Of a stretch of 64,000 nt of DNA, positions 1 through 64,000 are shown one piece after another. Under the pieces are notes generated by a model that ran no database searches, had not been told where the DNA came from, and saw nothing but the letters and a program-made list of their open reading frames with translations. Position numbers and translations under genes: made by a program. The stretch is taken from NCBI GenBank assembly GCA_021809435.1, contig JAKBAD010000001.1:558001-622000 (forward strand). The letters run 5' to 3'. Positions within the stretch are counted from its first letter, which is position 1. Each line of letters starts with the position of its first letter. The DNA is from Pseudomonadota bacterium. Its GTDB lineage: Bacteria > Pseudomonadota > Alphaproteobacteria > Acetobacterales > Acetobacteraceae.

Positions 1-925
1 CCAAAATCGTCTCGGCGGCGCGGGTCATGCGCTCATGCTCGGCCTCCGACTCCTCGGGCGTGGTAATGCTCACCATCTCCACCTTGTAAAACTGGTGCTG
101 GCGCAACATGCCGCGCACATCACGTCCGGCCGAGCCCGCCTCCGAACGAAAACAAGGGGTGAGCGCGGTCATGCGCATTGGCAGCGCGCTGGCCTGCACA
201 ATCTCGCCCGCCACCAAATTGGTCAGCGACACCTCGGCCGTCGGAATCAGCCAGCGTCCATCCGTGGTCCGAAACAAATCCTCGGCGAATTTCGGCAGCT
301 GCCCGGTGCCAAACATGGTGGCGTCATTCACCAGCAGCGGCACTGTGGTCTCGTCATAGCCATGCTCGCTGGTGTGCACATCGAGCATGAATTGCCCAAG
401 CGCCCGCTCCAGCCGCGCCAGCGCGCCTTTCAGCACCGTAAAGCGCGCCCCCGCCAGCTTGGCCGCGCCGCCAAAATCCATCAGCCCCAGCGCCTCGCCA
501 ATCTCGAAATGCTGCTTCACCGCGAAGCCGAATTCGCGCCTCTCGCCCCATTCCTTCAGCACCTTGTTGTCAGCCTCATCGCGGCCGGGCGGCACCGCCT
601 CATCCAGCAAATTGGGAATCCGGCACAGCATGTCTTTCAGCAGCGCATCCAGCCGCGGCCCTTCCTTATCCAGCGCCTCCAGCTCGGCCCGTATCCGCGC
701 GCCCTCCGCTTCCAGCGCCGCGGTATCGGCCTTGGCGCGCTTGGCCTCGCCAATTTTCTTGGCCAGGCCGTTACGCGCCGCCTGCAGCTCCTGCTGGCTG
801 GCCAGGGCAGCGCGCCGCTGGTCGTCAATGGCGAGCAACTCGCGTGAGACCGGCTCAATCCCCCGCCGCGCCAACCCCGCGTCAAACCCCGCCGCATCCT
901 CGCGGATGGCCTTGATATCATGCAT
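1..925 (-). CDS. serS: Seryl-tRNA synthetase (3' end outside window)
   Basis: Charges tRNA-Ser (and tRNA-Sec where present) with serine in the cytoplasm. About 308 N-terminal residues are present and the C-terminus lies beyond the left edge. The translation begins [15 protein letters not shown] and shows the long antiparallel coiled-coil arm, rich in Ala/Glu/Leu/Arg (about residues 25-105). The class II core follows, with [28 protein letters not shown] and the motif 2 stretch MTPCFR-like ([17 protein letters not shown]) that precedes HQFYKVEM. The ATG at 923-925 was chosen over the one at 919-921, which opens a different, non-homologous frame. It overlaps the end of tatC by 8 bases, so it is probably co-transcribed as tatB-tatC-serS, an order common in alphaproteobacteria. 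Confidence 0.96.
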
Positions 926-1697
926 CGACCGTCTCCTCTTTCGGCTCCACGAGCTTCACGCTGAACACCGAAATCTCGAACAGAAAAATCAACAATCCGG
1001 CCATCAACACCTGGCTCGGCACATCGGGCGGCGCCATGATCGCGGCCGCGACAAAACAGCCCACATAGGCATAGCGCCGGTATTTGCGCAAAGCGCTTGA
1101 TGAAATAATCCCCACCTTACCCAGCAAGGTCAGCAACACCGGCAGCTCAAACGCCAGCCCGAACGCGAAGATCAACTTCATGACGATGTCGAGATAATCA
1201 GACACCTTGGCTAGAATCTGAATATCCACGCCCCCGCCCATGGTCTGGAACGAGAGAAAGAACTTCCACGCCACCGGAAAGAACACATAATAAGCCAGCG
1301 CCCCACCGGCGAAAAACAAAATCGGCGTAACGATGAGAAACGGCAGCAGCGCGCGTTTTTCCCGCTTATAAAGCCCCGGCGCCACAAACAGCCACACCTG
1401 CGCCGCCACCACCGGAAACGACACGAACGCCGCCGCGAACACCGCCACCTTCACATAGGTAAAAAACGCCTCATAGAGCGCGGTATAAATCAGCTCCGGC
1501 TTCTCCCCGCGCGCTTCGAGCGCATGAGCCAGCGGCGCGGCCAAAAACTCATAGATCTTGGGCGCGAAATGAAAACACACAATGAACGCGATGATAAAGG
1601 TCAGCCCCGACCAGATCAGCCGCTTGCGCAACTCCGCCAGATGCTCGAGCAGCGGCATCTCCTTGTCGTTAATCTCGTCTTCAGGTTGGTCGGTCAT
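918..1697 (-). CDS. tatC: Sec-independent protein translocase TatC
   Basis: Integral inner-membrane core of the twin-arginine translocase, which binds RR signal peptides of folded proteins together with TatB. The 259-residue protein starts with an acidic cytoplasmic tail, then the conserved [12 protein letters not shown] segment. Six hydrophobic helices follow, including [12 protein letters not shown] and the [13 protein letters not shown] stretch whose Phe/Glu contact the signal peptide. Length matches the family (about 250-260). It starts three bases after the tatB stop and overlaps serS by 8 bases, so translation is probably coupled. The third component, tatA, lies about 43 kb away at 45301-45537. 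Confidence 0.97.
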
Positions 1698-1700
1698 GGC

Positions 1701-2156
1701 TCAATATCCCCAGCGGCGCGTGCCGGGCGGAATGAAAGCGGGGGTCGGGCTCTTGCGCGCGGCATCGGGCGGAATCACGCTGGGCGCATCGGGCGGCTCC
1801 TCCACCACGGGGGCGGGCGGCACATAGGCTGGGGTGGTCAGCGTGGCGGCGGCGCCTTCCACGGCGGTCTTGGCCTCGCTCACCGCGGCCCGCATGCTGC
1901 CCTTGGGGTCAATCGTCTCCATGGTCGCGGTCTTGAAATCGAAGCGCCTGAGCTTGCTGATCTCACCCTTGACATCCGAGAGATTGGCCTCGCGCATCAT
2001 GTCATCGACATGGCCCTGAAACTCGGCCGCCATGCCGCGCGCCTTCTTGATAAAGGCGGTCACGGTCCTGATCGCGACCGGCAAATCCTTTGGCCCGATG
2101 GCAATCAGCGCCACCGCCAGAATCAGGCCGATCTCTCCCCATGAAAAACCAAACAT
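1701..2156 (-). CDS. tatB: Sec-independent protein translocase subunit TatB
   Basis: Partner of TatC in the twin-arginine translocase receptor complex. The 151-residue product has the short N-terminal membrane helix (MFGFSWGEIGLILAVALIAI), the Gly-Pro hinge (IGPKDLP), an amphipathic helix (VAIRTVTAFIKKARGMAAEF) and a long charged, then Ala/Pro-rich, cytoplasmic tail. The ATG at 2154-2156 is preferred because MFGFSWGE is the canonical TatB opening. An upstream in-frame start would add 19 residues unlike the family and intrude on the hisI promoter. tatC follows three bases later. Confidence 0.95.
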   Translation of the reverse strand: MFGFSWGEIGLILAVALIAIGPKDLPVAIRTVTAFIKKARGMAAEFQGHVDDMMREANLSDVKGEISKLRRFDFKTATMETIDPKGSMRAAVSEAKTAVEGAAATLTTPAYVPPAPVVEEPPDAPSVIPPDAARKSPTPAFIPPGTRRWGY

Positions 2157-2241
2157 GGCGCCGTTGCTAGCAGGGCACGGGGCAATGGGCAATTCGCGCG
2201 CCAAACTTCCCAACCGCCATCAATCAGCCTATCTCTGGCCC

Positions 2242-2628
2242 ATGTCCCAGTTCCTCGATGCCCTCAAATTCACCCCCGACGGCCTCATCCCCGCCATCGC
2301 CCAGCAGCACGACACGGGCGAAGTCCTGATGATGGCCTGGATGACCCGCGAAGCGGTCGAGGAGACCCTCAAAACCGGCCAGGTCTGCTACTGGTCGCGC
2401 TCGCGCGGCAAGCTCTGGCGCAAGGGCGAAACCTCCGGCCAGCAGCAAAAGCTGGTCGAAATGCGCCTCGACTGCGACGGTGACACCCTCCTCCTCCTGG
2501 TCGACCAAAAAGGCGTCGCCTGCCACACTGGCCGGCGCAACTGCTTCTTCCTCACCGCCCATAACGGCGAATGGGTCGAAAACGCCCGCCCGGCGGTCGA
2601 TCCCGGCGCGCTCTACGGTCAGAACTAA
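2242..2628 (+). CDS. hisI: Phosphoribosyl-AMP cyclohydrolase
   Basis: Third step of histidine biosynthesis: opens the adenine ring of phosphoribosyl-AMP to give ProFAR. The 128-residue protein carries all family landmarks: VLMMAWMTREAV, CYWSRSRGKLWRKGE, and the zinc/magnesium-binding core LDCDGDTLLL...VACHTGRRNCFF. There is no HisE (pyrophosphohydrolase) domain, as usual in alphaproteobacteria, where hisE is separate. The ATG at 2242 starts directly on conserved sequence. An upstream in-frame ATG would run antisense through the tatB 5' end and was rejected. It is divergent from tatB and has no other his gene nearby. Confidence 0.97.
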   Translation: MSQFLDALKFTPDGLIPAIAQQHDTGEVLMMAWMTREAVEETLKTGQVCYWSRSRGKLWRKGETSGQQQKLVEMRLDCDGDTLLLLVDQKGVACHTGRRNCFFLTAHNGEWVENARPAVDPGALYGQN

Positions 2629-2718
2629 CCCGCCCCCGCCATTATGCACTTGAACCGAACCAAAAATCTGGGGCAGAACAGACATATAAAATAAGCTCAA
2701 AGGGGGAACGTCGCCGCC

Positions 2719-4365
2719 ATGGTCAAGCCAACCGGTCAGTCTCTGCTCACGCGCTCCCTTTTGGCGTCGGTCCTGCTCGTCGCCGCCCTGGCCGTGCTCA
2801 GCTTCACCCGCGCCGCCACCGCCGACAATGAAAGCGCCGACTATCCCGCCGCCTCGCTCACCGCCCCCCCCAATCAAGCCGCCCTCATCGCGCGCGGCAA
2901 ATATCTGGTCACCGCGGCCGATTGCGCGCCCTGCCACACCGGCCCCAACCACGCGCCCTTCTCGGGCGGGCTGGTCATGCAAACCCCTTATGGCGGCCTC
3001 GCCACCCCCAACATCACCCCCGACCCCACCACCGGCATCGGCTCCTGGTCGGAGGCCGATTTCTACAAAGCCATCCATAACGGCATCGCGCCGGGCCATG
3101 ACTGGCTGATCTTCCCGCGCTTCCTCTATCCGGCCATGCCCTACACCAGCTACACCAAGCTCTCCCGGCCCGATATCGACGCCATCCGCGCCTATCTCAT
3201 GTCCCTGGCGCCGGTAAAAATCGCCCCCACCCCGTCCACCATGGCCTTTCCCTTCAACCAGCGCCCGGTGCTGCTGGGCTGGCGGCTGCTGTTCTTCCAT
3301 GCCGGCCCCATGGCCATGAACCCCACCTGGAGCAATGATCTCAAAAACGGCGCCTACCTCACCGAGGCGCTGGGCCATTGCGGCGAGTGCCACACGCCCC
3401 GCAACCTGCTCTCGGCCATGGAGCTCAGCCGCGCCTATGCCGGCGCCCCCATCGATAATCTCTTTGCCCCCAACATCTCATCCTCCAAAACCGATGGCGT
3501 GGGCGGCTGGGCCACGTCCGACCTCGTCGCCTACCTCCATGATGACGGCAACATGACCAAAGGCTCGCCCTTTGGCGCCATGGGCGAGATGACCGACAAT
3601 TCCACCAGCCAGCTCCCCTTGTCCGACGATCAGGACATCGCCCTCTACCTGCAAACCGCCACGGCCCCGCAATCCAACCCCGCCACCAGCCCCGCGCCCG
3701 ATGCCACCGCCTCCATCGCCCGCGGCCAGACACTCTACGCCAATAATTGCGCCGCCTGTCACGGCGCGGCAGGCAAGGGCATGGGGCCCAACATGGTGCC
3801 ACCGCTTGCCGGCAACAACGCCGCCACCGCCGCCCAGCCCTACAACATCATCGGTGCGGCCCTGGGCGGCCTGGATAGCTGGGGCCCCAACGGCCCGCCC
3901 ATGCCCGCCTTCGGCGCCGCCCTGTCCGACCAGCAAATCGCCGACATCGCCAATTACGTCCGCACCAGCTTCGGCAACAACGCCACCCCCAACGCCACGG
4001 CGGCCATGGTCATGGCGCTGCGCGGCGCCGTGCCCCTGCCCGGCGCCGCCAGCTTCGCGGCCGACCAGCTCGGCTGCCCGCGTGTCAGCGCCTCTGGCAG
4101 CCCCGGCACGGTGGCCGATCCCGGCTCCAACCTGCTGGCCATTTATGCCGGCGCCACCCCGGCCACCCTGCCCAACCGCACCCGCGCCCTCATCGCGCAG
4201 GTCAAATCGGCCACCCCCACCATTTCACAAGCCGACCTCGCCGACACATTGCTCGCCGCCTATTGCCCCGTGCTCGCCGATCAGCCAGGAATGAGCCTCA
4301 CCGCCAAACAGGCGGCGCTCACCCAATTCCTCGCCGGAGCCCAACCCGAACTTGCCGGAAACTAG
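2719..4365 (+). CDS. Three-haem membrane-anchored cytochrome c (alcohol/gluconate dehydrogenase cytochrome subunit type)
   Basis: Periplasmic electron carrier resembling the cytochrome c subunits (AdhB/GndC type) that pass electrons from periplasmic dehydrogenases to ubiquinone. The 548-residue protein has an N-terminal hydrophobic segment (residues 12-30) acting as signal or anchor. Three CxxCH haem sites follow at residues 69-73 (CAPCH), 221-225 (CGECH) and 344-348 (CAACH). The motif GPPMPAFG after the third site may supply a Met ligand. No dehydrogenase subunit gene is adjacent; hisI is upstream and a GNAT gene overlaps the 3' end. A C-terminal extension of roughly 110 residues past the third domain, with two more Cys, is unusual. 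Family is clear; the partner enzyme is unknown. Confidence 0.9.
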   Translation: MVKPTGQSLLTRSLLASVLLVAALAVLSFTRAATADNESADYPAASLTAPPNQAALIARGKYLVTAADCAPCHTGPNHAPFSGGLVMQTPYGGLATPNITPDPTTGIGSWSEADFYKAIHNGIAPGHDWLIFPRFLYPAMPYTSYTKLSRPDIDAIRAYLMSLAPVKIAPTPSTMAFPFNQRPVLLGWRLLFFHAGPMAMNPTWSNDLKNGAYLTEALGHCGECHTPRNLLSAMELSRAYAGAPIDNLFAPNISSSKTDGVGGWATSDLVAYLHDDGNMTKGSPFGAMGEMTDNSTSQLPLSDDQDIALYLQTATAPQSNPATSPAPDATASIARGQTLYANNCAACHGAAGKGMGPNMVPPLAGNNAATAAQPYNIIGAALGGLDSWGPNGPPMPAFGAALSDQQIADIANYVRTSFGNNATPNATAAMVMALRGAVPLPGAASFAADQLGCPRVSASGSPGTVADPGSNLLAIYAGATPATLPNRTRALIAQVKSATPTISQADLADTLLAAYCPVLADQPGMSLTAKQAALTQFLAGAQPELAGN

Positions 4366-4942
4366 CCTCACCACCCTCTCGGGCCCCGCCCTGCTGCCAT
4401 ATCTGCCCGCGCTCGCCCGCCTGCGCATCGCGGTCTTTCGCGCCTGGCCCTATCTCTACGAAGGCGACCTCGCCTACGAGGAAACCTATTGCCGCACCTA
4501 CGCCGAGAGCCCCGGCGCGGCGGTGGTGCTGGCCATCCATGCGGGCGAGGTGGTCGGCGCCGCCACCTGCCTGCCGCTTGCTCAGGAGACCGACAACATC
4601 CAAGCCGCCTTCATCGCCGCTGGGCTCACCCCCGGCGAGATTTTCTATTTCGGCGAATCGGTGCTCCTGCCCAGCTTTCGCGGCCAGGGTCTGGGGGTGG
4701 GGTTTTTCCAGGCGCGCGAGCAAGTGGCCCGCGCCTGGGGCGCCCGGCTCGCCACATTCTGCGCCGTCCAGCGCGCCCCCAACGACCCCCGCCGCCCGCC
4801 CGGCTACACCCCGCTCGATGAGTTCTGGCGCCATCGCGGCTTCACCCCCCGCCCCGCTCTCACCTGCACCATGTCCTGGCGCGAAACCGGCGCCCCCGTG
4901 CCCAGCCAAAACCGCCTGATGTTCTGGACCAAACCGCTATGA
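4352..4942 (+). CDS. GNAT-family N-acetyltransferase
   Basis: Predicted acetyl-CoA-dependent acetyltransferase of unknown substrate, 196 residues. The acetyl-CoA loop is visible as SVLLPSFRGQGLGVGFFQAREQVARAWGA (Q/RxxGxG/A type). The preceding strand GEVVGAATCLPL and the C-terminal DEFWRHRGFTPRPAL complete the fold. The frame opens with TTG at 4352, overlapping the cytochrome stop by 14 bases. Its stop overlaps the next gene (ATGA, 4939-4942), so it is translationally coupled to the nitrilase-like gene. In other bacteria these two domains occur as one bifunctional GNAT/carbon-nitrogen hydrolase protein, so a joint function is likely. Confidence 0.88.
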   Translation: MPETSLTTLSGPALLPYLPALARLRIAVFRAWPYLYEGDLAYEETYCRTYAESPGAAVVLAIHAGEVVGAATCLPLAQETDNIQAAFIAAGLTPGEIFYFGESVLLPSFRGQGLGVGFFQAREQVARAWGARLATFCAVQRAPNDPRRPPGYTPLDEFWRHRGFTPRPALTCTMSWRETGAPVPSQNRLMFWTKPL

Positions 4943-5808
4943 AGCTCGCCCTCGCCGCCTTTGGCGTCACCCCCCCGCGTGACCTGCCCGCCTTCCTCAC
5001 CCGCATCGAGCGCCTGGCCGCCGAAGCCGCGCTGGGGGGCGCCGCGCTGCTGGCACTGCCCGAATACACCGCCATGGTCCTGGCCGGCGCCATCATCAAA
5101 ACCCCCGATGCCGCGCGCGAACTCGCCTGCGCGGTCGAGCAGGCCGAAGCCCTGGTCGCGGCGCTCAGCGCCATCGCCCAGCGCCACCAGCTCCACCTGC
5201 TGGGCGGCACCCTCCTCATGCGCGACCCCGATGGCAAATGCCGCAACCGCGCCCCCCTCATCGCCCCCTCCGGTGCCCTCGCCTGGCAGGATAAACAGCA
5301 CATGACCCGCTTCGAAGCCGAGGAATGGGGCCTCTCAGGCGGCCAGCCGCCCAAGGTTTTCGCCACCGCGCTCGGCCTCATCGGCATCTCCATCTGCTAC
5401 GACTCCGAATTCCCCCTCCATGTCCGCGCCCAGGCGACGGCCGGCGCCAAACTCATCCTCATGCCCGCCTGCACCGCCGATGCCGCTGGCTTCAACCGCG
5501 TGCGCTTCTCCGCCCGCGCCCGCGCCATCGAAAATCAATGCTACACCGCCCCCATCCCGCTGGTGGGCCAAGCCCCCTGGTCGGCCTCCATCGACAGCAA
5601 TATCGGCCACAGCGCCGTCTTCACCCCCTGCGACACCGGCTTCCCCCCCGATGGCGTGCTCGCCGCCTCGCCCCTCAACGAGCCCGGCCTTACCTTCGCC
5701 ACCCTCGATTTCGCGGCCATCGAGACTGTCCGCGCCTCCGGCACCGTGCTCAACCACCGCGACTGGAGCGTGGCGATTCCCCCCGCCCCCATCGTGGAGC
5801 TGACGTGA
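4939..5808 (+). CDS. Carbon-nitrogen hydrolase (nitrilase superfamily amidase)
   Basis: Cytoplasmic amidase/amidohydrolase-type enzyme, 289 residues. The catalytic triad is readable: Glu in LLALPEYTAM, Lys in WQDKQHMTRFE and Cys in IGISICYDSEFPL. Further support comes from LILMPACTADAAGFNRVRFSARARAIENQC, typical of the superfamily. The substrate cannot be told from sequence. It overlaps the upstream GNAT gene by 4 bases and lpxB downstream by 4 bases (GTGA), so the three are co-transcribed. Pairing with a GNAT domain matches known fused bifunctional proteins. Confidence 0.92.
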   Translation: MKLALAAFGVTPPRDLPAFLTRIERLAAEAALGGAALLALPEYTAMVLAGAIIKTPDAARELACAVEQAEALVAALSAIAQRHQLHLLGGTLLMRDPDGKCRNRAPLIAPSGALAWQDKQHMTRFEAEEWGLSGGQPPKVFATALGLIGISICYDSEFPLHVRAQATAGAKLILMPACTADAAGFNRVRFSARARAIENQCYTAPIPLVGQAPWSASIDSNIGHSAVFTPCDTGFPPDGVLAASPLNEPGLTFATLDFAAIETVRASGTVLNHRDWSVAIPPAPIVELT

Positions 5809-6989
5809 CCAAAATCTTCATCCTGGCGGGCGAGGCCAGCGGCGACCTCCTAGGCGCGCGCACCATGGCGGCGCTCAAGCGCCTGCGGCCAGATATCGAA
5901 TTTCTCGGCATCGGCGGCGAGCAGATGGCGCGCGAAGGCATTATTTCGCTCTTCCCCATGCATGATCTGGCGCTTCTGGGCCTGGCCGAGATCCTCCCCA
6001 ACATCCCCAATCTGCGCCGGCGCCTACGCCAAACCCTGGCCACCATCCACGCCGAATCGCCCGACATCTTACTCACCATCGACATTCCCGGCTTCGCGCT
6101 GCGCGTCCTGCGCGCGCTCGGCCCCGGCAAAACCAAGCGCGTGCATTATGTCGCCCCCCAGGTCTGGGCCTGGCGCGAGAGCCGGGTGAAAAAATATCCC
6201 GGCCTGTGGGAGGAACTGCTCTGCCTGCTCCCCTTCGAGCCTGACTTCTTCGCGCCTCACGGGCTGCACCCGGTCTTCACCGGCCATCCCGTGCTCGAAT
6301 CGGGCGCCGACCAAGGCGACGAAGCCCGCTTCCGCGCCACCCACAACCTGCCGGCCAATGCCGTGCCGGTCATCTTCATGCTCGGCTCTCGCCGCGGTGA
6401 AATCTCCCGCCTGGCGCCGGTGTTCCGCGACACGCTCAGCCTCCTCAAGCCACAAATCCCCAATCTGGTGCCCGTGCTGCCCGTCGCCCAAGGGGTCGAT
6501 GACACGGTGCGCGCCGCCACGCAGGACTGGCCGGTCCGCCCCCTGCTCGTGCACGGCGCGGGGGCGCGATACGACGCCTTCGCCGCCGCCCATGCCGCGC
6601 TCACCAAATCCGGCACCTCCACCCTCGAGCTGGCCATGGCCGGCGTGCCCATGGCGCTCACCTATCGGGTCAACCCGCTCTCCGCCTGGCTGTTCCGGCG
6701 CATGGCCAAGGTCAAATATGTTGGCATTGTCAACATCCTGGCCGGCCGCGCCCTGGTGCCCGAATTGCTCCAGCAGGATTGCACGCCGCCCAAGCTCGCC
6801 GCCACCCTGCTCACCCTGCTCGGCAACGACTCCACCCGCGCCGCCCAGCGCCAAGGCTACCGCGAAGTGCTGGCCAGCCTCCGCGCCCCCGAAGGCACCC
6901 CCTCGGAGGCCGCCGCCAAAGCCATCCTCGCCCTGCTGGCCCCCCCTGAACGCCGCGCTCCCTCCCGCCAGCTTCACAACTCCCAATAA
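5805..6989 (+). CDS. lpxB: Lipid-A-disaccharide synthase
   Basis: Glycosyltransferase (GT19) joining UDP-2,3-diacylglucosamine and lipid X to form the lipid A disaccharide at the inner membrane. The 394-residue protein begins VTKIFILAGEASGDLLGA, the family signature. It contains IDIPGFALRVLRALG, HYVAPQVWAWRESR, FEPDFF, FTGHPVLES, GSRRGEI and the C-terminal SGTSTLELAMAGVPM. The GTG at 5805-5807 is chosen because homology starts exactly there; further upstream the frame is antisense-like filler. It is distal in the GNAT-nitrilase-lpxB chain, away from the usual lpxD-fabZ-lpxA-lpxI neighbours. lpxK and waaA are at 31.7-33.9 kb. Confidence 0.96.
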   Translation: MTKIFILAGEASGDLLGARTMAALKRLRPDIEFLGIGGEQMAREGIISLFPMHDLALLGLAEILPNIPNLRRRLRQTLATIHAESPDILLTIDIPGFALRVLRALGPGKTKRVHYVAPQVWAWRESRVKKYPGLWEELLCLLPFEPDFFAPHGLHPVFTGHPVLESGADQGDEARFRATHNLPANAVPVIFMLGSRRGEISRLAPVFRDTLSLLKPQIPNLVPVLPVAQGVDDTVRAATQDWPVRPLLVHGAGARYDAFAAAHAALTKSGTSTLELAMAGVPMALTYRVNPLSAWLFRRMAKVKYVGIVNILAGRALVPELLQQDCTPPKLAATLLTLLGNDSTRAAQRQGYREVLASLRAPEGTPSEAAAKAILALLAPPERRAPSRQLHNSQ

Positions 6990-6990
6990 T

Positions 6991-7013
6991 CCGCTCCACC
7001 CGGCGGCTTTTTT
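6991..7013 (+). terminator. Weak hairpin plus T-run after lpxB
   Basis: A short CCGC...GCGG stem with a loop of about eight bases is followed by six to seven T residues, two bases after the lpxB stop. The stem is only four to five pairs, so this is a weak candidate rho-independent terminator. Confidence 0.35.
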
Positions 7014-7147
7014 ACCTACCCTTAACTGCCCCGCGCCCATAACAAGCCGCACGGCAACAGGCCTGCGCCTCTCTCAGCGCGGCACCTGAGCAAAAGCCAG
7101 GCGCCCGGCCACCAGCGCCGCGCCCCGCGGCGCCGCAAAGGATTGTC

Positions 7148-7618
7148 ATGACCACCCCCCCCCTCACCAATCTGCTGGCCCTGAGCAACAGCCTCGCCGC
7201 CCTGCAGGGCAGTGCGCTCAGCAACAGCTCCACCCTCCAGGCCGCCGCCCATATCACCCAGGCCGGCATATCGCTCAGCGCCATGGCGCCCGCCGCGCCG
7301 GGCAACTCACCTTATTACGGCCCGCTCGGCACCGCCGAATCGGTCTCGCTCTCGGGCATTGTCAGCGGCTCGGGCGGCGGCATCGGCGCGCTGGGCGGTT
7401 CCACCGGGCTCATCGGCGGGGTTGGCCTCCCCTCCATGAACGGCGGCCACGGCACGCATAGCGGCCTCTCCCTCACCACCTCCTCAGGTTCCGGCGGTTC
7501 CAGCGCCACCCTCTCGCTATCGGGCACGCTGGCCGCCTTCACCCCGCCACCGCCACCCCCCACCAGCGCACCCGCCAACAGCACCAGCCTCACCAGCTCA
7601 GGCACCAGCAACAGCTAG
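7148..7618 (+). CDS. Gly/Ser-rich low-complexity hypothetical protein
   Basis: I do not recognise this 156-residue protein. It is rich in Ser, Gly, Thr, Ala and Leu, with an N-terminal half of Leu/Ala/Ser heptad-like character (LLALSNSLAALQGSALSNSS) and a Gly-rich centre (GIVSGSGGGIGALGGSTG). A six-proline run and an Asn/Ser/Thr-rich tail follow. No Cys, no evident signal peptide and no membrane helix are seen. The start is the ATG 11 bases after a purine-rich AAAGGA at 7137-7142. It stands alone between lpxB and convergent maeB, and its stop abuts a palindromic repeat. Codon choice matches its neighbours. It could be a real secreted/structural low-complexity protein or a spurious frame. Confidence 0.5.
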   Translation: MTTPPLTNLLALSNSLAALQGSALSNSSTLQAAAHITQAGISLSAMAPAAPGNSPYYGPLGTAESVSLSGIVSGSGGGIGALGGSTGLIGGVGLPSMNGGHGTHSGLSLTTSSGSGGSSATLSLSGTLAAFTPPPPPPTSAPANSTSLTSSGTSNS

Positions 7619-7664
7619 AGCGACATCCAATCAAATGGACTCATTTGATTGGATAAAGTTGCTC
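7618..7664. repeat. Palindromic intergenic repeat, left hairpin
   Basis: A perfect 13-bp stem (7625-7637 with 7642-7654, around the loop GACT) is flanked by a shorter outer GAGC...GCTC pairing. It is AT-rich compared with its surroundings and starts at the stop codon of the preceding gene. Its look (TCCAATCAAATG...) resembles dispersed palindromic units found between genes in alphaproteobacteria. Confidence 0.7.
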
Positions 7665-7675
7665 GCTTAAACAAA

Positions 7676-7725
7676 GAGTTAGAGTATTTTTCATGAACTC
7701 ATGTGAATGGAAAATGCTCTAACTC
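7676..7725. repeat. Palindromic intergenic repeat, right hairpin
   Basis: An imperfect inverted repeat: GAGTTAGAG at 7676-7684 pairs with CTCTAACTC at 7717-7725. Pairing continues inward through ATTTT/AAAAT blocks with G-U-type mismatches. Together with the left hairpin it forms a two-unit element in the convergent gap between the Gly/Ser gene and maeB. Confidence 0.65.
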
Positions 7726-7759
7726 AAAAAAAACGCCCGGCCTTTGGTCTGGCCGGGCG
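7726..7759 (-). terminator. Rho-independent terminator of maeB
   Basis: A 9-bp GC stem (7734-7742 with 7751-7759, loop of eight) is followed on the minus strand by eight T residues (A-run 7726-7733 as given). It sits 24 bases past the maeB stop, in the right orientation for it. Confidence 0.9.
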
Positions 7760-7783
7760 TGTGCCTGCTTACCGCTGGCGGGC

Positions 7784-10063
7784 TTATTTATGCTGCAAGG
7801 CCAGCACGGCCTCCATCGCCGCCACCGCCGAGAGATTGATAATCCCGCGCGCCGTGGTGCTGGGCACCGCAATATGCAGCGGCTTGGCCTGCCCCAGCAA
7901 AATCGGCCCCACCGTCACGCCCTCGGCGGTCGCCTTCACCAGGTTAAACCCGATATTGGCGGCATCGATATTGGGGAAGATCAGAATATTGGCCACCCCC
8001 TGCAACGTCGAATCGGGCAGCGCCTGATGGCGGATCTGCTCGACCAGCGCGGCATCGGCGTGCATTTCGCCATCCACTTCCAAATCGGGGTCGTAAGAAT
8101 GAATCAGCCCCAGCGCATGGCGCATCTTCTTGGCCGAGGGCGAATTCGACGCCCCAAAATTCGAATGCGACAACAGCGCCACCTTCGGGGTCAGGCCAAA
8201 ATGGCGCACCGTACCGGCGGCCATCATGGTCATCTCGGCAATTTCCTCCGAGGTCGGGTCGGCATTCACATGCGTATCGCAGAAGAACAGCACACCGGCC
8301 TTCAAAATCAGCGCGGTCATGGCATAAACCCGCCCCGAGCCCGAGCGGCGCGGAATGATCGGCAGCGCATACTGAAATTGCCGCCACCAATCGCCGGTAC
8401 CGCCGCAAATGGCGGCATCGGCCATGCCTTCGAGCAGCAGCATCGACGCCGCGACCGTGGGTCGCTTGCGCACATGGCGCGCCGCGGCGTCCGGCGGCGT
8501 GCCGCGCCGCCCCACCCGCACCTGGTACTCGCGCAGCAGCCGCTGATACAGCTCCTCATCCTTCTCCAAATCGAGAATCTGGCAATCGCGCCCCGGCTCC
8601 AGCCGCAGCCCCAGCGCGCGGATCTTAGCCTCGATCGCGGCGGTGCGCCCGAGCAGAATGGGTCTGGCCATCCGGTCATCCACCACGCTCTGCACCGCGC
8701 GCAGCGTGCGCTCATCATCGCCTTCCGCATACACAATGCGCGGCTTGGCCTTACGCGCCACCTCGATCACGGGGCGCAGCAACTGCCCCGAGCGCACCAC
8801 AAACCGCTCCAGCTCATGGCGGTAGGCATCCAGGCTCACCACCGGCTTACGCGCCACGCCCTCCTCGCCGGCGGCCAGCGCCACGGCGGGGGCCACGTGC
8901 AAAATCAGCCGTGGGTCAAAGGGTTTGGGAATGATATAGTCAGGCCCAAACACCGGCGCGTTGCCGCCATAAGCCGCGGCCACCACGTCCGAGGCCTCAA
9001 CCCGCGCCAGCTCGGCAATCGCCTTCACGGCGGCCAGCTTCATGCCCTCGGTAATGGCGGTGGCCCGCACATCCAGCGCGCCCCTGAAGATGAACGGGAA
9101 GCACAGAACATTATTCACCTGGTTGGGAAAATCCGACCGCCCCGTGCACATAATGGCATCGGGCCGGGCGCGTTTCACAATCTCGGGCAAAATCTCGGGC
9201 TCGGGATTAGCCAGCGCCAAAATCAGTGGATTCGCCCCCAGCAGCGCGAGCCATTCCTCCTTCATCACGCGTGGCGCCGAGAGACCGAGGAAAATATCCG
9301 CCCCCGGCAGCACTTCGGGCAAGGTGCGCGCATCGGTCTCGCGCGCCACATCCACCAGCGTCTCATCCAGGTTCGGGCGGCCCTTATACACCACGCCCTC
9401 CCTGTCGGTCATGGTGATGTTTTCAGGCCGCGCGCCCAACGCCTTCAAAATCCGCACGCAAGAGAGCGCCGCCGCCCCCGCGCCAGAGGTGACAATCTTC
9501 ACCTCCTCGATCTTCTTGCCCTGCACGATCATGGCGTTCGACACCGCCGCGCCGACAATAATGGCCGTGCCGTGCTGGTCGTCATGGAACACCGGAATAT
9601 TCATCCGCTCGCGCAATGTCTGCTCGATCCGGAAACATTCAGGCGCCTTGATATCCTCAAGGTTAATGCCGCCAAAGCTCGGCTCCAGGCTGGCGACAAT
9701 CTCGATGAACTTATCCGGGTCCTGCTCATTCACTTCGATATCGAATGAATCAATCCCGGCGAATTTCGAGAATAATACCGCCTTGCCTTCCATCACCGGC
9801 TTGCCGGCCAGCGCGCCGATATTGCCAAGCCCCAGCACCGCCGTGCCATTGGTGATCACCGCCACCAAATTGGCGCGCGCGGTCAAATCGAATGAAGCAT
9901 CCGGGTCGGCAACAATCGCCTCGCATGGCGCGGCCACGCCGGGGCTGTAAGCCAAGGCCAGATCGCGCGATGTTTCCATCCGCTTGGTCGGCACAATCGC
10001 CAGCTTCCCTGGCCGCGGTGATCGGTGGTATTCCAGCGCCGCTTTGCGTAACGCTTCATCCAT
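7784..10063 (-). CDS. maeB: NADP-dependent malic enzyme with C-terminal phosphotransacetylase-like domain
   Basis: Oxidatively decarboxylates malate to pyruvate with NADP, supplying NADPH and linking the TCA cycle to gluconeogenesis. The 759-residue length fits MaeB. The N-terminal half has the malic domain (LAYSPGVAAPCEAI, TNGTAVLGLGNIGALAGKPVMEGK, GINLEDIKAPECF, VFHDDQHGTAIIV) and the NAD-binding domain (VTSGAGAAALSC). From about residue 430 the phosphate acetyltransferase-like domain begins (KPRIVYAEGDDERTLRAVQ), thought in this family to be regulatory. The ATG at 10061-10063 is preceded by AGGGGAG, and longer upstream frames lack homology. It ends with a strong terminator. Confidence 0.96.
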   Translation of the reverse strand: MDEALRKAALEYHRSPRPGKLAIVPTKRMETSRDLALAYSPGVAAPCEAIVADPDASFDLTARANLVAVITNGTAVLGLGNIGALAGKPVMEGKAVLFSKFAGIDSFDIEVNEQDPDKFIEIVASLEPSFGGINLEDIKAPECFRIEQTLRERMNIPVFHDDQHGTAIIVGAAVSNAMIVQGKKIEEVKIVTSGAGAAALSCVRILKALGARPENITMTDREGVVYKGRPNLDETLVDVARETDARTLPEVLPGADIFLGLSAPRVMKEEWLALLGANPLILALANPEPEILPEIVKRARPDAIMCTGRSDFPNQVNNVLCFPFIFRGALDVRATAITEGMKLAAVKAIAELARVEASDVVAAAYGGNAPVFGPDYIIPKPFDPRLILHVAPAVALAAGEEGVARKPVVSLDAYRHELERFVVRSGQLLRPVIEVARKAKPRIVYAEGDDERTLRAVQSVVDDRMARPILLGRTAAIEAKIRALGLRLEPGRDCQILDLEKDEELYQRLLREYQVRVGRRGTPPDAAARHVRKRPTVAASMLLLEGMADAAICGGTGDWWRQFQYALPIIPRRSGSGRVYAMTALILKAGVLFFCDTHVNADPTSEEIAEMTMMAAGTVRHFGLTPKVALLSHSNFGASNSPSAKKMRHALGLIHSYDPDLEVDGEMHADAALVEQIRHQALPDSTLQGVANILIFPNIDAANIGFNLVKATAEGVTVGPILLGQAKPLHIAVPSTTARGIINLSAVAAMEAVLALQHK

Positions 10064-10108
10064 AAAGGTAACTCCCCTTGAACCCTGAGCTTCCTTCATT
10101 GACGCAAC

Positions 10109-10135
10109 GGGCCGCCCCGGGCAATCGGGGCGCCC
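10109..10135 (-). terminator. GC hairpin downstream of tRNA-Leu
   Basis: GGGC(C)GCCCCG pairs with CGGGGCGCCC around a loop of about six bases, between the minus-strand tRNA-Leu gene and maeB. There is no T-run, so it may be a processing or pausing structure rather than a classic terminator. Confidence 0.35.
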
Positions 10136-10171
10136 ATGAATTTTACGTCTATCAGAGTGAACTGGAGAATA

Positions 10172-10257
10172 TGGTGCGGTCGAGAAGACTCGAACTTCCA
10201 CGGGGTTGCCCCCACAAGCACCTCAAGCTTGCGCGTCTACCATTCCGCCACGACCGC
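10172..10257 (-). tRNA. tRNA-Leu (anticodon GAG)
   Basis: Read on the minus strand, the gene starts GCGGTCG at 10257 and ends with the matching CGACCGC plus discriminator A and an encoded CCA (10172-10174 as TGG). The anticodon stem CAAGC/GCTTG encloses TTGAGGT, giving anticodon GAG for CUC/CUU codons. A long variable arm typical of tRNA-Leu (GTGGGGGCAACCCCGT) and a T-arm with GTTCGAGTC are present. There are no neighbouring tRNAs. Confidence 0.96.
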
Positions 10258-10302
10258 ACGTGGGAAACCGCCGGGTCACCCGGCGCCGGGAGCCTTTAGA
10301 CC

Positions 10303-10953
10303 ATGTTTCAAGAACCTGCAAGCTGGGTAACTCAGAAAGATTTCATCCCCTACGAAGAGGCGCTCGCCACCATGCAGGCGCGCGCCCAGGCCATCCGCGA
10401 AGGCACCGCGCGCGAGCTGGTCTGGCTGGTCGAGCACCCGCCCCTCTACACCGCCGGCACCTCGGCCAAACGCGAAGACCTCGAAGACCCCGAGCGTTTT
10501 CCCACCTTTGACGCCGGGCGCGGCGGGCAGTGGACCTATCACGGCCCCGGCCAGCGAATCGCCTATGTGCTGCTCGACCTCACCCGCCCCCACGGCATCG
10601 TCCCCGCGCGCGATGTCCGGGCCTATGTCTGCGGCCTCGAAAAATGGCTCATCGCGACTCTGCGCGAGTTCGGCATCACGGGCGAAACCCGCGAAGGCCG
10701 GGTCGGCATCTGGGTGGTGCGGCCAGATGGCGGTGAAGACAAAATCGCGGCGATTGGCGTGCGCATCACGCGCTGGGTCACGTGGCACGGGCTCTCGCTC
10801 AACGTTAACCCCAATCTCGAGCATTTTTCCGGCATCGTGCCCTGCGGCATCCGCGAGCACGGCGTCACCTCGCTGGCGGCCCTTGGCGTGCGCGTCAGCA
10901 TGGCCGAGGTCGATTCGGCGCTGCAGCGCAACTGGGCGAAAATTTTCGCATGA
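10303..10953 (+). CDS. lipB: Lipoyl(octanoyl) transferase
   Basis: Moves the octanoyl group from acyl carrier protein to lipoyl domains of 2-oxoacid dehydrogenases and GcvH, the first step of lipoate synthesis. The 216-residue protein shows [33 protein letters not shown], the catalytic Lys147 in [17 protein letters not shown] and the catalytic Cys181 in [13 protein letters not shown]. Start ATG is 45 bases after the tRNA-Leu 5' end on the opposite strand. A small lipoprotein gene overlaps its stop by 4 bases. No lipA is present in the window. Confidence 0.97.
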
Positions 10954-11315
10954 AGCGCCTCCTGCCGCTGGTCCTGCTCAGCGCCTGCGCCACGCCGCCG
11001 CCCGCTCCACCCCAGCTCCATGTGGCGCTGGGCGTGGGCGCGCGTGGCCATTTCCTGCTCACCTTCACCGCGCCCGACGGCACCCCCGCCCTGCTCGGCG
11101 GCAGCACCGCCACCTGGTCGCCCATCCCAAAAGGTCCAGCCCAGTTCACCTATTCCAGCCCGGCCTGCACCGCCAAGCTCGGCTTCACCGCCCAAATGGG
11201 CGAGACCATTTTCCTCACCGCCGGCGAGCTCCCCACCCCGCGCGGCCATGGCTGGTCCTGCTATGCCCGCGGCCAGGCCGTACAGCCCAACGGCACCGTC
11301 ATCCCCCTGCCCTAA
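10950..11315 (+). CDS. Small predicted lipoprotein
   Basis: A 121-residue protein of unknown role. It opens with [14 protein letters not shown], a short signal peptide ending in a lipobox (LSAC) with the acylatable Cys at residue 13, so it is predicted to be an envelope lipoprotein. A Pro-rich linker follows, then a probable small beta-rich domain with two Cys (SSPACTAKL and GWSCYARG) that could form a disulfide. The ATGA overlap with lipB implies coupled translation, though no functional link to lipoylation is evident. Confidence 0.75.
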
Positions 11316-11353
11316 TCTCTGGCCCTGCGCGTGCAAGCGGCTATACTGCCCCC

Positions 11354-12370
11354 ATGCGTGTCTCCGTCCTCGACCAATCCCCCATCAAGTCCGGCGTCCT
11401 GCCGGCCACAAGCATCCGCGAGACGCTCGACCTCGCCAAACAGTGCGAGGCGCTGGGCTATCACCGCTACTGGCTGTCCGAGCATCATAATTCCCCCGCC
11501 CTCGCCGGCTCCGCGCCCGAGGTGCTCATGGCCGCCATCGCCGCCACCACCTCGCGCATCCGCGTCGGCTCGGCGGGCATCATGCTGCCCCATTATTCGG
11601 CCTATAAAGTGGCCGAGCAGTTCCGCACGCTTGAGGCCATCGCCCCCGGCCGCATCGATCTGGGCCTCGGCCGCGCCCCGGGGTCGGATGGCCGCACGGC
11701 GCTGGCGCTCAACCCCAACGTCACCCGTGGGGCGGATAATTTTCCCGCCCAGGTGCGCGATGTCTGGGCCTGGACCTCAGGCGCCGCCCTCCCGGCCGAG
11801 CACCCGTTCCGCGACCTCGAAGCCAACCCCGTGGGCGATACCGCGCCCGCGCTGTGGATTCTCGGCAGCTCCAATTACGGCGCCGAGCTCGCCGCCTGGT
11901 TTGGCCTGCCCTATTGCTTCGCCTGGTTCTTCTCGGATGGCGAGGGCGGCGCCGAGGCCATCGCCTCCTACCGCAAGCATTTCCGCCCCTCCGCCCTCTG
12001 CCCCGAGCCCCATTGCGCCATCGTGGTCTGGGCCCTCGCCGCGCCAAGCTTCGAGGAAGCCGAATATTGGTACCGCTCGCGTGGCTTTTATTCGCTCATG
12101 CGCTCACGCGGCCATTTCGTGCCCCTGCCCACGCCCGAGGAAGTCGCCGCCACCAGCCTCACCCCCGCCGATCTCGATCGCCTGGCCGAGTTCCGCAAAC
12201 GCAGCTTCGTCGGCACCGGCCCCGATGTCGCCGCCCGCCTCACCCGCCTCGCCCAGTCCCTGGGGCTGAACGAGCTGGTCATCACCACCGGCACCACCAG
12301 CCACCAGGCGCGGGTGAATTCCTACCGCCTGCTCTCCGAAGCCTTCGGCCTGCCCGCCCAGGCCGCATGA
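11354..12370 (+). CDS. Luciferase-like (LLM class) flavin-dependent oxidoreductase
   Basis: Predicted FMNH2/F420-type TIM-barrel monooxygenase of unknown substrate, 338 residues. It matches the subgroup opening VLDQSPIKSG...GYHRYWLSEHHN (MsnO8-like). It continues with LMAAIAATTSRIRVGSAGIMLPHYSAYKVAEQF, LEAIAPGRIDLGLGRAPG and the C-terminal VGTGPDVAARLTRLA. The start is the ATG at 11354, where homology begins. It lies 38 bases after the lipoprotein gene and converges on the fasciclin gene. A flavin reductase-like gene exists at 17013-17549 but is not linked. Confidence 0.92.
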   Translation: MRVSVLDQSPIKSGVLPATSIRETLDLAKQCEALGYHRYWLSEHHNSPALAGSAPEVLMAAIAATTSRIRVGSAGIMLPHYSAYKVAEQFRTLEAIAPGRIDLGLGRAPGSDGRTALALNPNVTRGADNFPAQVRDVWAWTSGAALPAEHPFRDLEANPVGDTAPALWILGSSNYGAELAAWFGLPYCFAWFFSDGEGGAEAIASYRKHFRPSALCPEPHCAIVVWALAAPSFEEAEYWYRSRGFYSLMRSRGHFVPLPTPEEVAATSLTPADLDRLAEFRKRSFVGTGPDVAARLTRLAQSLGLNELVITTGTTSHQARVNSYRLLSEAFGLPAQAA

Positions 12371-12375
12371 AACCA

Positions 12376-12402
12376 GGGCCGGATCCTCACCAGATCCGGC
12401 CC
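12376..12402. terminator. Hairpin between convergent genes
   Basis: A perfect 10-bp stem, GGGCCGGATC (12376-12385) with GATCCGGCCC (12393-12402), lies 5 bases after the monooxygenase stop and before the fasciclin stop. It has no T-run on either strand, so termination strength is uncertain. Confidence 0.5.
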
Positions 12403-12423
12403 CGCCTCAAAACAACACCGCTC

Positions 12424-12981
12424 TCAGGGCAGCAGCACCTTGTTGATCACCTGAATCACCCCGTTAGACTGGTGCACATCCGCGATGGTGATCTCCGCGA
12501 CATCGCCCTTGGCATCCGTCACATCCACATGCCCGGCGCCATCTTCCGTAAAAGTCAGGTCCGGCCCGGCCACGGTGGGCAGCATCGCCTTGCCGCCATG
12601 CTCATCAATCAGCGCCTTCAGCGCGGCCGTGTCATAATTCCCCGCCACCACATGATAGGTGAGAATCTTCGTCAGCTCCGCCTTGTTTTCGGGCTTGAGC
12701 AGCGTCGGCACCGTGCCCTTGGGCAGGGCGGCGAACGCCTCATTGGTGGGCGCGAACACGGTAAACGGCCCGGGGCCCTCCAGCGTCGCCACCAGCCCGG
12801 CCGCCTTCACCGCCGCCACCAGCGTGGTGTGGTCCTTCGAATTAACCGCGTTCTGCACGATATTGCGCGCCGGATACATCGCCGCGCCGCCCACCATCGG
12901 GTCAGCGCTCATGCTCTGAGCGTGGGCGCACAGGGGCAGCACCGCGAGCATGCCCGCGGCCACAACGAATTTAAGTTTCAC
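12424..12981 (-). CDS. Secreted fasciclin-domain protein
   Basis: Extracytoplasmic fasciclin (FAS1) domain protein, 185 residues, of the kind implicated in adhesion or surface interaction. A signal peptide occupies about residues 1-22 (VKLKFVVAAGMLAVLPLCAHAQS). The FAS1 domain then spans most of the protein, with IVQNAVNSKDHTTLVAAVKAAG, GPFTVFAPTNEAFAALP, LTKILTYHVVAG and the C-terminal SNGVIQVINKVLLP. The GTG at 12979-12981 is chosen because AGGAG sits eight bases upstream and a perfect signal peptide starts there; a longer Arg-rich extension is rejected. Nothing nearby suggests a partner. Confidence 0.9.
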   Translation of the reverse strand: MKLKFVVAAGMLAVLPLCAHAQSMSADPMVGGAAMYPARNIVQNAVNSKDHTTLVAAVKAAGLVATLEGPGPFTVFAPTNEAFAALPKGTVPTLLKPENKAELTKILTYHVVAGNYDTAALKALIDEHGGKAMLPTVAGPDLTFTEDGAGHVDVTDAKGDVAEITIADVHQSNGVIQVINKVLLP

Positions 12982-13083
12982 AGGAACACTCCTAAGGGTT
13001 TTCAAAATCGCCGCGTCACCGCGCGGACTGTCCCTTCTACGCCGCCACAACCTCGGCGGATCTTCTCGCGCCTGAAAAAAAAC

Positions 13084-13548
13084 TCACACCCCGCCCAGCA
13101 GCCCGATCGCGCGGCGCAAAATCGCGGCGGCGGCGACCTTGTCAATCACCTCCGCCCGCCGCGCCCGCGACACCCCCGCCGCAATCATCTCCTCATGCGC
13201 CTCAAAGCTGGTCAGGCTCTCATCCACCATCAGCACCGGCAAGCCGGTGGCGGCCGAAATCCCATGCGCCCAGTCGCGCGCCGCCTGCGCGCGCGGCCCC
13301 AGCTTCTGGTCGGCCTCCAGCGCCAGCCCCACCACCAGCCCGCCCACGCCCTCGCGCGCGCAAATGGCGCCAATTTCGGCGGCGTTCTGCTTCATCTTGC
13401 CGCGCGCCAGCACTGCGTAGGGGCTGGCCACGGCGCGCCCCACATCCGAGAGCGCCACGCCAATGCGTTTGCTGCCGGGGTCGAGGGCCAGCAAGCGTTG
13501 CCCAGGCCGCAACAGGCCAGCGAATTCTGCGAGGTTGTGAAGTCCCAT
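13084..13548 (-). CDS. ruvX: Putative pre-16S rRNA nuclease / Holliday junction resolvase RuvX (YqgF)
   Basis: RNase H-fold nuclease, essential in several bacteria for 16S rRNA 5' maturation and annotated as a resolvase homologue. The 154-residue protein shows RLLALDPGSKRIGVALSD (first catalytic Asp), VGGLVVGLALEADQKLGPRAQAARDWA, LPVLMVDESLTSFEAHE and the final Asp in RRAEVIDKVAAAAIL. The ATG at 13546-13548 gives MGLHNLAEFA; a longer start 12 residues upstream is possible but leaves little room for the divergent gatC promoter. It is divergent from gatC, a common arrangement in alphaproteobacteria. Confidence 0.94.
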   Translation of the reverse strand: MGLHNLAEFAGLLRPGQRLLALDPGSKRIGVALSDVGRAVASPYAVLARGKMKQNAAEIGAICAREGVGGLVVGLALEADQKLGPRAQAARDWAHGISAATGLPVLMVDESLTSFEAHEEMIAAGVSRARRAEVIDKVAAAAILRRAIGLLGGV

Positions 13549-13598
13549 GCCCGCCTGTATGGTCCGCCCCGATTTGAAAGCCAAGTATTGGAGCCATA

Positions 13599-13886
13599 AT
13601 GTCGCTTGACGCCGCCACCGTGCGCCGCATCGCGCGTCTCGCCCGCATCCGGGTCGATGACGCCGAGGTCGAGACCCTGCAATCCGAATTGAACGCCATT
13701 CTCGGCTATGTCGAGCAACTGGCCGAAGTGAATGTCGAGGGCATCACCCCCCTCTCGGGCGGCGCGCAAATGGCGCTGCGCCACCGCCCCGACCAGCTCT
13801 CGGATGGCGGAATCGCCGAACAAATCCTCGCCAACGCGCCCGATCGCGTGGGCAATTTCTTTGCCGTGCCGAAAGTCGTCGAATGA
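13599..13886 (+). CDS. gatC: Asp/Glu-tRNA amidotransferase subunit C
   Basis: Small subunit stabilising GatA-GatB in the enzyme that converts Glu-tRNA-Gln and Asp-tRNA-Asn to the amides. The 95-residue protein begins [17 protein letters not shown] and contains [18 protein letters not shown]...TPLS and the C-terminal [10 protein letters not shown], all family-typical. It is first in the gatCAB operon; its stop overlaps the gatA start (ATGA). Its presence indicates the indirect route to Gln-tRNA and/or Asn-tRNA in this organism. Confidence 0.97.
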
Positions 13887-15358
13887 GCCTGTTAAATCTC
13901 ACCCTGGCCCAAGCCTCCAAAGCCCTGCATGCGGGCGAGGTCTCGGCCACCGAACTCACCACCGCCTATATCAAGGCGGTCGAAGAGCTGAACCCCCGGC
14001 TGAACGCCTTCATCACCCCCACGCCCGAGCTGGCGCTGGCGCAAGCCCGGGATGCCGATGCGCGGCTGAAATCGGGCACCGCCACGCCGCTCACCGGCAT
14101 CCCCATCGCCATGAAGGATTTGTTCTGCACCGCGGGCGTGCGCACCACGGCGGCGTCCAAAATCCTCAGCCCCTTCGTGCCGCCTTATGAGAGCACGGTC
14201 TCCGCCAAGCTCAAGGCGGCCGGTGCCGTCACGCTCGGCAAGGCCAATCTCGATGAGTTCGCCATGGGCTCGTCCAACATCACCTCCGCCTATGGCCCGG
14301 TCGAGAATCCCTGGAAACGCACCGGCTCGGATGCCAAGCTCGTGCCTGGCGGCTCATCGGGCGGCTCGGCGGCGGCCGTGGCGGCCCGCCTGGCGCTCGC
14401 CGCCACCGGCACCGACACTGGCGGCTCCATCCGCCAGCCGGCGGCGTTCACCGGCATTGCCGGCATCAAACCCACCTATGGCCGCTGCTCGCGCTACGGC
14501 ATCGTGGCCTTCGCCTCCAGCCTCGACCAGGCCGGCCCCATGGCCCGCACCGTCGAGGACAACGCCATGCTCCTCAACGTCATGGCCGGGTTCGATGAGA
14601 AAGACAGCACCTCGGCCAATGTCGCGGTGCCCGACTTCACCCAGGCGCTCACCCGTGGCGTCGCCGGCAAGCGCATCGGCATCCCGCGTGAATACCGGCT
14701 CGACGGCACCAACCCCGAAATCCTGGCCCTCTGGGACCAAGGCATCGCCTGGCTGCGCGAGGCCGGCGCCGAGGTGATCGACATCTCCCTGCCCCACACC
14801 AAATACGGCCTGGCGGTCTATTACATCGTCGCCCCGGCCGAGGCCTCCTCCAACCTCGCGCGTTACGATGGCGTGCGCTTCGGTGCCCGCGAAGATGGCC
14901 ACGACCTGATCGACATGTACGAGCGCACCCGCGCCGCCGGCTTCGGCCCCGAGGTCAAGCGCCGCATCATGATCGGCACCTACGTGCTCTCTCATGGCTA
15001 TTACGACGCCTATTACCTGAAGGCCCAAAAAGTCCGCGCGCTCATTTTGCGCGACTTCCAGCAAGCCTTCACGCAGGTCGATGCCATCCTCACCCCCACC
15101 GCCCCCTCGGCGGCCTTTGGCCTGGGCGAGAAGATGGACGATCCGGTGACCATGTACCTGAACGACGTGTTCACCGTCCCCGCCTCGCTGGCCGGCGTGC
15201 CAGCCATGAGCGTACCGGCCGGCCTGTCCTCCGAGGGCCTGCCCCTGGGGCTGCAAATCATCGGCCGCCATTTCGATGAGGAAACCGTCTTCGCGGTCTC
15301 CGCCGCCATCGAGAAAGCGGCCGGCTTCAACGCCTTGCCTGAATTGCGAGCAAAATAA
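13883..15358 (+). CDS. gatA: Asp/Glu-tRNA amidotransferase subunit A
   Basis: Glutaminase/amidase subunit that releases ammonia from glutamine for tRNA amidation. The 491-residue protein has the amidase-signature Ser-cisSer-Lys triad: Lys in [11 protein letters not shown], the Gly/Ser-rich [14 protein letters not shown], and [15 protein letters not shown]. It also shows [25 protein letters not shown]. Length matches the family. It overlaps gatC by 4 bases and gatB by one base (TAATG), so the three are translationally coupled. Confidence 0.98.
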
Positions 15359-16812
15359 TGGCGACTTACACCCTCGAAGGCCGCACCGGCACCTGGGAAA
15401 TCGTCGTGGGCCTTGAAATCCACGCCCAGGTCATCTCCGAATCCAAACTCTTCTCGGGCGCCAGCGCCACCTATGGCGGCGCGCCCAACGACCATGTCAG
15501 CTTCGTCGATGCCGGCTTCCCCGGCATGCTGCCGGTCATCAACGCCGAATGCGTGGCCCAGGCCGTGCGCACCGGTCTTGGCCTCAAAGCCCAGATCAAC
15601 CTCGAATCCCGGTTCGACCGCAAAAATTATTTCTACGCCGACCTGCCCAACGGCTACCAGATCAGCCAGTTCCAGATGCCCATCGTCGGCACCGGCACGG
15701 TCGAGATCGAACTGCAAGACGGCACGATCAAACATATCGGCATCACCCGCCTGCATCTCGAACAAGATGCCGGCAAATCGATGCACGACCAGCACCCCGC
15801 CAAATCGGTCATCGACCTCAACCGCGCGGGCGTGGCGCTGATGGAAATCGTCTCCGAGCCCGACATCCGCTCGCCGGAAGAAGCCGGCGCCTATTTGCGT
15901 AAAATCCGCCAGATCGTGCGTTATTTGGGCACCTGCGACGGCAACATGGAAGAAGGCTCCATGCGCGCCGACGTCAACGTCTCCGTGCGCAAGGCGGGCG
16001 AGCCATTCCGCACGCGCTGCGAGATCAAGAACGTCAACTCCGTGCGCTTCGTCATGCACGCCATCGAAGCCGAGGCCATCCGCCAGATCGAGGTCTGGGA
16101 GCAGGGCGGCGAGGTGGTGCAGGAAACCCGCCTCTACGATCCCTCCAAGGGCGAAACACGCTCCATGCGCTCAAAGGAAGACGCGCATGATTACCGTTAT
16201 TTCCCCGAGCCCGACCTCCTGCCCCTGATCATCGAGCAATCCTGGGTGGATGAGCTGAAAGCCAAACTCCCCGAACTGCCCGACGAAAAACGCGCCCGCT
16301 TCTGCGCCGAATACGGCATCCCCTTCTACGATGCCGGCGTCTTGGTGGCCGACCAGACCACCGCCGATTTCTACGAGACCGTCGCCAAGGGGCGCGATGG
16401 CAAACTGGCCGCCAACTGGATCACGGGTGATTTCTTCGCCGCCCTCAACCGCACCGGCGCCAGCATCGAAACCAGCCCGGTCTCGGCCGCCGCGCTGGGC
16501 CAGCTGCTCGACCTGATCGCGGATAAAACCATCAATGGCCGCATCGCCAAGGATGTGTTCGAGGAGATGGTGGAAACCGGCGCCATGCCGGCCGAGATCG
16601 TCGAGAAGAAAGGCCTGCGCCAGGTCACCGACACCGGCGCCATCGACGAAGCCGTCACCAAGGTTCTGGCCGACAACCAGGACAAGGTCGCCGAGTATAA
16701 ATCCGGCAAGGATAAATTATTCGGCTTCTTCGTCGGCCAGGTGATGAAGGCCATGCAAGGCAAGGGCAACCCCGCCCTGGTCAACGAAGCGGTCAAGAAA
16801 CAACTGGGTTAA
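15358..16812 (+). CDS. gatB: Asp/Glu-tRNA amidotransferase subunit B
   Basis: Kinase-like subunit that phosphorylates the tRNA-bound Glu/Asp and binds the tRNA. The 484-residue protein shows [75 protein letters not shown] and [15 protein letters not shown]. The C-terminal YqeY-like tRNA-binding domain ends with [21 protein letters not shown]. Length is typical. Last gene of gatCAB; an imperfect GC hairpin follows at 16836-16870. Confidence 0.98.
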
Positions 16813-16835
16813 GCGTTTTTTTGGGGGGATGAGGC

Positions 16836-16870
16836 AGCGGGGTGGCGCTTTGGCGCTCCGCCCCGCCGCT
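16836..16870 (+). terminator. Imperfect GC hairpin after gatB
   Basis: AGCGG (16836-16840) pairs with CCGCT (16866-16870), with an inner GCGC-TTTG-GCGC stem. It is preceded by a T/G run. No T tract follows, so this is a likely mRNA 3' structure rather than a proven terminator. The remaining gap up to 17012 shows no gene. Confidence 0.45.
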
Positions 16871-17012
16871 TTCGCCCCCCTCACATCTCAACATGTCTCA
16901 AAAGCCCTTGGCGCCCAAACATTGCAGGGTTGCGCGCGGGGGCACCATCCGCGCGCCAATCCTTGACCAGGATCAAACCCCCGCCCGCCCGCAGCCGTTA
17001 CTCTCCCGGCCC

Positions 17013-17549
17013 ATGCTCGACAATCTGCCCCTGTCCCAGGTCTATCAATTCATCGAGCCCGGCCCCGTGCTGCTGCTCACCACCGCCCTGCCGGGCCACA
17101 AGCCCAACGTCATGGCGCTGTCTTGGCACATGATGCTCGATTTCGAGCCTCCGCTCATCGCCTGCGTGGTCGGCCAGGCCAACCATTCCTTCGGCGCGCT
17201 GCGCCAAAGCGGGTCCTGCGTGCTCGCCATTCCCCCGGCCAGCCTCGCGCAAACCGTCGTTTCGGTCGGCAATTGCTCGGGCAAGGACACCGACAAATTC
17301 GGCGTCTACAACCTCACCCCCCTGCCCGCCAAACACGTCGCCGCCCCCCTCATCGGCGAGGCGATCGTCAATCTCGAATGCCGCGTGAAAGACACGCGCG
17401 CCGTGACGTCCTACAACATGTTCGTGCTCGAATGTCTCGGCGCCTGGCAGAATAAGCGCCTGCTGCACGAGCCCACGCTCCACCACAAGGGCTATGGCCG
17501 CTTCGGCATATTATCCGAGGAGATCACCCTCAAATCGCGCATGCGCTGA
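17013..17549 (+). CDS. Flavin reductase-like domain protein
   Basis: FMN-binding split-barrel protein, 178 residues, probably an NAD(P)H:flavin oxidoreductase or a related flavoprotein of unknown partner. Visible features are PVLLLTTALPGHKPNVMALSWHMMLDFEPPLIACVV (the FMN-binding barrel) and RQSGSCVLAIPPASLAQTVVSVGNCSGKDTDKF. The core is followed by IVNLECRVKDTRAVTSYNMFVLECL. The ATG at 17013 begins on conserved sequence; the upstream open frame is low-homology. It is monocistronic and convergent with the Gfo/Idh gene. Confidence 0.9.
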   Translation: MLDNLPLSQVYQFIEPGPVLLLTTALPGHKPNVMALSWHMMLDFEPPLIACVVGQANHSFGALRQSGSCVLAIPPASLAQTVVSVGNCSGKDTDKFGVYNLTPLPAKHVAAPLIGEAIVNLECRVKDTRAVTSYNMFVLECLGAWQNKRLLHEPTLHHKGYGRFGILSEEITLKSRMR

Positions 17550-17570
17550 ACCGCGTTCAGCCCCCATCAT

Positions 17571-18551
17571 TCAGCCCGGCTGAGGGATCAACCCCGCGGC
17601 CTCGGCCATCGCCCGGCTTTGCGCGATCGACTGGCTCACCATCAAGGCCGCGGCCAAGGCCCGCCGGCCGGCTTCGGCATCCACCATCACCGGCGCGCCA
17701 TCGAGCACCGAGGCAAAAAACGCCTCATGCTCGGCGGCCAGCGCGTCATGGTCCTGCCAGCCCGCCTGCTCCATGCCAAATTCCTCGAACCCCGGCAGCT
17801 TGTTGCCAATGCCGCGCCCCACCAGCGTCAGCTTGCGGGCCGAGAAATCGACGGTCAAATAGCCGGTCTGCGAAAAAATCCGCATCTTGCGCTCGGTTTT
17901 GAGCGAAATGCGGCTGGCGGTAATGGTCGCCACCGCGCCATTGGCAAAGCGTATGCGGGCATTGGCGATATCGTCATGCTCGCTCGCCACCGGCGCGCCC
18001 ACCGCGTCCACGCTCACCACGTCCGAGTCGGTCAGCGCCAGAATCAAATCCAGATCATGGATCATCAAATCCAGAATCACCGACACATCCGTGCCGCGCA
18101 CCTTGAACGGCGCAATCCGCACCGCCTCGATATAGAGCGGCTTGCCCATACGCTTCGAAACCGCCCCGTGCGCGGCCGAAAACCGCTCCAAATGCCCCAC
18201 CTGCAGCACCACGCCCTGGGCGCGCGCCAGGGCGCTCAGCGCGCTCGCCTGGTCCAGCGTGGCGGCAATCGGCTTTTCCACCAGCACATGCTTGCCCAGC
18301 CTCAAGGCCTTGGACGCCAAATCAAAATGATACTCAGCCGGCGCGGCGATCACCACCGCCTGGCTCTGGCTCAGCAGCTCGTCCAGCCCGAGCACCTTGC
18401 AGCCGGCCTCCCAGGCCACTTCCTTGGCGCGCTCGGGGTTGGCGTCATACAGCCCCACAAGCTTGGCGCGCGCCGCGCCCGCCAGTTTCAACGCATGATA
18501 CCGGCCGAAATGCCCGGCACCGACCAGCCCAACCTGTAAACGTTCGCTCAT
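17571..18551 (-). CDS. Gfo/Idh/MocA-family NAD(P)-dependent oxidoreductase
   Basis: Predicted sugar or sugar-nucleotide dehydrogenase, 326 residues. The N-terminal Rossmann fold opens VGLVGAGHFGRYHALKL. The catalytic-region HVLVEKPIA carries the conserved EKP, and the second domain has VILDLMIHDLDLILALT with the expected Asp-His. Members of this family in Gram-negatives include GnnA, which oxidises UDP-GlcNAc for 3-amino lipid A. Several alphaproteobacteria carry such a gene in lpx clusters, but here it stands alone, so that role is only a suggestion. It is divergent from secD. Confidence 0.88.
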   Translation of the reverse strand: MSERLQVGLVGAGHFGRYHALKLAGAARAKLVGLYDANPERAKEVAWEAGCKVLGLDELLSQSQAVVIAAPAEYHFDLASKALRLGKHVLVEKPIAATLDQASALSALARAQGVVLQVGHLERFSAAHGAVSKRMGKPLYIEAVRIAPFKVRGTDVSVILDLMIHDLDLILALTDSDVVSVDAVGAPVASEHDDIANARIRFANGAVATITASRISLKTERKMRIFSQTGYLTVDFSARKLTLVGRGIGNKLPGFEEFGMEQAGWQDHDALAAEHEAFFASVLDGAPVMVDAEAGRRALAAALMVSQSIAQSRAMAEAAGLIPQPG

Positions 18552-18637
18552 GTCCCTTCACTATTGCGGCCCGGGGTTGCGCGCAACGCCTCTCTTGTCC
18601 ATACCGCTATCGATTTCAGGTATCTACCGGAGCCGCC

Positions 18638-20215
18638 GTGCTTTACTTCACCCGCGCCAAGACGCTTGGCATCCTGTTCCTCTGCCTGCTGGGCGCGCTG
18701 CTGTGCCTGCCCAATCTCGGCGCGCGCCCAGCGGCCTTGCCGAGCTTCGTGCCCTGGAACCAGGTACATCTGGGGCTCGACCTCAAAGGCGGCTCCTACC
18801 TGCTCCTGCAAATCGACACGGCCGCCATCCAGAAGCAAGACATCAACAGCCTGGTCGACCAGACCCGCCAGACCCTGGTCAACGCCAAGCTCGGCTATAC
18901 CGGCCTGCACGGCGACGCGGCGGCCAATCAGGTGCAGTTCCACGCCCTGCCGGGCCAGGAGCAAGCCGACATGGCCGCGCTCCGCCCGCTCATCACCTAC
19001 GCCCCCAACTCGGCCAGCCCCTCGGTCACGCTCTCCCTCACGCCCGATGGCACCATCACCATCGCCGTGCCCCAGGCCACCCAGACCCAGCGCAACGCCC
19101 AGGCCATCACCCAGGCCATCACCATCATCGAGCGCCGCATCGACGGCTCAGGCGTCCTCAACGCCTCCATCGCCCGCCAGGGCGAGGATGAAATCGTCGT
19201 CCAGCTACCCGGCATTTCCGACCCTGAGCGCGTCAAAACCCTCATCGGCACCACCGCGCACATGACCTTCCAAATGGTCGACTCCAACGCCCCCCCCGGC
19301 CCGCTGGCGCCGCTGGGCGATGAAGTGCTGCCAATGTCGGACAATCCCCAGCAAAGTCTCACCGTGTTCTCCACCGTCGCCGTCGATGGCGCCGACCTCG
19401 AAAACGCCCAGGCCAGCACCGACCCGCAATCAGGCCAATGGGTGGTGAATTTCTCTCTCAACGCCCGCGGCGCGCGCGAATTCGCCGATGTCACCACCGC
19501 CAATGTCGGCAAGCTGTTCGCCATCGTGCTCGACGGCAAGATCATCGAAGCCCCGGTCATCCGCGAGCCCATCACCGGCGGCCAGGGTCAGATCTCGGGC
19601 AATTTCACCGCGCAAAGCGCCACCGACCTCGCCCTCCTGCTGCGCGCCGGCGCCCTGCCAGCGCCGCTCTCCATCGTCGAGGAACAATCCGTCGGCCCGG
19701 AGCTTGGCGCCGACGCCATCAAGGCCGGCGCCGCCGCGCTGGGGCTCGGCTTCGTGCTGGTGCTCGCCTTCATGGGCACGTTTTATGGCCTGTTCGGCTG
19801 GTTCGCCAACATCGCGCTGGTGGTCAATCTGCTGCTCATGCTGGCCATTCTCTCCATCATGGGCGCCACCCTCACGCTGCCCGGCATGGCGGGCATCCTG
19901 CTCACGCTCGGCATGGCGGTCGATGCCAACGTGCTCATCAATGAGCGCGTGCGCGAGGAAACCAAGCTCGGCAAAAAACCCCTCGCCGCGCTCGAGGCCG
20001 GCTACAAGCGCGCCTACGCCACCATCATCGACAGTAACGTGACCACGCTGCTGGCCCATATCACGCTGTTCATCTTCGGCTCGCCGCCGGTGCGCGGCTT
20101 CGCGGTCACCATCTGCGTCGGCATCATCACCACCATCTTCACGGCCACCGTGCTGGTGCGCCTCATCACCGCGCGCTGGTACATCGCCCGCCGTCCGGCC
20201 CAACTCCCCGTCTGA
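18638..20215 (+). CDS. secD: Protein translocase subunit SecD
   Basis: Membrane component of the SecDF complex that uses the proton gradient to help pull preproteins through SecYEG. The 525-residue protein has an N-terminal helix, the signature LGLDLKGGSYLLLQID and the large periplasmic P1 domain (ERRIDGSGVLNASIARQGEDEIVVQLPG). The C-terminal five-helix block starts VEEQSVGPELGADAIKAG and contains GMAVDANVLINERVREE. secF follows 11 bases later. The usual upstream yajC is not in this neighbourhood. Confidence 0.97.
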   Translation: MLYFTRAKTLGILFLCLLGALLCLPNLGARPAALPSFVPWNQVHLGLDLKGGSYLLLQIDTAAIQKQDINSLVDQTRQTLVNAKLGYTGLHGDAAANQVQFHALPGQEQADMAALRPLITYAPNSASPSVTLSLTPDGTITIAVPQATQTQRNAQAITQAITIIERRIDGSGVLNASIARQGEDEIVVQLPGISDPERVKTLIGTTAHMTFQMVDSNAPPGPLAPLGDEVLPMSDNPQQSLTVFSTVAVDGADLENAQASTDPQSGQWVVNFSLNARGAREFADVTTANVGKLFAIVLDGKIIEAPVIREPITGGQGQISGNFTAQSATDLALLLRAGALPAPLSIVEEQSVGPELGADAIKAGAAALGLGFVLVLAFMGTFYGLFGWFANIALVVNLLLMLAILSIMGATLTLPGMAGILLTLGMAVDANVLINERVREETKLGKKPLAALEAGYKRAYATIIDSNVTTLLAHITLFIFGSPPVRGFAVTICVGIITTIFTATVLVRLITARWYIARRPAQLPV

Positions 20216-20226
20216 GGCGACCCGAC

Positions 20227-21174
20227 ATGTTCTACCGTCCGCTTTTCCGCTTCGTCCCCGACGGCACCAAAATCCGCTTCATGCGCGGTCGCTTCGCCGG
20301 GCTCATCACCTCGGCGGTGCTCTCCACCGCCTCGCTCATCCTGTTCTTCCATCCCGGCCTCAATATGGGGCTCGATTTCAAGGGCGGCGTGGTGCTCGAG
20401 GTTCACACCCAAGCCCCGGCCAATTTCCCCGGCCTGCGCGCGGCCCTGGCCAGCGCCGGGCTCGCCGATGCCAATTTGCAATCCTTCGGCACCGATGGCC
20501 AAGGCGTGCTCATCTCGCTGGAATCCCGCGCAACCGCCGCCCAAACCCAAACCGCCATCACCGAGGCCGAAACCGCCCTCAACGCCGCGGCCCCGGGCGC
20601 CAAAATCCTCTCCACCCAGGCGGTCGGCGCCTCCGTATCGCACCAGCTCTTCGCCCAGGGCCTCGAGGCGCTGGGGCTCAGCTTCACCATGATCCTGATC
20701 TATATCTGGTTCCGCTTCGAGTGGCAGTTCGCGGTCGGCGCGGTGGCCACCTTGGTGCTCGACACCACCAAGGCCGTCGGCTTCATGGTGCTCACCCGCA
20801 TCCCGTTCGACCTCGTCACCATCGCCGCCATCCTCACCGTCATCGGCTATTCCACCAACGACAAGGTGGTGGTCTATGACCGCGTGCGCGAGAATCTGCG
20901 CAAATACAAATCCATGCCGCTGCGCGACCTGATCGACCTCTCGATCAACGAAACCCTGAACCGCACGCTTGGCACCTCGGGCACGGTGTTCCTGGCCGCG
21001 CTGCCCCTGGCGCTGTTTGGTGGCTCCGCGCTCTCGGGTTTCGCCTGGATCATGCTGTTCGGCATCGTGGTCGGCACCTCCTCCTCCATCTTCATCGCCG
21101 CGCCCATTTTGCTGTTCCTGGGCGAGCACCGGCTGCGCCGCTCGGCCACATTGCCCAAGGCGCATGGCAATTAG
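20227..21174 (+). CDS. secF: Protein translocase subunit SecF
   Basis: Partner of SecD, 315 residues with six predicted membrane helices. Landmarks are the N-terminal MRGRFAGLITSAVL helix, GLDFKGGVVLEV, IYIWFRFEWQFAVGAVATLVLDTTKAVGF, and VIGYSTNDKVVVYDRVRENLRK. Last comes LNRTLGTSGTVFLAALPLALFGGSALSGFAWIMLFGIVVGT with the conserved ETLNRT-type loop. It is co-transcribed with secD and the two likely form one operon. Confidence 0.97.
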   Translation: MFYRPLFRFVPDGTKIRFMRGRFAGLITSAVLSTASLILFFHPGLNMGLDFKGGVVLEVHTQAPANFPGLRAALASAGLADANLQSFGTDGQGVLISLESRATAAQTQTAITEAETALNAAAPGAKILSTQAVGASVSHQLFAQGLEALGLSFTMILIYIWFRFEWQFAVGAVATLVLDTTKAVGFMVLTRIPFDLVTIAAILTVIGYSTNDKVVVYDRVRENLRKYKSMPLRDLIDLSINETLNRTLGTSGTVFLAALPLALFGGSALSGFAWIMLFGIVVGTSSSIFIAAPILLFLGEHRLRRSATLPKAHGN

Positions 21175-21259
21175 CCCGGCTTTAAGCTTTTGAGTTTTTT
21201 CATCGCCGGAGCAACAACCGGTCTGTTATGCAGGCCGGCATAATCCCGGACCCAGTCTC

Positions 21260-21988
21260 ATGCCCTCTTCTCGCGGCGCCCAGCTTCTGGCCTCCCTCCG
21301 CCTGCTCTACCAGCCCGTGGTGCGCCTCGCCGACGGCACGCCCAGCTCCGCCGAGGTTCTGGCCCGCTTCGCCGGCGATAATGGTGAAATCACCGGCCCC
21401 GCCGGCTTGTTGGCGGCAATGTCCGATGGTCCCAGCGCCATCGGGCTGAGCGTGGCCCTCATGCGCCAAGGGCTGGCCGACCACGCCGCCGCGGGGCTGG
21501 CCGCGCTGAACCTGCCCCTCGCCTTCAACCTCAAGCTCGATGCCCTGCTCCACCCGGCCCTGCTCGGCCATGTGCTGGCCCTATGCGCCGAGTTCAGCCT
21601 GCCCCCCGCGCAGCTCCGCCTGGAACTCACCGAGGATCAGCCCGTCCACGACCTCGCCGCCACCAGCCACATCATTACCGCCCTGCACCAAGCCGGCTTC
21701 GCCCTGGCGCTCGATGACATCACCCCCGCCATGCCCCACCTCGAAGCCCTGATGGATATGCCGATTTCCGCCGTCAAGCTCGATAAATCCCTGCTTTCAG
21801 GCGCCGATGCGTTTCTCTCCCGCATCATCCCCCACGCCCGCGCGCGCGGCTTGGCGGTGATTGCCGAAGGCATCGAAACCCGCGCCCAGCACGAGGCCAT
21901 GCGCGCCAACGGCGCCACCCACGGCCAGGGTTTTTACTACGCCAAACCCCTCTCCGCCGCCGCGCTGGGGGCGTTTTTGCGGCGCTGA
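21260..21988 (+). CDS. Divergent EAL-domain protein (c-di-GMP phosphodiesterase family)
   Basis: Stand-alone EAL domain, 242 residues, without sensory domain or signal peptide. Recognisable positions are the EVL-variant of the EAL motif (SSAEVLARF), a Glu in LRLELTEDQ, the Asp-Asp pair in ALALDDI, the Lys in VKLDKSLL, AEGIET and the closing GQGFYYAKPLS. The loop after the DD pair (ITPAMPHLEAL) lacks the standard FGTGYSS sequence needed for metal and dimer contacts. The protein may therefore be weakly active or a c-di-GMP binder. It converges on the MBL gene. Confidence 0.85.
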   Translation: MPSSRGAQLLASLRLLYQPVVRLADGTPSSAEVLARFAGDNGEITGPAGLLAAMSDGPSAIGLSVALMRQGLADHAAAGLAALNLPLAFNLKLDALLHPALLGHVLALCAEFSLPPAQLRLELTEDQPVHDLAATSHIITALHQAGFALALDDITPAMPHLEALMDMPISAVKLDKSLLSGADAFLSRIIPHARARGLAVIAEGIETRAQHEAMRANGATHGQGFYYAKPLSAAALGAFLRR

Positions 21989-22043
21989 GCCGGTAAGCTC
22001 CCAAGCCTGGGGAGAGGATTGTAATCAAACAAGCAAGAGAATC

Positions 22044-22086
22044 GGCCCCTTTTTTGTAAAAAAGAGGCGGCCCCAAAAAACTTTTG
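22044..22086 (-). repeat. Terminator-like repeat element, inverted copy
   Basis: Read on the minus strand this is CAAAAGTTTTTTGGGGCCGCC followed by a CTTTTTTACAAAAAAGG hairpin, nearly identical to the element at 24726-24768 but in the opposite orientation. It lies in the convergent gap after the EAL gene and before the MBL stop, so it probably terminates one or both transcripts. Confidence 0.75.
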
Positions 22087-22098
22087 AAACTTAAATTC

Positions 22099-23091
22099 TT
22101 AAGGGCTGAGCGCGAAGCAGCGCCGCGAATCATCGAGCAGCCGCTCCCCCTCCTTGCCGCCCCGCCCAAAACGCTGGCTCAACGCCTCCGCCATCACCAG
22201 CGTATCGTCATGCAGCTCAGCTTCCGGCTCATGCTCCACCGCCCGCCCCTCGGCCTTCAACTTCAGCAAATGCGCCAGCACATTGCGCTGCGCCGCCGCC
22301 TTCAGCATCGGGTCGGTCTTGTGATAAAGCTCCTGCGCCAGCGCCGCGATCGACCAGCCCCGCCCATTCAGCGCCGCCAAAATCGACCGCTCGCGCGCCT
22401 TGCGGTGCGCCAGCATCTCCGCCACCAGCTCGCGCGGCCGCTCAAGCAACGGGCCATGGGCGCTCAAATACACATCGTCATCACGCGCCAGCAGCTTCTC
22501 CAGCGAGCGGTAATAATCGAGCATATCACCCTCGGGCGGCGACACGATGGAAGACGACCAACTCATCACATGATCGCCCGAAAACAGCACCTTCACGCCA
22601 GTCTCGGTGTAAAATTCATAGCATAAATGGTCGGCCGCGTGCCCCGGCGTGTGCACCGCCTTGAACCCACCAATATGCGTGCCGTCATTAAGCGCCAGAT
22701 CGGGCGCAAACCCCGCCCGCGCGCTCACCGCATAAGCCGCCACCGGCGCCCCGGTGCGGGCCTGCAAATCAGCCACGCCCCCCCAATGGTCGGCATGGCT
22801 GTGGGTGAGCAGAATCCGCAGAACCGGCACATCGCCGGCGGCGCGCAAAATATCTTCCGTGTGCGCCAAGCTCTTGGGCCCCGGATCAATCACCGTCAGC
22901 CCATCGGCTTCCTCGATCAGAAAGCTGTTGGTGCCATGATAGGTCATCACGCCCGGATTATCCGCGACCACGCGCCGGATTCCGGGCATCACATCCTGCG
23001 CCACGCCCCTCGGCGGCACATCTTCTTGCAAGAACGCCATAAACCCATCATGCCGCGCCGCAACAGCCTCTGCAAACGCTAACGTCTGCAT
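22099..23091 (-). CDS. MBL-fold metallo-hydrolase
   Basis: Predicted zinc-dependent hydrolase of the metallo-beta-lactamase fold, LACTB2-like, 330 residues. The core is YHGTNSFLIEEADGLTVIDPG, the metal motif LLTHSHADHWGGVADL, the later His in VHTPGHAADH and the Asp in VLFSGDHVM, plus the distal LSAHGP. After residue about 210 comes a winged-helix-like C-terminal segment (AALAQELYHKTDPMLKAAAQRNVLAHLLKL), typical of this subgroup. A shorter start at 23040 (MAFLQEDVPPRG) is equally possible, as neither has a strong ribosome site. Confidence 0.9.
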   Translation of the reverse strand: MQTLAFAEAVAARHDGFMAFLQEDVPPRGVAQDVMPGIRRVVADNPGVMTYHGTNSFLIEEADGLTVIDPGPKSLAHTEDILRAAGDVPVLRILLTHSHADHWGGVADLQARTGAPVAAYAVSARAGFAPDLALNDGTHIGGFKAVHTPGHAADHLCYEFYTETGVKVLFSGDHVMSWSSSIVSPPEGDMLDYYRSLEKLLARDDDVYLSAHGPLLERPRELVAEMLAHRKARERSILAALNGRGWSIAALAQELYHKTDPMLKAAAQRNVLAHLLKLKAEGRAVEHEPEAELHDDTLVMAEALSQRFGRGGKEGERLLDDSRRCFALSP

Positions 23092-23120
23092 AGCGTAAAC
23101 GTCAGCCCTGCGTTACGATC

Positions 23121-23288
23121 TTATCCGAAATTATAAAGCGTCCATAACACGGCCAGCACGGCCAGCGCGCATAACGTGCCCAACACCGCCAGGCGCAAAT
23201 TATGGTGCGCCGGCTCACGTGAGATGGCCCGGTGCGGCGGGTCTTGGGTGGCGCGGGTTGAAACCGCGGGAAACTCTTTCGTATTCAT
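23121..23288 (-). CDS. Small single-pass membrane protein
   Basis: A 55-residue hypothetical protein. The N-terminal half is hydrophilic and basic (about residues 1-32), followed by one membrane helix LRLAVLGTLCALAVLAVLWTLYNF ending two residues before the stop. That arrangement fits a tail-anchored or C-in protein. The start ATG at 23286-23288 has GGGGGATAAGG just upstream. It is located 30 bases upstream of the MBL gene on the same strand, so the two may be co-transcribed. No function can be proposed. Confidence 0.6.
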   Translation of the reverse strand: MNTKEFPAVSTRATQDPPHRAISREPAHHNLRLAVLGTLCALAVLAVLWTLYNFG

Positions 23289-23448
23289 GGCCTTATCCCC
23301 CAAAGCCGCCATGGCGTCTCAAGCCATCTCGCGGCCTGGTTGCTGTTCTTGTGGGCCAATTATGCGCGCGTCCCGGCGTTCTTGGCAACAAAAACCCGCA
23401 AGCCGGCGCCGCTTGCCCTGGCCACGCTGTGCTGGCTACTCTCATGCC

Positions 23449-24708
23449 ATGACCCTGCCGGACCCCGACGCCGCCCTGCGGCGTAATTTACGCCGTCACC
23501 AGTCCATGGCCTCCGGGCTGCTCGGCCTCATGGCTGTTTCGTTCGGCGCCTCGCTCGCCCTGCCCCACGGCCCTGCCGCCGAGTTGCTGCTCGAGGCCAG
23601 CAAGGCCGGCGTCATTGGCGGCGTGGCCGACTGGTTCGCCGTCACCGCCTTGTTTCGCCATCCGCTTGGCCTGCCCATTCCCCACACCGCCATTCTGCCC
23701 GCCCAAAAAGAGCGGCTGGGCAATGCGCTTGGGCGTTTCATCGCCAATCATGTGGTTACCGAGGCCGATGTGAAAAAAGCCCTCGCCACGCTCGACAGCC
23801 CCAGCCTCATCCGGCGGTTTTTATCTGAAAGCACCACCACCCGCCCGCTGGCCGAGGCCCTGAGTTCCATGCTGCCGCGCCTGCTGGCCTCCATCGAAGA
23901 TGGCCGGGCGCGCCGCCTGCTCGCCCGTCTGCTGCCCAAGCTGCTGGGCGGCCAGGCTTCGGGCATCATCGTCGCGCGCGTGCTCCAGGGGCTGGTGGCG
24001 GGCGGCAAACACCAGGAAGTTTTCTCCTTCATCATCCAGAATTTAAAAGAAACCCTCCTGGCCCGCGAGGAGCTTCTGCGCGAGGCGATCAAGGAGCGCG
24101 TATCTGAGCAGGGCGGCAAGCTGGTGGGCTGGGCTTTGGGCGCCACGGTGGCCAAGCGCGTGCTCACGGCGGTCAACCAGGAGCTTGAGCGCATCACCCC
24201 CGATAGTTCTGAAATGCGCGAGGCGTTTGATGAATGGGTGCGGCGCGAGATCGACCGGCTGGAAACCGACCCCGCCCGCGCGGCGGAGCTGGGCGGGGCG
24301 GTGAAATCGGTGCTCTCGCACGAGACCGTGCGCGCCTGGGCGTGGGACATTTGGGCCCGCCTGCGCCGGGCGCTGGAGCTTGATGCCGCCAACCCCCATG
24401 GGCGCAGCGTGGCGGTGATCGAGAGCGCGCTTGCCTCGCTCTCCGACAGTCTGGAGCGAGATGCCAGCGCCAAGGCGCGGGTGGATTCGGCCTTCCAATC
24501 CCTCATCCTGCGCGCCCTGCCCGCCCTGCAAACCGAGGGCGCGGCCTATATTGGCCGGGTGGTGGGCGCGTGGGATACCCGCACCATCACCGAAAAACTG
24601 GAGTTGCGGGTCGGCAAGGACCTGCAATTCATCCGCATCAACGGCACGCTGGTCGGGTTCGTGCTCGGCCTCGCCTTTGCCGGCGCGCAATTGCTGGCCG
24701 GCAAATAA
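23449..24708 (+). CDS. DUF445-family membrane-associated protein
   Basis: A 419-residue protein of the DUF445 (YjiN-like) family, function unknown. The hallmark is the N-terminal helix plus EASKAGVIGGVADWFAVTALFRHPLGLPIPHTAILPAQKERLGNALGRFIANH. A long helical middle follows, and the C-terminus returns to the membrane with RINGTLVGFVLGLAFAGAQLL. The ATG at 23449 gives a normal N-terminus; an upstream extension is without homology. Base composition changes inside the gene from C-rich to G-rich on the given strand. Confidence 0.93.
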   Translation: MTLPDPDAALRRNLRRHQSMASGLLGLMAVSFGASLALPHGPAAELLLEASKAGVIGGVADWFAVTALFRHPLGLPIPHTAILPAQKERLGNALGRFIANHVVTEADVKKALATLDSPSLIRRFLSESTTTRPLAEALSSMLPRLLASIEDGRARRLLARLLPKLLGGQASGIIVARVLQGLVAGGKHQEVFSFIIQNLKETLLAREELLREAIKERVSEQGGKLVGWALGATVAKRVLTAVNQELERITPDSSEMREAFDEWVRREIDRLETDPARAAELGGAVKSVLSHETVRAWAWDIWARLRRALELDAANPHGRSVAVIESALASLSDSLERDASAKARVDSAFQSLILRALPALQTEGAAYIGRVVGAWDTRTITEKLELRVGKDLQFIRINGTLVGFVLGLAFAGAQLLAGK

Positions 24709-24725
24709 CCCCCTTAACCTCAATC

Positions 24726-24768
24726 AAAAGTTTTTTGGGGCCGCCCCTTTTTTACAAAAAAGGGGCGG
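24726..24768 (+). repeat. Terminator-like repeat element after the DUF445 gene
   Basis: AAAAGTTTTTTGGGG leads into a perfect 13-bp palindrome with a two-base centre (24741-24768: CCGCCCC plus T6 and its complement). It is the best copy of a family also seen at 22044-22086 (inverted), with looser relatives at 47366-47395 and 52322-52472. It probably acts as a terminator between the convergent DUF445 and FAH genes. The AT-rich rest of the gap up to 24831 holds no gene. Confidence 0.75.
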
Positions 24769-24831
24769 AGTCAGCTCGCGAACAAGGCACTACACCTAAA
24801 ATTTTACCGTATTTTCAAAAAACTACCCCCT

Positions 24832-25518
24832 CTAAACAACCCGCGTCCGCACCTCGCCCACCCCCGCGATCCGCCCCAGCAGCTCATCGCCCCGCGTCAC
24901 CGGGCCAACGCCCTCGGGCGTGCCGGTAAAAATCAAATCCCCGGGCTTGAGCGTCACCAGCGTGGAGAGCGCCGCGATAATCCCCGCCACCGGCCAAATC
25001 TGATCCGCCAAATCGCCCTGCTGGCGCCGCTCGCCATTGACCTCCAGCGCAATCTCTCCCGCCGCCGGGTGGCCAATCTCAGCGGCCGGGGCAATCTCGC
25101 CAATGGGGGCAGAGGCATCAAACCCCTTGGCCATGTCCCATGGGCGGCGGGCGGCCTTGGCTTCGTCCTGCACATCGCGGCGGGTCATATCCAGCCCCAC
25201 CGCATAGCCAAACACATGGTCCAACGCCGCCGCCTCGGCAATCTCGGTGCCGCCCGCGCCAATCGCCACCACCAGCTCCACCTCATGGTGCAAATTCCGC
25301 GTCGCCGGCGGGTAAGCCATGGCCGCGCCGCCCGTTACCAGCGCATCGGCCGGTTTGGAGAAAAAGAACGGCGCTTCGCGGTTGGGATCGCCGCCCATTT
25401 CGCGGGCATGGGCGGCATAGTTGCGCCCCACGCAAAACACCCGCCGCACCGCGAACAGCCCACCGCCGCGCACCGCCACCGCCACCGGCTGGGGCGGCGC
25501 AACCACATAACTAGGCAA
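24832..25518 (-). CDS. Fumarylacetoacetate hydrolase (FAH) family protein
   Basis: FAH-fold enzyme, 228 residues, acting on a 2-oxo/diketo acid (for example acylpyruvase or 5-oxopent-3-ene-tricarboxylate decarboxylase type). Motifs are [32 protein letters not shown], the metal site [24 protein letters not shown], and [19 protein letters not shown]. The TTG at 25516-25518 is favoured: a perfect AAGGAGG lies six bases upstream and the resulting [11 protein letters not shown] matches the short form of the family. It is divergent from the IalB-like gene. Confidence 0.92.
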
Positions 25519-25570
25519 TGAAACCTCCTTTAACTTGGAACCCGGCGAGGCTTCGTCTATCAGATGAGAT

Positions 25571-26056
25571 ATGAAACGCCTTACCCTTGCCGCTCTTTTG
25601 GCGCTAACCCCGCTCACCGTGCAAGCCGCGCAGCCCTCCGCCCTGGGGGTATACGGCGCCTGGACGGCCGCTTCCCTCGGCTCTGGCAAATCCCGGATCT
25701 GCTACGCCTTCACGCGCGCGCGAGGGTCGTCGATCGCCCTTCACCCCCGCGGCACCGCCATGCTGGCGGTGACCGAGCGTCATGGCGCCCCCGATGAGGT
25801 GTCGGTCACACCCGGCTACACCTACCCCAAATTCGCCAAGGTCGAACTCACCTCCGGCCGCACCCGCGTCACCTTCTCTCCCGCTGGCCAAAACGCCTAC
25901 ACCGCCGATAACAGCCGCGCCGTCGCCGCTTTCCGCGCGGGCAGCACCGCCGAGGTCACCGCCACCTCCCCCGATCACGGCCGCATGGTCACCGACCATT
26001 ACTCCCTCGCCGGCTTCTCCGCCGCCTATGGCGCCATTAAACGAGCCTGCCCGTGA
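25571..26056 (+). CDS. Invasion-associated locus B (IalB)-like periplasmic protein
   Basis: A 161-residue secreted protein. A signal peptide ([19 protein letters not shown]) precedes an IalB-type domain with [25 protein letters not shown], two Cys (C near residue 43 and CP at the end), and [17 protein letters not shown]. IalB was named in Bartonella, but homologues are widespread in free-living alphaproteobacteria and do not imply virulence. Its stop overlaps the rlmN start by 4 bases. The IalB-rlmN order is recurrent in this class. Confidence 0.85.
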
Positions 26057-27210
26057 GCGATCTCACCCAAGCTGAGCGCGAGCGTATTCTCGCCAAGGCG
26101 GCGCTGTTCTCGCCCCCTGTCTACGTTCTCCCCGATGGCCGCCGCGATCTGGTCGGCCTCGACAAGGACGAACTCGCCGTCGAGATGGCCCAGATTGGCG
26201 AAAAACCGTTCCGTGCCAAGCAATTATGGCACTGGATCTACCACCAGGGCGTGCGCGATTTCGGGCTCATGTCCACCATCGCCAAACCCTTGCAGGAAAA
26301 ACTCGCCGAACGCTTCGTCATCGGCCGCCCCGAAGTGGTGACCGACCTGCTCTCGAAAGACGAAACCCGCAAATTCCTGTTCAAATTCCGCGATGAGCAG
26401 GCGGTCGAGACGGTCTATATCCCCGACCGCCAGGAAGATCGCGGCGCGGTGTGCCTCTCGTCGCAGGTGGGCTGCACGCTCTCCTGCCGCTTTTGCCACA
26501 CCGGCACCCAGCGCCTCTCGCGCAATCTGGGCGCGGCTGAAATCGTCGGCCAGTTCATGGCCGCGCGCGATGCCTATGGCGAATGGCCCAGCCCCAAGGG
26601 CGAGACGCCGCGCCTGCTCTCCACCATCGTGCTCATGGGCATGGGCGAGCCGCTCTATAATTATGAGAACGTCGCCAAGGCCATGAAAATCGTCATGGAT
26701 GGCGAGGGCATCGCCCTCTCGCGCCGGCGCATCACGCTCTCCACCTCGGGCGTGGTGCCGATGATGGACCGGGCCGGCGCCGAGCTTGGGGTCAATCTGG
26801 CCATTTCGCTCCATGCCGTGACCGATGAGCTGCGCGACGAGCTGGTGCCGCTCAACCGCAAATACCCGATCCGGGAGCTGATCGAGGCTTGCCGGCGTTA
26901 CCCCAGCGCCTCCAACGCCCGGCGGATCACGTTTGAATATATCATGCTGCGCGGCATAAACGACAGTGAGGCTGACGCGCGTGAGCTGGTGCGGCTGATC
27001 GCCGGTCTGCCGGCCAAGGTCAATCTCATTCCGTTCAACCCCTGGCCCGGCTCGGCCTATCAGCCTTCCACCCCCGAGGCGCTAAAGGCATTCGCCGCCA
27101 TCGTCATGCAGGCGGGCTATGCCTCGCCCATCCGCACCCCCCGCGGGCGCGATATTCTGGCCGCCTGCGGGCAGCTGAAAAGCGCCATGGAAAAGGGCGC
27201 GGCGGCATAA
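26053..27210 (+). CDS. rlmN: Dual-specificity 23S rRNA/tRNA m2A methyltransferase
   Basis: Radical-SAM enzyme that methylates C2 of A2503 in 23S rRNA and A37 in some tRNAs. The 385-residue protein has the 4Fe-4S motif at Cys141, Cys145 and Cys148 (GCTLSCRFCHTGTQ). It also shows VLMGMGEPLYNYENVAKA, RRITLSTSGVVPMMDR, LAISLHAVTDELRDELVPLN and INLIPFNPWPG-like (VNLIPFNPWPGSAY). The C-terminal GRDILAACGQL includes the Cys that forms the methyl-relay. It begins with GTG at 26053 overlapping the IalB-like stop (GTGA). The given strand switches from C-rich to G-rich within this gene. Confidence 0.97.
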   Translation: MSDLTQAERERILAKAALFSPPVYVLPDGRRDLVGLDKDELAVEMAQIGEKPFRAKQLWHWIYHQGVRDFGLMSTIAKPLQEKLAERFVIGRPEVVTDLLSKDETRKFLFKFRDEQAVETVYIPDRQEDRGAVCLSSQVGCTLSCRFCHTGTQRLSRNLGAAEIVGQFMAARDAYGEWPSPKGETPRLLSTIVLMGMGEPLYNYENVAKAMKIVMDGEGIALSRRRITLSTSGVVPMMDRAGAELGVNLAISLHAVTDELRDELVPLNRKYPIRELIEACRRYPSASNARRITFEYIMLRGINDSEADARELVRLIAGLPAKVNLIPFNPWPGSAYQPSTPEALKAFAAIVMQAGYASPIRTPRGRDILAACGQLKSAMEKGAAA

Positions 27211-27300
27211 CCACGCAAAACCACGAATTCAGGGGGTCAAAACCATAAATCCCCAAATTCGTGGCTTTGAAAACCACATAAAACCACACAAACCCACATT
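27211..27300. terminator. AT-rich convergent gap with inverted repeat and AAACCACA-type repeats
   Basis: CCACGAATT (27221-27229) pairs with AATTCGTGG (27256-27264), extended by GGGG/CCCC, giving a hairpin between convergent rlmN and panE. The gap also carries five AAACCACA-like octamers (ends CACG, CATA, CACA, CACA, CCACA) within 80 bases. The hairpin could terminate both genes; the role of the repeats is unknown. Confidence 0.5.
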
Positions 27301-28206
27301 TTACCCGGCGCGGCTGTCGAGTGCGGCAATCAGCCGGGCCAGCCAGCCATTTACCGGCGCCGCCAGCCCGTGGGCGGCGCATTTGCGCAGCACGGCCTCC
27401 CCCAGCATTTCGTTCTCGGTCACGCGCCCGGCCTCGACATCCTGGAGCATCGAGGTTTTCTTTTCGGGATCGAGACGGGCGAGGATTGGGAAAAACGTTT
27501 CGATATCCTCATCGGTCAACCCAATGCCCTCCGCCCGCGCCAGCGCCACCACCTCGCGCCCCGAATCGCGCACCAGGGCGCGGACATGTTCGTTGCCCTC
27601 CCGGAATACGCCATAGGGCATGCGCAGCACCGCCGTGACCTGGTTGACGCTGACATTGAGCAGGAATTTCCACCACAACTCGCGTTGCATGTTTTCGGGC
27701 ACCCGTGAGGGCAGGCCGCAAAAATCGAAATGCGCCTTGATGGCGGCGACACGGGCCGAGGGCGGGTTGTTGAGGGCTTCGCCAAACACCAAGGTGCCAG
27801 GCCGGGAATAGGTGATGACATGGCCCTGGCGCACGGCATCGACCTCGACCGAGAAGCCGTAGAGCAGCTTGTCGGCGCCAAATGCCGCGCCCAGCACCGC
27901 CTCGCTCTCGATGCCATTCATGGCCGAGAGGATGATGGTTTGTGCACCAACAAACGGGCGCATGGCGGCGATCGCCGCGGGCAGCTGCGCCCATTTCACC
28001 GCCACGATGATGAGATCGGCCGGGATTGTCACCGAATCTTCAGGTGAACAGATGGTAACATCGAGCGTCCGGCCGTTGATGTGCACCGGCTCCGCCCGCA
28101 GCCGCGCGGCGCGCGCCGGATCGGCGATGATGCTGAGGCCACCACGGGATAAATGCTCGGCCAGGACCGCGCCGAGTGCCCCGAGGCCGATTAAATAAAC
28201 CTTCAT
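27301..28206 (-). CDS. 2-dehydropantoate 2-reductase-type protein
   Basis: NADPH-dependent ketopantoate reductase (PanE/ApbA family), a pantothenate-pathway reaction type, 301 residues. The N-terminal Rossmann fold reads MKVYLIGLGALGAVLAEHL. The catalytic-region SAMNGIESEAVL is followed by the C-terminal helical domain with LWWKFLLNVSVNQVTAVLRMPYGV, including the conserved Lys and Asn, and a later Glu-rich SMLQDVEAGRVTENE. The ATG at 28204-28206 fits the fold start; an MWN extension is possible. Such families include paralogues with other 2-oxoacid substrates, so panE itself is likely but not certain. Confidence 0.87.
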   Translation of the reverse strand: MKVYLIGLGALGAVLAEHLSRGGLSIIADPARAARLRAEPVHINGRTLDVTICSPEDSVTIPADLIIVAVKWAQLPAAIAAMRPFVGAQTIILSAMNGIESEAVLGAAFGADKLLYGFSVEVDAVRQGHVITYSRPGTLVFGEALNNPPSARVAAIKAHFDFCGLPSRVPENMQRELWWKFLLNVSVNQVTAVLRMPYGVFREGNEHVRALVRDSGREVVALARAEGIGLTDEDIETFFPILARLDPEKKTSMLQDVEAGRVTENEMLGEAVLRKCAAHGLAAPVNGWLARLIAALDSRAG

Positions 28207-28334
28207 ATTCCACATTTTACGCTACATTTCATCGCAAAGGGAGCACTTATTTGCCAGATTTCTGCCACATCCTCCCGCCACCCAGAACCAACCCGGCGGC
28301 GCGGTGCGGCTGGTTTGGCACAGCGGAGGCTTGA

Positions 28335-29027
28335 ATGGCTGTCTATCTCATCACCGGCGGCGCGCGCGGGATCGGGGCCGGCATTGCCCAGCATCTGAAA
28401 TCGGCCGGCCATACGGTCATCATCGCCGACCGGGAAAAAGTGCAGCTGCCGGGCATACGCTCGATCATGTGCGATGTTTCGGATGAGGCGCAGGTGGCCA
28501 GCCTGATGACCGGGATCGAGGCGGTGGAAGGCCGGCTCGATGGGCTGGTGTGCAATGCCGGCTATATGGTGCGCAAACCGATCGAGAGCTTGACGCTCGA
28601 TGAATGGAACGGCGTGCTGGGCACCAACCTCACCTCGACATTTTTGCTGGTGCGGGCTGGGCTTGCCATGCTGCGCGCGGCGCGGGGCGTGGTGGTGACC
28701 ATCGCCTCCACCCGCGCCCATCAATCCGAGCCCGATACGGAATCCTACGCCGCCTCGAAAGGCGGACTGCTGGCGCTGACCCATGCGCTGGCCATTTCCC
28801 TCGGCCCCGATATCCGGGTGAATTGCATTTCGCCAGGCTGGATCAACTCGAAAGCCGAGGCGCTGCGCCACCAGGACCATGTGCAGCACCCCGTGGGACG
28901 GGTGGGGATGGTTGAGGATATCGCCGAGCTGACCGGTTATCTGCTCTCGGGGAAAGCGGGATTTCTCACGGGCTCTGAAATCATCGCCGATGGCGGGATG
29001 ACGCGGAAGATGATTTACGAGGCGTGA
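28335..29027 (+). CDS. Short-chain dehydrogenase/reductase (SDR)
   Basis: Classical SDR oxidoreductase, 230 residues, substrate unknown. It has the dinucleotide motif LITGGARGIGAGIA, CNAG (VCNAGYM), the catalytic Ser in VTIASTRA and the Tyr-Lys pair YAASKGG, followed by RVNCISPGWI. The C-terminal GFLTGSEIIADGGMTRKM closes the fold. It is divergent from panE with a 128-base promoter gap and stands alone on its transcript; the next gene begins 182 bases later behind its own promoter region. Confidence 0.93.
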   Translation: MAVYLITGGARGIGAGIAQHLKSAGHTVIIADREKVQLPGIRSIMCDVSDEAQVASLMTGIEAVEGRLDGLVCNAGYMVRKPIESLTLDEWNGVLGTNLTSTFLLVRAGLAMLRAARGVVVTIASTRAHQSEPDTESYAASKGGLLALTHALAISLGPDIRVNCISPGWINSKAEALRHQDHVQHPVGRVGMVEDIAELTGYLLSGKAGFLTGSEIIADGGMTRKMIYEA

Positions 29028-29143
29028 GCGGGCGGCCCGTCGCCGGCACTCTGCCAAGCCATTGATTTGCACTTAAACTTGCAGGCGGGACTGCGCCAAA
29101 ACGGCGCAGGACCTGGGGAAATTTGACGCGCATCGGCTTACCG

Positions 29144-29158
29144 TTAACCTTATTTTAA
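29144..29158. promoter_or_regulatory. CtrA-type binding site (TTAA-N7-TTAA)
   Basis: TTAACCTTATTTTAA at 29144-29158 matches the CtrA full-site rule TTAA-N7-TTAA, and the left half TTAACCTT is one base from the preferred TTAACCAT. It lies 51 bases upstream of the roadblock-like gene at 29210, in an AT-rich pocket of otherwise GC-rich DNA. No other strong promoter element was found here. Confidence 0.5.
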
Positions 29159-29209
29159 TAAATCTCGCCTCTCGAGCGAGTTGCCAAAATATCAGGATAG
29201 GGGAGACGC

Positions 29210-29776
29210 ATGGCCATTCATCTCGAGCGGCTTGACGCCGCGATTGCTGAACTCAAAACCACGCTGCGCGATGGCCTCATCGCCACCGACATCTGGGACC
29301 GCACCACCGGCCTGCCGCTTGTTGGCCTCAACTCCAACCCCACCGCCGTGGCGCTGCTCACCAACATCATCGCCAACATCAACGATCATCTGGACGCGTC
29401 GGGGTTTCCGCAGCTCGATAAATTCTTTTTCGCCATGCTCGAGAATAACGAGGCGATCATAATCATCGCCCATGGCGAGGATCTGCTGCAAGGCGTGCTG
29501 GTGGATATGAAAAAGACCAATATCGGCGTGCTGCTCTCGGTGGCGTTGCCGCGGATGCTGGCGCGGGTGAATATTCCGCCCGAGCAGGATGCCCTATGGG
29601 CCCGCGCGCTGACCGGACCGGAGCCGAAAGTCTCGGCGCTGGCCACCCGCCTGCTGATTGCCCGCCTGCGCGACGAGGTGAAACGCGCCCCCGACAGGCT
29701 GGCCCCGGCCATTGCCCAGTTGCGCGGCTTTTTCGCCAATAACGCCTTCGCTCTGCGCGACCTCGACACGCTCTGA
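29210..29776 (+). CDS. Roadblock/LC7-like hypothetical protein
   Basis: A 188-residue soluble protein without clear family name. Residues about 20-115 alternate strand-helix-strand like a roadblock/LC7 (MglB-type) domain: DGLIATDIWDRTTGLPLVGL, a helix with ALLTNIIANINDHLD, then FFFAMLENNEAIIIIAHGED and GVLVDMKKTNIGVLLSV. That is a fold-level guess. The C-terminal third is helical and basic (LLIARLRDEVKRAPDRLAPAIAQL). The start has ATAGGGGAG upstream. A FIST-like gene follows after 20 bases, so the two form a unit, probably controlled by the CtrA-type site upstream. Confidence 0.6.
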   Translation: MAIHLERLDAAIAELKTTLRDGLIATDIWDRTTGLPLVGLNSNPTAVALLTNIIANINDHLDASGFPQLDKFFFAMLENNEAIIIIAHGEDLLQGVLVDMKKTNIGVLLSVALPRMLARVNIPPEQDALWARALTGPEPKVSALATRLLIARLRDEVKRAPDRLAPAIAQLRGFFANNAFALRDLDTL

Positions 29777-29796
29777 CCTCTGGAAGTGACAAGCTG

Positions 29797-30795
29797 ATGC
29801 GAAACCTGTTTCTTACCCCCGCCGAGGCGGCGGAGCTTATCGCCGGTGGCGCCATGATGTTCGTGGCCGGCAGCGCCGAGACCCTGGCCACACTGCCCCG
29901 GGGCAAATGGATTGGCGGCTCGACCCCTTATTTCGTGACCCAAACCGGCGGGCGGCTCGATGCCAGCGGGGTGTTTTGCACCGTGCTCGACGAGGCGGAA
30001 AATTACCGTATCGAGATTGTGCCCGCAGGCAAGCTCGACGAGCTGACCAAGGGGCGTTTTGCCAATGGGTTTTCCTATGTGCTGATCCCAGCTTTTTCGG
30101 AGACCTTGCAGCGTTTCGCGCTCGAGGCCCAAAACCTGCCCGATATTTACGCCCAGCCGCTGATTGGCTGGGTGACGGGCATAGACCTCGCCGATCTCGG
30201 CAAGGCCAAGCCGGTGGTGGTGGATGGGCGCGACGGCCGCGCTTATGAGGATGCGGCGGCGGTGATGCATGTGGCGCTCAACCGCACGCGCTCGGCGGAG
30301 GCTGATATCGTCAATCTCTTCACCCCCGATGAGCGCCACGCCATCAGCTTCCCCACAACCGGATTTTCCGCCAGCCGCTGCACCATTGACGGTGTGGAGC
30401 GCGATTTTGCCGCTTGGCTGCGCGAGGTGGGGGCTGATACCGCGCTGCCGCTGGTGTCGTGTTATGCGGGGGCGGTGGTGAATGTGTCACTGCAGGCGGT
30501 GCATGAGGATCATGTGGCGTTTTACGCCCCCGTGATCGCCGGGCGGACTTATCATCTGGCCGAGCGCGTGGCTGATTATCCGCGGGCCTATGGCGTGCTC
30601 TGCGCCGCCCAGCCGCCCCAGGATGAGCAGGCGGGCACGCTCTCGTTCAACTGCATTCTCAATTACCTGCACGCCAACCTCGAGGGCCGCAAGACCGGCC
30701 ATTTCGTCGGGCCGGTCACGTTTGGCGAGATTGCCTATATGCTGCTGAACCAGACGCTGGTGCGGCTGGATTTGCGCGCCGGCAACGTGTTCTGA
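29797..30795 (+). CDS. FIST-like / DUF6976-type protein of unknown function
   Basis: A 332-residue soluble protein. The opening FLTPAEAAELIAGGAMMFVAGSAETLATLPRGKWIGGSTPYF resembles proteins annotated DUF6976. The C-terminal half (VVVDGRDGRAYEDAA...VNVSLQAVHEDHVAFYAPVIAGRTYHLA...GPVTFGEIAYMLLNQTLVRL) resembles the C-terminal region of FIST sensory domains. I assign this from recall of the pattern, not a search. No signal peptide or membrane helix is present. It is co-directional and 20 bases downstream of the roadblock-like gene, suggesting a joint signalling or cell-organisation role. Confidence 0.6.
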   Translation: MRNLFLTPAEAAELIAGGAMMFVAGSAETLATLPRGKWIGGSTPYFVTQTGGRLDASGVFCTVLDEAENYRIEIVPAGKLDELTKGRFANGFSYVLIPAFSETLQRFALEAQNLPDIYAQPLIGWVTGIDLADLGKAKPVVVDGRDGRAYEDAAAVMHVALNRTRSAEADIVNLFTPDERHAISFPTTGFSASRCTIDGVERDFAAWLREVGADTALPLVSCYAGAVVNVSLQAVHEDHVAFYAPVIAGRTYHLAERVADYPRAYGVLCAAQPPQDEQAGTLSFNCILNYLHANLEGRKTGHFVGPVTFGEIAYMLLNQTLVRLDLRAGNVF

Positions 30796-30798
30796 GAT

Positions 30799-31722
30799 TT
30801 ATGGGGCGCGGGTTGCGGCTTTGGGCCAGCGGCGGTGGAGCCACAGCCATTGGCCGGGGGTTTCGCGCACCCAGGATTCGATACGCTGGTTCATGGCCAG
30901 GGTGAGCGCGTACATGTCGCCCTCCTTGCCGCCGGTATCTGGCAGGGTGAGCACGGGCTCGCAGATGACGCGGATGCGTGCCGGGCCTTCGCGCACGGTG
31001 CGCACGGGGTAAATGGGGCAGCGGAATTTGAGGGCGAAGGCGGCCATGGCGTCCATGGTCATGGCGTTGTGGCCGAAGAAGGGGACGGCGAGGCCGGTAT
31101 CGAGCTTCTGATCGACCAGCAGGCCGAGCTGGCCGCCCTTGAGCAGCCAGCCATAAGAGGCCCGCGCGCCCGCCGCGCCCTTGGGGAACATGACCGGCGC
31201 GCGGCCCGTGCCCTCGGCGCGCAGGCGCAACAGGCGCGCATTGACCAGCGGGTTGGAGGCCGCGCGGTACATGAAGGCCAGCTCCATGCCGTGGGCGTGG
31301 GCGGCGCTGGGCAGAACCTCCCAGTTGCCAAGATGGGCGGTGATGAAAATGCCCGGGCCGCCCTTGGCGAAGCTGGGGGCGATATGCTCATCCCACCCCT
31401 CGAGAATATAGCCCGGGCCGGGGGTTTGAGGGCTGATGGCGCCGATGCGGCCAAGATGGGCCAGCTCGCCCGCCGTGGCGCCGAACGAGGCCCAGCATTG
31501 CCTGATGATGGTCTGGCGCTGGGTGGCGGTGAGGGCGGGCATGGCGAGGCGCAGATTGCGCTCGGCCACCTTGGAGGTGGGGATGAACGGCCCGAGCGTG
31601 CCCGCCAGCCAGGCCCCGAACCGCGAGGCGCGCGTGGGGCCGAGCGCCTTGAACAGGGCGATGAGCCCGGCCACCAGCGCGTCCTCCAGCCGGTAGGCGA
31701 TGGTTATTTTATCAGAGCTCAT
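30799..31722 (-). CDS. Lipid A biosynthesis lauroyl-type acyltransferase (LpxL/HtrB family)
   Basis: Inner-membrane acyltransferase adding a secondary acyl chain to Kdo-lipid A, 307 residues. It contains the HX4E catalytic motif in FITAHLGNWEVLPSAA, then MYRAASNPLVNARLLRLR, LLKGGQLGLLVDQKLDTGLAVPFFG and a C-terminal QWLWLHRRWP, all family features. The ATG at 31720-31722 is preferred because the product then starts with a normal LpxL N-terminus; it overlaps lpxK by 11 bases. It is the last gene of the DUF374-waaA-lpxK-lpxL-like operon. Which acyl position and chain length it uses cannot be read from sequence. Confidence 0.9.
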   Translation of the reverse strand: MSSDKITIAYRLEDALVAGLIALFKALGPTRASRFGAWLAGTLGPFIPTSKVAERNLRLAMPALTATQRQTIIRQCWASFGATAGELAHLGRIGAISPQTPGPGYILEGWDEHIAPSFAKGGPGIFITAHLGNWEVLPSAAHAHGMELAFMYRAASNPLVNARLLRLRAEGTGRAPVMFPKGAAGARASYGWLLKGGQLGLLVDQKLDTGLAVPFFGHNAMTMDAMAAFALKFRCPIYPVRTVREGPARIRVICEPVLTLPDTGGKEGDMYALTLAMNQRIESWVRETPGQWLWLHRRWPKAATRAP

Positions 31723-32659
31723 GGAGGAAATATTCCAGTGCGGCCGGGTCCTCCCAGACCAGCCCGGCCCGCACCACCAGGGTGGCGGCGCGCAAGCTGG
31801 CGGGGAGTTTGACCTGATCCTTGGTGGTGGTGACCAGCCGCGCGCCCAGGCGATCGGCCTCATGCAGGAGGGCGGTCAGCTCGGACGGGGCATAAACGTG
31901 ATGATCGGGGAAGGGTTTGGCGGCGCGCAGATCGGCGCCCAGTGCGCGCACGGAGGCGAAGAATTTTTCGGGCCGGCCAATGCCCGCGAAAGCAAGCACG
32001 GGCTGGCCGCGCAGATCCTCGGCGCAGCTGGGCACGAGGCGGGCGCGCAGCACGGGCAAATGGCGCGGCAGGGCGGCCAGGGCGTTGGTTTCATCCTCGC
32101 CGATCAGCACCGCCGCCCGCACACGGGCGCAGGCGGCCGCCACCGGCTCGCGCAGCGGCCCGGCGGGCAGCAAATAGCCGTTACCAAAGCCAAAACCGCC
32201 ATCGATGACCAGGAAGGACAGGGTTTTTTCAACACCGGGGTTTTGCAGACCGTCATCCATGACGATGGCGCTGGCCCCTTCGGCCAGGGCCAGGCGGGCG
32301 CCGGCGGCACGGTCACGCGCGACCATTGTGGGCGCGCGGGCCGCCAGGAGCAGGGCTTCATCGCCCACTTCACAGGCTTGGTGGCGGGCGGGATCGACCA
32401 GGACGGGGCCGGTGAGCGTGCCGCCATAGCCGCGCGTGAGCGCGAAGGGACGGTTGGGGAGACGCGAGAGCAGGTCGAGCGCGACGATGGTTTTGCCAGC
32501 GCCCCCCACCCCGGCATTGCCTACGCAGAGGGTGGGGATGGTAAGGCGAAGGCCGGGGCGCGCCACGCGCCGCGCGGTGAGCAGGCGGGTGATGAGACCA
32601 AAGGGGCGCAGAAGCTGAGCGGGCAGCGTGCGCCTGGCCCAGAAGGCGGGGGCTTTCAT
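31712..32659 (-). CDS. lpxK: Tetraacyldisaccharide 4'-kinase
   Basis: Membrane-associated kinase that phosphorylates the 4' position of the lipid A disaccharide. The 315-residue protein has the P-loop VGNAGVGGAGKTIVALDLL, FALTRGYGG, GDEALLLAARAPTMVARDR, the Walker B-like IVMDDGLQNP, LLPAGPLREP and ALAFAGIGRPEKFF-like (VLAFAGIGRPEKFF). The product feeds WaaA, whose gene lies immediately upstream with a 4-base overlap. Confidence 0.95.
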   Translation of the reverse strand: MKAPAFWARRTLPAQLLRPFGLITRLLTARRVARPGLRLTIPTLCVGNAGVGGAGKTIVALDLLSRLPNRPFALTRGYGGTLTGPVLVDPARHQACEVGDEALLLAARAPTMVARDRAAGARLALAEGASAIVMDDGLQNPGVEKTLSFLVIDGGFGFGNGYLLPAGPLREPVAAACARVRAAVLIGEDETNALAALPRHLPVLRARLVPSCAEDLRGQPVLAFAGIGRPEKFFASVRALGADLRAAKPFPDHHVYAPSELTALLHEADRLGARLVTTTKDQVKLPASLRAATLVVRAGLVWEDPAALEYFLHEL

Positions 32660-33882
32660 GCGCCCAGAATGACGCGGGCGAGGCGCGCGGGCAATTGCGA
32701 GGTGGCGGCGAAGCAGGCCGCCGCCGCCTGCCCGGCCTGCTGGGCGGCCTGGGGGCTGAGCAGCCAGGCGCGCACGGCGGCGCGCAGGGTTGGCTCATCG
32801 GCCACGCGCACCAGGGCGCCGGCTTTCTCGAGCAGCTCAGCGGGGTCCTGGAAGTTTTCGAGATGCGGGCCGGCGATGACCGGACGCGCCAGCAAGGCGG
32901 GCTCGATGATGTTGTGGCCGCCGGGCTCGAACATGGTTTTGCCCATGAAGGTGAACGGGCAGAGCCGGTAGAACAGGCCGAGTTCGGAGAGCGTGTCGGC
33001 GATGTGGACCCCGCCTGGGGCGGGCAGTTGGCCGAGCGCGCGGCGGGTGCTGCCGGGGAGTTGGGCGGCGATTTCGTCCCCCCGCTCGGGATGGCGGGGC
33101 ACGATGATGGTGGTGAGGGTGGGAAATTCGGGGAGCAGGGCGGCGTGGATGCGGGCCGCCAGCGCTTCCTCGCCCCGGTGGGTGGAGGCGGCGAGCCAGA
33201 GCGGGCCGGGTAGCGCGGCTTGCAGGGCGGCCAGGGCGGCGGCATCGGCGGGTAGCGGGGGGGTGACGAATTTGAGATTGCCCGCGACCTCGACACTGGC
33301 CGCCCCCAGCGCGGTGAGGCGGGCGGCATCGGCCGGGCTTTGGGCGAAAATGGCCCGGAAGCCGCCGAGCAGGCGCCTGGCCGTGGCGGGCGCGCGGCGC
33401 CAGTGGCGGGCGGAGGATTCGGAGAGCCGGGCATTGACCAGAAAGCGCGGGATGGCCCGGGCATCGAGCCCCTGAAGCAGGTTGGGCCAGAGCTCGCTCT
33501 CGATGAACACGGCGGCATCGGGGCGCCAATGGTCGAGGAAGCGGGCGGTCCAGCTGGGCACATCGAGCGGGGCGAACTGGTGCAGGGCGGTGGCGGGCAG
33601 GCGCTGGGCGGCGAGCTGGGCGGAGGTGAGCGTGCCGGTGGTGAGCAGAATGCCGGTTTGCGGGCTGAGCGCCTGGATGAGCGGCAGGAGGGATTGGGTT
33701 TCGCCAACGCTGGCGGCGTGCAGCCAGACGAGCCGGCCCGGCGGGCGCATGCGGGTGGCGTGGCCTTGGCGCTCGGGCAGGCGGGTTGGGTCTTCCTTGC
33801 CGCGCTGGGCGCGGGCGGCGAGGTGGCGGCGCAGCCATGGCGCGGCGGCCTGGGCGGCGAAATGATAGAGCGCCAGGATCAT
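32656..33882 (-). CDS. waaA: 3-deoxy-D-manno-octulosonic acid (Kdo) transferase
   Basis: Inner-membrane glycosyltransferase (GT30) that adds Kdo to lipid IVA. The 408-residue protein shows the N-terminal hydrophobic segment and RLVWLHAASVGETQSLLPLI. Downstream are GILLTTGTLTSAQL, FAPLDVPSWTARFLDHWRPDAAVFIESELWPNLL, the acceptor-binding VNARLSESSARHW and the donor-binding GGHNIIEPA. The ATG at 33880-33882 is chosen since a longer frame upstream duplicates the antisense of DUF374. It overlaps the DUF374 gene and lpxK by 4 bases each. Whether it adds one or more Kdo residues is unknown. Confidence 0.95.
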   Translation of the reverse strand: MILALYHFAAQAAAPWLRRHLAARAQRGKEDPTRLPERQGHATRMRPPGRLVWLHAASVGETQSLLPLIQALSPQTGILLTTGTLTSAQLAAQRLPATALHQFAPLDVPSWTARFLDHWRPDAAVFIESELWPNLLQGLDARAIPRFLVNARLSESSARHWRRAPATARRLLGGFRAIFAQSPADAARLTALGAASVEVAGNLKFVTPPLPADAAALAALQAALPGPLWLAASTHRGEEALAARIHAALLPEFPTLTTIIVPRHPERGDEIAAQLPGSTRRALGQLPAPGGVHIADTLSELGLFYRLCPFTFMGKTMFEPGGHNIIEPALLARPVIAGPHLENFQDPAELLEKAGALVRVADEPTLRAAVRAWLLSPQAAQQAGQAAAACFAATSQLPARLARVILGA

Positions 33883-34535
33883 CGGGCGGCCTCGTCCTGA
33901 ACGGCGGTGATGGCGGCTTGGATGGCCGGGAGCGCGGCCTGCCAGCCCCCCTCGCCCACCGCGATGGGCGCGCCGATGACCAGATGAGCGCGCCCGAACG
34001 GAAGGGTCAGGCGCATCTTGTCCCAGCTTTTGAGCGTGATGGCGCGCGCGGCGAAGGCCCCGCAGGGAATGACGCGCACATGCGCCAGACCCGCCAGCTG
34101 CGCGACGCCCGGAGCCGCCACACGGCGAGGGCCGCGCGGACCATCGGGCGTGATGGCGACGTTGGTGCCGGATTTGAGCAGGCGGGTGAGCGCGCGGAAC
34201 GAGGCCGCGCCGCCCTTGGAGCTGGAGCCCGAGACCAGCCCCATGCCGAGATGGATCATGATGTTGCCGATCATCTGGCCGTCGCGGTGTTTGGAGGCGA
34301 GCACCACGGTGGGGCCGATGCCCTGCTGTTTGGCAACCCGCCAGAGGATGGGCATGACCGGCAGGGTCTCGTGCCAGAAGGCGGCGATGACCGCTTCGCC
34401 CGAGCGGGCGGCGGCGGCGAAATGCTCGGCGCCGGTGATGCGCCAGAGCTGGGTGCGCAGGGTGAGGCGGACATAAAGCGCCAGCCCCCAGGCCAGAGCC
34501 GATTGAACAAGCGCGGATTTGAGCAGTGTCTTCAC
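33879..34535 (-). CDS. DUF374 lysophospholipid acyltransferase-family protein
   Basis: A 218-residue protein of the LPLAT (DUF374) family, first in the waaA-lpxK-lpxL operon. Features: N-terminal membrane segment, VIAAFWHETLPVMPIL, VLASKHRDGQMIGNIMIHLGMGLVSGSSSKGGAASFRAL, and NVAITPDGPRGPRRVAAPGVAQLA, typical of acyltransferases that carry a modified HX4D motif. Its association with waaA and lpxK is recurrent in alphaproteobacteria and supports a role in lipid A acylation, possibly of a very long or hydroxylated chain; that is inference. Confidence 0.9.
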   Translation of the reverse strand: MKTLLKSALVQSALAWGLALYVRLTLRTQLWRITGAEHFAAAARSGEAVIAAFWHETLPVMPILWRVAKQQGIGPTVVLASKHRDGQMIGNIMIHLGMGLVSGSSSKGGAASFRALTRLLKSGTNVAITPDGPRGPRRVAAPGVAQLAGLAHVRVIPCGAFAARAITLKSWDKMRLTLPFGRAHLVIGAPIAVGEGGWQAALPAIQAAITAVQDEAAR

Positions 34536-34609
34536 GGGCTGGCGGTAGCATCAAACCAAAGGCAAGGCCACTCTCGGCGCGGCCGGGCGGGCACAGGGGG
34601 GAGACATGG

Positions 34610-35185
34610 TCAGAGCTCCTCGATTTTGCGGGCGGTCTCATCGAGCAGGGTGGCGATGGCTTTGATGGTCTCGGGGCTGGCGGGGGCTTTGAGGCGGAGC
34701 GCGGTTTTGAGGTTTTCCATGGCGCGGATGATCGGGGCCATGGCCTCACGCGGGGGGGCTGAGTGCAGGCGGGCGCGCATGGCCTCGACCGCGTCTTGCG
34801 CCTCGGCCAGGGCGGCGCGGCCGGACAGGGTGATGGTGTAGAGCTTCTTGGCGCCCGCGGCCGTGGCTTCGGCTTGGCCCAGCTCCTCGAGCATGGTGAG
34901 GGTGGGGTAGATGACGCCGGGCGATGGCGCGTAGGCGCCGCCGGTGAGGTCTTCGATGGCTTTGATCAGCTCATAGCCGTGGCTGGGTTTTTGGCCGAGC
35001 AGATGCAGCACGAGCAGGCGCAGATCGCCATGTTCGAGCAGGCGGCGCAGGCCACGGCCACGGCCAAACCCGCCGCCCTGGCCGCAGCCGCCGCCGGGCT
35101 CGAAGGGGCCGCGCATGAAGCGGCGGCCGTGGCGCAGGCCGTCTCCGCCGAGGGGGGTGGTGGAACGTTGGGGAAGAAAACGCAT
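34610..35185 (-). CDS. PadR-family transcriptional regulator (YqjI-like)
   Basis: Winged-helix repressor, 191 residues. The core HGDLRLLVLHLLGQKPSHGYELIKAIEDLTGGAYAPSPGVIYPTLTMLEELG closely follows E. coli YqjI, a nickel-responsive PadR protein. The residues 1-50 extension, where YqjI has a His/Cys-rich metal site, is instead Gly/Arg-rich with one Cys (34) and one His (19). The C-terminal helices (ETIKAIATLLDETARKIEEL) match the dimerisation region. Start ATG has AGGAG 11 bases upstream. It probably autoregulates through the palindromes at 35273-35288. Confidence 0.9.
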   Translation of the reverse strand: MRFLPQRSTTPLGGDGLRHGRRFMRGPFEPGGGCGQGGGFGRGRGLRRLLEHGDLRLLVLHLLGQKPSHGYELIKAIEDLTGGAYAPSPGVIYPTLTMLEELGQAEATAAGAKKLYTITLSGRAALAEAQDAVEAMRARLHSAPPREAMAPIIRAMENLKTALRLKAPASPETIKAIATLLDETARKIEEL

Positions 35186-35272
35186 GGTGTGGGATACTCC
35201 TGGTGGAAAAAAGGCGGGCGGTGCCGCGGCCTTTTGGCCGGATGATACCGGCGCTCGATGGTATTTCGATGT

Positions 35273-35288
35273 TATCTAGATATATCTA
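35273..35288. promoter_or_regulatory. Overlapping AT palindromes, candidate PadR operator
   Basis: Two perfect palindromes overlap: TATCTAGATA (35273-35282) and TAGATATATCTA (35277-35288). They lie about 90 bases upstream of the PadR start, in an otherwise GC-rich 256-base gap shared with the divergent phasin-like gene. Such AT palindromes are typical PadR targets, so autoregulation is the simplest reading. The rest of the gap holds only a GGGCGCGCGCGCCC-type palindrome near 35390-35403. Confidence 0.55.
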
Positions 35289-35441
35289 ATAAGCCGGCCT
35301 GTCAAGAAAATTCCGGCGCGGACGGCGCGCGGGGCGGGAGCTGACCATTGTCAGGTCGGATTTGGCTTGGATGTGGCAGTGAAGGCGCACGGGCGCGCGC
35401 GCCCATGATGGTAACCAAAGACCGTAGGCAAAAGGCCCCCC

Positions 35442-35879
35442 ATGACCGAGAGACCCACCGAGACAACCACCGAAAAACCCGCCGCCAAGCCCGGCCCTGA
35501 CGCGCTGAGCCAGGCGCGCAAGCTGCCGGGGCAGATTATGGCCGCGCAGCAGCACGCGGCCGAGCGGCTGGCGCGCGCCAACCAGCTGGTGTTGAGCACG
35601 GCGCGCGAGCTGTGGACCTGCCAGAGCGAGCTGTTTGGCCAGGAGATGGAGCATATGGCCCGCAGCTGGGTGCCGCCGGCCAATGGCGCGGGGCTTGGCG
35701 AGGCGATGGCGGCGGCGATGGCGCGCCAGCATGAGCGGAGCGAGCGGATGGTGACCCAGATGCGCCGCTCAAGCGACCTGATGCGCGATTTGAGCTGGGG
35801 GCTGCTGGCCTTGCAACAAGAGACGCTGGAGGAAATGGCCAAGCAGATGCCGCCACTGCCGGGAAGCCCGCGCAAATAA
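35442..35879 (+). CDS. Phasin-like helical protein
   Basis: A 145-residue soluble, almost entirely helical protein. A Thr/Glu/Lys/Pro-rich disordered N-terminus (about 25 residues) precedes amphipathic helices with AAQQHAAERLARANQLVLSTARELWTCQSELFGQEMEHMARSW and RMVTQMRRSSDLMRDLSWGLLALQQETLEEM. This resembles phasin-type granule-coat proteins. The assignment is by general pattern only; no polyhydroxyalkanoate synthase is in the window. It converges on the Crp/Fnr gene. Confidence 0.55.
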   Translation: MTERPTETTTEKPAAKPGPDALSQARKLPGQIMAAQQHAAERLARANQLVLSTARELWTCQSELFGQEMEHMARSWVPPANGAGLGEAMAAAMARQHERSERMVTQMRRSSDLMRDLSWGLLALQQETLEEMAKQMPPLPGSPRK

Positions 35880-35885
35880 GGCGGT

Positions 35886-36602
35886 TCAGTCGAGCGTCAG
35901 GCCGGCGCTCAAACGCTCGGGCGAGAGTTTGAGCCGGCGCGCGGTGAGGCGCTCGATCTGGCCTTCGCTTTCCAGGCGCGCGAGCGAGCGGGTGATGGTT
36001 TCGGCGGATGTGCCGAGATAATCGGCGATGTCGTCGCGGCTCATGGGCAGGGTGAGGATGGCGTCGGCGGCGTTGAAATAGCAGGAATGGGCCGCGCAAT
36101 CGAGCAGGAACACGGCCAGGCGGCGGCTGATATCGTAGCGGCCGAGCACGATGAGCTGACGCTGGAGGGCGCGCAGATCGTGAGTGGCTTTGACCAGGAA
36201 GCCATTTTGGATGCGCGGATTTTGCAGCAGGAACGCGGCCAGCTCCTGGCGCTGGAAGCGATAGAGCCGGGCCGGGCCGATGGTTTCGGCGGCGTTGATG
36301 TAGCGCCCCTCGGGGGCGAGGCCGAGCAGGTCACCGGGCCAGTGAAAGGCGACGATCTGGCGTTCGCCATCGGCCAGGGTGTGGGAAATACGCACCAGGC
36401 CATCGGCCAGGAGGAAGCTGTGGGTGGCGGTATCGCCCTGGGCGTAAATGAGCGAGCCGGCGGCTTTATAGGTGATGATTTGCGCCAGATGCACCAGCTC
36501 CGCCCGGTCTTCGGGTGAGAGGGGGATGGGGTCGGGCTCGTTGCCGGGCGGGATGCCGGGCACGACGCCGACGGCGCGCAGGCGGAGGTCTGAGTGAGGC
36601 AT
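35886..36602 (-). CDS. Crp/Fnr-family transcriptional regulator
   Basis: A 238-residue regulator with an N-terminal cyclic-nucleotide-binding-like barrel (SLIYAQGDTATHSFLLADGLVRISHTLADGERQIVAFHWPGDLLGL). A long dimerisation helix and a C-terminal helix-turn-helix (LPMSRDDIADYLGTSAETITRSLARLESEGQI) follow. The recognition helix S-AETITRSL is FNR-like (E-SR pattern), so an FNR-type TTGAT half-site is plausible. The four N-terminal Cys of oxygen-sensing FNR are absent; only a CAAHSC pair appears near residue 170. The signal is unknown. Confidence 0.9.
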   Translation of the reverse strand: MPHSDLRLRAVGVVPGIPPGNEPDPIPLSPEDRAELVHLAQIITYKAAGSLIYAQGDTATHSFLLADGLVRISHTLADGERQIVAFHWPGDLLGLAPEGRYINAAETIGPARLYRFQRQELAAFLLQNPRIQNGFLVKATHDLRALQRQLIVLGRYDISRRLAVFLLDCAAHSCYFNAADAILTLPMSRDDIADYLGTSAETITRSLARLESEGQIERLTARRLKLSPERLSAGLTLD

Positions 36603-36672
36603 GTTGGTCCTGACGGCGCGTGGCGCCGGTGTTTTTCCAGATTATCTCTTGGTTCTTCGCAGCGTCAATGAC

Positions 36673-37548
36673 TTATGCGAGCGCGCAGGCGGCGCTGAGC
36701 ACGGCGCGGGTGAGGCTGGCGAGCAAGGCGGAGTGCAGGCGCGCGACGGTCCAGTGGAGACGAACCTCGATGCGGTGGGCGGGAGGCAGCTCGATGAGGC
36801 GGCCGGTGGCCAAATGGGGCGCGGCCAGGGACACCGGATGCACCCCCCAGGCGAGGCCTTCGAGGGTGAGATCGAGAAAGCCCTGGGTGGAAGGCACGAC
36901 ATGGCTGGGGCCGGTGAGTGGCTGGCCGGTGACCTCCTGGACCCAGCGTGATTGCAGCTCGTCGCGATGGTCGAAGCGCAGATGGGGGGCTTGGGCCAGG
37001 CTGGCGGCGCTGACGCCGTGGGGGAAATGCCGGGCCATGAAGGCGGGGCTGGCGCAGGCGGCGTAGCGCAAGGCGCCGAGCGGGGTGGTTTTGCAGCCCT
37101 GCACGGGCGCGGCAACCGAGGTGATGGCGGCCAGAACCTCGCCGGTGCGCAAGCGATTGGCGGTGTGGGCTTCGTCATCGAGGGTGAGGGCCAGCAAGGC
37201 GCCGCTCTCGGCGCCAAACTGGGCGGCGGCGGCGGGGAACCAGGTGGCGAGGCTGTCGGCGTTGACGGCCAGCCGGATGGTGAGCGGCGCGGCCTGGCCC
37301 GTGAGCGCCGGGCCGAGCCCGGCCTCGAGCAGGCGCACGCGGGCGAGATGGGCGAGGAGCCGGCGGCCGGGCGGCGTGGCCGTGCAGGGCTGGCCACGAA
37401 TGACGAGCACGGTGCCCAGCCGGTCTTCGAGACCTTTGACGCGCTGGGAAATGGCCGAGGGGGTGAGCCCCAGCTTTTGGGCCGCGCGCTCGAAGCTGCC
37501 CTCGGAGATGACGGCGGACAGGGCGGCGAGGGCGGGATAATCGAGCAT
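36673..37548 (-). CDS. argP: LysR-family regulator, ArgP/LysG type
   Basis: LysR-type activator of a basic-amino-acid exporter, 291 residues. The N-terminal helix-turn-helix MLDYPALAALSAVISEGSFERAAQKLGLTPSAISQRVKGLEDRLGTVLVIRG is characteristic of ArgP. The effector domain includes IRLAVNADSLATWFPAA and RFDHRDELQSRWVQ, also seen in the ArgP/LysG branch. It is divergently transcribed from the LysE/ArgO exporter at 37622, the standard regulator-exporter pair, with a direct repeat between them. Confidence 0.92.
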   Translation of the reverse strand: MLDYPALAALSAVISEGSFERAAQKLGLTPSAISQRVKGLEDRLGTVLVIRGQPCTATPPGRRLLAHLARVRLLEAGLGPALTGQAAPLTIRLAVNADSLATWFPAAAAQFGAESGALLALTLDDEAHTANRLRTGEVLAAITSVAAPVQGCKTTPLGALRYAACASPAFMARHFPHGVSAASLAQAPHLRFDHRDELQSRWVQEVTGQPLTGPSHVVPSTQGFLDLTLEGLAWGVHPVSLAAPHLATGRLIELPPAHRIEVRLHWTVARLHSALLASLTRAVLSAACALA

Positions 37549-37555
37549 GAATTCA

Positions 37556-37596
37556 GTTTTGCTTAAGGTAGTTTAGAAAAACAAGTTTTACTTAAG
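37556..37596. promoter_or_regulatory. Direct repeat in the argP-argO intergenic region
   Basis: GTTTTGCTTAAG (37556-37567) and GTTTTACTTAAG (37585-37596) differ at one base and start 29 bases apart, about three helical turns. They occupy the AT-rich gap between the divergent regulator and exporter, so they are a good candidate for the ArgP binding sites. Confidence 0.6.
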
Positions 37597-37621
37597 CCCC
37601 GTGCCGCGTCAGAAGCGGCGC

Positions 37622-38242
37622 ATGACTATGAATTTATCGCCGTTTGTGACCGGGTTTTTGGCGTCGGGCGCGCTGATTGTGGCGATTGGCGCGCAGAATT
37701 TATTTGTGCTGCGCCAGGGGCTGCGGCGCGAGCATGTGGGGGCGATTGTGCTGTTTTGCGGCGCCGCCGATGCGCTGCTGATGAGCGCGGGCGTGGGCGG
37801 GGTGGGCGCGCTGCTGGGCGCGGCGCCAATGCTGCGGCTGGCCCTGGCGCTGGGCGGCGCGGGATTTTTGGGCTGGTATGGGGTGGGGGCGCTCAGGCGC
37901 ATGGCCGCGCCCGGGGCGATGCGCGTGAGCGCGGCCGGGGGCGTGAGCATGGGCCGGGCGCTGGCCGCGACGGCGGGGTTCACGTTTTTGAACCCGCATG
38001 TGTATCTGGACACCGTGTTGCTGCTGGGCACGCTGGGCGGCGCCCTGCCCCCTGCCCTGCGCCCGGTATTTGTGGCCGGCGCGGCGACGGCGAGTTTTAT
38101 GTGGTTTGCCGCGCTGGGGTACGGGGCGCGACTGCTGCGCCCGGTGTTTGAGCGGCCCGCTTCCTGGCGGGTGCTGGATGCGCTGGTGGGGGCGGTGATG
38201 CTGAGCCTGGCGGCGAGCCTGATCTGGCGGGCGGTGGGGTAG
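37622..38242 (+). CDS. argO: LysE/ArgO-family amino acid exporter
   Basis: Inner-membrane exporter of arginine/lysine (or their toxic analogues), 206 residues with about six helices. The signature SGALIVAIGAQNLFVLRQGLRREHVGAIVLFCGAADALLMSAGVGGVGAL is LysE/ArgO-specific. FLNPHVYLDTVLLLGTLGG and the C-terminal VLDALVGAVMLSLAASLIWRAV complete it. The start may be 37622 (MTMNLSPF) or 37628 (MNLSPF). Expression is presumably activated by the divergent argP product. Confidence 0.92.
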   Translation: MTMNLSPFVTGFLASGALIVAIGAQNLFVLRQGLRREHVGAIVLFCGAADALLMSAGVGGVGALLGAAPMLRLALALGGAGFLGWYGVGALRRMAAPGAMRVSAAGGVSMGRALAATAGFTFLNPHVYLDTVLLLGTLGGALPPALRPVFVAGAATASFMWFAALGYGARLLRPVFERPASWRVLDALVGAVMLSLAASLIWRAVG

Positions 38243-38264
38243 ACGCCGGATCTATATCCATAAA

Positions 38265-39131
38265 TTAGAGGGCGGCTGGTTTGGCCGCCCGCCATTCGCG
38301 CTCAAGGGCGGCATTCAGTTCGGCGCCGAACAGGATGACATAGGCGCTCCAATAGAACCACATCATGAGGCCGATGAGGGTGGCGAGCGGGCCGTAGGTG
38401 ATGGAATAGGCCGCGAAATGGCCGACATAAAAGCCAAACAGCCAGGACATGGCCAGCCACAGCGCCGTGGCGATGAGCGCGCCCGGCGCATAGAGCGCGC
38501 GCCGCCCGCCCGCCGGGCCAAAGCGGTAGAGCACCCCGATGGCCAGCAGAATGAACAGCACCATGGTGGCCGAGCTGATGGCGTTGACCAGGAATTTGAA
38601 GCGCAGCGACACGCCCAGATGCGCCAGCGCCACCGGTACCGCGACCAGAAAGCCAATGGCCAGCGCCGTGCCCAGTATGGCCACCAGGGTCATGCTGAAG
38701 GTGACGAGGTAGAACCGCAGGAAGCCACGGGTTTCGGATTCGTGATAGGCCAGCGAGAGGGCGTTGATGATGGATTTGGTGCCCGAATTGGACGACCAGA
38801 AGGCAATGGCCAGCGAGAGCGCGAAGCCTAGCCCCAGCCGCTTGGAAGGCGCGCTGACGAGTTGCTGGATGCGGTCGGAGATGAGCTGGAAGGCCGTGGG
38901 CGGCATGAAGCCTTGCAGATAATGCAACTGGGGCTGGACGCTGGCGGGGTCGTAGACCAGGCCATAGAGGCTGATGAGCATGGTGATGGCGGGAAACAGC
39001 GCCAGCGTGGCGTAAAAGGCACAGCCCGCCGCCGAGAGCGAGACACGCTGCGACGCGGTGTTGCGCCCCGCCGCCACCAGGGCGCGCCGGCATTTACGCC
39101 AAGCCAGGCAGAGGCGGGGCAGCGTCTCCAT
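38265..39131 (-). CDS. YihY/BrkB-family inner-membrane protein
   Basis: A 288-residue polytopic membrane protein of the YihY/virulence-factor-BrkB family (formerly mis-assigned as RNase BN), function unknown. Landmarks: SLSAAGCAFYATLALFPAITMLISLYGLVYDP, AFWSSNSGTKSIINALSLAYHESETRGFLRFYL, LYRFGPAGGRRALYAPGALIATALW, and SITYGPLATLIGLMMWFYWSAYVILFGAELNAAL. About six helices are predicted. It lies 49 bases downstream of the alpha/beta hydrolase gene on the same strand and may be co-transcribed. Confidence 0.93.
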   Translation of the reverse strand: METLPRLCLAWRKCRRALVAAGRNTASQRVSLSAAGCAFYATLALFPAITMLISLYGLVYDPASVQPQLHYLQGFMPPTAFQLISDRIQQLVSAPSKRLGLGFALSLAIAFWSSNSGTKSIINALSLAYHESETRGFLRFYLVTFSMTLVAILGTALAIGFLVAVPVALAHLGVSLRFKFLVNAISSATMVLFILLAIGVLYRFGPAGGRRALYAPGALIATALWLAMSWLFGFYVGHFAAYSITYGPLATLIGLMMWFYWSAYVILFGAELNAALEREWRAAKPAAL

Positions 39132-39180
39132 GCTATCGGTTTAGCGCGATTTGGCGGCTTGGCAACGGCATGGTGACGGG

Positions 39181-40020
39181 TCATGCATCGTGAAGAAACG
39201 CCTGGATGCGGGCGATGGTCGGGGGATCCATGAGGGCGGGGGCGTGGCCGGCGCCTGCGACCTCCAGCCCCTCGGCGCCTTCGGCCAGCATGCGGGCGTA
39301 GGTTTCGGGAAGCAGCAGGTCTGACTGGGCGCCGCGCACCACCAGACGGGGGATGCGCACGGCCTCCCAGATGGGCCAGAGATCGGCATCGACGGGCATG
39401 GTGGCGCGGATGGGGTCGGCGATGGCGGGGTCGTAATGCAGGGCGAAACTGCCATCGGGGAGCGGGCGGGCGCTGATTTCGGCCAGATAGCGCCATTGTG
39501 GCGCGGTGAGCGGGCCGAAAGGGGCGTTGACGCGCCGCAAATGAGCCTCGAGCGCCGCCAGGGACGGGAACGAGGGCGGCGGCGCGCTCATATAGTCGCG
39601 GATGCGGAGCAGAGAGGCGGCCGGGATGTGGGGGCCGAGATCGTTGAGCACCAGGCGGGTGATGGGGCTGTTTTGGGCGGCGGCCAGCATGAGCCCGCAA
39701 ATGCCGCCAAGCGACGTGCCAACCCAGGCCACCGGCTTGTTGAGCTGAGCCAGCAGATAGGACAGCGCCACCACATAGGTGGGTGGCTGGTAGGCCATGG
39801 GCTCGGACAGCCACTCGGAGGCGCCACGGCCAGGCAGATCGGGGCAGATGACGTGGAAATTCTGGGCCAGCGCCTCGGCGAGGGGCGCGAAATCCCGCCC
39901 GTTGCGGGTGAGGCCATGCACGCACACCACCACCGGCGCCGAGGGGGCGCCGTATTCGAGATAGGCCATGCGATAGAAACGCTGGCCCAGAAGATAATCG
40001 ACCGTGGCAAGGCTTGGCAT
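39181..40020 (-). CDS. Alpha/beta-fold hydrolase
   Basis: A 279-residue serine hydrolase of unknown substrate. The oxyanion-hole HGLTRNGRDFAPLAEAL, the substrate-cleft DLPGRGASEW, the nucleophile elbow VGTSLGGICG and the C-terminal His in AGAGHAPALMD form a complete catalytic set. An acidic residue in LVVRGAQSDLLLP may complete the triad. No signal peptide is seen, so it is cytoplasmic. It is divergent from the GT87-type gene 39 bases away. Confidence 0.9.
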   Translation of the reverse strand: MPSLATVDYLLGQRFYRMAYLEYGAPSAPVVVCVHGLTRNGRDFAPLAEALAQNFHVICPDLPGRGASEWLSEPMAYQPPTYVVALSYLLAQLNKPVAWVGTSLGGICGLMLAAAQNSPITRLVLNDLGPHIPAASLLRIRDYMSAPPPSFPSLAALEAHLRRVNAPFGPLTAPQWRYLAEISARPLPDGSFALHYDPAIADPIRATMPVDADLWPIWEAVRIPRLVVRGAQSDLLLPETYARMLAEGAEGLEVAGAGHAPALMDPPTIARIQAFLHDA

Positions 40021-40059
40021 GTTTTGCGCTCTCTGGTTGGGTCATTTAAAGGGTAGAGG

Positions 40060-41202
40060 ATGAGCGCGCGCGCCACAACCGACGTGGGATCGATGATGCT
40101 GGTGCGGGCCGGCGTGGCCGTCGGGCTGGCGCTGAACGCCGCCCTGCTGGTTGCCATGCTGCTGGCCGGGCAAAGGCTGAACTCGGATTTCATGGCGTTC
40201 TGGTCGTTTCCGCGCTTTGTGGCCGGGCACGACCCGCGGCTGATTTACGACGCCACGGCGCTGATGGCGTTTCAGCGCCAGCTTTATCCGGGGTTTGGCA
40301 GCTTCTACCCTTATTTATATCCGCCCACCCTGCTGGGGGCGACGGCATGGCTGAGGCTGCTGGGGTTTGGCCCCGCGCTGCTGGTGTGGAACGCGCTGGG
40401 GCTGGCGGCGCTGGGCCTGGCCGTGCGGGCGCAGTTTGGCGGGCGGTGGGGGGCGGTGATGGCGCTGCTGCTGGCCAGCCCCGCCGCGCTGATTACCGCC
40501 TCGACCGGGGAGACGGCGTTTTTCACCACCGCCCTGATGCTGGCCGGATATGGCTGGCTGGGCAAACGGCCCTGGGCGGCGGGGCTGGCGTTTGGGCTGC
40601 TCACGCTCAAACCCCAGCTGGGGGTGATGGTGCCCTTTGTGCTGCTGGCGCGCGGCGAGTGGAAGACGATTTTGGCCGCCCTGCTGGTGGCGGGCGCGCT
40701 GGTGGCGGTTTCGTGCGTGGCGTATCCGCCGGATTTATGGGCGCTGTGGTGGCACACGCTGCCCCGGTATCAGGGTCAGTATTTTAATGCCACTTCGTTG
40801 AATTTGAATATTATTGTGACGCCTGCCGCGAATTTGGTGGTGCTTGGCGCGGGGCAGCGTCTGGCCTGGGCCGTGCAGGTTTTGGTGGCGGCCGGACTGG
40901 TGGCGCTGGTGTGGTGGGCGGCGCGCAAGGGACGGGTGGAAACCGTGGGGGCGCTGGCGGTGGCCGCCACCTTCATCGCACAGCCCCATGCTTATGCCTA
41001 TGACAGCGTGGCGCTGAGCGTGGTGCTGGTGTGGTGGCTGGCGCAAGCGGGGGTGAGCGCCGGGCGGCTGGTGCTGGCCGGGCTGGTTTATGTGGGGCCA
41101 TGGCTGCTGCTCACCCCCTGGCATCACTGGTTTTTGTTCTCGCCCGTGATTGGCGCGCTGGTTGTGGCGCTGGCAGGCCAGATTGCCAAAAATGACGGTT
41201 GA
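40060..41202 (+). CDS. GT87-family (DUF2029) polyprenyl-phosphate-dependent mannosyl-type transferase
   Basis: A 380-residue integral membrane protein with about ten helices. It resembles the glycosyltransferase 87 family (PimE-like) that uses lipid-linked sugars on the periplasmic face. Features are an N-terminal helix followed by NSDFMAFWSFPRFVAGHDPRLIYDATA (with the catalytic-type Asp), YPYLYPPTLLGATAWL and FGLLTLKPQLGVMVPF. The acceptor is unknown. The reading frame ends at 41202, overlapping a possible TTG extension of bpt but not the preferred bpt start. Confidence 0.82.
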   Translation: MSARATTDVGSMMLVRAGVAVGLALNAALLVAMLLAGQRLNSDFMAFWSFPRFVAGHDPRLIYDATALMAFQRQLYPGFGSFYPYLYPPTLLGATAWLRLLGFGPALLVWNALGLAALGLAVRAQFGGRWGAVMALLLASPAALITASTGETAFFTTALMLAGYGWLGKRPWAAGLAFGLLTLKPQLGVMVPFVLLARGEWKTILAALLVAGALVAVSCVAYPPDLWALWWHTLPRYQGQYFNATSLNLNIIVTPAANLVVLGAGQRLAWAVQVLVAAGLVALVWWAARKGRVETVGALAVAATFIAQPHAYAYDSVALSVVLVWWLAQAGVSAGRLVLAGLVYVGPWLLLTPWHHWFLFSPVIGALVVALAGQIAKNDG

Positions 41203-41237
41203 CGCGACGGCGCGTTATCTTGGATCATGCCCCTCCG

Positions 41238-41993
41238 ATGAGCTTTAAACCCGCGCGCCGCCCGCATTTTTTCTACACCACCGCGCCCCTGCCCTGCCCT
41301 TATGTGGCCGGGCGGATGGAGCGCAAGGTGGTGACGGAGCTTGCCGGCGTGCTGGCGGAATCACTGCATGACAAACTCTCGAAGGGGGGGTTTCGGCGCA
41401 GCCACAACATTGCCTATGCGCCCGTGTGCCCGACCTGCAATGCCTGCGTGCCGATACGGGTGCGGACGTTTGATTTCGCCCCCTCGCGGACACAAAGGCG
41501 GGTGGCGCGGGCCAATGAGGAGTTGAGCGTGCAGGAAATGCCGCCCCGCGCCACGCTTGAGCAATATACGCTGTTTCAGGCCTATCAGAAGCAGCGCCAC
41601 CATGACGGCGACATGGCGACCATGAGTTTTTATGATTATCGCGCCATGGTCGAGGATACGCCGATCGAGACCTCGGTGGTGGAGTTCCGTCTGCCCTCGG
41701 GGGAATTGGTGGGAGCTTGCCTGATGGACCGGCTCAATGATGGGCTCTCGGCGGTTTATTCGTTTTTCGACACCACGCAAGATGCCCGCTCATTGGGCAC
41801 GTTCGCGGTGCTGTGGCTGATCGGGCGGGGCTTGGAGTTGGGGCTGCCGTTTGTGTATCTGGGCTATTGGGTGGCGGAGAGCCGCAAGATGGCTTATAAA
41901 ACCAAATTCCGCCCGGCGGAGATTTTGCGCGGCGGCACCTGGCGGGAATTGGGCATGGTTGAGGACGTGAAGGCCCGCCTGACGGTGGGCTGA
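41238..41993 (+). CDS. bpt: Aspartate/glutamate leucyltransferase (N-degron pathway)
   Basis: Aminoacyl-tRNA-protein transferase that adds Leu to N-terminal Asp or Glu, marking proteins for ClpS/ClpAP. The 251-residue protein shows FFYTTAPLPCPYVAGRMERKVVTEL, GFRRSHNIAYAPVCPTCNACVPIRV, HHDGDMATMSFYDYRAMVED, CLMDRLNDGLSAVYSFFDT and YLGYWVAESRKMAYKTKFRP, the complete Bpt/ATE1-like set. The ATG at 41238 begins a standard N-terminus (MSFKPARRPHFFY); an upstream in-frame TTG at 41199 seems less likely. Confidence 0.95.
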   Translation: MSFKPARRPHFFYTTAPLPCPYVAGRMERKVVTELAGVLAESLHDKLSKGGFRRSHNIAYAPVCPTCNACVPIRVRTFDFAPSRTQRRVARANEELSVQEMPPRATLEQYTLFQAYQKQRHHDGDMATMSFYDYRAMVEDTPIETSVVEFRLPSGELVGACLMDRLNDGLSAVYSFFDTTQDARSLGTFAVLWLIGRGLELGLPFVYLGYWVAESRKMAYKTKFRPAEILRGGTWRELGMVEDVKARLTVG

Positions 41994-42077
41994 GGCGGCG
42001 GCTTTCTGCTCAACGGCAAGTTTTTGCTGTTTTTCAGGCGTTTTTTAAACAGGCAGCGAGACCGCGCGGGGGGATGT

Positions 42078-42641
42078 TCAAACCTCCAGCAATTCGGAAT
42101 CCCAGTAGAGATAATCACGCCAGCTTTCATGCAGGTAATTGGGCGGGAAATGGCGGCCGCGGTCTTGGAGCTCGAAGCTCGTGGGGCGGCGCGGGGTTTG
42201 GCGCGGGATCATGCCGCATTCACGCGGCAATTTGGAGCCCTTGCGCAGATTGCACGGGCCGCAGGCGGTGACGACGTTTTCCCAGCTTGTGCGCCCGCCC
42301 TTGGCACGGGGGATGACGTGGTCGAAGGTGAGTTCCTGAGTTGCCCGGCGGGTGCTGCAATATTGGCAAGAGAACGAATCGCGCAAAAACACGTTGAAGC
42401 GCGTGAAGGCGGGGGTGCGGGCGGCGGGCACGAAATCGCGCAGCGCGATGACGCTGGGCAGGCGCATGGAAAAGCTGGGGCTGCGCACCACCTGGTCATA
42501 TTCGGACAACACACTGACCCGGTCGAGGAACACCGCTTTCACGGCATCCTGCCAGGTCCAGGTCGATAACGGAAAATAGGAGAGCGGACGGAAATCCGCA
42601 TTCAAGACAAGCGCGGGGAAGGAGAACCCGCCGTCAGGCAT
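42078..42641 (-). CDS. HNH endonuclease family protein
   Basis: A 187-residue protein with a central HNH nuclease domain framed by two CxxC zinc knuckles: SCQYCSTRRATQELTFDHVIPRAKGG and ENVVTACGPCNLRKGSK. The N-terminal FSFPALVLNADFRPLSYFPLSTWTWQDAVKAVFLDRV is the conserved extension of the alphaproteobacterial chromosomal HNH family. It is found in most genomes of the class outside mobile elements, so it is probably a housekeeping (perhaps repair) nuclease rather than a restriction enzyme. The 145-base gap upstream holds an ACAAGCG...CGCTTGT inverted repeat near 42755-42776. Confidence 0.9.
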   Translation of the reverse strand: MPDGGFSFPALVLNADFRPLSYFPLSTWTWQDAVKAVFLDRVSVLSEYDQVVRSPSFSMRLPSVIALRDFVPAARTPAFTRFNVFLRDSFSCQYCSTRRATQELTFDHVIPRAKGGRTSWENVVTACGPCNLRKGSKLPRECGMIPRQTPRRPTSFELQDRGRHFPPNYLHESWRDYLYWDSELLEV

Positions 42642-42786
42642 TACTGAACCTGTCCCAGAACGGGAGGGTTTGGAGGGGGGTGGTCACGCAACCCGCCCAG
42701 ATGGTGGTGCAAGCCCGAGTCATGCCCAAAATATGACAGGCGGCGGCAGGGGAAACAAGCGTTGTTTGGCGCTTGTCAGGGATTTG

Positions 42787-43440
42787 TCATGCGGCGTCCT
42801 CGAGCAGGGTGGCGAGCAGGGTGGCGCCCATTTCCAGCCCCTGTTCGGAGAGCGCATGGCCGAGGCCGCGCTCATAGACCGAGCGAACCGGAAACCCCAA
42901 CGCCCGCAACGCGAGCTCGGCGGCTTGCGAGGAGCCGACGGGGACGATGTCATCGGCGGTGCCGTGGGCGAGCAGGATGGCGGGGTGGTTGCGGGCCTCG
43001 GTGGCCAGCGTGCCCCCGCCCAGCAGCGCGCCCGAGAAGGCCAGCACCGCGCGCGGCGCGCGGCGCGCGCGGGGGCCGAGATGCAGCGCCACCATGGCGC
43101 CCTGGCTGAAGCCGAGCAGGGCGTAATGGGTGAGATGATGGCGGGTCAATTCGGCCTCGATATAGGTTTCCAGCTCCTGGGCGGCGGCGCGCGCGCCTTG
43201 TTCGAGGAGGAACGGATCGAGATTTTGCAGGGAGAACCATTGTCGGCCGAAGGGGGCCATGTCGAACGGGTGGGGCGCGTGGGGGGCGAGAAACAGCGTG
43301 TCGGGCAGGCTGGGGGCGAAATAGCGGCTGAGGTCGATGAGGTCGCGGGCATCGGCGCCGAGCCCGTGGAGCAGGAACAGCGCCGAGCGCGGCGCGCCGC
43401 CAGACGATGGCCCCCAGCTCAATGCCTCGATGCTCGCCAT
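42787..43440 (-). CDS. Carboxylesterase/phospholipase-type alpha/beta hydrolase
   Basis: A 217-residue hydrolase of the YpfH/carboxylesterase 2 group. It has the oxyanion region ALFLLHGLGADARDLIDL, the nucleophile GFSQGAMVALHL, an Asp in HGTADDIVPV and the His in GLGHALSEQGLEMG, giving a full Ser-Asp-His triad. No signal peptide. It is divergent from gluQ with 30 bases between the starts, so both promoters overlap. The natural ester is unknown. Confidence 0.92.
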   Translation of the reverse strand: MASIEALSWGPSSGGAPRSALFLLHGLGADARDLIDLSRYFAPSLPDTLFLAPHAPHPFDMAPFGRQWFSLQNLDPFLLEQGARAAAQELETYIEAELTRHHLTHYALLGFSQGAMVALHLGPRARRAPRAVLAFSGALLGGGTLATEARNHPAILLAHGTADDIVPVGSSQAAELALRALGFPVRSVYERGLGHALSEQGLEMGATLLATLLEDAA

Positions 43441-43470
43441 GCGCGCGCCTCCGCTCTACACTCGGGGCAT

Positions 43471-44289
43471 ATGAACATCGTCAGCCGCTTCGCGCCAAGC
43501 CCCACCGGATATTTGCACGAAGGCCACGCGTTTTCGGCCTGGAAAGCGCGCGCGCGGGCGGACTGGCTGTGGCTGCGGCTGGAAGACATAGACGCCACGC
43601 GCTGCCGGCCGGAATTTTATGACGCGATCAGGGAGGATTTGGCCTGGCTGGGCATTGAGTGGCAGGGCGAGGTGCGGGTGCAGTCGGCGCATTTGGGCCA
43701 GTACCGGGCGGTGCTGGCGGGATTGGAAGCGCGCGGGCTGCTTTATAAATGCTATTGCACGCGCGCCGAAATTGCCGCCGCGATGAGCGCGCCCCATGGG
43801 GGGGAGCCGGTTTATCCGGGCACCTGCCGGCGGATGAGCCAGGCCGAGCGGGCGGAGCGGGAGGCGCGCGGGGCGCCGTTCGCGCTCAGGCTCGATATGG
43901 GCCGGGCGCTGGGCGAGGCGGGACCGGGCTTGCGGTTTTTTGAGGAGGGAATGGGCTGGGTGGCGGCACGCCCGGAGCGGTTTGGCGATGTGGTGCTGGC
44001 CCGCAAGGAGGTGATGGCCAGCTATCATTTATGCGTGGTGCATGATGACGCGCTACAGGGCGTGACCCATGTGGTGCGGGGCGAGGATTTGTTCGAGGCC
44101 ACCCATGTGCATGTGCTGCTGCAGCGGCTGGTGGGGCTGGAGACGCCCGTTTATGCCCACCACCCACTGCTGACCGATGCCCAAGGCCGCCGGCTGGCTA
44201 AACGGGACAAGGCGCTGACCCTGCGGGCGATGCGGGCGGCCGGGGTGCGGCCGGAACAGATCATCAGGCGGTTTGAGGAGGCGCCATGA
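43471..44289 (+). CDS. gluQ: Glutamyl-queuosine tRNA(Asp) synthetase
   Basis: GluRS paralogue lacking the anticodon-binding domain; it attaches Glu to queuosine 34 of tRNA-Asp. The 272-residue protein starts MNIVSRFAPSPTGYLHEGHAF (HIGH-like LHEG), LRLEDIDATRCRPEF, and a zinc-type stretch CYCTRAEI...YPGTCR with Cys ligands. The KMSKS equivalent is RLAKRDKALTLRAMR. Length about 270-300 fits GluQRS. The ATG at 43471 sits on the first conserved residues. It overlaps the next gene by 4 bases. Confidence 0.95.
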   Translation: MNIVSRFAPSPTGYLHEGHAFSAWKARARADWLWLRLEDIDATRCRPEFYDAIREDLAWLGIEWQGEVRVQSAHLGQYRAVLAGLEARGLLYKCYCTRAEIAAAMSAPHGGEPVYPGTCRRMSQAERAEREARGAPFALRLDMGRALGEAGPGLRFFEEGMGWVAARPERFGDVVLARKEVMASYHLCVVHDDALQGVTHVVRGEDLFEATHVHVLLQRLVGLETPVYAHHPLLTDAQGRRLAKRDKALTLRAMRAAGVRPEQIIRRFEEAP

Positions 44290-45230
44290 AGCGCGTGCTG
44301 GTGTTTTTGGGCTGGGTGGTGCTGCTGGGGGCGCTGGGGTTTGCCGCCATGGCGGGGGTGGGAGCGGGGCTGCTGGCGCATACGCTGGCGGGGCCTGGCC
44401 GCCGGGCCGTGGCCCTGGCCGGCGAAATGGGCGCGGCCAGTGGCGCGGTGCTGGCGCTGGCGCTGATGCTGTTTGACAAGCTGCCCGGCGTGGCGGTGTG
44501 GCCGCGCCCGGGCGCGCGGCTGGGGCTGGGCGCGGGGCTGTGGGGCATGGCGGGGTTTTTGCTGGCCATGGCGGCGGGGGGCGGTGGCGCGATGCTGGTG
44601 CTCACCGATTTGGGGCTGCTGCGCGTGATGGCGCGGGCCGGTGGCGTGCCCGACCTGGGCGGAACAGCCGTTTTGGGCACCGCCACCCTGGCCGGCGAGC
44701 TGGCCGGGGCGCTGTGGCTGGCCTGGGTGCTGCGCCGGCTGGGCGCGGGGGCGCGCGCGGCGGGCTGGTGCGCGGCGCCGGGCCGGGCTTATGGCGCGGC
44801 ATTGCTGCTGGCGGTGCCGATTTTGGCGGTGGTGGCGGGAATTGCCTGGCTCAGCCCGCCCGATGCGCGCAAAATGGACCAGCTTGACGTGGCCCGGCTG
44901 CTGGATGGGCCGCTGGCGCTGACGCTTGCCATGGCGGGGCTGATTATGCTGGGCGCGCCGGTGCTGGAGGAAATCACCTTCAGGGGCATTGCGCTGGGGG
45001 GCATTGGCGCGCGGCTGGGACGGTTTTGGGGGGTGGTGATCACCAGCCTCGCCTTCACGGCGCTGCATGCGGGAGAGAAATTATCTTATCCGCCGGGATT
45101 TGTTGATGTCGCGCTGCTGGCGCTGGGCGCCTGCTGGCTGAGGCTGCGGTTTGGCTCGGTCAAACCAGGGATTTTGCTGCACATAACCTACAATATGGGC
45201 AGCGCGCTGGTGGCGGTGATGCTGCGCTGA
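44286..45230 (+). CDS. CPBP-family intramembrane metalloprotease
   Basis: A 314-residue membrane protein with about eight helices and the CPBP/Abi (Rce1-like) motifs near the C-terminus. These are EEITFRGIALGG (EExxxR), then FTALHAGEK with the second His region, and GILLHITYNMGSALVAV with the third. Members include protein processing enzymes and bacteriocin self-immunity proteins. No bacteriocin gene is nearby, so a general membrane protease role is more likely. Translationally coupled to gluQ (ATGA). Confidence 0.88.
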   Translation: MKRVLVFLGWVVLLGALGFAAMAGVGAGLLAHTLAGPGRRAVALAGEMGAASGAVLALALMLFDKLPGVAVWPRPGARLGLGAGLWGMAGFLLAMAAGGGGAMLVLTDLGLLRVMARAGGVPDLGGTAVLGTATLAGELAGALWLAWVLRRLGAGARAAGWCAAPGRAYGAALLLAVPILAVVAGIAWLSPPDARKMDQLDVARLLDGPLALTLAMAGLIMLGAPVLEEITFRGIALGGIGARLGRFWGVVITSLAFTALHAGEKLSYPPGFVDVALLALGACWLRLRFGSVKPGILLHITYNMGSALVAVMLR

Positions 45231-45300
45231 CACGGCATTTGGCACCGGCGCGCAATCAGGCTAAACCGGGCGCCACGTTTCGGGTGGAGAGGATTGGAGT

Positions 45301-45537
45301 ATGGGTGGATTGAGCATCTGGCACTGGCTGGTGGTGCTGGTGGTTGTGCTGCTGGTGTTTGGCACCGGCAAGGTGAGCAACCTGATGGGCGAGTTTGGCA
45401 AGGGCATTAAAAACTTCAAGCAGGCCATTAATGAAGACGACACCAAGAAGGATGCCAGCATGAGCGAGAGCGCCAAGCTGGATGCGCCGGCGCAGGCGCC
45501 CGACTCGGTGAACAAGACCAACATCAACCAGGGCTGA
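45301..45537 (+). CDS. tatA: Sec-independent protein translocase subunit TatA
   Basis: Pore-forming subunit of the twin-arginine translocase. The 78-residue protein has the N-terminal helix [22 protein letters not shown] with the FGTGK hinge, the amphipathic helix [19 protein letters not shown], and a hydrophilic tail. The FGTGKVSN hinge and absence of the TatB Gly-Pro pattern identify TatA. It lies about 43 kb from tatBC and only two bases upstream of mtnB, with which it is probably co-transcribed. Confidence 0.95.
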
Positions 45538-45539
45538 GC

Positions 45540-46151
45540 ATGGTGCCCGACGCTTTGGCGGCGGCGCTGGCGGATGCCGGCGCGCGCATGGATGCGCGCT
45601 TTTGGGTGCCGGGCTCGGCGGGCAATCTCTCGGCGCGGATCGATGGTGAGCGAATCGCCATCACGCGCTCGGGGATTCATAAGGGGCGGATCAAGCCTGA
45701 CAGCGACATCATCGCGGTGGATTATGACGGCCGGGCGCTGGTGGAGGGGCAAAAACCCTCGGCCGAGACGGGGTTGCATTGCCAGCTCTACCGGCTGTTC
45801 GCGCCCATTGGCGCGGTGCTGCATGGCCATTCCATCGCCGCCACAGTGCTCTCGCAGCACGCGCTGAAGGCGGGCACGCCGATCATATTCTCGGATTATG
45901 AGCTGGTGAAGGCGTTTGGCTTCGCCAGCCACGCGGGCGACGTGGTGCTGCCGGTGTTTGAGAATGACCAGGATATTGGCCGGTTGGCGGCCTATATTGA
46001 GCCGCTGCTGCAGCGCGACCCGCCGATTGGCTATGTGATTGCCGGGCACGGGGTTTATGGCTGGGGCAGCACTGTGGAACATGCGTTCTGGCGCTACGAG
46101 GCGCTGGAATTTCTGTTGGCGTGCGAGCTGGAGCGGAGGAAGATGAAATGA
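45540..46151 (+). CDS. mtnB: Methylthioribulose-1-phosphate dehydratase
   Basis: Class II aldolase-type dehydratase of the methionine salvage pathway. The 203-residue protein has GSAGNLSARIDGERIAITRSGIHKGRIKPDS, KPSAETGLHCQLYRLF, the zinc-binding HGHSIAATVLS, and the distal YVIAGHGVYGWGSTVEHAFWRYEALEFLL. First of mtnB-mtnD-mtnC; its stop overlaps the mtnD start (ATGA). The MTR kinase/phosphorylase and isomerase genes of the upper pathway are not in the window. Confidence 0.95.
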   Translation: MVPDALAAALADAGARMDARFWVPGSAGNLSARIDGERIAITRSGIHKGRIKPDSDIIAVDYDGRALVEGQKPSAETGLHCQLYRLFAPIGAVLHGHSIAATVLSQHALKAGTPIIFSDYELVKAFGFASHAGDVVLPVFENDQDIGRLAAYIEPLLQRDPPIGYVIAGHGVYGWGSTVEHAFWRYEALEFLLACELERRKMK

Positions 46152-46687
46152 GCCGTCTGACCGTTTATGGCGAGGCCGGGCCGGGGACCGTGCTGTTTGA
46201 CGAGACCGAGCCCGGGCCGGTGGCCGCGGAGCTGGCGAAGATCAATGTTGGGTTTGAGCGCTGGGACGCGCCGGTGCATCTGGCCGCCGATGCCCCGGCG
46301 GAGGCGATTTTGGAGGCTTACCGGCCTTATCTCGACACGCTGATGGGCAAAACGGGCGCGGGCTCGGCGGATGTGGTGAAGCTGACACCCGACCACCCGA
46401 TGGCCGGGGCCTTGCGCGAGAAATTTTTGCAAGAGCACACGCACTCTGAGGATGAGATCCGGTTTTTCGTGGCTGGGTCTGGGCATTTTGTCATTCATGA
46501 GGGCGGCAAGGTGTATGTGACCTTGTGCGAGACGGGCGACCTGATCCGGGTGCCGGCCGGGGCCAGGCACTGGTTTGATGCCGGGATCACGCCCAGTTTC
46601 ACCGCGCTCAGGGTGTTTACGCACACCGAGGGCTGGGTGGCGCAGTTCACGGGCGATGCCATTTCAGAACGGTTTCCGCTGGCATGA
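46148..46687 (+). CDS. mtnD: Acireductone dioxygenase
   Basis: Cupin dioxygenase that converts 1,2-dihydroxy-3-oxo-5-methylthiopentene into the 2-oxo precursor of methionine (or, with Ni, an off-pathway product). The 179-residue protein shows the metal set HTHSEDEIRFFVAGSGHFVIH (H-x-H-x4-E) and the fourth His in VPAGARHWFDAG. Both ends fit the family. It overlaps mtnB and mtnC by 4 bases each. The metal used, Fe or Ni, cannot be inferred. Confidence 0.96.
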   Translation: MSRLTVYGEAGPGTVLFDETEPGPVAAELAKINVGFERWDAPVHLAADAPAEAILEAYRPYLDTLMGKTGAGSADVVKLTPDHPMAGALREKFLQEHTHSEDEIRFFVAGSGHFVIHEGGKVYVTLCETGDLIRVPAGARHWFDAGITPSFTALRVFTHTEGWVAQFTGDAISERFPLA

Positions 46688-47343
46688 TGCCGCCCGCCGC
46701 GATTGTGACCGATATTGAGGGCACGACGACGCCGATCAGCTTCGTGCACCGGGTGTTGTTTCCTTATGCGCGCGAACGGATGGCGGCATTCGTGGCCACG
46801 AACCATCCGGCGCTGGCGGATGTGCCTGAGCCCCGGCTGGAGACTTTGCTGGGCTGGATGGACGGGGATGAGAAGATCACCGCGCTCAAGACAATCCAGG
46901 GGATCATCTGGGCGGAGGGCTATGAGAGCGGCGCGCTGATTGGCGAGGTTTATGAGGATGTGGCGCCGGCCCTGAAACGCTGGGCGCGGGCGGGGCTGCG
47001 GCTTTATGTGTATTCATCGGGCTCGGTGGCGGCGCAGAGGCTGCTGTTTGGGCACTCGAGCGCCGGGGATTTGAACCCGCTGTTTCAGGCGAATTTTGAC
47101 ACCCGCGTGGGGCCAAAGCGCGAGGCGGCGAGCTATGGCGCGATTGCCAGGGGCATTGGGCTGACGGCGGGCGAGGTGCTGTTTCTCTCAGACATTGAGG
47201 CCGAGCTGGATGCGGCCGCCCAGGCCGGGCTGAAAACCTGCCAGCTGGTGCGCGCCAATGACGGCACGCTGGCCAGCACGCGCCATGTGACGGCGGCGGA
47301 TTTTGGCGAGGTGGCGGCGGCCTTTGGGCTGGCGCGAGGGTAG
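46684..47343 (+). CDS. mtnC: Enolase-phosphatase E1
   Basis: HAD-family bifunctional enolase/phosphatase that makes the acireductone used by MtnD. The 219-residue protein has IVTDIEGTTTPISFVHRVLFPYAR (the DxEGT variant of HAD motif I), LYVYSSGSVAAQRLLFGHS (motif II), KREAASYGAIA with the Lys, and VLFLSDIEAELDAA (motif IV). The mtnB-mtnD-mtnC order makes a compact operon ending with a hairpin at 47366-47395. Confidence 0.96.
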   Translation: MMPPAAIVTDIEGTTTPISFVHRVLFPYARERMAAFVATNHPALADVPEPRLETLLGWMDGDEKITALKTIQGIIWAEGYESGALIGEVYEDVAPALKRWARAGLRLYVYSSGSVAAQRLLFGHSSAGDLNPLFQANFDTRVGPKREAASYGAIARGIGLTAGEVLFLSDIEAELDAAAQAGLKTCQLVRANDGTLASTRHVTAADFGEVAAAFGLARG

Positions 47344-47365
47344 GTTTTACAAATTTTTGCGGGGT

Positions 47366-47395
47366 GTGGGGGGCTTTTTATAAAACCCCCCCCAC
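47366..47395 (+). terminator. Terminator-like hairpin after mtnC
   Basis: GTGGGGGG(C)TTTTT pairs with ATAAAACC-type complement up to CCCCCCAC, a nearly perfect palindrome with one mismatch and almost no loop. It lies 22 bases after mtnC. It resembles the other GGGG-CTTTTT-AAAAAG-CCCC elements at 22044, 24726 and 52322. Confidence 0.65.
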
Positions 47396-47458
47396 GAAGT
47401 TCCGCCCTTTTTTTGACCACAGGGGCAACCTCCGAAAACTTTCGATTTGGGACCGGGC

Positions 47459-48982
47459 ATGAAACCGAGGCGAATGGTTGGCGCGGCACGCGCGTGGGTG
47501 GCACAGCGCGACTGGGTACAGGCGTTTTTGTGGGGCGCGCTCTCGGCCAGTGCGCTGCCGCCCGTGCATGCCCTGCCCGCGCTGCTGTTTGCCGTGCCCG
47601 CGCTGCTGCGGCTGATTGGCCGGGCCCCCAGCATTGCGCGGCTGTTTGGCATTGCCTGGTGCTATGGGTTTGGGCTGGGGCTGGCCGGGCTTTATTGGAT
47701 TACCGAGCCGGTGTTGACCGAGGTTTCGACCTTTTGGTGGCTGGTGCCGTTTGCCGCGCCTTTGATGGCCGCGGCGGTGGCTTGCTATGCCATTCCGCCC
47801 GCGCTGGCGGCTTGGTTTTGCCAACGCCCCCTGCCCCGGCTGCTGGTGTTTGCCGGCAGTTGGGTGGTTTCCAACCTCGCGCAGCAATTCATGTTCTCGG
47901 GGTTTCCCTGGAATTTTTGGGGCACGGACTGGGCGGTGCCCGGGGGGGTTGGGAATGTGATGCTCCAGCCCGCCGCGCTGGTGAGCGTGCATGGGCTGAC
48001 ACTGGCCACGCTGCTGCTCGCCGGATTGCCGATGTTTGGCCGGCGCGGGCTGGTGGCTTTGCTGGCGGCTTTGGGGCTGTGGGCGGGCTATGGGGGGGAA
48101 CGGCTGAAGACGCCGGTGACCATGACCGGGGTGAATTTGGCACTGGTGCAGCCCGATTTCGCCGAGCCGCCCGATTATTCGCGCGCCGGGCTGGAGCAGA
48201 GCTGGGCCACGCTGCTGAATATGAGCCGGGCGGCGATAAATGCCGGGGCGGACGCCGTGGTGTGGCCCGAGGGGTCAAGCCCTTGGCTGTTGCCCAATGA
48301 TGTGAACGCGCGCGCGCAGCTGGCGCAGGTGACCGGCACCACGCCGGTGCTGGCCGGCACGCTGCGCGAGGTTTCGCCAGACGACATACGCAACTCGCTG
48401 GCGGTGATGGCCGGACCAGTGCCGCCGCTGGCGATTTATGATAAATGGAAGCTGGTGCCGTTTGGCGAGTACACGCCGAAATGGATCCCGCTCAAGATCA
48501 TTCCCGCGCTGCTGGGCCAGGGCTTTACGGCGGGAACGGGGCCAGAAACCATAAGCGCCGCCGGGCTGCCGCCTTTTGGCGCGGAAATATGCTATGAGGA
48601 CGTGTTTCCCGGAGAGATGGTGGATGAGGCACACCGGCCGGACTGGATTTTGGCGGTGACGGATGATGCCTGGTTTGGCGACTCGGCCGGACCACGGCAA
48701 CATTTTGCCAATGCCCGCCTGCGCGCGGTGGAGGAAGGGCTGCCTTTCGTGCGGGACGCGAACTCGGGCGAGAGCGCGGTGATTGACCCGCTGGGACGGG
48801 TGACGGCGAGCCTGCCGCTTGATTATAAAGGTGTTCTGGTTGCCCCCCTGCCCGGCCCGCTGGCGCCCACCCTGTTTTCGCGGCTTGGTCTGGGGCTACC
48901 TTTGATGCTCGCTCTGGCTGTAATTCTTGCTGGGGTGTTAACTTCTCGCTTGACCAGACATATAAATTTTGAGATTGAGTAG
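47459..48982 (+). CDS. lnt: Apolipoprotein N-acyltransferase
   Basis: Inner-membrane enzyme that N-acylates the lipid-modified Cys of lipoproteins. The 507-residue protein has about six N-terminal helices and a periplasmic nitrilase-like domain. Its catalytic residues are Glu in AVVWPEGSSPWLLP, Lys in YDKWKLVPFGEYTP and Cys in AEICYEDVFPGEMV. FPWNFWG is the conserved membrane motif, and a final helix anchors the C-terminus. The ATG at 47459 is used; a TTG four codons earlier is possible. It stands before an XRE-family gene, a pairing common in alphaproteobacteria. Confidence 0.95.
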   Translation: MKPRRMVGAARAWVAQRDWVQAFLWGALSASALPPVHALPALLFAVPALLRLIGRAPSIARLFGIAWCYGFGLGLAGLYWITEPVLTEVSTFWWLVPFAAPLMAAAVACYAIPPALAAWFCQRPLPRLLVFAGSWVVSNLAQQFMFSGFPWNFWGTDWAVPGGVGNVMLQPAALVSVHGLTLATLLLAGLPMFGRRGLVALLAALGLWAGYGGERLKTPVTMTGVNLALVQPDFAEPPDYSRAGLEQSWATLLNMSRAAINAGADAVVWPEGSSPWLLPNDVNARAQLAQVTGTTPVLAGTLREVSPDDIRNSLAVMAGPVPPLAIYDKWKLVPFGEYTPKWIPLKIIPALLGQGFTAGTGPETISAAGLPPFGAEICYEDVFPGEMVDEAHRPDWILAVTDDAWFGDSAGPRQHFANARLRAVEEGLPFVRDANSGESAVIDPLGRVTASLPLDYKGVLVAPLPGPLAPTLFSRLGLGLPLMLALAVILAGVLTSRLTRHINFEIE

Positions 48983-49219
48983 CGATCGTTTTTTAATAAT
49001 AATGCACTCTTATGGTTTTGAGTGCGATCGGGTTAGTTAACATATGGCAAGTTATGTTGCATCGCGCAACTCAAGCTTGCGGCAGAATGGACGATGGATT
49101 GCGTTGTGGTCAGGTTGATTGTTCCGGTACGTTCCGGGGTTCCTGAGCGGCAGGCAAAGGGTTAAGATTTATGCGGGACAATCGCGGAGGTTGTTGCCGG
49201 TGACAGAGAGTTGGGATTG
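48983..49219. promoter_or_regulatory. AT-rich regulatory gap with hairpins and a direct repeat
   Basis: This 237-base gap is distinctly AT-richer than its surroundings. It holds a GCACTC...GAGTGC hairpin (49004-49025) and a longer GCAAG..GTTG / CAAC..CTTGC stem (49047-49080). A direct repeat GTTCCGG-TAC-GTTCCGG (49121-49137) lies 83 bases before the XRE gene. The hairpins may end lnt transcription; the repeat is a candidate operator for the XRE regulator itself. Confidence 0.45.
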
Positions 49220-49699
49220 ATGGCTGAAGAGAATAGCGACCGACCGGAGCGTGAAAGCCGCCCGAGCCCGATTGATGTGCATGTGGGCTCGCGCGTGCGG
49301 CTGCGCCGCACGCTGCTTGGCATGTCGCAGGAGCGGCTGGGCGATGCGCTGGGGCTGACCTTTCAGCAGGTGCAGAAATATGAGCGCGGGGTGAACCGGG
49401 TGGGCGCCTCGCGCTTGTTCGATATTTCGCGCGTGCTGGATGTGCCGATTTCCTATTTCTTTGACGACATGCCCGAAGGGTTGCAAGACACCCCGATTTC
49501 CGGCCCCCGCGGGCGGATGTATGGCTTCGCGGAAGCGCAGGAGCCCTTTAGCGCCGGGGTGGATGACCAGTTGACCAAACGCGAGACGCTGGAGCTGGTG
49601 CGGGCTTATTACCGCATCACCGACCCCGCCATGCGCAAGCGCATGTTTGATTTGATGAAGTCGCTGGCGACCCCGGAATCGGCGCTCGACAAGGGCTGA
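49220..49699 (+). CDS. XRE-family helix-turn-helix regulator
   Basis: A 159-residue DNA-binding protein. A disordered N-terminus (about 20 residues) precedes a Cro/CI-type HTH at about residues 22-80: HVGSRVRLRRTLLGMSQERLGDALGLTFQQVQKYERGVNRVGASRLFDISRVLDVPISYFF. A C-terminal helical region (ELVRAYYRITDPAMRKRMFDLMKSLA) follows. It belongs to the conserved alphaproteobacterial group that includes PraR/PhrR-like regulators. ATG at 49220 is preferred to an in-frame TTG at 49211. It ends with a strong terminator. Confidence 0.9.
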   Translation: MAEENSDRPERESRPSPIDVHVGSRVRLRRTLLGMSQERLGDALGLTFQQVQKYERGVNRVGASRLFDISRVLDVPISYFFDDMPEGLQDTPISGPRGRMYGFAEAQEPFSAGVDDQLTKRETLELVRAYYRITDPAMRKRMFDLMKSLATPESALDKG

Positions 49700-49725
49700 G
49701 GTCAGAGTGAGTTCGGGTTTGTTGG

Positions 49726-49752
49726 CCCCTCCCCTCGCGGGAGGGGTTTTTT
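49726..49752 (+). terminator. Rho-independent terminator after the XRE gene
   Basis: CCCCTCCC (49726-49733) pairs with GGGAGGGG (49739-49746) around a five-base loop and is followed by six T residues. Located 27 bases after the stop codon. Confidence 0.92.
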
Positions 49753-50160
49753 GTTTATCTGGCTATATCTAATTGCGGAGGATCTTGCCGTTAAGGTAAT
49801 TTCTGCGGTCCCGCGGGGGAACGGGCGATGATGCGGCTTGGCCTACTCCCCACGCCGGCCGGGGCCAGCTTGGCCCACCGTGGCGGCTAAGCAAATGACT
49901 GGCCAAAAGGGGGCGGATGGGGTAGAGAGCCGCCATCTGCCCGCCAATGGTGGCGGGGAGTAAAAAACGGCTGGCTGGGGCGAGATTACCCTCTGTCAGG
50001 CTTTTCGCCGGGGTTTGGGCTTAAAGCGGCGTTTCCGGCCACATGGTCCGTGGTTGTGGGGCAACCCACGCCAGACCCTGCCGCCCGAGGCGCCGCCCGC
50101 ACGACCGGGGAAGCGCCCGACGGTGGAAATCCGCGCTCCAGGGCCGCGACTGGAGTTTTT
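49753..50160 (+). other. 408-base gap before pnp with GC-rich secondary structure
   Basis: No convincing protein-coding frame is seen. Between about 49840 and 50010 several stems can be drawn: a CTAC-CCC/GGGGTAG closing pair, GGCCA-GCT-TGGCC, and CCGCCAT...ATGGTGGCGG followed by GGAGTAAAAAACGG. This could be a small RNA or the structured leader of pnp mRNA, which in other bacteria is an RNase III target for autoregulation. The last 120 bases up to the pnp ATG are plain 5' leader. No known riboswitch or housekeeping RNA was recognised. Confidence 0.4.
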
Positions 50161-52314
50161 ATGTTCGACAAATATTTCCGCAAAGAAATGGAATGGGGCG
50201 GCAAGACGCTGATCCTCGAGACCGGCAAGGTCGCCCGCCAGGCTGATGGCGCGGTTGTGGCCTCTTACGGTGACACCGTGGTGCTCGCCACCGTGGTGGG
50301 CGCCAAGGCCGCCAAGCCGGGGCAGGATTTCTTTCCGCTGACGGTGAATTACCAGGAGAAATTCTATGCCGCCGGGCGTATTCCCGGTGGGTTCTTCAAG
50401 CGCGAAGGCCGCCCGACCGAGCGTGAGACGCTGGTTTCGCGCCTGATCGACCGCCCGATCCGCCCGCTCTTCCCCGAAGGGTTCCGCAATGAGGTGCAGG
50501 TGATCGTCACCGTGCTGAGCCATGATTTGGAGAACGACCCGGATGTGGTCGCCATGATCGCGGCCTCGGCGGCGCTCACCCTCTCGGGTATTCCGTTCTT
50601 TGGCCCCGTGGGTGGCGCGCGCGTTGGTTATATCAACGGCCAGTATGTGCTGAACCCCACCGTCTCGGAATGCGAGGAGAGCCAGCTCGACCTGATGGTG
50701 GCCGGCACCACCGAGGGCGTGCTGATGGTGGAATCGGAGGCTTCGGAGCTTTCTGAAGAGATTATGCTGGGCGCCGTGACCTTTGGTCATGCCGGGTTCC
50801 AGCCGGTGATCCAGGCGATTATCGAGCTGGCCGAAGTGGCCGCCAAGGAGCCTTGGGCGCTGGCGGAGGAATCGGAGGAGACCAAGACCCTCAAGCGCCG
50901 CGTGGATGAGCTGGCGCGCGCCGGGCTGGCGGACGCCTATAAGGAAACCCAGAAGCAGGTGCGCTATGAGAAAATTGGCGCGGTGAAGAAAGAAGCCGCC
51001 GCCAAGCTGGCCGAAGAGGGCCTGAACGCCGACGCCGCCAAGGGGCTGTTCAAGGAGCTGGAAGCCGATATCGTGCGCAACGCGATTTTGGACACCGGCC
51101 TGCGCATCGATGGCCGCGACACCAAGACCGTGCGTCCGATTCTGGCCGAAGTGGGCGTGCTGCCCCGCACCCATGGCTCGGCTTTGTTCACCCGTGGCGA
51201 GACCCAGGCGCTGGTGATCGCCACGCTGGGCACGGCGCAGGATGAGCAGGTGGTGGATGCCATCGAGGGTGAGTTCAAGGAGCATTTCATGCTCCATTAC
51301 AACTTCCCTCCGTTCTCGGTGGGTGAGACCGGCCGCATGGGTTCGCCCGGCCGCCGCGAAATTGGCCATGGCAAGCTGGCCTGGCGCGCCATTCACCCGC
51401 TGCTGCCGACCAAGGAAGCCTTCCCCTACACGCTGCGCGTGGTTTCGGAGATCACCGAGTCGAACGGCTCGTCGTCGATGGCCACCGTGTGCGGCACTTC
51501 GCTGGCGCTGATGGATGCCGGTGTGCCGCTGGGCGCGCCGGTGGCGGGCATCGCCATGGGGCTGATCAAGGAGGACAAGGGCTTTGCCGTGCTCTCCGAC
51601 ATTCTGGGCGATGAGGATCATCTCGGCGACATGGACTTCAAGGTGGCCGGCACCGAGAAGGGCGTGACCTCGCTGCAGATGGATATCAAGATCACCTCGA
51701 TCACCCCGCAGATCATGGAGATCGCGCTCGGCCAGGCCAAGGATGGGCGCTTGCACATTCTGGGCGAGATGGCCAAGGCGCTGACCGGCTCGCGCGAGGG
51801 TGTTTCCTCGAACGCGCCGAAGATCGTCACGATCCAGGTGCCGAAAGACAAGATCCGCGATGTGATCGGGACCGGGGGCAAGGTGATCCGCGAGATCGTC
51901 GAGCAGACGGGCGCCAAGATCGATATTAACGATGACGGCACCGTGAAGGTGGCGGCTTCGGATGACAAGAAGATCCAGGCGGCGATCGACAAGATCAAGG
52001 GGATTGTGGCCGAGCCGGAAGTGGGCGTGATTTACACCGGCAAGGTGGTGAAGACCGCCGATTTCGGCGCGTTCGTGAACTTCCTGGGCGCCAAGGATGG
52101 CTTGGTGCATATCTCGGAGCTGGCCCAGGGCCGGGTTGCCAAGACCACCGATGTGGTGAAGCAGGGCGACAGCGTGAAGGTCAAGGTGATCGGGTTCGAT
52201 GACCGCGGCAAGGTCAAGCTCTCGATGCGTGTGGTGGACCAGGAGACCGGTGAGGATATCACCGATCAGGTTGGCGCCAAGAAGGCCTCGCGCCGGGACG
52301 ACGCCGAGGACTGA
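50161..52314 (+). CDS. pnp: Polyribonucleotide nucleotidyltransferase (PNPase)
   Basis: Phosphorolytic 3'-5' exoribonuclease of the RNA degradosome. The 717-residue protein has the first RNase PH domain ([37 protein letters not shown]), the helical linker, and the second RNase PH domain ([45 protein letters not shown]). A KH domain ([25 protein letters not shown]) and a C-terminal S1 domain ([28 protein letters not shown]) follow. The ATG at 50161 precedes the standard [14 protein letters not shown]. rpsO, its usual upstream neighbour, is absent here. A large hairpin cluster follows. Confidence 0.98.
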
Positions 52315-52321
52315 GGTTTAA

Positions 52322-52472
52322 AAGTTTTTAGGGGGGTGGGGGCTTTTTTCAAAAAGCCCCCACGTCGCTCCATTAAAAAAGCCGCCCCTTCTGGGGCGGC
52401 TTTTTTAATGGAGAAGAAAAAGGATGTGGGGAACTTTTTGAAAAAAGTTCCCCACGCCCCTCAAAAACTTCT
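52322..52472. terminator. Multi-hairpin convergent terminator after pnp
   Basis: Three consecutive stems occupy the convergent gap between pnp and the permease. They are 52337-52364 (13 bp, GTGGGGGC-T5 type), 52371-52412 (a perfect 19-bp stem around TTCT, with T6 after the GC block on both strands) and 52427-52456 (14 bp, GTGGGGAAC-T5 type). The flanks AAGTTTTT-GGGG...CCCC-AAAAACTT can also pair across the whole element, which would give a cruciform. It should terminate transcription from both sides. Confidence 0.85.
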
Positions 52473-52476
52473 GGAC

Positions 52477-54021
52477 TTAATCCTCGGCGCCCTTGAGGGC
52501 GGTTTCCTCGGCCATGATCTCGGCCGAGCGGGCCGCGACATCACTCTTGGTGATGGGCGGGCCAGGGAAGCGCGTGCGCGCCACACCGAACCAGATGACC
52601 GCGATCAACGCCAGCAGGCCGATCAGGTAGCTGACCAGAATGTCGTTGGGCGGACGGGTGCCGATATAGACCAGCAAGATGGCGCCCAGAACCGAAATGG
52701 CCGCCAGGGGCTTGGAGAAGATGCCCAGACGGAAGGGACCAAACTCAGTCCAGCTGCGCCCCTCGGCGAACAGGCCGGCGAGGATGGGCATGGCGTAGGA
52801 GATGTAGAGGAACATGGCGCAACCCGCCGCCAGCGCGCCGAAGGCCGGCGAGTAGAGCGTGGAGGCAATGGCCAGAACGACCGTGAACCAGATGGAATAA
52901 ACCGGCGAACGGTGTTTGTGATCGACTTGTTTGAGCCATTGATGGCCGGGCAGGCCACCGTCACGCGAGAAGGCGTAGACCATGCGCGAGGTGGAGGTGA
53001 CACCCGCCAGCGCGCACAGGAAGTTGGACAGCACGATGCCGATATAGAGCACGTTCTTGAGCGCCACCGGCACCGCCATGTTGGCCATCATGTTGAAGAT
53101 GATGTTGACGCCATCAGCGGCGTTTTTGATGGGATCGGGCAAGGCGATGACGAAGGACGCCGCCATGACCAGGCCAAACACCAGCGACCAGAAGATGGAG
53201 TTGAGAATGCCCTTGGGGACGTTGATGCGGGCATTGACGGTTTCTTCGGAGGTGTGGGCGGAGCCGTCGAACCCGGTCATGGTGTAGAGGGGGTAGAGCA
53301 GCGCCAGCAGGAACACGTAGAAAATATTGTCGCTGTGGGGAACGATGTTGCCGCCCGGGGCGCCCGAGAAATTGTTGAATTGCACCAGGCGCGAGAAATC
53401 CCAGTGCGGGGCGGCGTAGAGCATGGTGACGGTGAGCAGGATGGCGACCACGAAGATGAGATAGCCCGAGAAATCGATGAGCTTGGTGGTGGTGCGGATG
53501 CCAAAATGGTTGAGCAGCCCTTGCGCGCCGGTGATGAGGATGACCGCCACGGTTTGCTGCCAGAAGCCCCAGCTCGACGTATCGATATGGAAGATGTTGC
53601 CGAGGATGAGGCCGTTGAACAGCGAATAGACGCCGACATTGACCGAGCTGACCACGAAGATGAGGCCGAGCAGGTTGAACCAGGCCGTGGCCCAGCCCCA
53701 ACCGCGCCCGCCCAGAATGGACGACCAGTGATAAAGCCCGCCCGCCGTGGGGTAGGCCGAAGCGATTTGGGCCATGGAGGCGCCGACCGTGAGGGCGAAT
53801 ATGCCGCCAACTATCCAGCCGATGATGGCGGTGAAGGCGCCACCGGTGGAGTAGCCGACCTGGAAGGCCGTGATGCCGCCCGCCAGGATGCAGATGATGG
53901 AGAATGACACGGCGAAATTCGAGAAGCCGTGCATGCGCCGCGACAGCTCCTGCGCATAGCCCATTTTGTGGAGTACCGCGGCATCTGCCGCCAGAATGTC
54001 CTGTTCGGATCGTTCAGTCAT
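52477..54021 (-). CDS. APC-superfamily amino acid/amine permease
   Basis: A 514-residue transporter with about twelve helices. N-terminal LSRRMHGFSNFAVSFSIICILAGGITAFQVGYSTGGAF and AQIASAYPTAGGLYHWSSILGGRGWGWATAWFNLLG are typical of the amino acid/choline/GABA (BAT1-like) branch. YTMTGFDGSAHTSEETVNARINVPKGI in the middle and CALAGVTSTSRMVYAFSRDGGLPG confirm it. It is divergent from a glutamine-synthetase-like gene with a 155-base shared promoter region, so it probably imports the amine that enzyme modifies. Confidence 0.93.
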   Translation of the reverse strand: MTERSEQDILAADAAVLHKMGYAQELSRRMHGFSNFAVSFSIICILAGGITAFQVGYSTGGAFTAIIGWIVGGIFALTVGASMAQIASAYPTAGGLYHWSSILGGRGWGWATAWFNLLGLIFVVSSVNVGVYSLFNGLILGNIFHIDTSSWGFWQQTVAVILITGAQGLLNHFGIRTTTKLIDFSGYLIFVVAILLTVTMLYAAPHWDFSRLVQFNNFSGAPGGNIVPHSDNIFYVFLLALLYPLYTMTGFDGSAHTSEETVNARINVPKGILNSIFWSLVFGLVMAASFVIALPDPIKNAADGVNIIFNMMANMAVPVALKNVLYIGIVLSNFLCALAGVTSTSRMVYAFSRDGGLPGHQWLKQVDHKHRSPVYSIWFTVVLAIASTLYSPAFGALAAGCAMFLYISYAMPILAGLFAEGRSWTEFGPFRLGIFSKPLAAISVLGAILLVYIGTRPPNDILVSYLIGLLALIAVIWFGVARTRFPGPPITKSDVAARSAEIMAEETALKGAED

Positions 54022-54120
54022 AGACAGCCCCTTCTCCTGATATTGGATTGTGATTGATTTTATAGACGCAGCCTATACGCAATCCGGTTGATCCGCCAAC
54101 ACAAACTTGCCCCGCTTGCA

Positions 54121-54149
54121 TTCCGAAAAATACGGGATTTGAGTATAAT
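54121..54149 (+). promoter_or_regulatory. Candidate sigma-70 promoter of the GS-like gene
   Basis: A perfect -10 box TATAAT lies at 54144-54149, 27 bases before the GTG start. The hexamer 17 bases upstream (TTCCGA, 54121-54126) is a poor -35, suggesting activator dependence. Confidence 0.4.
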
Positions 54150-54176
54150 CGACAAATCAACCTTGGGAGCGCCGCC

Positions 54177-55538
54177 GTGACCGCCAAACCCCACCTGACA
54201 TTGCCTGAACTCAAGGGTTTGGCCGAGCGCGGGGAGATCGACACCATTATTGTCGCGGCGACCGATATGCAGGGGCGCTTGCAGGGCAAGCGGGTGATGC
54301 CGGGGTTCTTTTTTGAATCGGTGGCGTCCGAGGCCGCCGAGGGCTGCGCCTATCTGCTCGCCACCGATATAGAATGCGCGCCGGTGGGCGGGTATGAGCT
54401 GACAAGCTGGGAAAAAGGCTATGGCGATTTCGTGTTCGCGCCCGATCTCGCGACGCTGCGGCTGGCGCCGTGGCAGCCGGGCGCGGCGATTGTGCTGTGC
54501 GATATTGAGCTGAAGGGCCATAAACCCGCCGAGGTTTCGCCGCGCACCATGCTCAAACGCCAGCTCGAGCGGCTGAAGGGCCATGGGCTGAGCGCCTTTG
54601 CCGCCACCGAGCTGGAGTTCATTTTGTTCAGGAACTCTTATGAAGAGGCATGGGACAAGGCTTACCGGGGTCTGACGCCCGCCAATCAATATAATAATGA
54701 CTATTCGATTCTCGGCACCGCGCGGGTGGAGCCGCTGCTGCGCAAGATCCGCAACTGCATGGAGGCGGCGGGCATTGGGGTCGAGAATTCCAAGGGCGAG
54801 TGCAATCTCGGCCAGCATGAGATTAATTTTAAATATGGCCCGGCGGTGAGCACATGTGACAAGCATGTGATTTATAAGGAAGCCGCCAAGGAGCTGGCGG
54901 CGGAGGCGGGCATGGCGCTGACCTTCATGGCCAAGTTCAATGAGCGCGAGGGCAATAGCTGCCACACGCATCTCTCGTTGCGCGACGAGGCCGGGGCGCC
55001 GGTGTTTCTGGACGCCGATGGGCACGCGCCCTCGCCTTTGTTCGAGGCCTTCATGGCCGGGCTGCTGCGCCATGCGCCCGAGATCACCTTGTTTTTCGCG
55101 CCCAACATCAATTCCTACAAACGCTATGCGGTGGGCTCGTTCGCGCCCACGGCGCTGGCCTGGGGGCTAGATAACCGCACTTGCGCCTTCAGGGTGCTGG
55201 GGCATGGGCGCTCGATACGGGTGGAGAACCGGCTGCCGGGGGGCGATGTGAACCCGTATCTGGTGCTGGCCGCCATGATCGCCGCCGGGCTGGAGGGGAT
55301 TGAGCGGAATTACCCGCCGGTGACGCTGTTTAGCGGCAATGCCTATGCGGCCGATTTGCCGCGCGTGCCGCACACGCTGGCCGAGGCGGCGCGGCTGTTT
55401 ACGGAGAGCGATTTCACCCGCCGCGCCTTTGGGGATGATGTGGTGAAGCATTACACCAACATGGCCAAGGTTGAGCTGGACCAATTCAATGCCACTGTTA
55501 CCGACTGGGAACGGTTCCGGTCTTTTGAGAGGATGTAG
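54177..55538 (+). CDS. Glutamine synthetase-like gamma-glutamyl-amine ligase
   Basis: A 453-residue member of the GS superfamily outside the GlnA-I core group, resembling PuuA/GlnT-type ligases that glutamylate amines with ATP. Motifs are TDMQGRLQGKRV, ATELEFILF, the metal site ENSKGECNLGQHEINFKY, the FMAKFNEREGNSCHTHLSL block, INSYKRYAVGSFAPTALAWG, and NRTCAFRVLGHGRSIRVENRLPGGDVNPYLVLAAMIAAGL. The GTG start at 54177 follows TTGGGAG. It is followed after 3 bases by a Fe-alcohol dehydrogenase and is divergent from an amine-type permease, which argues for amine catabolism rather than ammonia assimilation. Confidence 0.9.
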   Translation: MTAKPHLTLPELKGLAERGEIDTIIVAATDMQGRLQGKRVMPGFFFESVASEAAEGCAYLLATDIECAPVGGYELTSWEKGYGDFVFAPDLATLRLAPWQPGAAIVLCDIELKGHKPAEVSPRTMLKRQLERLKGHGLSAFAATELEFILFRNSYEEAWDKAYRGLTPANQYNNDYSILGTARVEPLLRKIRNCMEAAGIGVENSKGECNLGQHEINFKYGPAVSTCDKHVIYKEAAKELAAEAGMALTFMAKFNEREGNSCHTHLSLRDEAGAPVFLDADGHAPSPLFEAFMAGLLRHAPEITLFFAPNINSYKRYAVGSFAPTALAWGLDNRTCAFRVLGHGRSIRVENRLPGGDVNPYLVLAAMIAAGLEGIERNYPPVTLFSGNAYAADLPRVPHTLAEAARLFTESDFTRRAFGDDVVKHYTNMAKVELDQFNATVTDWERFRSFERM

Positions 55539-55541
55539 AAC

Positions 55542-56708
55542 ATGAGCCTGCGTGGAAATTGGCGTATCCCTACGGAAATTCTGGCGGGGGCCGGGCGCAT
55601 TGCCGAGCTGCCGGGGCGGGTGAAGGCGGCGGGGATTGCCCGCGTGCTGCTGGTGACCGACCCTGGCGTGGCCGGGTTGCCGTTTATTGGCGCGATTATG
55701 GAGGGCCTGCGGGCCGCGGGGATTGAGCCGGCCTTGTTCAAGGATTTGCACCCCGACCCGCTGCATGCCGATGTGATGGCGGGCGCCGCGGCCTATAAGG
55801 CCCATGGGGCCGAGGCCGTGATCGCGGTGGGCGGCGGCTCGGGGCTTGATTGCGGCAAGTCGATCGCGCTGGCGGTGTCGACCTCACGGCCGCTGTGGGA
55901 TTTTGAGATCACGCTGGCCGGGCCGGAGCTGGACCGGCCGCTGCCGCCGATTTTCGCGGTGCCGACGACGGCGGGCACGGGCTCGGAAGTGGGGCGGGCG
56001 AGCGTGGTGATCGACCCGGAGAAGCAGCGCAAATATATCCTGCTCCAGGCGCAGATGCTGCCGCGCCTGGTTATTCTCGACCCTGAGCTGACTTATGGGC
56101 TGCCGGCCTCGATTACCGCCTGGACGGGCATGGATGCGCTCGCGCATTCGCTGGAGGCTTATTACGCGACCTTTTACCACCCGGCGGCCGATGGTATCGC
56201 GCTCGAGGGCATGCGGCTGGTGAAGGAGAATTTGCTGACCGCCGTGACTGAGCCGAAGAACGAGGCCGCGCGCATGAATATGCTGGCCGCCGCCTCGATG
56301 GGCGCCACCGCCTTTCAAAAGGCGCTGGGGGCGATTCATGCGCTGGCGCATCCGATCGGGGCGCGGTTTCATGCCCATCACGGCCTGACCAATGCGGTGT
56401 TGATGCCCTATGTGCTGGTGTTCAACCGCCCCGTGATTGAGGCCAAGATGGCGCGGGCGGCCCAGGCGCTGGGGATTGAGAACGGGTTTGACGGGTTTTT
56501 GGCCTGGGTGATCGCGTTGCGCGCGCAGCTCAATATTCCGCACACGCTGGAAGCCCTGAAAGTGACGCCCGAGGCGCTCGACGCCCTGGCCGAGGAAGCG
56601 GTGCAAGACCCCAACACGCCCGATAACCCGCGCATTGCCGACAAGGCGGATTATCTGCGGATTCTCAGGGCCGCGATGAGCGGGGTGTTTGGCGGGCTTG
56701 AGGACTGA
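55542..56708 (+). CDS. Iron-containing (type III) alcohol dehydrogenase
   Basis: NAD(P)-dependent alcohol dehydrogenase, 388 residues. It has the dinucleotide-binding AVIAVGGGSGLDCGKSIAL and PTTAGTGSEVGRASVVID. The metal-binding LPASITAWTGMDALAHSLEAYY and AIHALAHPIGARFHAHHGLTNAVLMP carry the Asp and three His ligands. It begins 3 bases after the GS-like gene, so the two are co-transcribed. The context suggests it oxidises the hydroxyl group of a gamma-glutamylated amino alcohol, but substrate is unproven. Confidence 0.93.
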   Translation: MSLRGNWRIPTEILAGAGRIAELPGRVKAAGIARVLLVTDPGVAGLPFIGAIMEGLRAAGIEPALFKDLHPDPLHADVMAGAAAYKAHGAEAVIAVGGGSGLDCGKSIALAVSTSRPLWDFEITLAGPELDRPLPPIFAVPTTAGTGSEVGRASVVIDPEKQRKYILLQAQMLPRLVILDPELTYGLPASITAWTGMDALAHSLEAYYATFYHPAADGIALEGMRLVKENLLTAVTEPKNEAARMNMLAAASMGATAFQKALGAIHALAHPIGARFHAHHGLTNAVLMPYVLVFNRPVIEAKMARAAQALGIENGFDGFLAWVIALRAQLNIPHTLEALKVTPEALDALAEEAVQDPNTPDNPRIADKADYLRILRAAMSGVFGGLED

Positions 56709-56722
56709 AATAGGGACCAAAT

Positions 56723-56749
56723 AAAAGGCCGGGGTGACCCGGCCTTTTT
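56723..56749. terminator. Bidirectional rho-independent terminator
   Basis: A symmetrical stem AAAAGGCCGGG (56723-56733) / CCCGGCCTTTT (56738-56748) around GTGA, with T-runs on both strands, lies between the convergent Fe-ADH and GNAT genes. Confidence 0.92.
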
Positions 56750-56753
56750 GGTC

Positions 56754-57245
56754 TCAGAGCGCGCGCTGCATGATGACGAGGTCGAGCCAGCGCTCGAATT
56801 TATAGCCAACGCGACGCAATATGCCGGCATGGGCAAAGCCCAGGCTGGCATGCATGCCGATGGAGGCGACGTTTTCGGAATCGCCCACCTGGGCGATCAT
56901 TTGTTTGTAGCCGGCGGCCTGGGCATGGGTGATGAGCGCCGCCACCAATGCCTTGCCCACGCCCTGGCCACGCACGCCATCGCGGACATAGACGCTGTCT
57001 TCGACGGTGAAGCGAAAGGCCGAGCGGGGATGGTACGGGCCGTAATAGCCGTACCCCAGCAGGCCGGAAGCGTCCTCGGCCACGAACCAGCCCTGGCCGC
57101 GCGCCAGGGTGGCCTGGTAACGGCGGGTCATGTCCTCGAGCGAGGGCGGAATTTCCTCGAAACTGCCGGTGCCGTTCAAGACGTGATGGGCGTAGATAGA
57201 CTGGATCTGCGCCAGATCCGCCGTGACCGCCTGCCTGAGTTCCAT
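56754..57245 (-). CDS. GNAT N-acetyltransferase (phosphinothricin/methionine-sulfoximine acetyltransferase type)
   Basis: A 163-residue acetyltransferase with the PAT-like opening LRQAVTADLAQIQSIYAHHVLNGTGSFEEIPPS. The CoA loop is VYVRDGVRGQGVGKALVAALITHAQAAGYKQMIAQVGDSENVASIGMHASLGFAHAG, and it ends in WLDLVIMQRAL. Family members acetylate amino-acid-like toxins or amines. The ATG at 57243-57245 is preferred to one 10 residues upstream. A long 258-base gap upstream is shared with the divergent type I secretion operon. Confidence 0.9.
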   Translation of the reverse strand: MELRQAVTADLAQIQSIYAHHVLNGTGSFEEIPPSLEDMTRRYQATLARGQGWFVAEDASGLLGYGYYGPYHPRSAFRFTVEDSVYVRDGVRGQGVGKALVAALITHAQAAGYKQMIAQVGDSENVASIGMHASLGFAHAGILRRVGYKFERWLDLVIMQRAL

Positions 57246-57291
57246 GCTCCCCCGCTTGCGCGCCGCGCGCGCCATGATGCTGCCGGTTCAA

Positions 57292-57428
57292 TAAGCTAGC
57301 GGCTTATGGTGATCAATCACCTGATTTTGAACGGCGCCGTGGGCTGGCGCCATCGCTACCGGCGCGGGAAATTGTGCAGGTGCGTAAGCGGGCTTATTGT
57401 GCGTGGCATTGGTTTTCGGGCATAAGCC
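57292..57428. promoter_or_regulatory. Inverted ATAAGC/GGCTTAT repeats upstream of the secretion operon
   Basis: The heptamer GGCTTAT or its complement occurs at 57302-57308 and 57391-57397 (forward), at 57422-57428 (complement), and as ATAAGC at 57292-57297. This gives two inverted pairs with different spacing. A separate perfect palindrome GGTGAT-CA-ATCACC is at 57309-57322. All lie in the 258-base gap before the ABC transporter gene, so they are candidate regulator sites. Confidence 0.45.
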
Positions 57429-57503
57429 TGGAGTTGTAACCGGGGGGTGTGATCCCGGAACGGCCGCTTTGCATGATGTTTGCACGATGAAAGTCAACAC
57501 GGG

Positions 57504-59780
57504 ATGAATCATACCTCTGGCAGCCCTGAACCGGGCGTGGCCGTAAACCAGAGCGGGACCGGCGCGCCGGATGCCGCCGAGGCCGGCCTGAACGCCCAGA
57601 CCAAGGCCAGGCTGGCCGCCGTGACCTATGCGGCGCGCTACCATGGGGTGGAGCTGGATTTGGAGGCCTTGCGGTTGCGCCCCACCGAACCCGCGCCAAG
57701 CCCGCCCGTGCTGGTGGAATGGCTGCGCGAGGCCGGGCTGTGGGCGCGCGGCGTGCCGATGAATTTTCGCCAGTTGATGAAGGTTGATGATCCGGCGCCG
57801 ATTGTTTTGCTGCTCGATGATGGCGGCGCGGCGCTGATGGTGGGGCGCGACCGCGAGCGCGGCGTGGTGCTGCTGCGCGACCCGCTGGCGGGGCCTTCAG
57901 ACCCCATGGTGGGGGTGGATGAGCTGCGGCTCAAGCAGGTTTGGAGCGGCGCGGCGCTGCTGATTCGGGCCTCGCGCGATGGGCGCGCCGATGAGGCGGT
58001 GTTCAATCTCGGGCTGATTGCCGGGCTGGTGTGGGAAGACAAGGCGATTTTGCGCGATATCGCCGTGGCGTCGATCACCATTACCGTGCTCTCGCTGTTG
58101 CCGATTCTGGTGGTGATGCGCGCGCTGGGCACGGTGATTGAATATCACAGCATGGACTCGCTGGCGATGGTGACCTTGATGCTCATCATCGCCGTGATCG
58201 CGGAGGCGCTGCTTTCGGGCGCGCGCAAACTGCTGGAGGTGGTGCTGGCCGCGAAACTCGATTCGCGGCTGAACCTGATGGTGTTCGACCGCCTGCTGTC
58301 GCTGCCCATCACCTTTTTCGAGCGCCAGCAATCGGGCGAGATTGCCTATAAAGTGAACCAGATGAACAAGGTTCGCGAGTTCATGACCGGCAAGCTCATG
58401 AACACGTTCATCGATTTGTTCATGTTGTCGCTGCTGCTGCCGTTGATTTTCTATATCAGCGGCACGCTGGCCTGGACCGTGCTGATCGCCGCGGCGATTC
58501 TGGCCGCTGTCATCGCCGCCTTCATGCGCCCGATGGGGGTTTATATCGGCAAGATCATCAACGCGGAGAGCGCCAAAAGCTCGGTGCTGGTGGAATCGAT
58601 TTACGGCATACGCACGGTGAAGGCGCTGGCGCTCGAGCCCGCGCGCACCGCCGATTGGGACCGGCGCGTGGCCGAGGTGGCGCAGCTGCATGTGGATCAG
58701 GGCAAGCTGGGCATTTGGCCCATGGCGCTCTCGCTGCCGCTGCAACGCTATTGCTCGTTCGGCGCGCTGCTGCTGGGCGCTTATATCGCGCTGAAAACCC
58801 AGAACCCCACCGATGTGGGCAGCCTGTGGGGCTTTATGATGCTGGGCGGACGCGTGGCCGGGCCGCTGGTGAGCCTGGCCGGGTTGATGGAAAGCGTGCA
58901 GGACGCCCAGACCGCCATCGCGCAGGTGGGCCAAGTGCTCAACCGCCCCAATGAGAAGCATGCGCTGACCCACGGCCTGCGCCCCGGTTTTCAGGGCGAG
59001 GTGGAGTTTGACAATGTCACCTTCAGCTATGAAGGCTCGAAGACCCCGGCGCTCGATAAAATGTGCTTCAAGGTGCCGGCGGGCACCATGCTCGGGCTGG
59101 TCGGGCGCTCTGGCTCTGGCAAATCGACCGTGACGCGCCTGTTGCAGGGGATCAACCGTGAATATAGCGGCGCCATCCGCATTGACGGGTTTGACATGCG
59201 CGAGATCAATTTGCGCCATATCCGCAAGCATTTCGGCATGGTGTTGCAGGATAATTTCCTGTTCCGCGGGACGGTGAAGGATAATATCATCGCCGGCCGG
59301 CCGGGGCTTTCGTTCGAGGATGCGGTGCGCGCGGCGCGTCTGGCGGGGGCGGAGGAGTTTATTGAGCGCCTGCCCAACGGTTATGACACATTTATTCAGG
59401 AAGGCTCGCCCAACCTCTCGGGCGGGCAGAAACAGCGCCTCGCCATTGCCCGCGCGCTGATCACCGATCCGCGTATTTTGATTTTGGATGAGGCGACCTC
59501 GGCGCTCGATCCGGAATCGGAGGCGTTGGTGAATGCCAATATCACGCGCATCGCCAAGGGGCGGACGATGGTCATCGTCTCGCACCGTCTCTCATCGCTG
59601 CTTGATTGCGACCTGATCATGGTGCTCGACCGCGGGCGCATGGTTGATTTGGGCACCCACCACGAGCTGGTGGAGCGCTGCGCGATTTACCGCCATTTAT
59701 GGTTCCAGCAGAACCGCCACCTTGCCCCCGAAGGATTTAGCGATGAAGGCACTACGCCGACTATTGCCCAGGAGCACTGA
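57504..59780 (+). CDS. Type I secretion ABC transporter/ATPase (HlyB-like)
   Basis: Inner-membrane exporter of a type I secretion system, 758 residues. Residues about 30-165 form a C39-like domain without the catalytic Cys (LAAVTYAARYHGVELDLEALRL), so it binds rather than cleaves its substrate, as in HlyB. Six helices follow. The ATPase domain has Walker A GLVGRSGSGKSTVTRLLQG, signature NLSGGQKQRLAIARAL, Walker B ILILDEATSALDPES and the switch His in VIVSHRLSS. Start ATG at 57504 is likely; an in-frame TTG at 57480 is an alternative. It overlaps the HlyD-like gene by 38 bases. Confidence 0.93.
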   Translation: MNHTSGSPEPGVAVNQSGTGAPDAAEAGLNAQTKARLAAVTYAARYHGVELDLEALRLRPTEPAPSPPVLVEWLREAGLWARGVPMNFRQLMKVDDPAPIVLLLDDGGAALMVGRDRERGVVLLRDPLAGPSDPMVGVDELRLKQVWSGAALLIRASRDGRADEAVFNLGLIAGLVWEDKAILRDIAVASITITVLSLLPILVVMRALGTVIEYHSMDSLAMVTLMLIIAVIAEALLSGARKLLEVVLAAKLDSRLNLMVFDRLLSLPITFFERQQSGEIAYKVNQMNKVREFMTGKLMNTFIDLFMLSLLLPLIFYISGTLAWTVLIAAAILAAVIAAFMRPMGVYIGKIINAESAKSSVLVESIYGIRTVKALALEPARTADWDRRVAEVAQLHVDQGKLGIWPMALSLPLQRYCSFGALLLGAYIALKTQNPTDVGSLWGFMMLGGRVAGPLVSLAGLMESVQDAQTAIAQVGQVLNRPNEKHALTHGLRPGFQGEVEFDNVTFSYEGSKTPALDKMCFKVPAGTMLGLVGRSGSGKSTVTRLLQGINREYSGAIRIDGFDMREINLRHIRKHFGMVLQDNFLFRGTVKDNIIAGRPGLSFEDAVRAARLAGAEEFIERLPNGYDTFIQEGSPNLSGGQKQRLAIARALITDPRILILDEATSALDPESEALVNANITRIAKGRTMVIVSHRLSSLLDCDLIMVLDRGRMVDLGTHHELVERCAIYRHLWFQQNRHLAPEGFSDEGTTPTIAQEH

Positions 59781-61161
59781 AAAGAGCCTCCAAGGCGCCG
59801 GCGATGAGCCGCTGCCGCTCGCGGTGCTTGAGTTTCAGTCCCCCACGGCGGCGGTCATCGCCACGCCGCTGCCCGCGCTCGCGCGCTCAACCAATTACAC
59901 CATCAGCGCCATGGTGCTGGTGTTTCTGGTGCTCGCCGTGGTGGTTAAAACCGACCGGATCGTGGTGGCGCCGGGCGAGCTGGTGTCGGTCAATCCCGAT
60001 ATCAGCGTGCAGGCCTTCAATGCCCAGTCGATCGTGCGTGACATCAAGGTGCATCAGGGCGATATCGTGCATGCCGGGCAGGTGCTGGCCACGCTCGACC
60101 CCACTTACACGACGGCCGACCTGACCTCGCTCACCCAGCAGGAGCAGAATTACGCCGCCCAGGTGGCCGAGTTGCAGGCGCTGGAAAACAACCAGCCTTA
60201 TGTGCCCGATCCGTCTAACCCCTATTCCGGCCTGGCCCAGCAGACCTATAACCAGATGCAGGGGTCATATACCGCCTCGTTGGATAATTATACGCAGCAA
60301 ATCAAGCAGTTGCAGCAGGAAATTCAGGGCTATCAGCAGCAGCAGGCTTATTATAGCCAAAGGCTGGCGATTGCCGCCAATGTCGAGACCATGCGCAAGA
60401 AATTGCAGCAATTACAGGTGGGCAGTGAACTCGACACTGAAGCCGCGACCGATGACCGGGTGAATATGCAGCAGCAGCTTTCCTCGGCGCGCAGCTCGGC
60501 AGATGCGGATGAGAAGCAGCTGGCCTCGGTGCAGGCGCAGCGTGATGCCGCTGGGCAGCAATTCCGCGCCCAGGTTTCGACCCAGCTGGCCACGGCGTTG
60601 AACAATCTGGCCCAGGCCAAGCAGGAACTGGCCAAGGCGCGGCTGAACGGCCAGCTGGTGGACCTGACCGCGCCGCAGGATGCGGTGGTGCAGTCGGTGG
60701 CGCCGATCGCGGTAGGCACGGTGCTCAATGCCGGGCAGCAGGTGTTCGATCTGGCGCCCATCAACGCGCCATTCGTGGTGACCGCCAATATAGATGCCAC
60801 CGAATCGGGCTATGCGCATGTCGGTAATCAGGTGATCATTAAATTCGCCACCCTGCCCGACCTGCAATATGGCTCGGCCAAGGGCACGGTGATCAGCATT
60901 TCACCCGAAAGCGTGAACCCCGCGAGCCAGCAGGATGTGGCCCTGAACGGCCCGCCCGTGCCGGGCACACCGCAGAACTCGCTCTACTACATCGCCCAGA
61001 TTTCGGTGGATGAGCTGAACCTGCATAATGTGCCGACAGGGTTTAGGTTGATGCCGGGCATGCCGGTGGAAGCTGATCTGCTGGTGGGCAAGCGCACGGT
61101 TCTTGAATATCTGATTCAGCGCGTGATGCCCGTGGCTTATAACGCCATGCACGAGCCCTGA
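59743..61161 (+). CDS. HlyD-family membrane fusion protein
   Basis: Periplasmic adaptor joining the HlyB-like ABC transporter to a TolC-type outer-membrane channel, 472 residues. A cytoplasmic N-terminus (about 50 residues) leads into one helix (NYTISAMVLVFLVLAVVVKT) and the lipoyl half FNAQSIVRDIKVHQGDIVHAGQVLATLDP. A Gln-rich coiled coil follows (QQIKQLQQEIQGYQQQQAYYSQRLA), then the second lipoyl half LTAPQDAVVQSVAPIAVGTVL and the C-terminal GFRLMPGMPVEADLLVGKRTVLEYLIQ. The ATG at 59743 lies inside the transporter gene. No TolC or RTX substrate gene is in the window. Confidence 0.93.
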   Translation: MKALRRLLPRSTEKSLQGAGDEPLPLAVLEFQSPTAAVIATPLPALARSTNYTISAMVLVFLVLAVVVKTDRIVVAPGELVSVNPDISVQAFNAQSIVRDIKVHQGDIVHAGQVLATLDPTYTTADLTSLTQQEQNYAAQVAELQALENNQPYVPDPSNPYSGLAQQTYNQMQGSYTASLDNYTQQIKQLQQEIQGYQQQQAYYSQRLAIAANVETMRKKLQQLQVGSELDTEAATDDRVNMQQQLSSARSSADADEKQLASVQAQRDAAGQQFRAQVSTQLATALNNLAQAKQELAKARLNGQLVDLTAPQDAVVQSVAPIAVGTVLNAGQQVFDLAPINAPFVVTANIDATESGYAHVGNQVIIKFATLPDLQYGSAKGTVISISPESVNPASQQDVALNGPPVPGTPQNSLYYIAQISVDELNLHNVPTGFRLMPGMPVEADLLVGKRTVLEYLIQRVMPVAYNAMHEP

Positions 61162-61185
61162 GCCGACCAAACCGGAGCCCCCGCC

Positions 61186-62946
61186 ATGAGCGTTAAACTG
61201 ACCCTGGCCGACAAGCTGGCCGCGCGCACCCCGGCAAAGGCCCTGGCCCGCGCCCGCGACCTGCGCGAGGCCGGGCGCCATGGCCGCGCCGCCAAGCTGT
61301 TTGCCGCCGCCGCCGAGCAGGGGGACAAAGAGGCCGCGCGGGAACTGGCGATGTATTACCTCTCGGGTGAGGGCGGGCATTTGCGCTCGGCCATCGAGGC
61401 GGCGCGCTGGCTGACCCCGGCCGCCGAAGCCGGCGATGCCAAAGCCCAGCTGGCCCTGGCCAATTTATTCGCCACCGGCATGAACAGCGCCGCCGCCACC
61501 GGCGGGTTGTTTGGCGACACAAAACTGGGCGAGCCTGATTTTGAAACCGCGCTGACATGGGCCCGCAAGGCCGCCGAGGCCGGCGAGGGCGAGGCGATGG
61601 CGCTGCTGGGGTATATCTATCTCAATGGCCCGGAGACGCTGCGCGACCAGGCGCAGGCCCTGCACTGGTATGAGCGGGGCGCCGAGGCCGGGGTGGCGGC
61701 GGCGCATTTTGGCTGCGCCATGCTCATCATGCCCACCGCCGAGAGCGATGAGGCGACCTTCCGGGCGGTGGCCCATTTGCGCAAGGCCTCGGAGGGGGAT
61801 CTGGCCGGCGGGCATTTTCATCTGGCCGTGGCCTACGAGCATGCGGTGGGCATGGCGCGCGATGTGGAAATGGCCGCCGAGCTTTATGGCCGCGCCGCCA
61901 GGGCCGGGCTGAACGAGGCGCAGTATAAATATGGCGCCATGCTGCTGACCGGCACGGGCATCGCCCGCAACCCCCATGAGGGCGAGACCTGGCTGCGCCG
62001 CGCGGCGCTGGGGGGGCATGGCCCCGCGGCCATGATGGTGGCGAATATTTATGCCACCAACAGCGATGGGCTGGCGCCCAATTACGCCGAGGCGGCGATT
62101 TGGCTCCATATCGCCGCCGAGAAGAACATGGTGCAGGCCGCGCAGGCGCTGGGGGTGCTTTATCTGCTGGGCCAGGGCGTGCCGCGCGACCCCGACGAAG
62201 CCGCGAAATGGCTGCGTAAGGCCGCTGAACTTGGTTCCTCGGGGGCGCAGGCGACTTATGCGCAGGCGCTCGCCAAAGGGCGCTTCAATCCGCGCATCAC
62301 CGAGCCCGCGCCGGTGGCGGAATGGTTTGAGCAGGCCGCGCTCCAGGGCGACAGGTTCGGAATTTACAATTATGCCGTGTGCCTGGCCGACGGGTTTGGC
62401 ATAGAGAAGGACGAGGCCAAGGCCGCCGAACTTTTTCGCCAGGCGGCGGAGACGGTGATCGACGCGCAATATCGCTACGGGCTGATGCTGGCCGAGGGGC
62501 GCGGGGTGGAGCGCGATTATGAGCAGGCGCGGGTGTGGCTGGAAAAGGCTTGCAGCATTGACGCGCCGCTGGCGCTGAACGCGCTGGCGACGCTGTATCT
62601 GCACGGGATGGGCGGGCCGAAGGAGCCGCAAAAGGCGCTGCGGCTGTTTGAACGCGCCGCCGCCAAGGGCAATTTACAGGCGATGTTCGCGCTGGGCGCG
62701 CTGCTGGGCGGGGGCAACGGGATGGAGGCGGACCGGGTGGCCTCGCTCGCCTGGTATCGCCATGCCGCGCAGGCCGGGCATAAACAGGCCGCGCTGATGC
62801 TGGGTAAATATTACAAGCTGGGCATCGCCACCGCGCCGGACGCCGAGGAGGCGCGCAAATGGTTCACACAGGCACGCGACGCCGGGGTGGCCGAGGCGCA
62901 GGCCGAGCTGGACAGCCTGCCGCCACCGGTGGCGCCGGCGGCGTGA
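61186..62946 (+). CDS. Sel1-repeat protein
   Basis: A 586-residue soluble protein made of about 12-14 Sel1-like (SLR) repeats, for example YLSGEGGHLRSAIEAARWLTPAAEAGDAKAQ, YKYGAMLLTGTGIARNP, YLLGQGVPRDPDEAAKWLRKAAELG and YYKLGIATAPDAEEARKWFTQARDAG. There is no signal peptide, so it is probably a cytoplasmic scaffold. It starts 25 bases after the HlyD-like gene and ends one base before the glycosyltransferase GTG. It is presumably part of the same operon and may organise the secretion or glycosylation step. Confidence 0.92.
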   Translation: MSVKLTLADKLAARTPAKALARARDLREAGRHGRAAKLFAAAAEQGDKEAARELAMYYLSGEGGHLRSAIEAARWLTPAAEAGDAKAQLALANLFATGMNSAAATGGLFGDTKLGEPDFETALTWARKAAEAGEGEAMALLGYIYLNGPETLRDQAQALHWYERGAEAGVAAAHFGCAMLIMPTAESDEATFRAVAHLRKASEGDLAGGHFHLAVAYEHAVGMARDVEMAAELYGRAARAGLNEAQYKYGAMLLTGTGIARNPHEGETWLRRAALGGHGPAAMMVANIYATNSDGLAPNYAEAAIWLHIAAEKNMVQAAQALGVLYLLGQGVPRDPDEAAKWLRKAAELGSSGAQATYAQALAKGRFNPRITEPAPVAEWFEQAALQGDRFGIYNYAVCLADGFGIEKDEAKAAELFRQAAETVIDAQYRYGLMLAEGRGVERDYEQARVWLEKACSIDAPLALNALATLYLHGMGGPKEPQKALRLFERAAAKGNLQAMFALGALLGGGNGMEADRVASLAWYRHAAQAGHKQAALMLGKYYKLGIATAPDAEEARKWFTQARDAGVAEAQAELDSLPPPVAPAA

Positions 62947-62947
62947 G

Positions 62948-64000
62948 GTGAGCCGGGCCGCGCGGCACAGACCGCAAAAGGCCGCCGCCGAGGCCTGGGC
63001 CAAAGGCCGCCTGGGCGGGGCGGTGGCCCGCGATTGGCTGGAACGCGCCGCGCGCTTTGCCCCCGATGATCCGCGCATTGGCCTGGACCTTGCCCGCGCG
63101 CGGCTCGATGCTGATGATTTCGCCGCCGCCCGCGCGGCCTATGAGCGGTTGGCGCGGCGCTATGATGTTGCCACGGGCTGGATGGGCATGGCGCTGGCCG
63201 CTCTGCGGCAGGGCGACATGACCGGCGTGACAACGGCCCTGGACGTCCTGCTGACCCGCCATGTGCTGGCCGATGAGCCGGGCAGCGTGGCGTTTTTGCG
63301 CCAGGCCGCGGCCATGGCGGGGTTTGGGGCGATTGCCCTGACGCGCCCCGATGGCGCGCGGGTGCGCCTGGGCACCGGGCGCTGCCTGGGTGAGAGGGCC
63401 GATGAACTGGCCCTGACCCGTGTGGAGGGGCTGGTGACGCCGCGCGCCGATGGCGGGTTGGAGGGCTGGGCCGCACGCCCCGCCTGGCCGGATGAGCCCC
63501 CTGCCCTGTTTCTCACCGATGCCACGGGCCGCCGTGAGCGCGTGCGGCTGGGCCGGGCCTTGCCCGCCGATGACAACGCGCCGCTGCTGCCGCGCTATCG
63601 GTTTAGGGTGAGCGCGCGGAAATTGGCCGGGCTGGTGCCGCCATTTGGTTTAGCTGGCGCCACGGGGGGCGATATTTTTGGCAGCCCCGTGGACCCGCGC
63701 GCGCTGGCAGAGCCGCCGCGCCGCGCAGAGGCGCGCGGGCCGCTGCCCCCGGCGCCCAAGCCGGCGGCCGGACTGGCGCTGGTGATGCCGGCCTACCGGG
63801 GGCTTGAGGAGACGCGGGCGGCACTGGAAAGCGTGCTGGACAGCGCGCCAAGGGGCGCGCGCGTGCTGGTGGTGGATGATGCCTCGCCCGAGCCCGGATT
63901 GTCGGCTTATTTGGCCGGCATGGCGGGGCGTGGGCGGATTGAGCTGTTCAGGCATGAGCGCAACCAAGGCTTTTGCGCGGCGGTGAACACGGCGCTGGCC
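62948..64000 (+). CDS. TPR-like/family 2 glycosyltransferase (3' end outside window)
   Basis: At least 351 residues, running off the right edge. The first part (about residues 1-110) is Ala/Arg-rich helical with TPR-like character (LARARLDADDFAAARAAYERLARRYD). A middle region of unknown fold follows. A GT2 domain begins near residue 276 with LALVMPAYRGLEETRAALES, VLVVDDASPEPGL and RNQGFCAAVNTAL. It starts with GTG at 62948, one base after the Sel1 stop. It likely glycosylates a protein or surface polymer handled by the upstream type I secretion genes; acceptor and sugar are unknown. Confidence 0.88.
   Translation, partial: MSRAARHRPQKAAAEAWAKGRLGGAVARDWLERAARFAPDDPRIGLDLARARLDADDFAAARAAYERLARRYDVATGWMGMALAALRQGDMTGVTTALDVLLTRHVLADEPGSVAFLRQAAAMAGFGAIALTRPDGARVRLGTGRCLGERADELALTRVEGLVTPRADGGLEGWAARPAWPDEPPALFLTDATGRRERVRLGRALPADDNAPLLPRYRFRVSARKLAGLVPPFGLAGATGGDIFGSPVDPRALAEPPRRAEARGPLPPAPKPAAGLALVMPAYRGLEETRAALESVLDSAPRGARVLVVDDASPEPGLSAYLAGMAGRGRIELFRHERNQGFCAAVNTALA

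Follow-up and report, generated by a model that had tools for sequence, protein, structure and literature searches.

We favor, with moderate confidence, the view that the chromosome of this bacterium is replicated from about fifteen candidate origins, each predicted from a common sequence element, and that one of them lies at the strand-composition switch described here. The switch is located in a stretch of 64,000 nt (the window; C4:558001-622000) of a 2.65-Mb draft genome (G000) in 12 contigs, with a listed completeness of 100% and a contamination of 0.29%.

The GC skew of the window, taken in 2-kb windows, was -0.08 to -0.26 up to about 28 kb and hovered around zero at 28-30 kb. Beyond about 30 kb it was positive to the end, though only slightly so near 60 kb. 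The cumulative G-C had its minimum at 28,294. On the + strand the left arm (1..27210) is C-rich and the right arm (27311..64000) G-rich, with the zero crossing at 28-30 kb. A sequence-only reading had proposed this C-rich to G-rich switch from four hand counts, all of which were exact (31 C/15 G, 28 C/22 G, 12 C/31 G and 11 C/35 G), and the 2-kb skew, the cumulative minimum and the 4-fold sites show that the switch is real. At 4-fold sites the + strand skew of the left arm was -0.42 in genes of the + strand and -0.29 in genes of the - strand, while the corresponding values of the right arm were +0.17 and +0.32 (Fisher p ~1e-109 and ~1e-55). DNA outside the 39 listed genes of the window changed sign as well, from -0.16 to +0.14. 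Because the flip affects 4-fold sites whichever strand the gene is on, and non-genic DNA as well, the switch is a property of the DNA strand and not of the genes. It is far beyond chance and indifferent to gene orientation, as the hand counts had implied.

Beside the switch a repeat cluster, a candidate origin element, occupies the spacer between two convergent genes (27205..27310, + strand; found by DNA search and alignment of eight clusters). Its left neighbour is rlmN (26053..27210, +; Pfam RlmN_N and Radical_SAM), its right neighbour a ketopantoate reductase gene of the panE/apbA type (27301..28215, -; ApbA and ApbA_C), and an SDR gene follows (28335..29027, +; adh_short_C2). The cluster consists of a hairpin (27216..27269, +) with a folding energy of -13.6 kcal/mol (z -3.4; 2 of 200 shuffles folded equally well) and a head-to-tail array of CAAA[C/A/G]CCACA-type repeats with a 10-bp pitch (27270..27303, +), where exact matches to the core defined below lie at 27274 and 27284 (C4:585274 and 585284). 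By eye, the pairing of the hairpin persists with different letters in the sister species G032.

Used as a DNA query, the 106-bp rlmN-panE spacer retrieved four partial relatives, on C1, C2, C3 and C9, and those on C2, C3 and C9 were located at minus-to-plus switches. An alignment of eight clusters yielded the invariant core CCACA.AAA.CCACA, which had 23 exact matches in the genome and none in the control; when one mismatch was tolerated, the counts rose to 42 and 5. Grouping of these matches gave 15 clusters: C1:41.2k, C2:92.6k, C3:32.9k, C4:217.6k, C4:585.3k (the window), a pair at the ends of C4 and C12, C6:131.5k, 323.9k, 473.4k and 584.9k, C7:88.7k and 140.9k, C8:75.7k and 143.2k, and C9:27.9k. 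The pair at the ends of C4 and C12 was taken as one cluster because contig C16 of G032 bridges both contig ends, and the clusters at C6:323.9k and C7:88.7k consist of one-mismatch matches only. Excluded from the count were an isolated exact 15-mer at C4:502.1k (partly covered flanks, skew negative left and right) and two overlapping one-mismatch matches at C4:327.9k, both without a sign change, as well as isolated one-mismatch matches at C4:431.7k, C4:559.4k and C6:520.8k. Distances between clusters, where measured, ranged from 52 to 368 kb. The analysis covered 1.45 of the 2.65 Mb, much of it around clusters, so that all background rates come from an uneven sample.

The association of clusters and switches was assessed by requiring a skew below -0.04 in the left 10 kb and above +0.04 in the right 10 kb. 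This pattern was seen at 12 of the 14 clusters with both flanks, and the opposite polarity at none of the 14. The two weak cases were C8:143k, where the left skew was -0.006, with negative values confined to the 6 kb next to the cluster, and C1:41k with a left skew of +0.059 and a right flank covered for about 4 kb. Among all analysed positions 183 of 1947 satisfied the same rule, a background raised by the enrichment of sequence around clusters, and the probability of 12/14 against this rate was p = 4e-11. More than 6 kb away from any cluster the rule held for 26 of 1642 positions, all within two cluster-free patches, C1:13.5-19k (~15.5k) and C6:266-272.5k (~269k). Skew sign changes were many on the sampled contigs. 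More than one minus-to-plus switch occurred on C6, where four coincide with clusters, and on C4, which has two in its interior; genome-wide there are about fifteen of the window's kind, the majority with a repeat cluster of the same type. Clusters of plain CCACA under a loose rule numbered 17, and of the 15 with flanks ten lay at a minus-to-plus switch and five did not. Of the control motifs, CACCA was at such a switch in 14/154 clusters, ACCAC in 3/55, CCAAC in 2/12, CCCAA in 1/7 and CAACC in 0/5; AACCC (4/13), ACCCA (4/11), CACAC (3/7) and ACACC (3/4) probably sit inside the same repeats as CCACA.

The shape of the skew domains was followed on C6, which was profiled without gaps from 112 to about 602 kb. 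The skew leapt at the four clusters, with 10-kb steps of +0.27, +0.17, +0.29 and +0.24, and fell to zero in between, with steps of -0.04, -0.05 and -0.14 at the crossings; a reversed patch at 269-288 kb carried no cluster. In seven intervals the crossings lay at 0.45, 0.46, 0.72, 0.55, 0.47, 0.57 and 0.91 of the way, the last being an outlier on C8. Their mean distance from the midpoint was 0.124 of the interval (P = 0.0096 versus uniform, with two C4 intervals covered to 48% and 63% only). Midpoint crossings are expected from forks meeting between origins and are not expected from inversions. The bias extended over about 100 kb, regardless of gene strand.

A search with RlmN placed the relatives in the Acetobacteraceae, an Acidocella MAG being among the best. 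RlmN of G032 was 97% identical to that of G000, and RlmN of the congener G016 90%. In G032 the core was matched exactly 16 times, distributed over 11 loci. All of these are orthologous to clusters of G000 with the same flanks, most blocks being 83-94% identical, and together they account for the clusters of G000 other than those at C1:41k, C7:89k, C8:76k and C8:143k. Polarity in G032 was negative left and positive right at 10 of 11 loci, and at 8 of 11 with the 0.04 threshold; at the orthologue of the window cluster (C45) the right flank is shorter than 2 kb, too short for a judgement of polarity. In G016, 23 of 39 query genes of the window lie in one block and in window order, from a cytochrome gene via rlmN-panE-SDR to ate. 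The differences are an inverted waaA-lpxK-lpxL and the absence of FAH, 29210, 29797, crp and lysR. The cluster between rlmN and panE is absent from G016, and the skew at the orthologous junction is flat (-0.077 left, -0.073 right). Because G016 has the same gene order with neither the switch nor the cluster, the switch originated in situ; its simplest placement is the branch leading to G000 and G032. From G016 to G000, G-to-C exceeded C-to-G exchanges in the left arm (446 vs 217), and the reverse was found in the right arm (107 vs 262). G/C exchange accounts for most of the shift, which shows no plain C-to-T signature.

The sequence-only reading had considered an origin of replication and had stated that no dnaA, parAB or hemE is nearby. 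The latter is correct, with dnaA at C12:82 kb, hemE at C8:90 kb and parB at C8:99 kb, beside the sole parS-like palindrome (2 mismatches); the window on C4 contains no such palindrome. Upstream of hemE, at C8:91.3-91.6 kb, TTATCCACA, TTATGCACA and TTATCCACG are followed by another gene, which we take to be DUF299. HemE, boxes and DUF299 form the textbook layout of an alphaproteobacterial oriC, and the predicted canonical oriC is intact at this position. With a canonical oriC the window cluster shares a switch of skew as well as CCACA, one half of the DnaA box, but hemE, dnaA and parAB are missing, and of nine exact TTATCCACA matches in the analysed sequence none falls into the window. As its switch is not unique in the chromosome either, the window was ruled out as the canonical oriC. 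An origin-like site, one of about 15, is what we retain of the proposal as the best reading. No skew switch was found at the hemE oriC (C8:91.4 kb), where the 10-kb means were +0.124 on the left and +0.157 on the right; the nearest minus-to-plus switch is at C8:75.7 kb, 15.7 kb off. Thus either this oriC hardly fires or the skew misses some initiation, and its missing skew footprint is the strongest objection to a multi-origin chromosome. A search for dif gave seven matches at three mismatches versus three in the control, none convincing. Of the 30 tRNA genes in the analysed sequence 18 lie where |skew| exceeds 0.05, and these showed no preference for the G-rich strand (9/18).

The consensus around 77 CCAC[A/G] cores was CAAA[C/A/G]CCAC[A/G]. 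Successive cores on the same strand were spaced by 10 bp in 32 of 57 cases and by 20-21 bp in 13. The arrangement varied: some clusters are head-to-tail, and those at C6:131k, 473k and 585k are inverted around an A/T tract. Adjoining genes had no shared orientation, and the cluster at C6:323.9k falls within a called reading frame. Of the 31 boxes of G032 in ten orthologous cluster pairs, 28 shared a column with a box of G000, a count that the alignment itself may favor, while the element windows (120 columns) were less alike than their flanks (0.69 vs 0.83). Phased boxes conserved between species suggest a bound protein. The GC content of the 100 bp on either side of the clusters went down to 0.56-0.57 only, which gives no sign of a large AT-rich stretch for unwinding. 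The decamer agrees with the DnaA box in its 3' half, CCACA, and differs from it in the 5' half. Among 14 aligned DnaA proteins, the part from the RELEG motif to the end has one residue specific to the pair of G000 and G032. With a C-terminal region nearly unchanged, another initiator or a recombination-type initiation is possible. The origins of Sulfolobus and Haloferax adjoin orc1/cdc6 initiator genes, whereas no initiator gene was recognised beside the clusters, either by eye among the nearest called genes or by a Pfam search of ten window genes.

From these patterns we infer where forks would start, which strand would lead, which protein would bind the decamers and how often the clusters would fire. 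Each cluster of CAAA[C/A/G]CCACA decamers would be a replication start site, at which the helically phased repeats would be bound by DnaA, working in a relaxed mode, or by some other initiator protein. Two forks would depart from each cluster in opposite directions and would meet those of adjacent clusters in broad zones in between, so that the chromosome would be copied as about 15 replicons. A G bias of the leading strand would then record the fork map as sharp minus-to-plus jumps at the clusters and gradual declines between them. The simplest candidate for the initiator is DnaA.

Forks might also radiate from the clusters if these were hot spots of DnaA-independent fork loading by R-loops or recombination, comparable to stable DNA replication or to archaeal recombination-dependent replication. 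The silent skew at the canonical oriC and a DnaA without a change that would account for a new specificity fit this explanation, and the G-rich versus A/C-rich strands of the clusters could favor R-loops. Against it stands the column-wise preservation of the phased boxes, and we judge it rather unlikely. In its simple form, R-loop (oriK) replication through loss of rnhA, it was rejected, because C1:39173-39586 carries an RNase HI homologue (54% identity over 138 aa, E 4e-41). If instead the sign of the skew were reversed in this lineage, the clusters would be Ter-like barriers at which forks end sharply after starting diffusely in between, with an identical sharp and gradual pattern. This is improbable: in bacteria the leading strand is as a rule the G-rich one, as is generally known from other lineages, many diffuse origins would be required, and the canonical oriC lies in a plus region 15.7 kb from a cluster and not at a plus-to-minus crossing.

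Another strand-asymmetric mutation or selection centred on the clusters, unrelated to fork starts, would agree with a shift made mainly by G/C exchange. Midpoint crossings would be unexpected, and to our knowledge no process except fork direction gives a bias over about 100 kb that is indifferent to gene strand; we assign little probability to such a cause. The lowest goes to inversion endpoints located in repeats or faulty joins in the assembly, which the sequence-only reading had offered as alternatives and the SkewDB paper, in an excerpt, names as equally able to produce such skew peaks (PMC8941118). Repeats are indeed present at the switches, a 10-kb segment beside the C6:324k cluster is inverted in G032, and the 269-288 kb patch of C6 resembles a reversed segment. 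On the other hand, inversions would yield both signs of switch, and the longest near-exact match to the window cluster elsewhere in the genome is 29 bp. The synteny asked after by the same reading is preserved, rlmN-panE-SDR and flanks being collinear in G016 and the junction unchanged in G032. Together with the one-sided sign of the cluster switches this synteny leads us to rule out inversion and misassembly, leaving them a very slight residual chance.

Preferring forks that start at the clusters, we compared the map with known systems as described in excerpts of the cited work. Archaea with multi-origin chromosomes such as Sulfolobus and Haloferax likewise have several changes of skew from minus to plus within a single chromosome, with two or three origins as opposed to about 15 sites here (PMC3269012). 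Some cyanobacteria that carry a canonical DnaA gene, as does the present bacterium, are reported to initiate at multiple origins independently of DnaA; their skew is irregular and without defined sites, in contrast to the discrete sites, common motif and regular skew domains found here (PMC7198777). Elsewhere bacteria are stated to use one origin (PMC10331603; PMC12809603). Earlier multi-origin suggestions from skew or predicted boxes, for Wolbachia, Wigglesworthia and Mycoplasma pulmonis and as predicted double origins, follow the same type of inference as ours, but show in those excerpts neither a common new element at each switch nor a syntenic relative lacking both (PMC3269012, PMC4403523). 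In the open-licence literature, judged by titles and abstract openings, we found no description of such repeat clusters, and nothing on GC skew in Acidocella.

In evolutionary terms, this Acidocella-related alphaproteobacterium and its sister species may have passed, on one branch, from a single origin to about 15 discrete origins with a new decamer array, a silent or minor hemE oriC and a eukaryote-like replicon map, a scenario with evenly balanced chances in our estimation. If true, a lineage with about 15 sites and a near relative with the same gene order and none at the window junction would open to direct test the question why bacteria retain a single origin and provide a new pair of initiator and site. 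A three-way comparison at 4-fold sites of the left arm (1637 sites) counted 52 G>C and 39 C>G changes on the branch of G000, 38 and 47 on that of G032, and 208 and 97 on the stem of the pair or in G016; the G>C excess in the last class indicates that most of the shift is older than the split of G000 and G032. The 18 other congeners (G001-G018) had 0-3 exact cores each, with cores present in 4 of 18. In G013 one cluster is found on a 5.5-kb contig end that is 97% identical to G032 before identity drops to 81%; this cluster is a transfer or part of a chimeric contig.

The strand bias at fourfold-degenerate sites of rlmN (window positions 26053-27210) and the genes of the C-rich left arm (1-27210) was carried mainly by G/C exchange rather than by C-to-T substitution. 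In the right arm the motif TTAA-N7-TTAA, the form of the CtrA box, is present at 29144-29158, upstream of a 188-amino-acid gene (29210-29776), the product of which had no match in a Pfam search.

Skew switches also occurred in the source genome without a cluster of the CAAA[C/A/G]CCACA decamer, the candidate replication origin. One accompanies the putative island at C1:15400-29700. A tRNA fragment and an integrase-like frame were identified by eye at about 15.4-16 kb, and a tRNA-Thr gene lies at 29.67 kb; this segment is probably an integrated island. Furthermore, the skew is reversed over a 20-kb patch at C6:269000-288000, neither edge of which has a cluster. The patch may be an inversion, an island or the site of a lost cluster. 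The canonical oriC on the hemE side (C8:91300-91600) looks intact with several DnaA boxes, and no skew switch is present there.

The cluster at C6:323880-323960 is enclosed by a called reading frame, which, judged by eye, continues in frame across the cluster. In the sister species G032 an inverted 10-kb segment ends at the orthologous cluster. In the congener G013 a cluster lies within C29:1-5532, which is 97% identical to G032; beyond this segment identity drops to 81%, indicating either horizontal transfer or a chimeric contig. Finally, a cluster terminates both C4 and C12 of the source genome, the end sequences of which are joined in contig C16 of G032. On the C12 side this cluster adjoins a putative ftsZ, recognised by eye.
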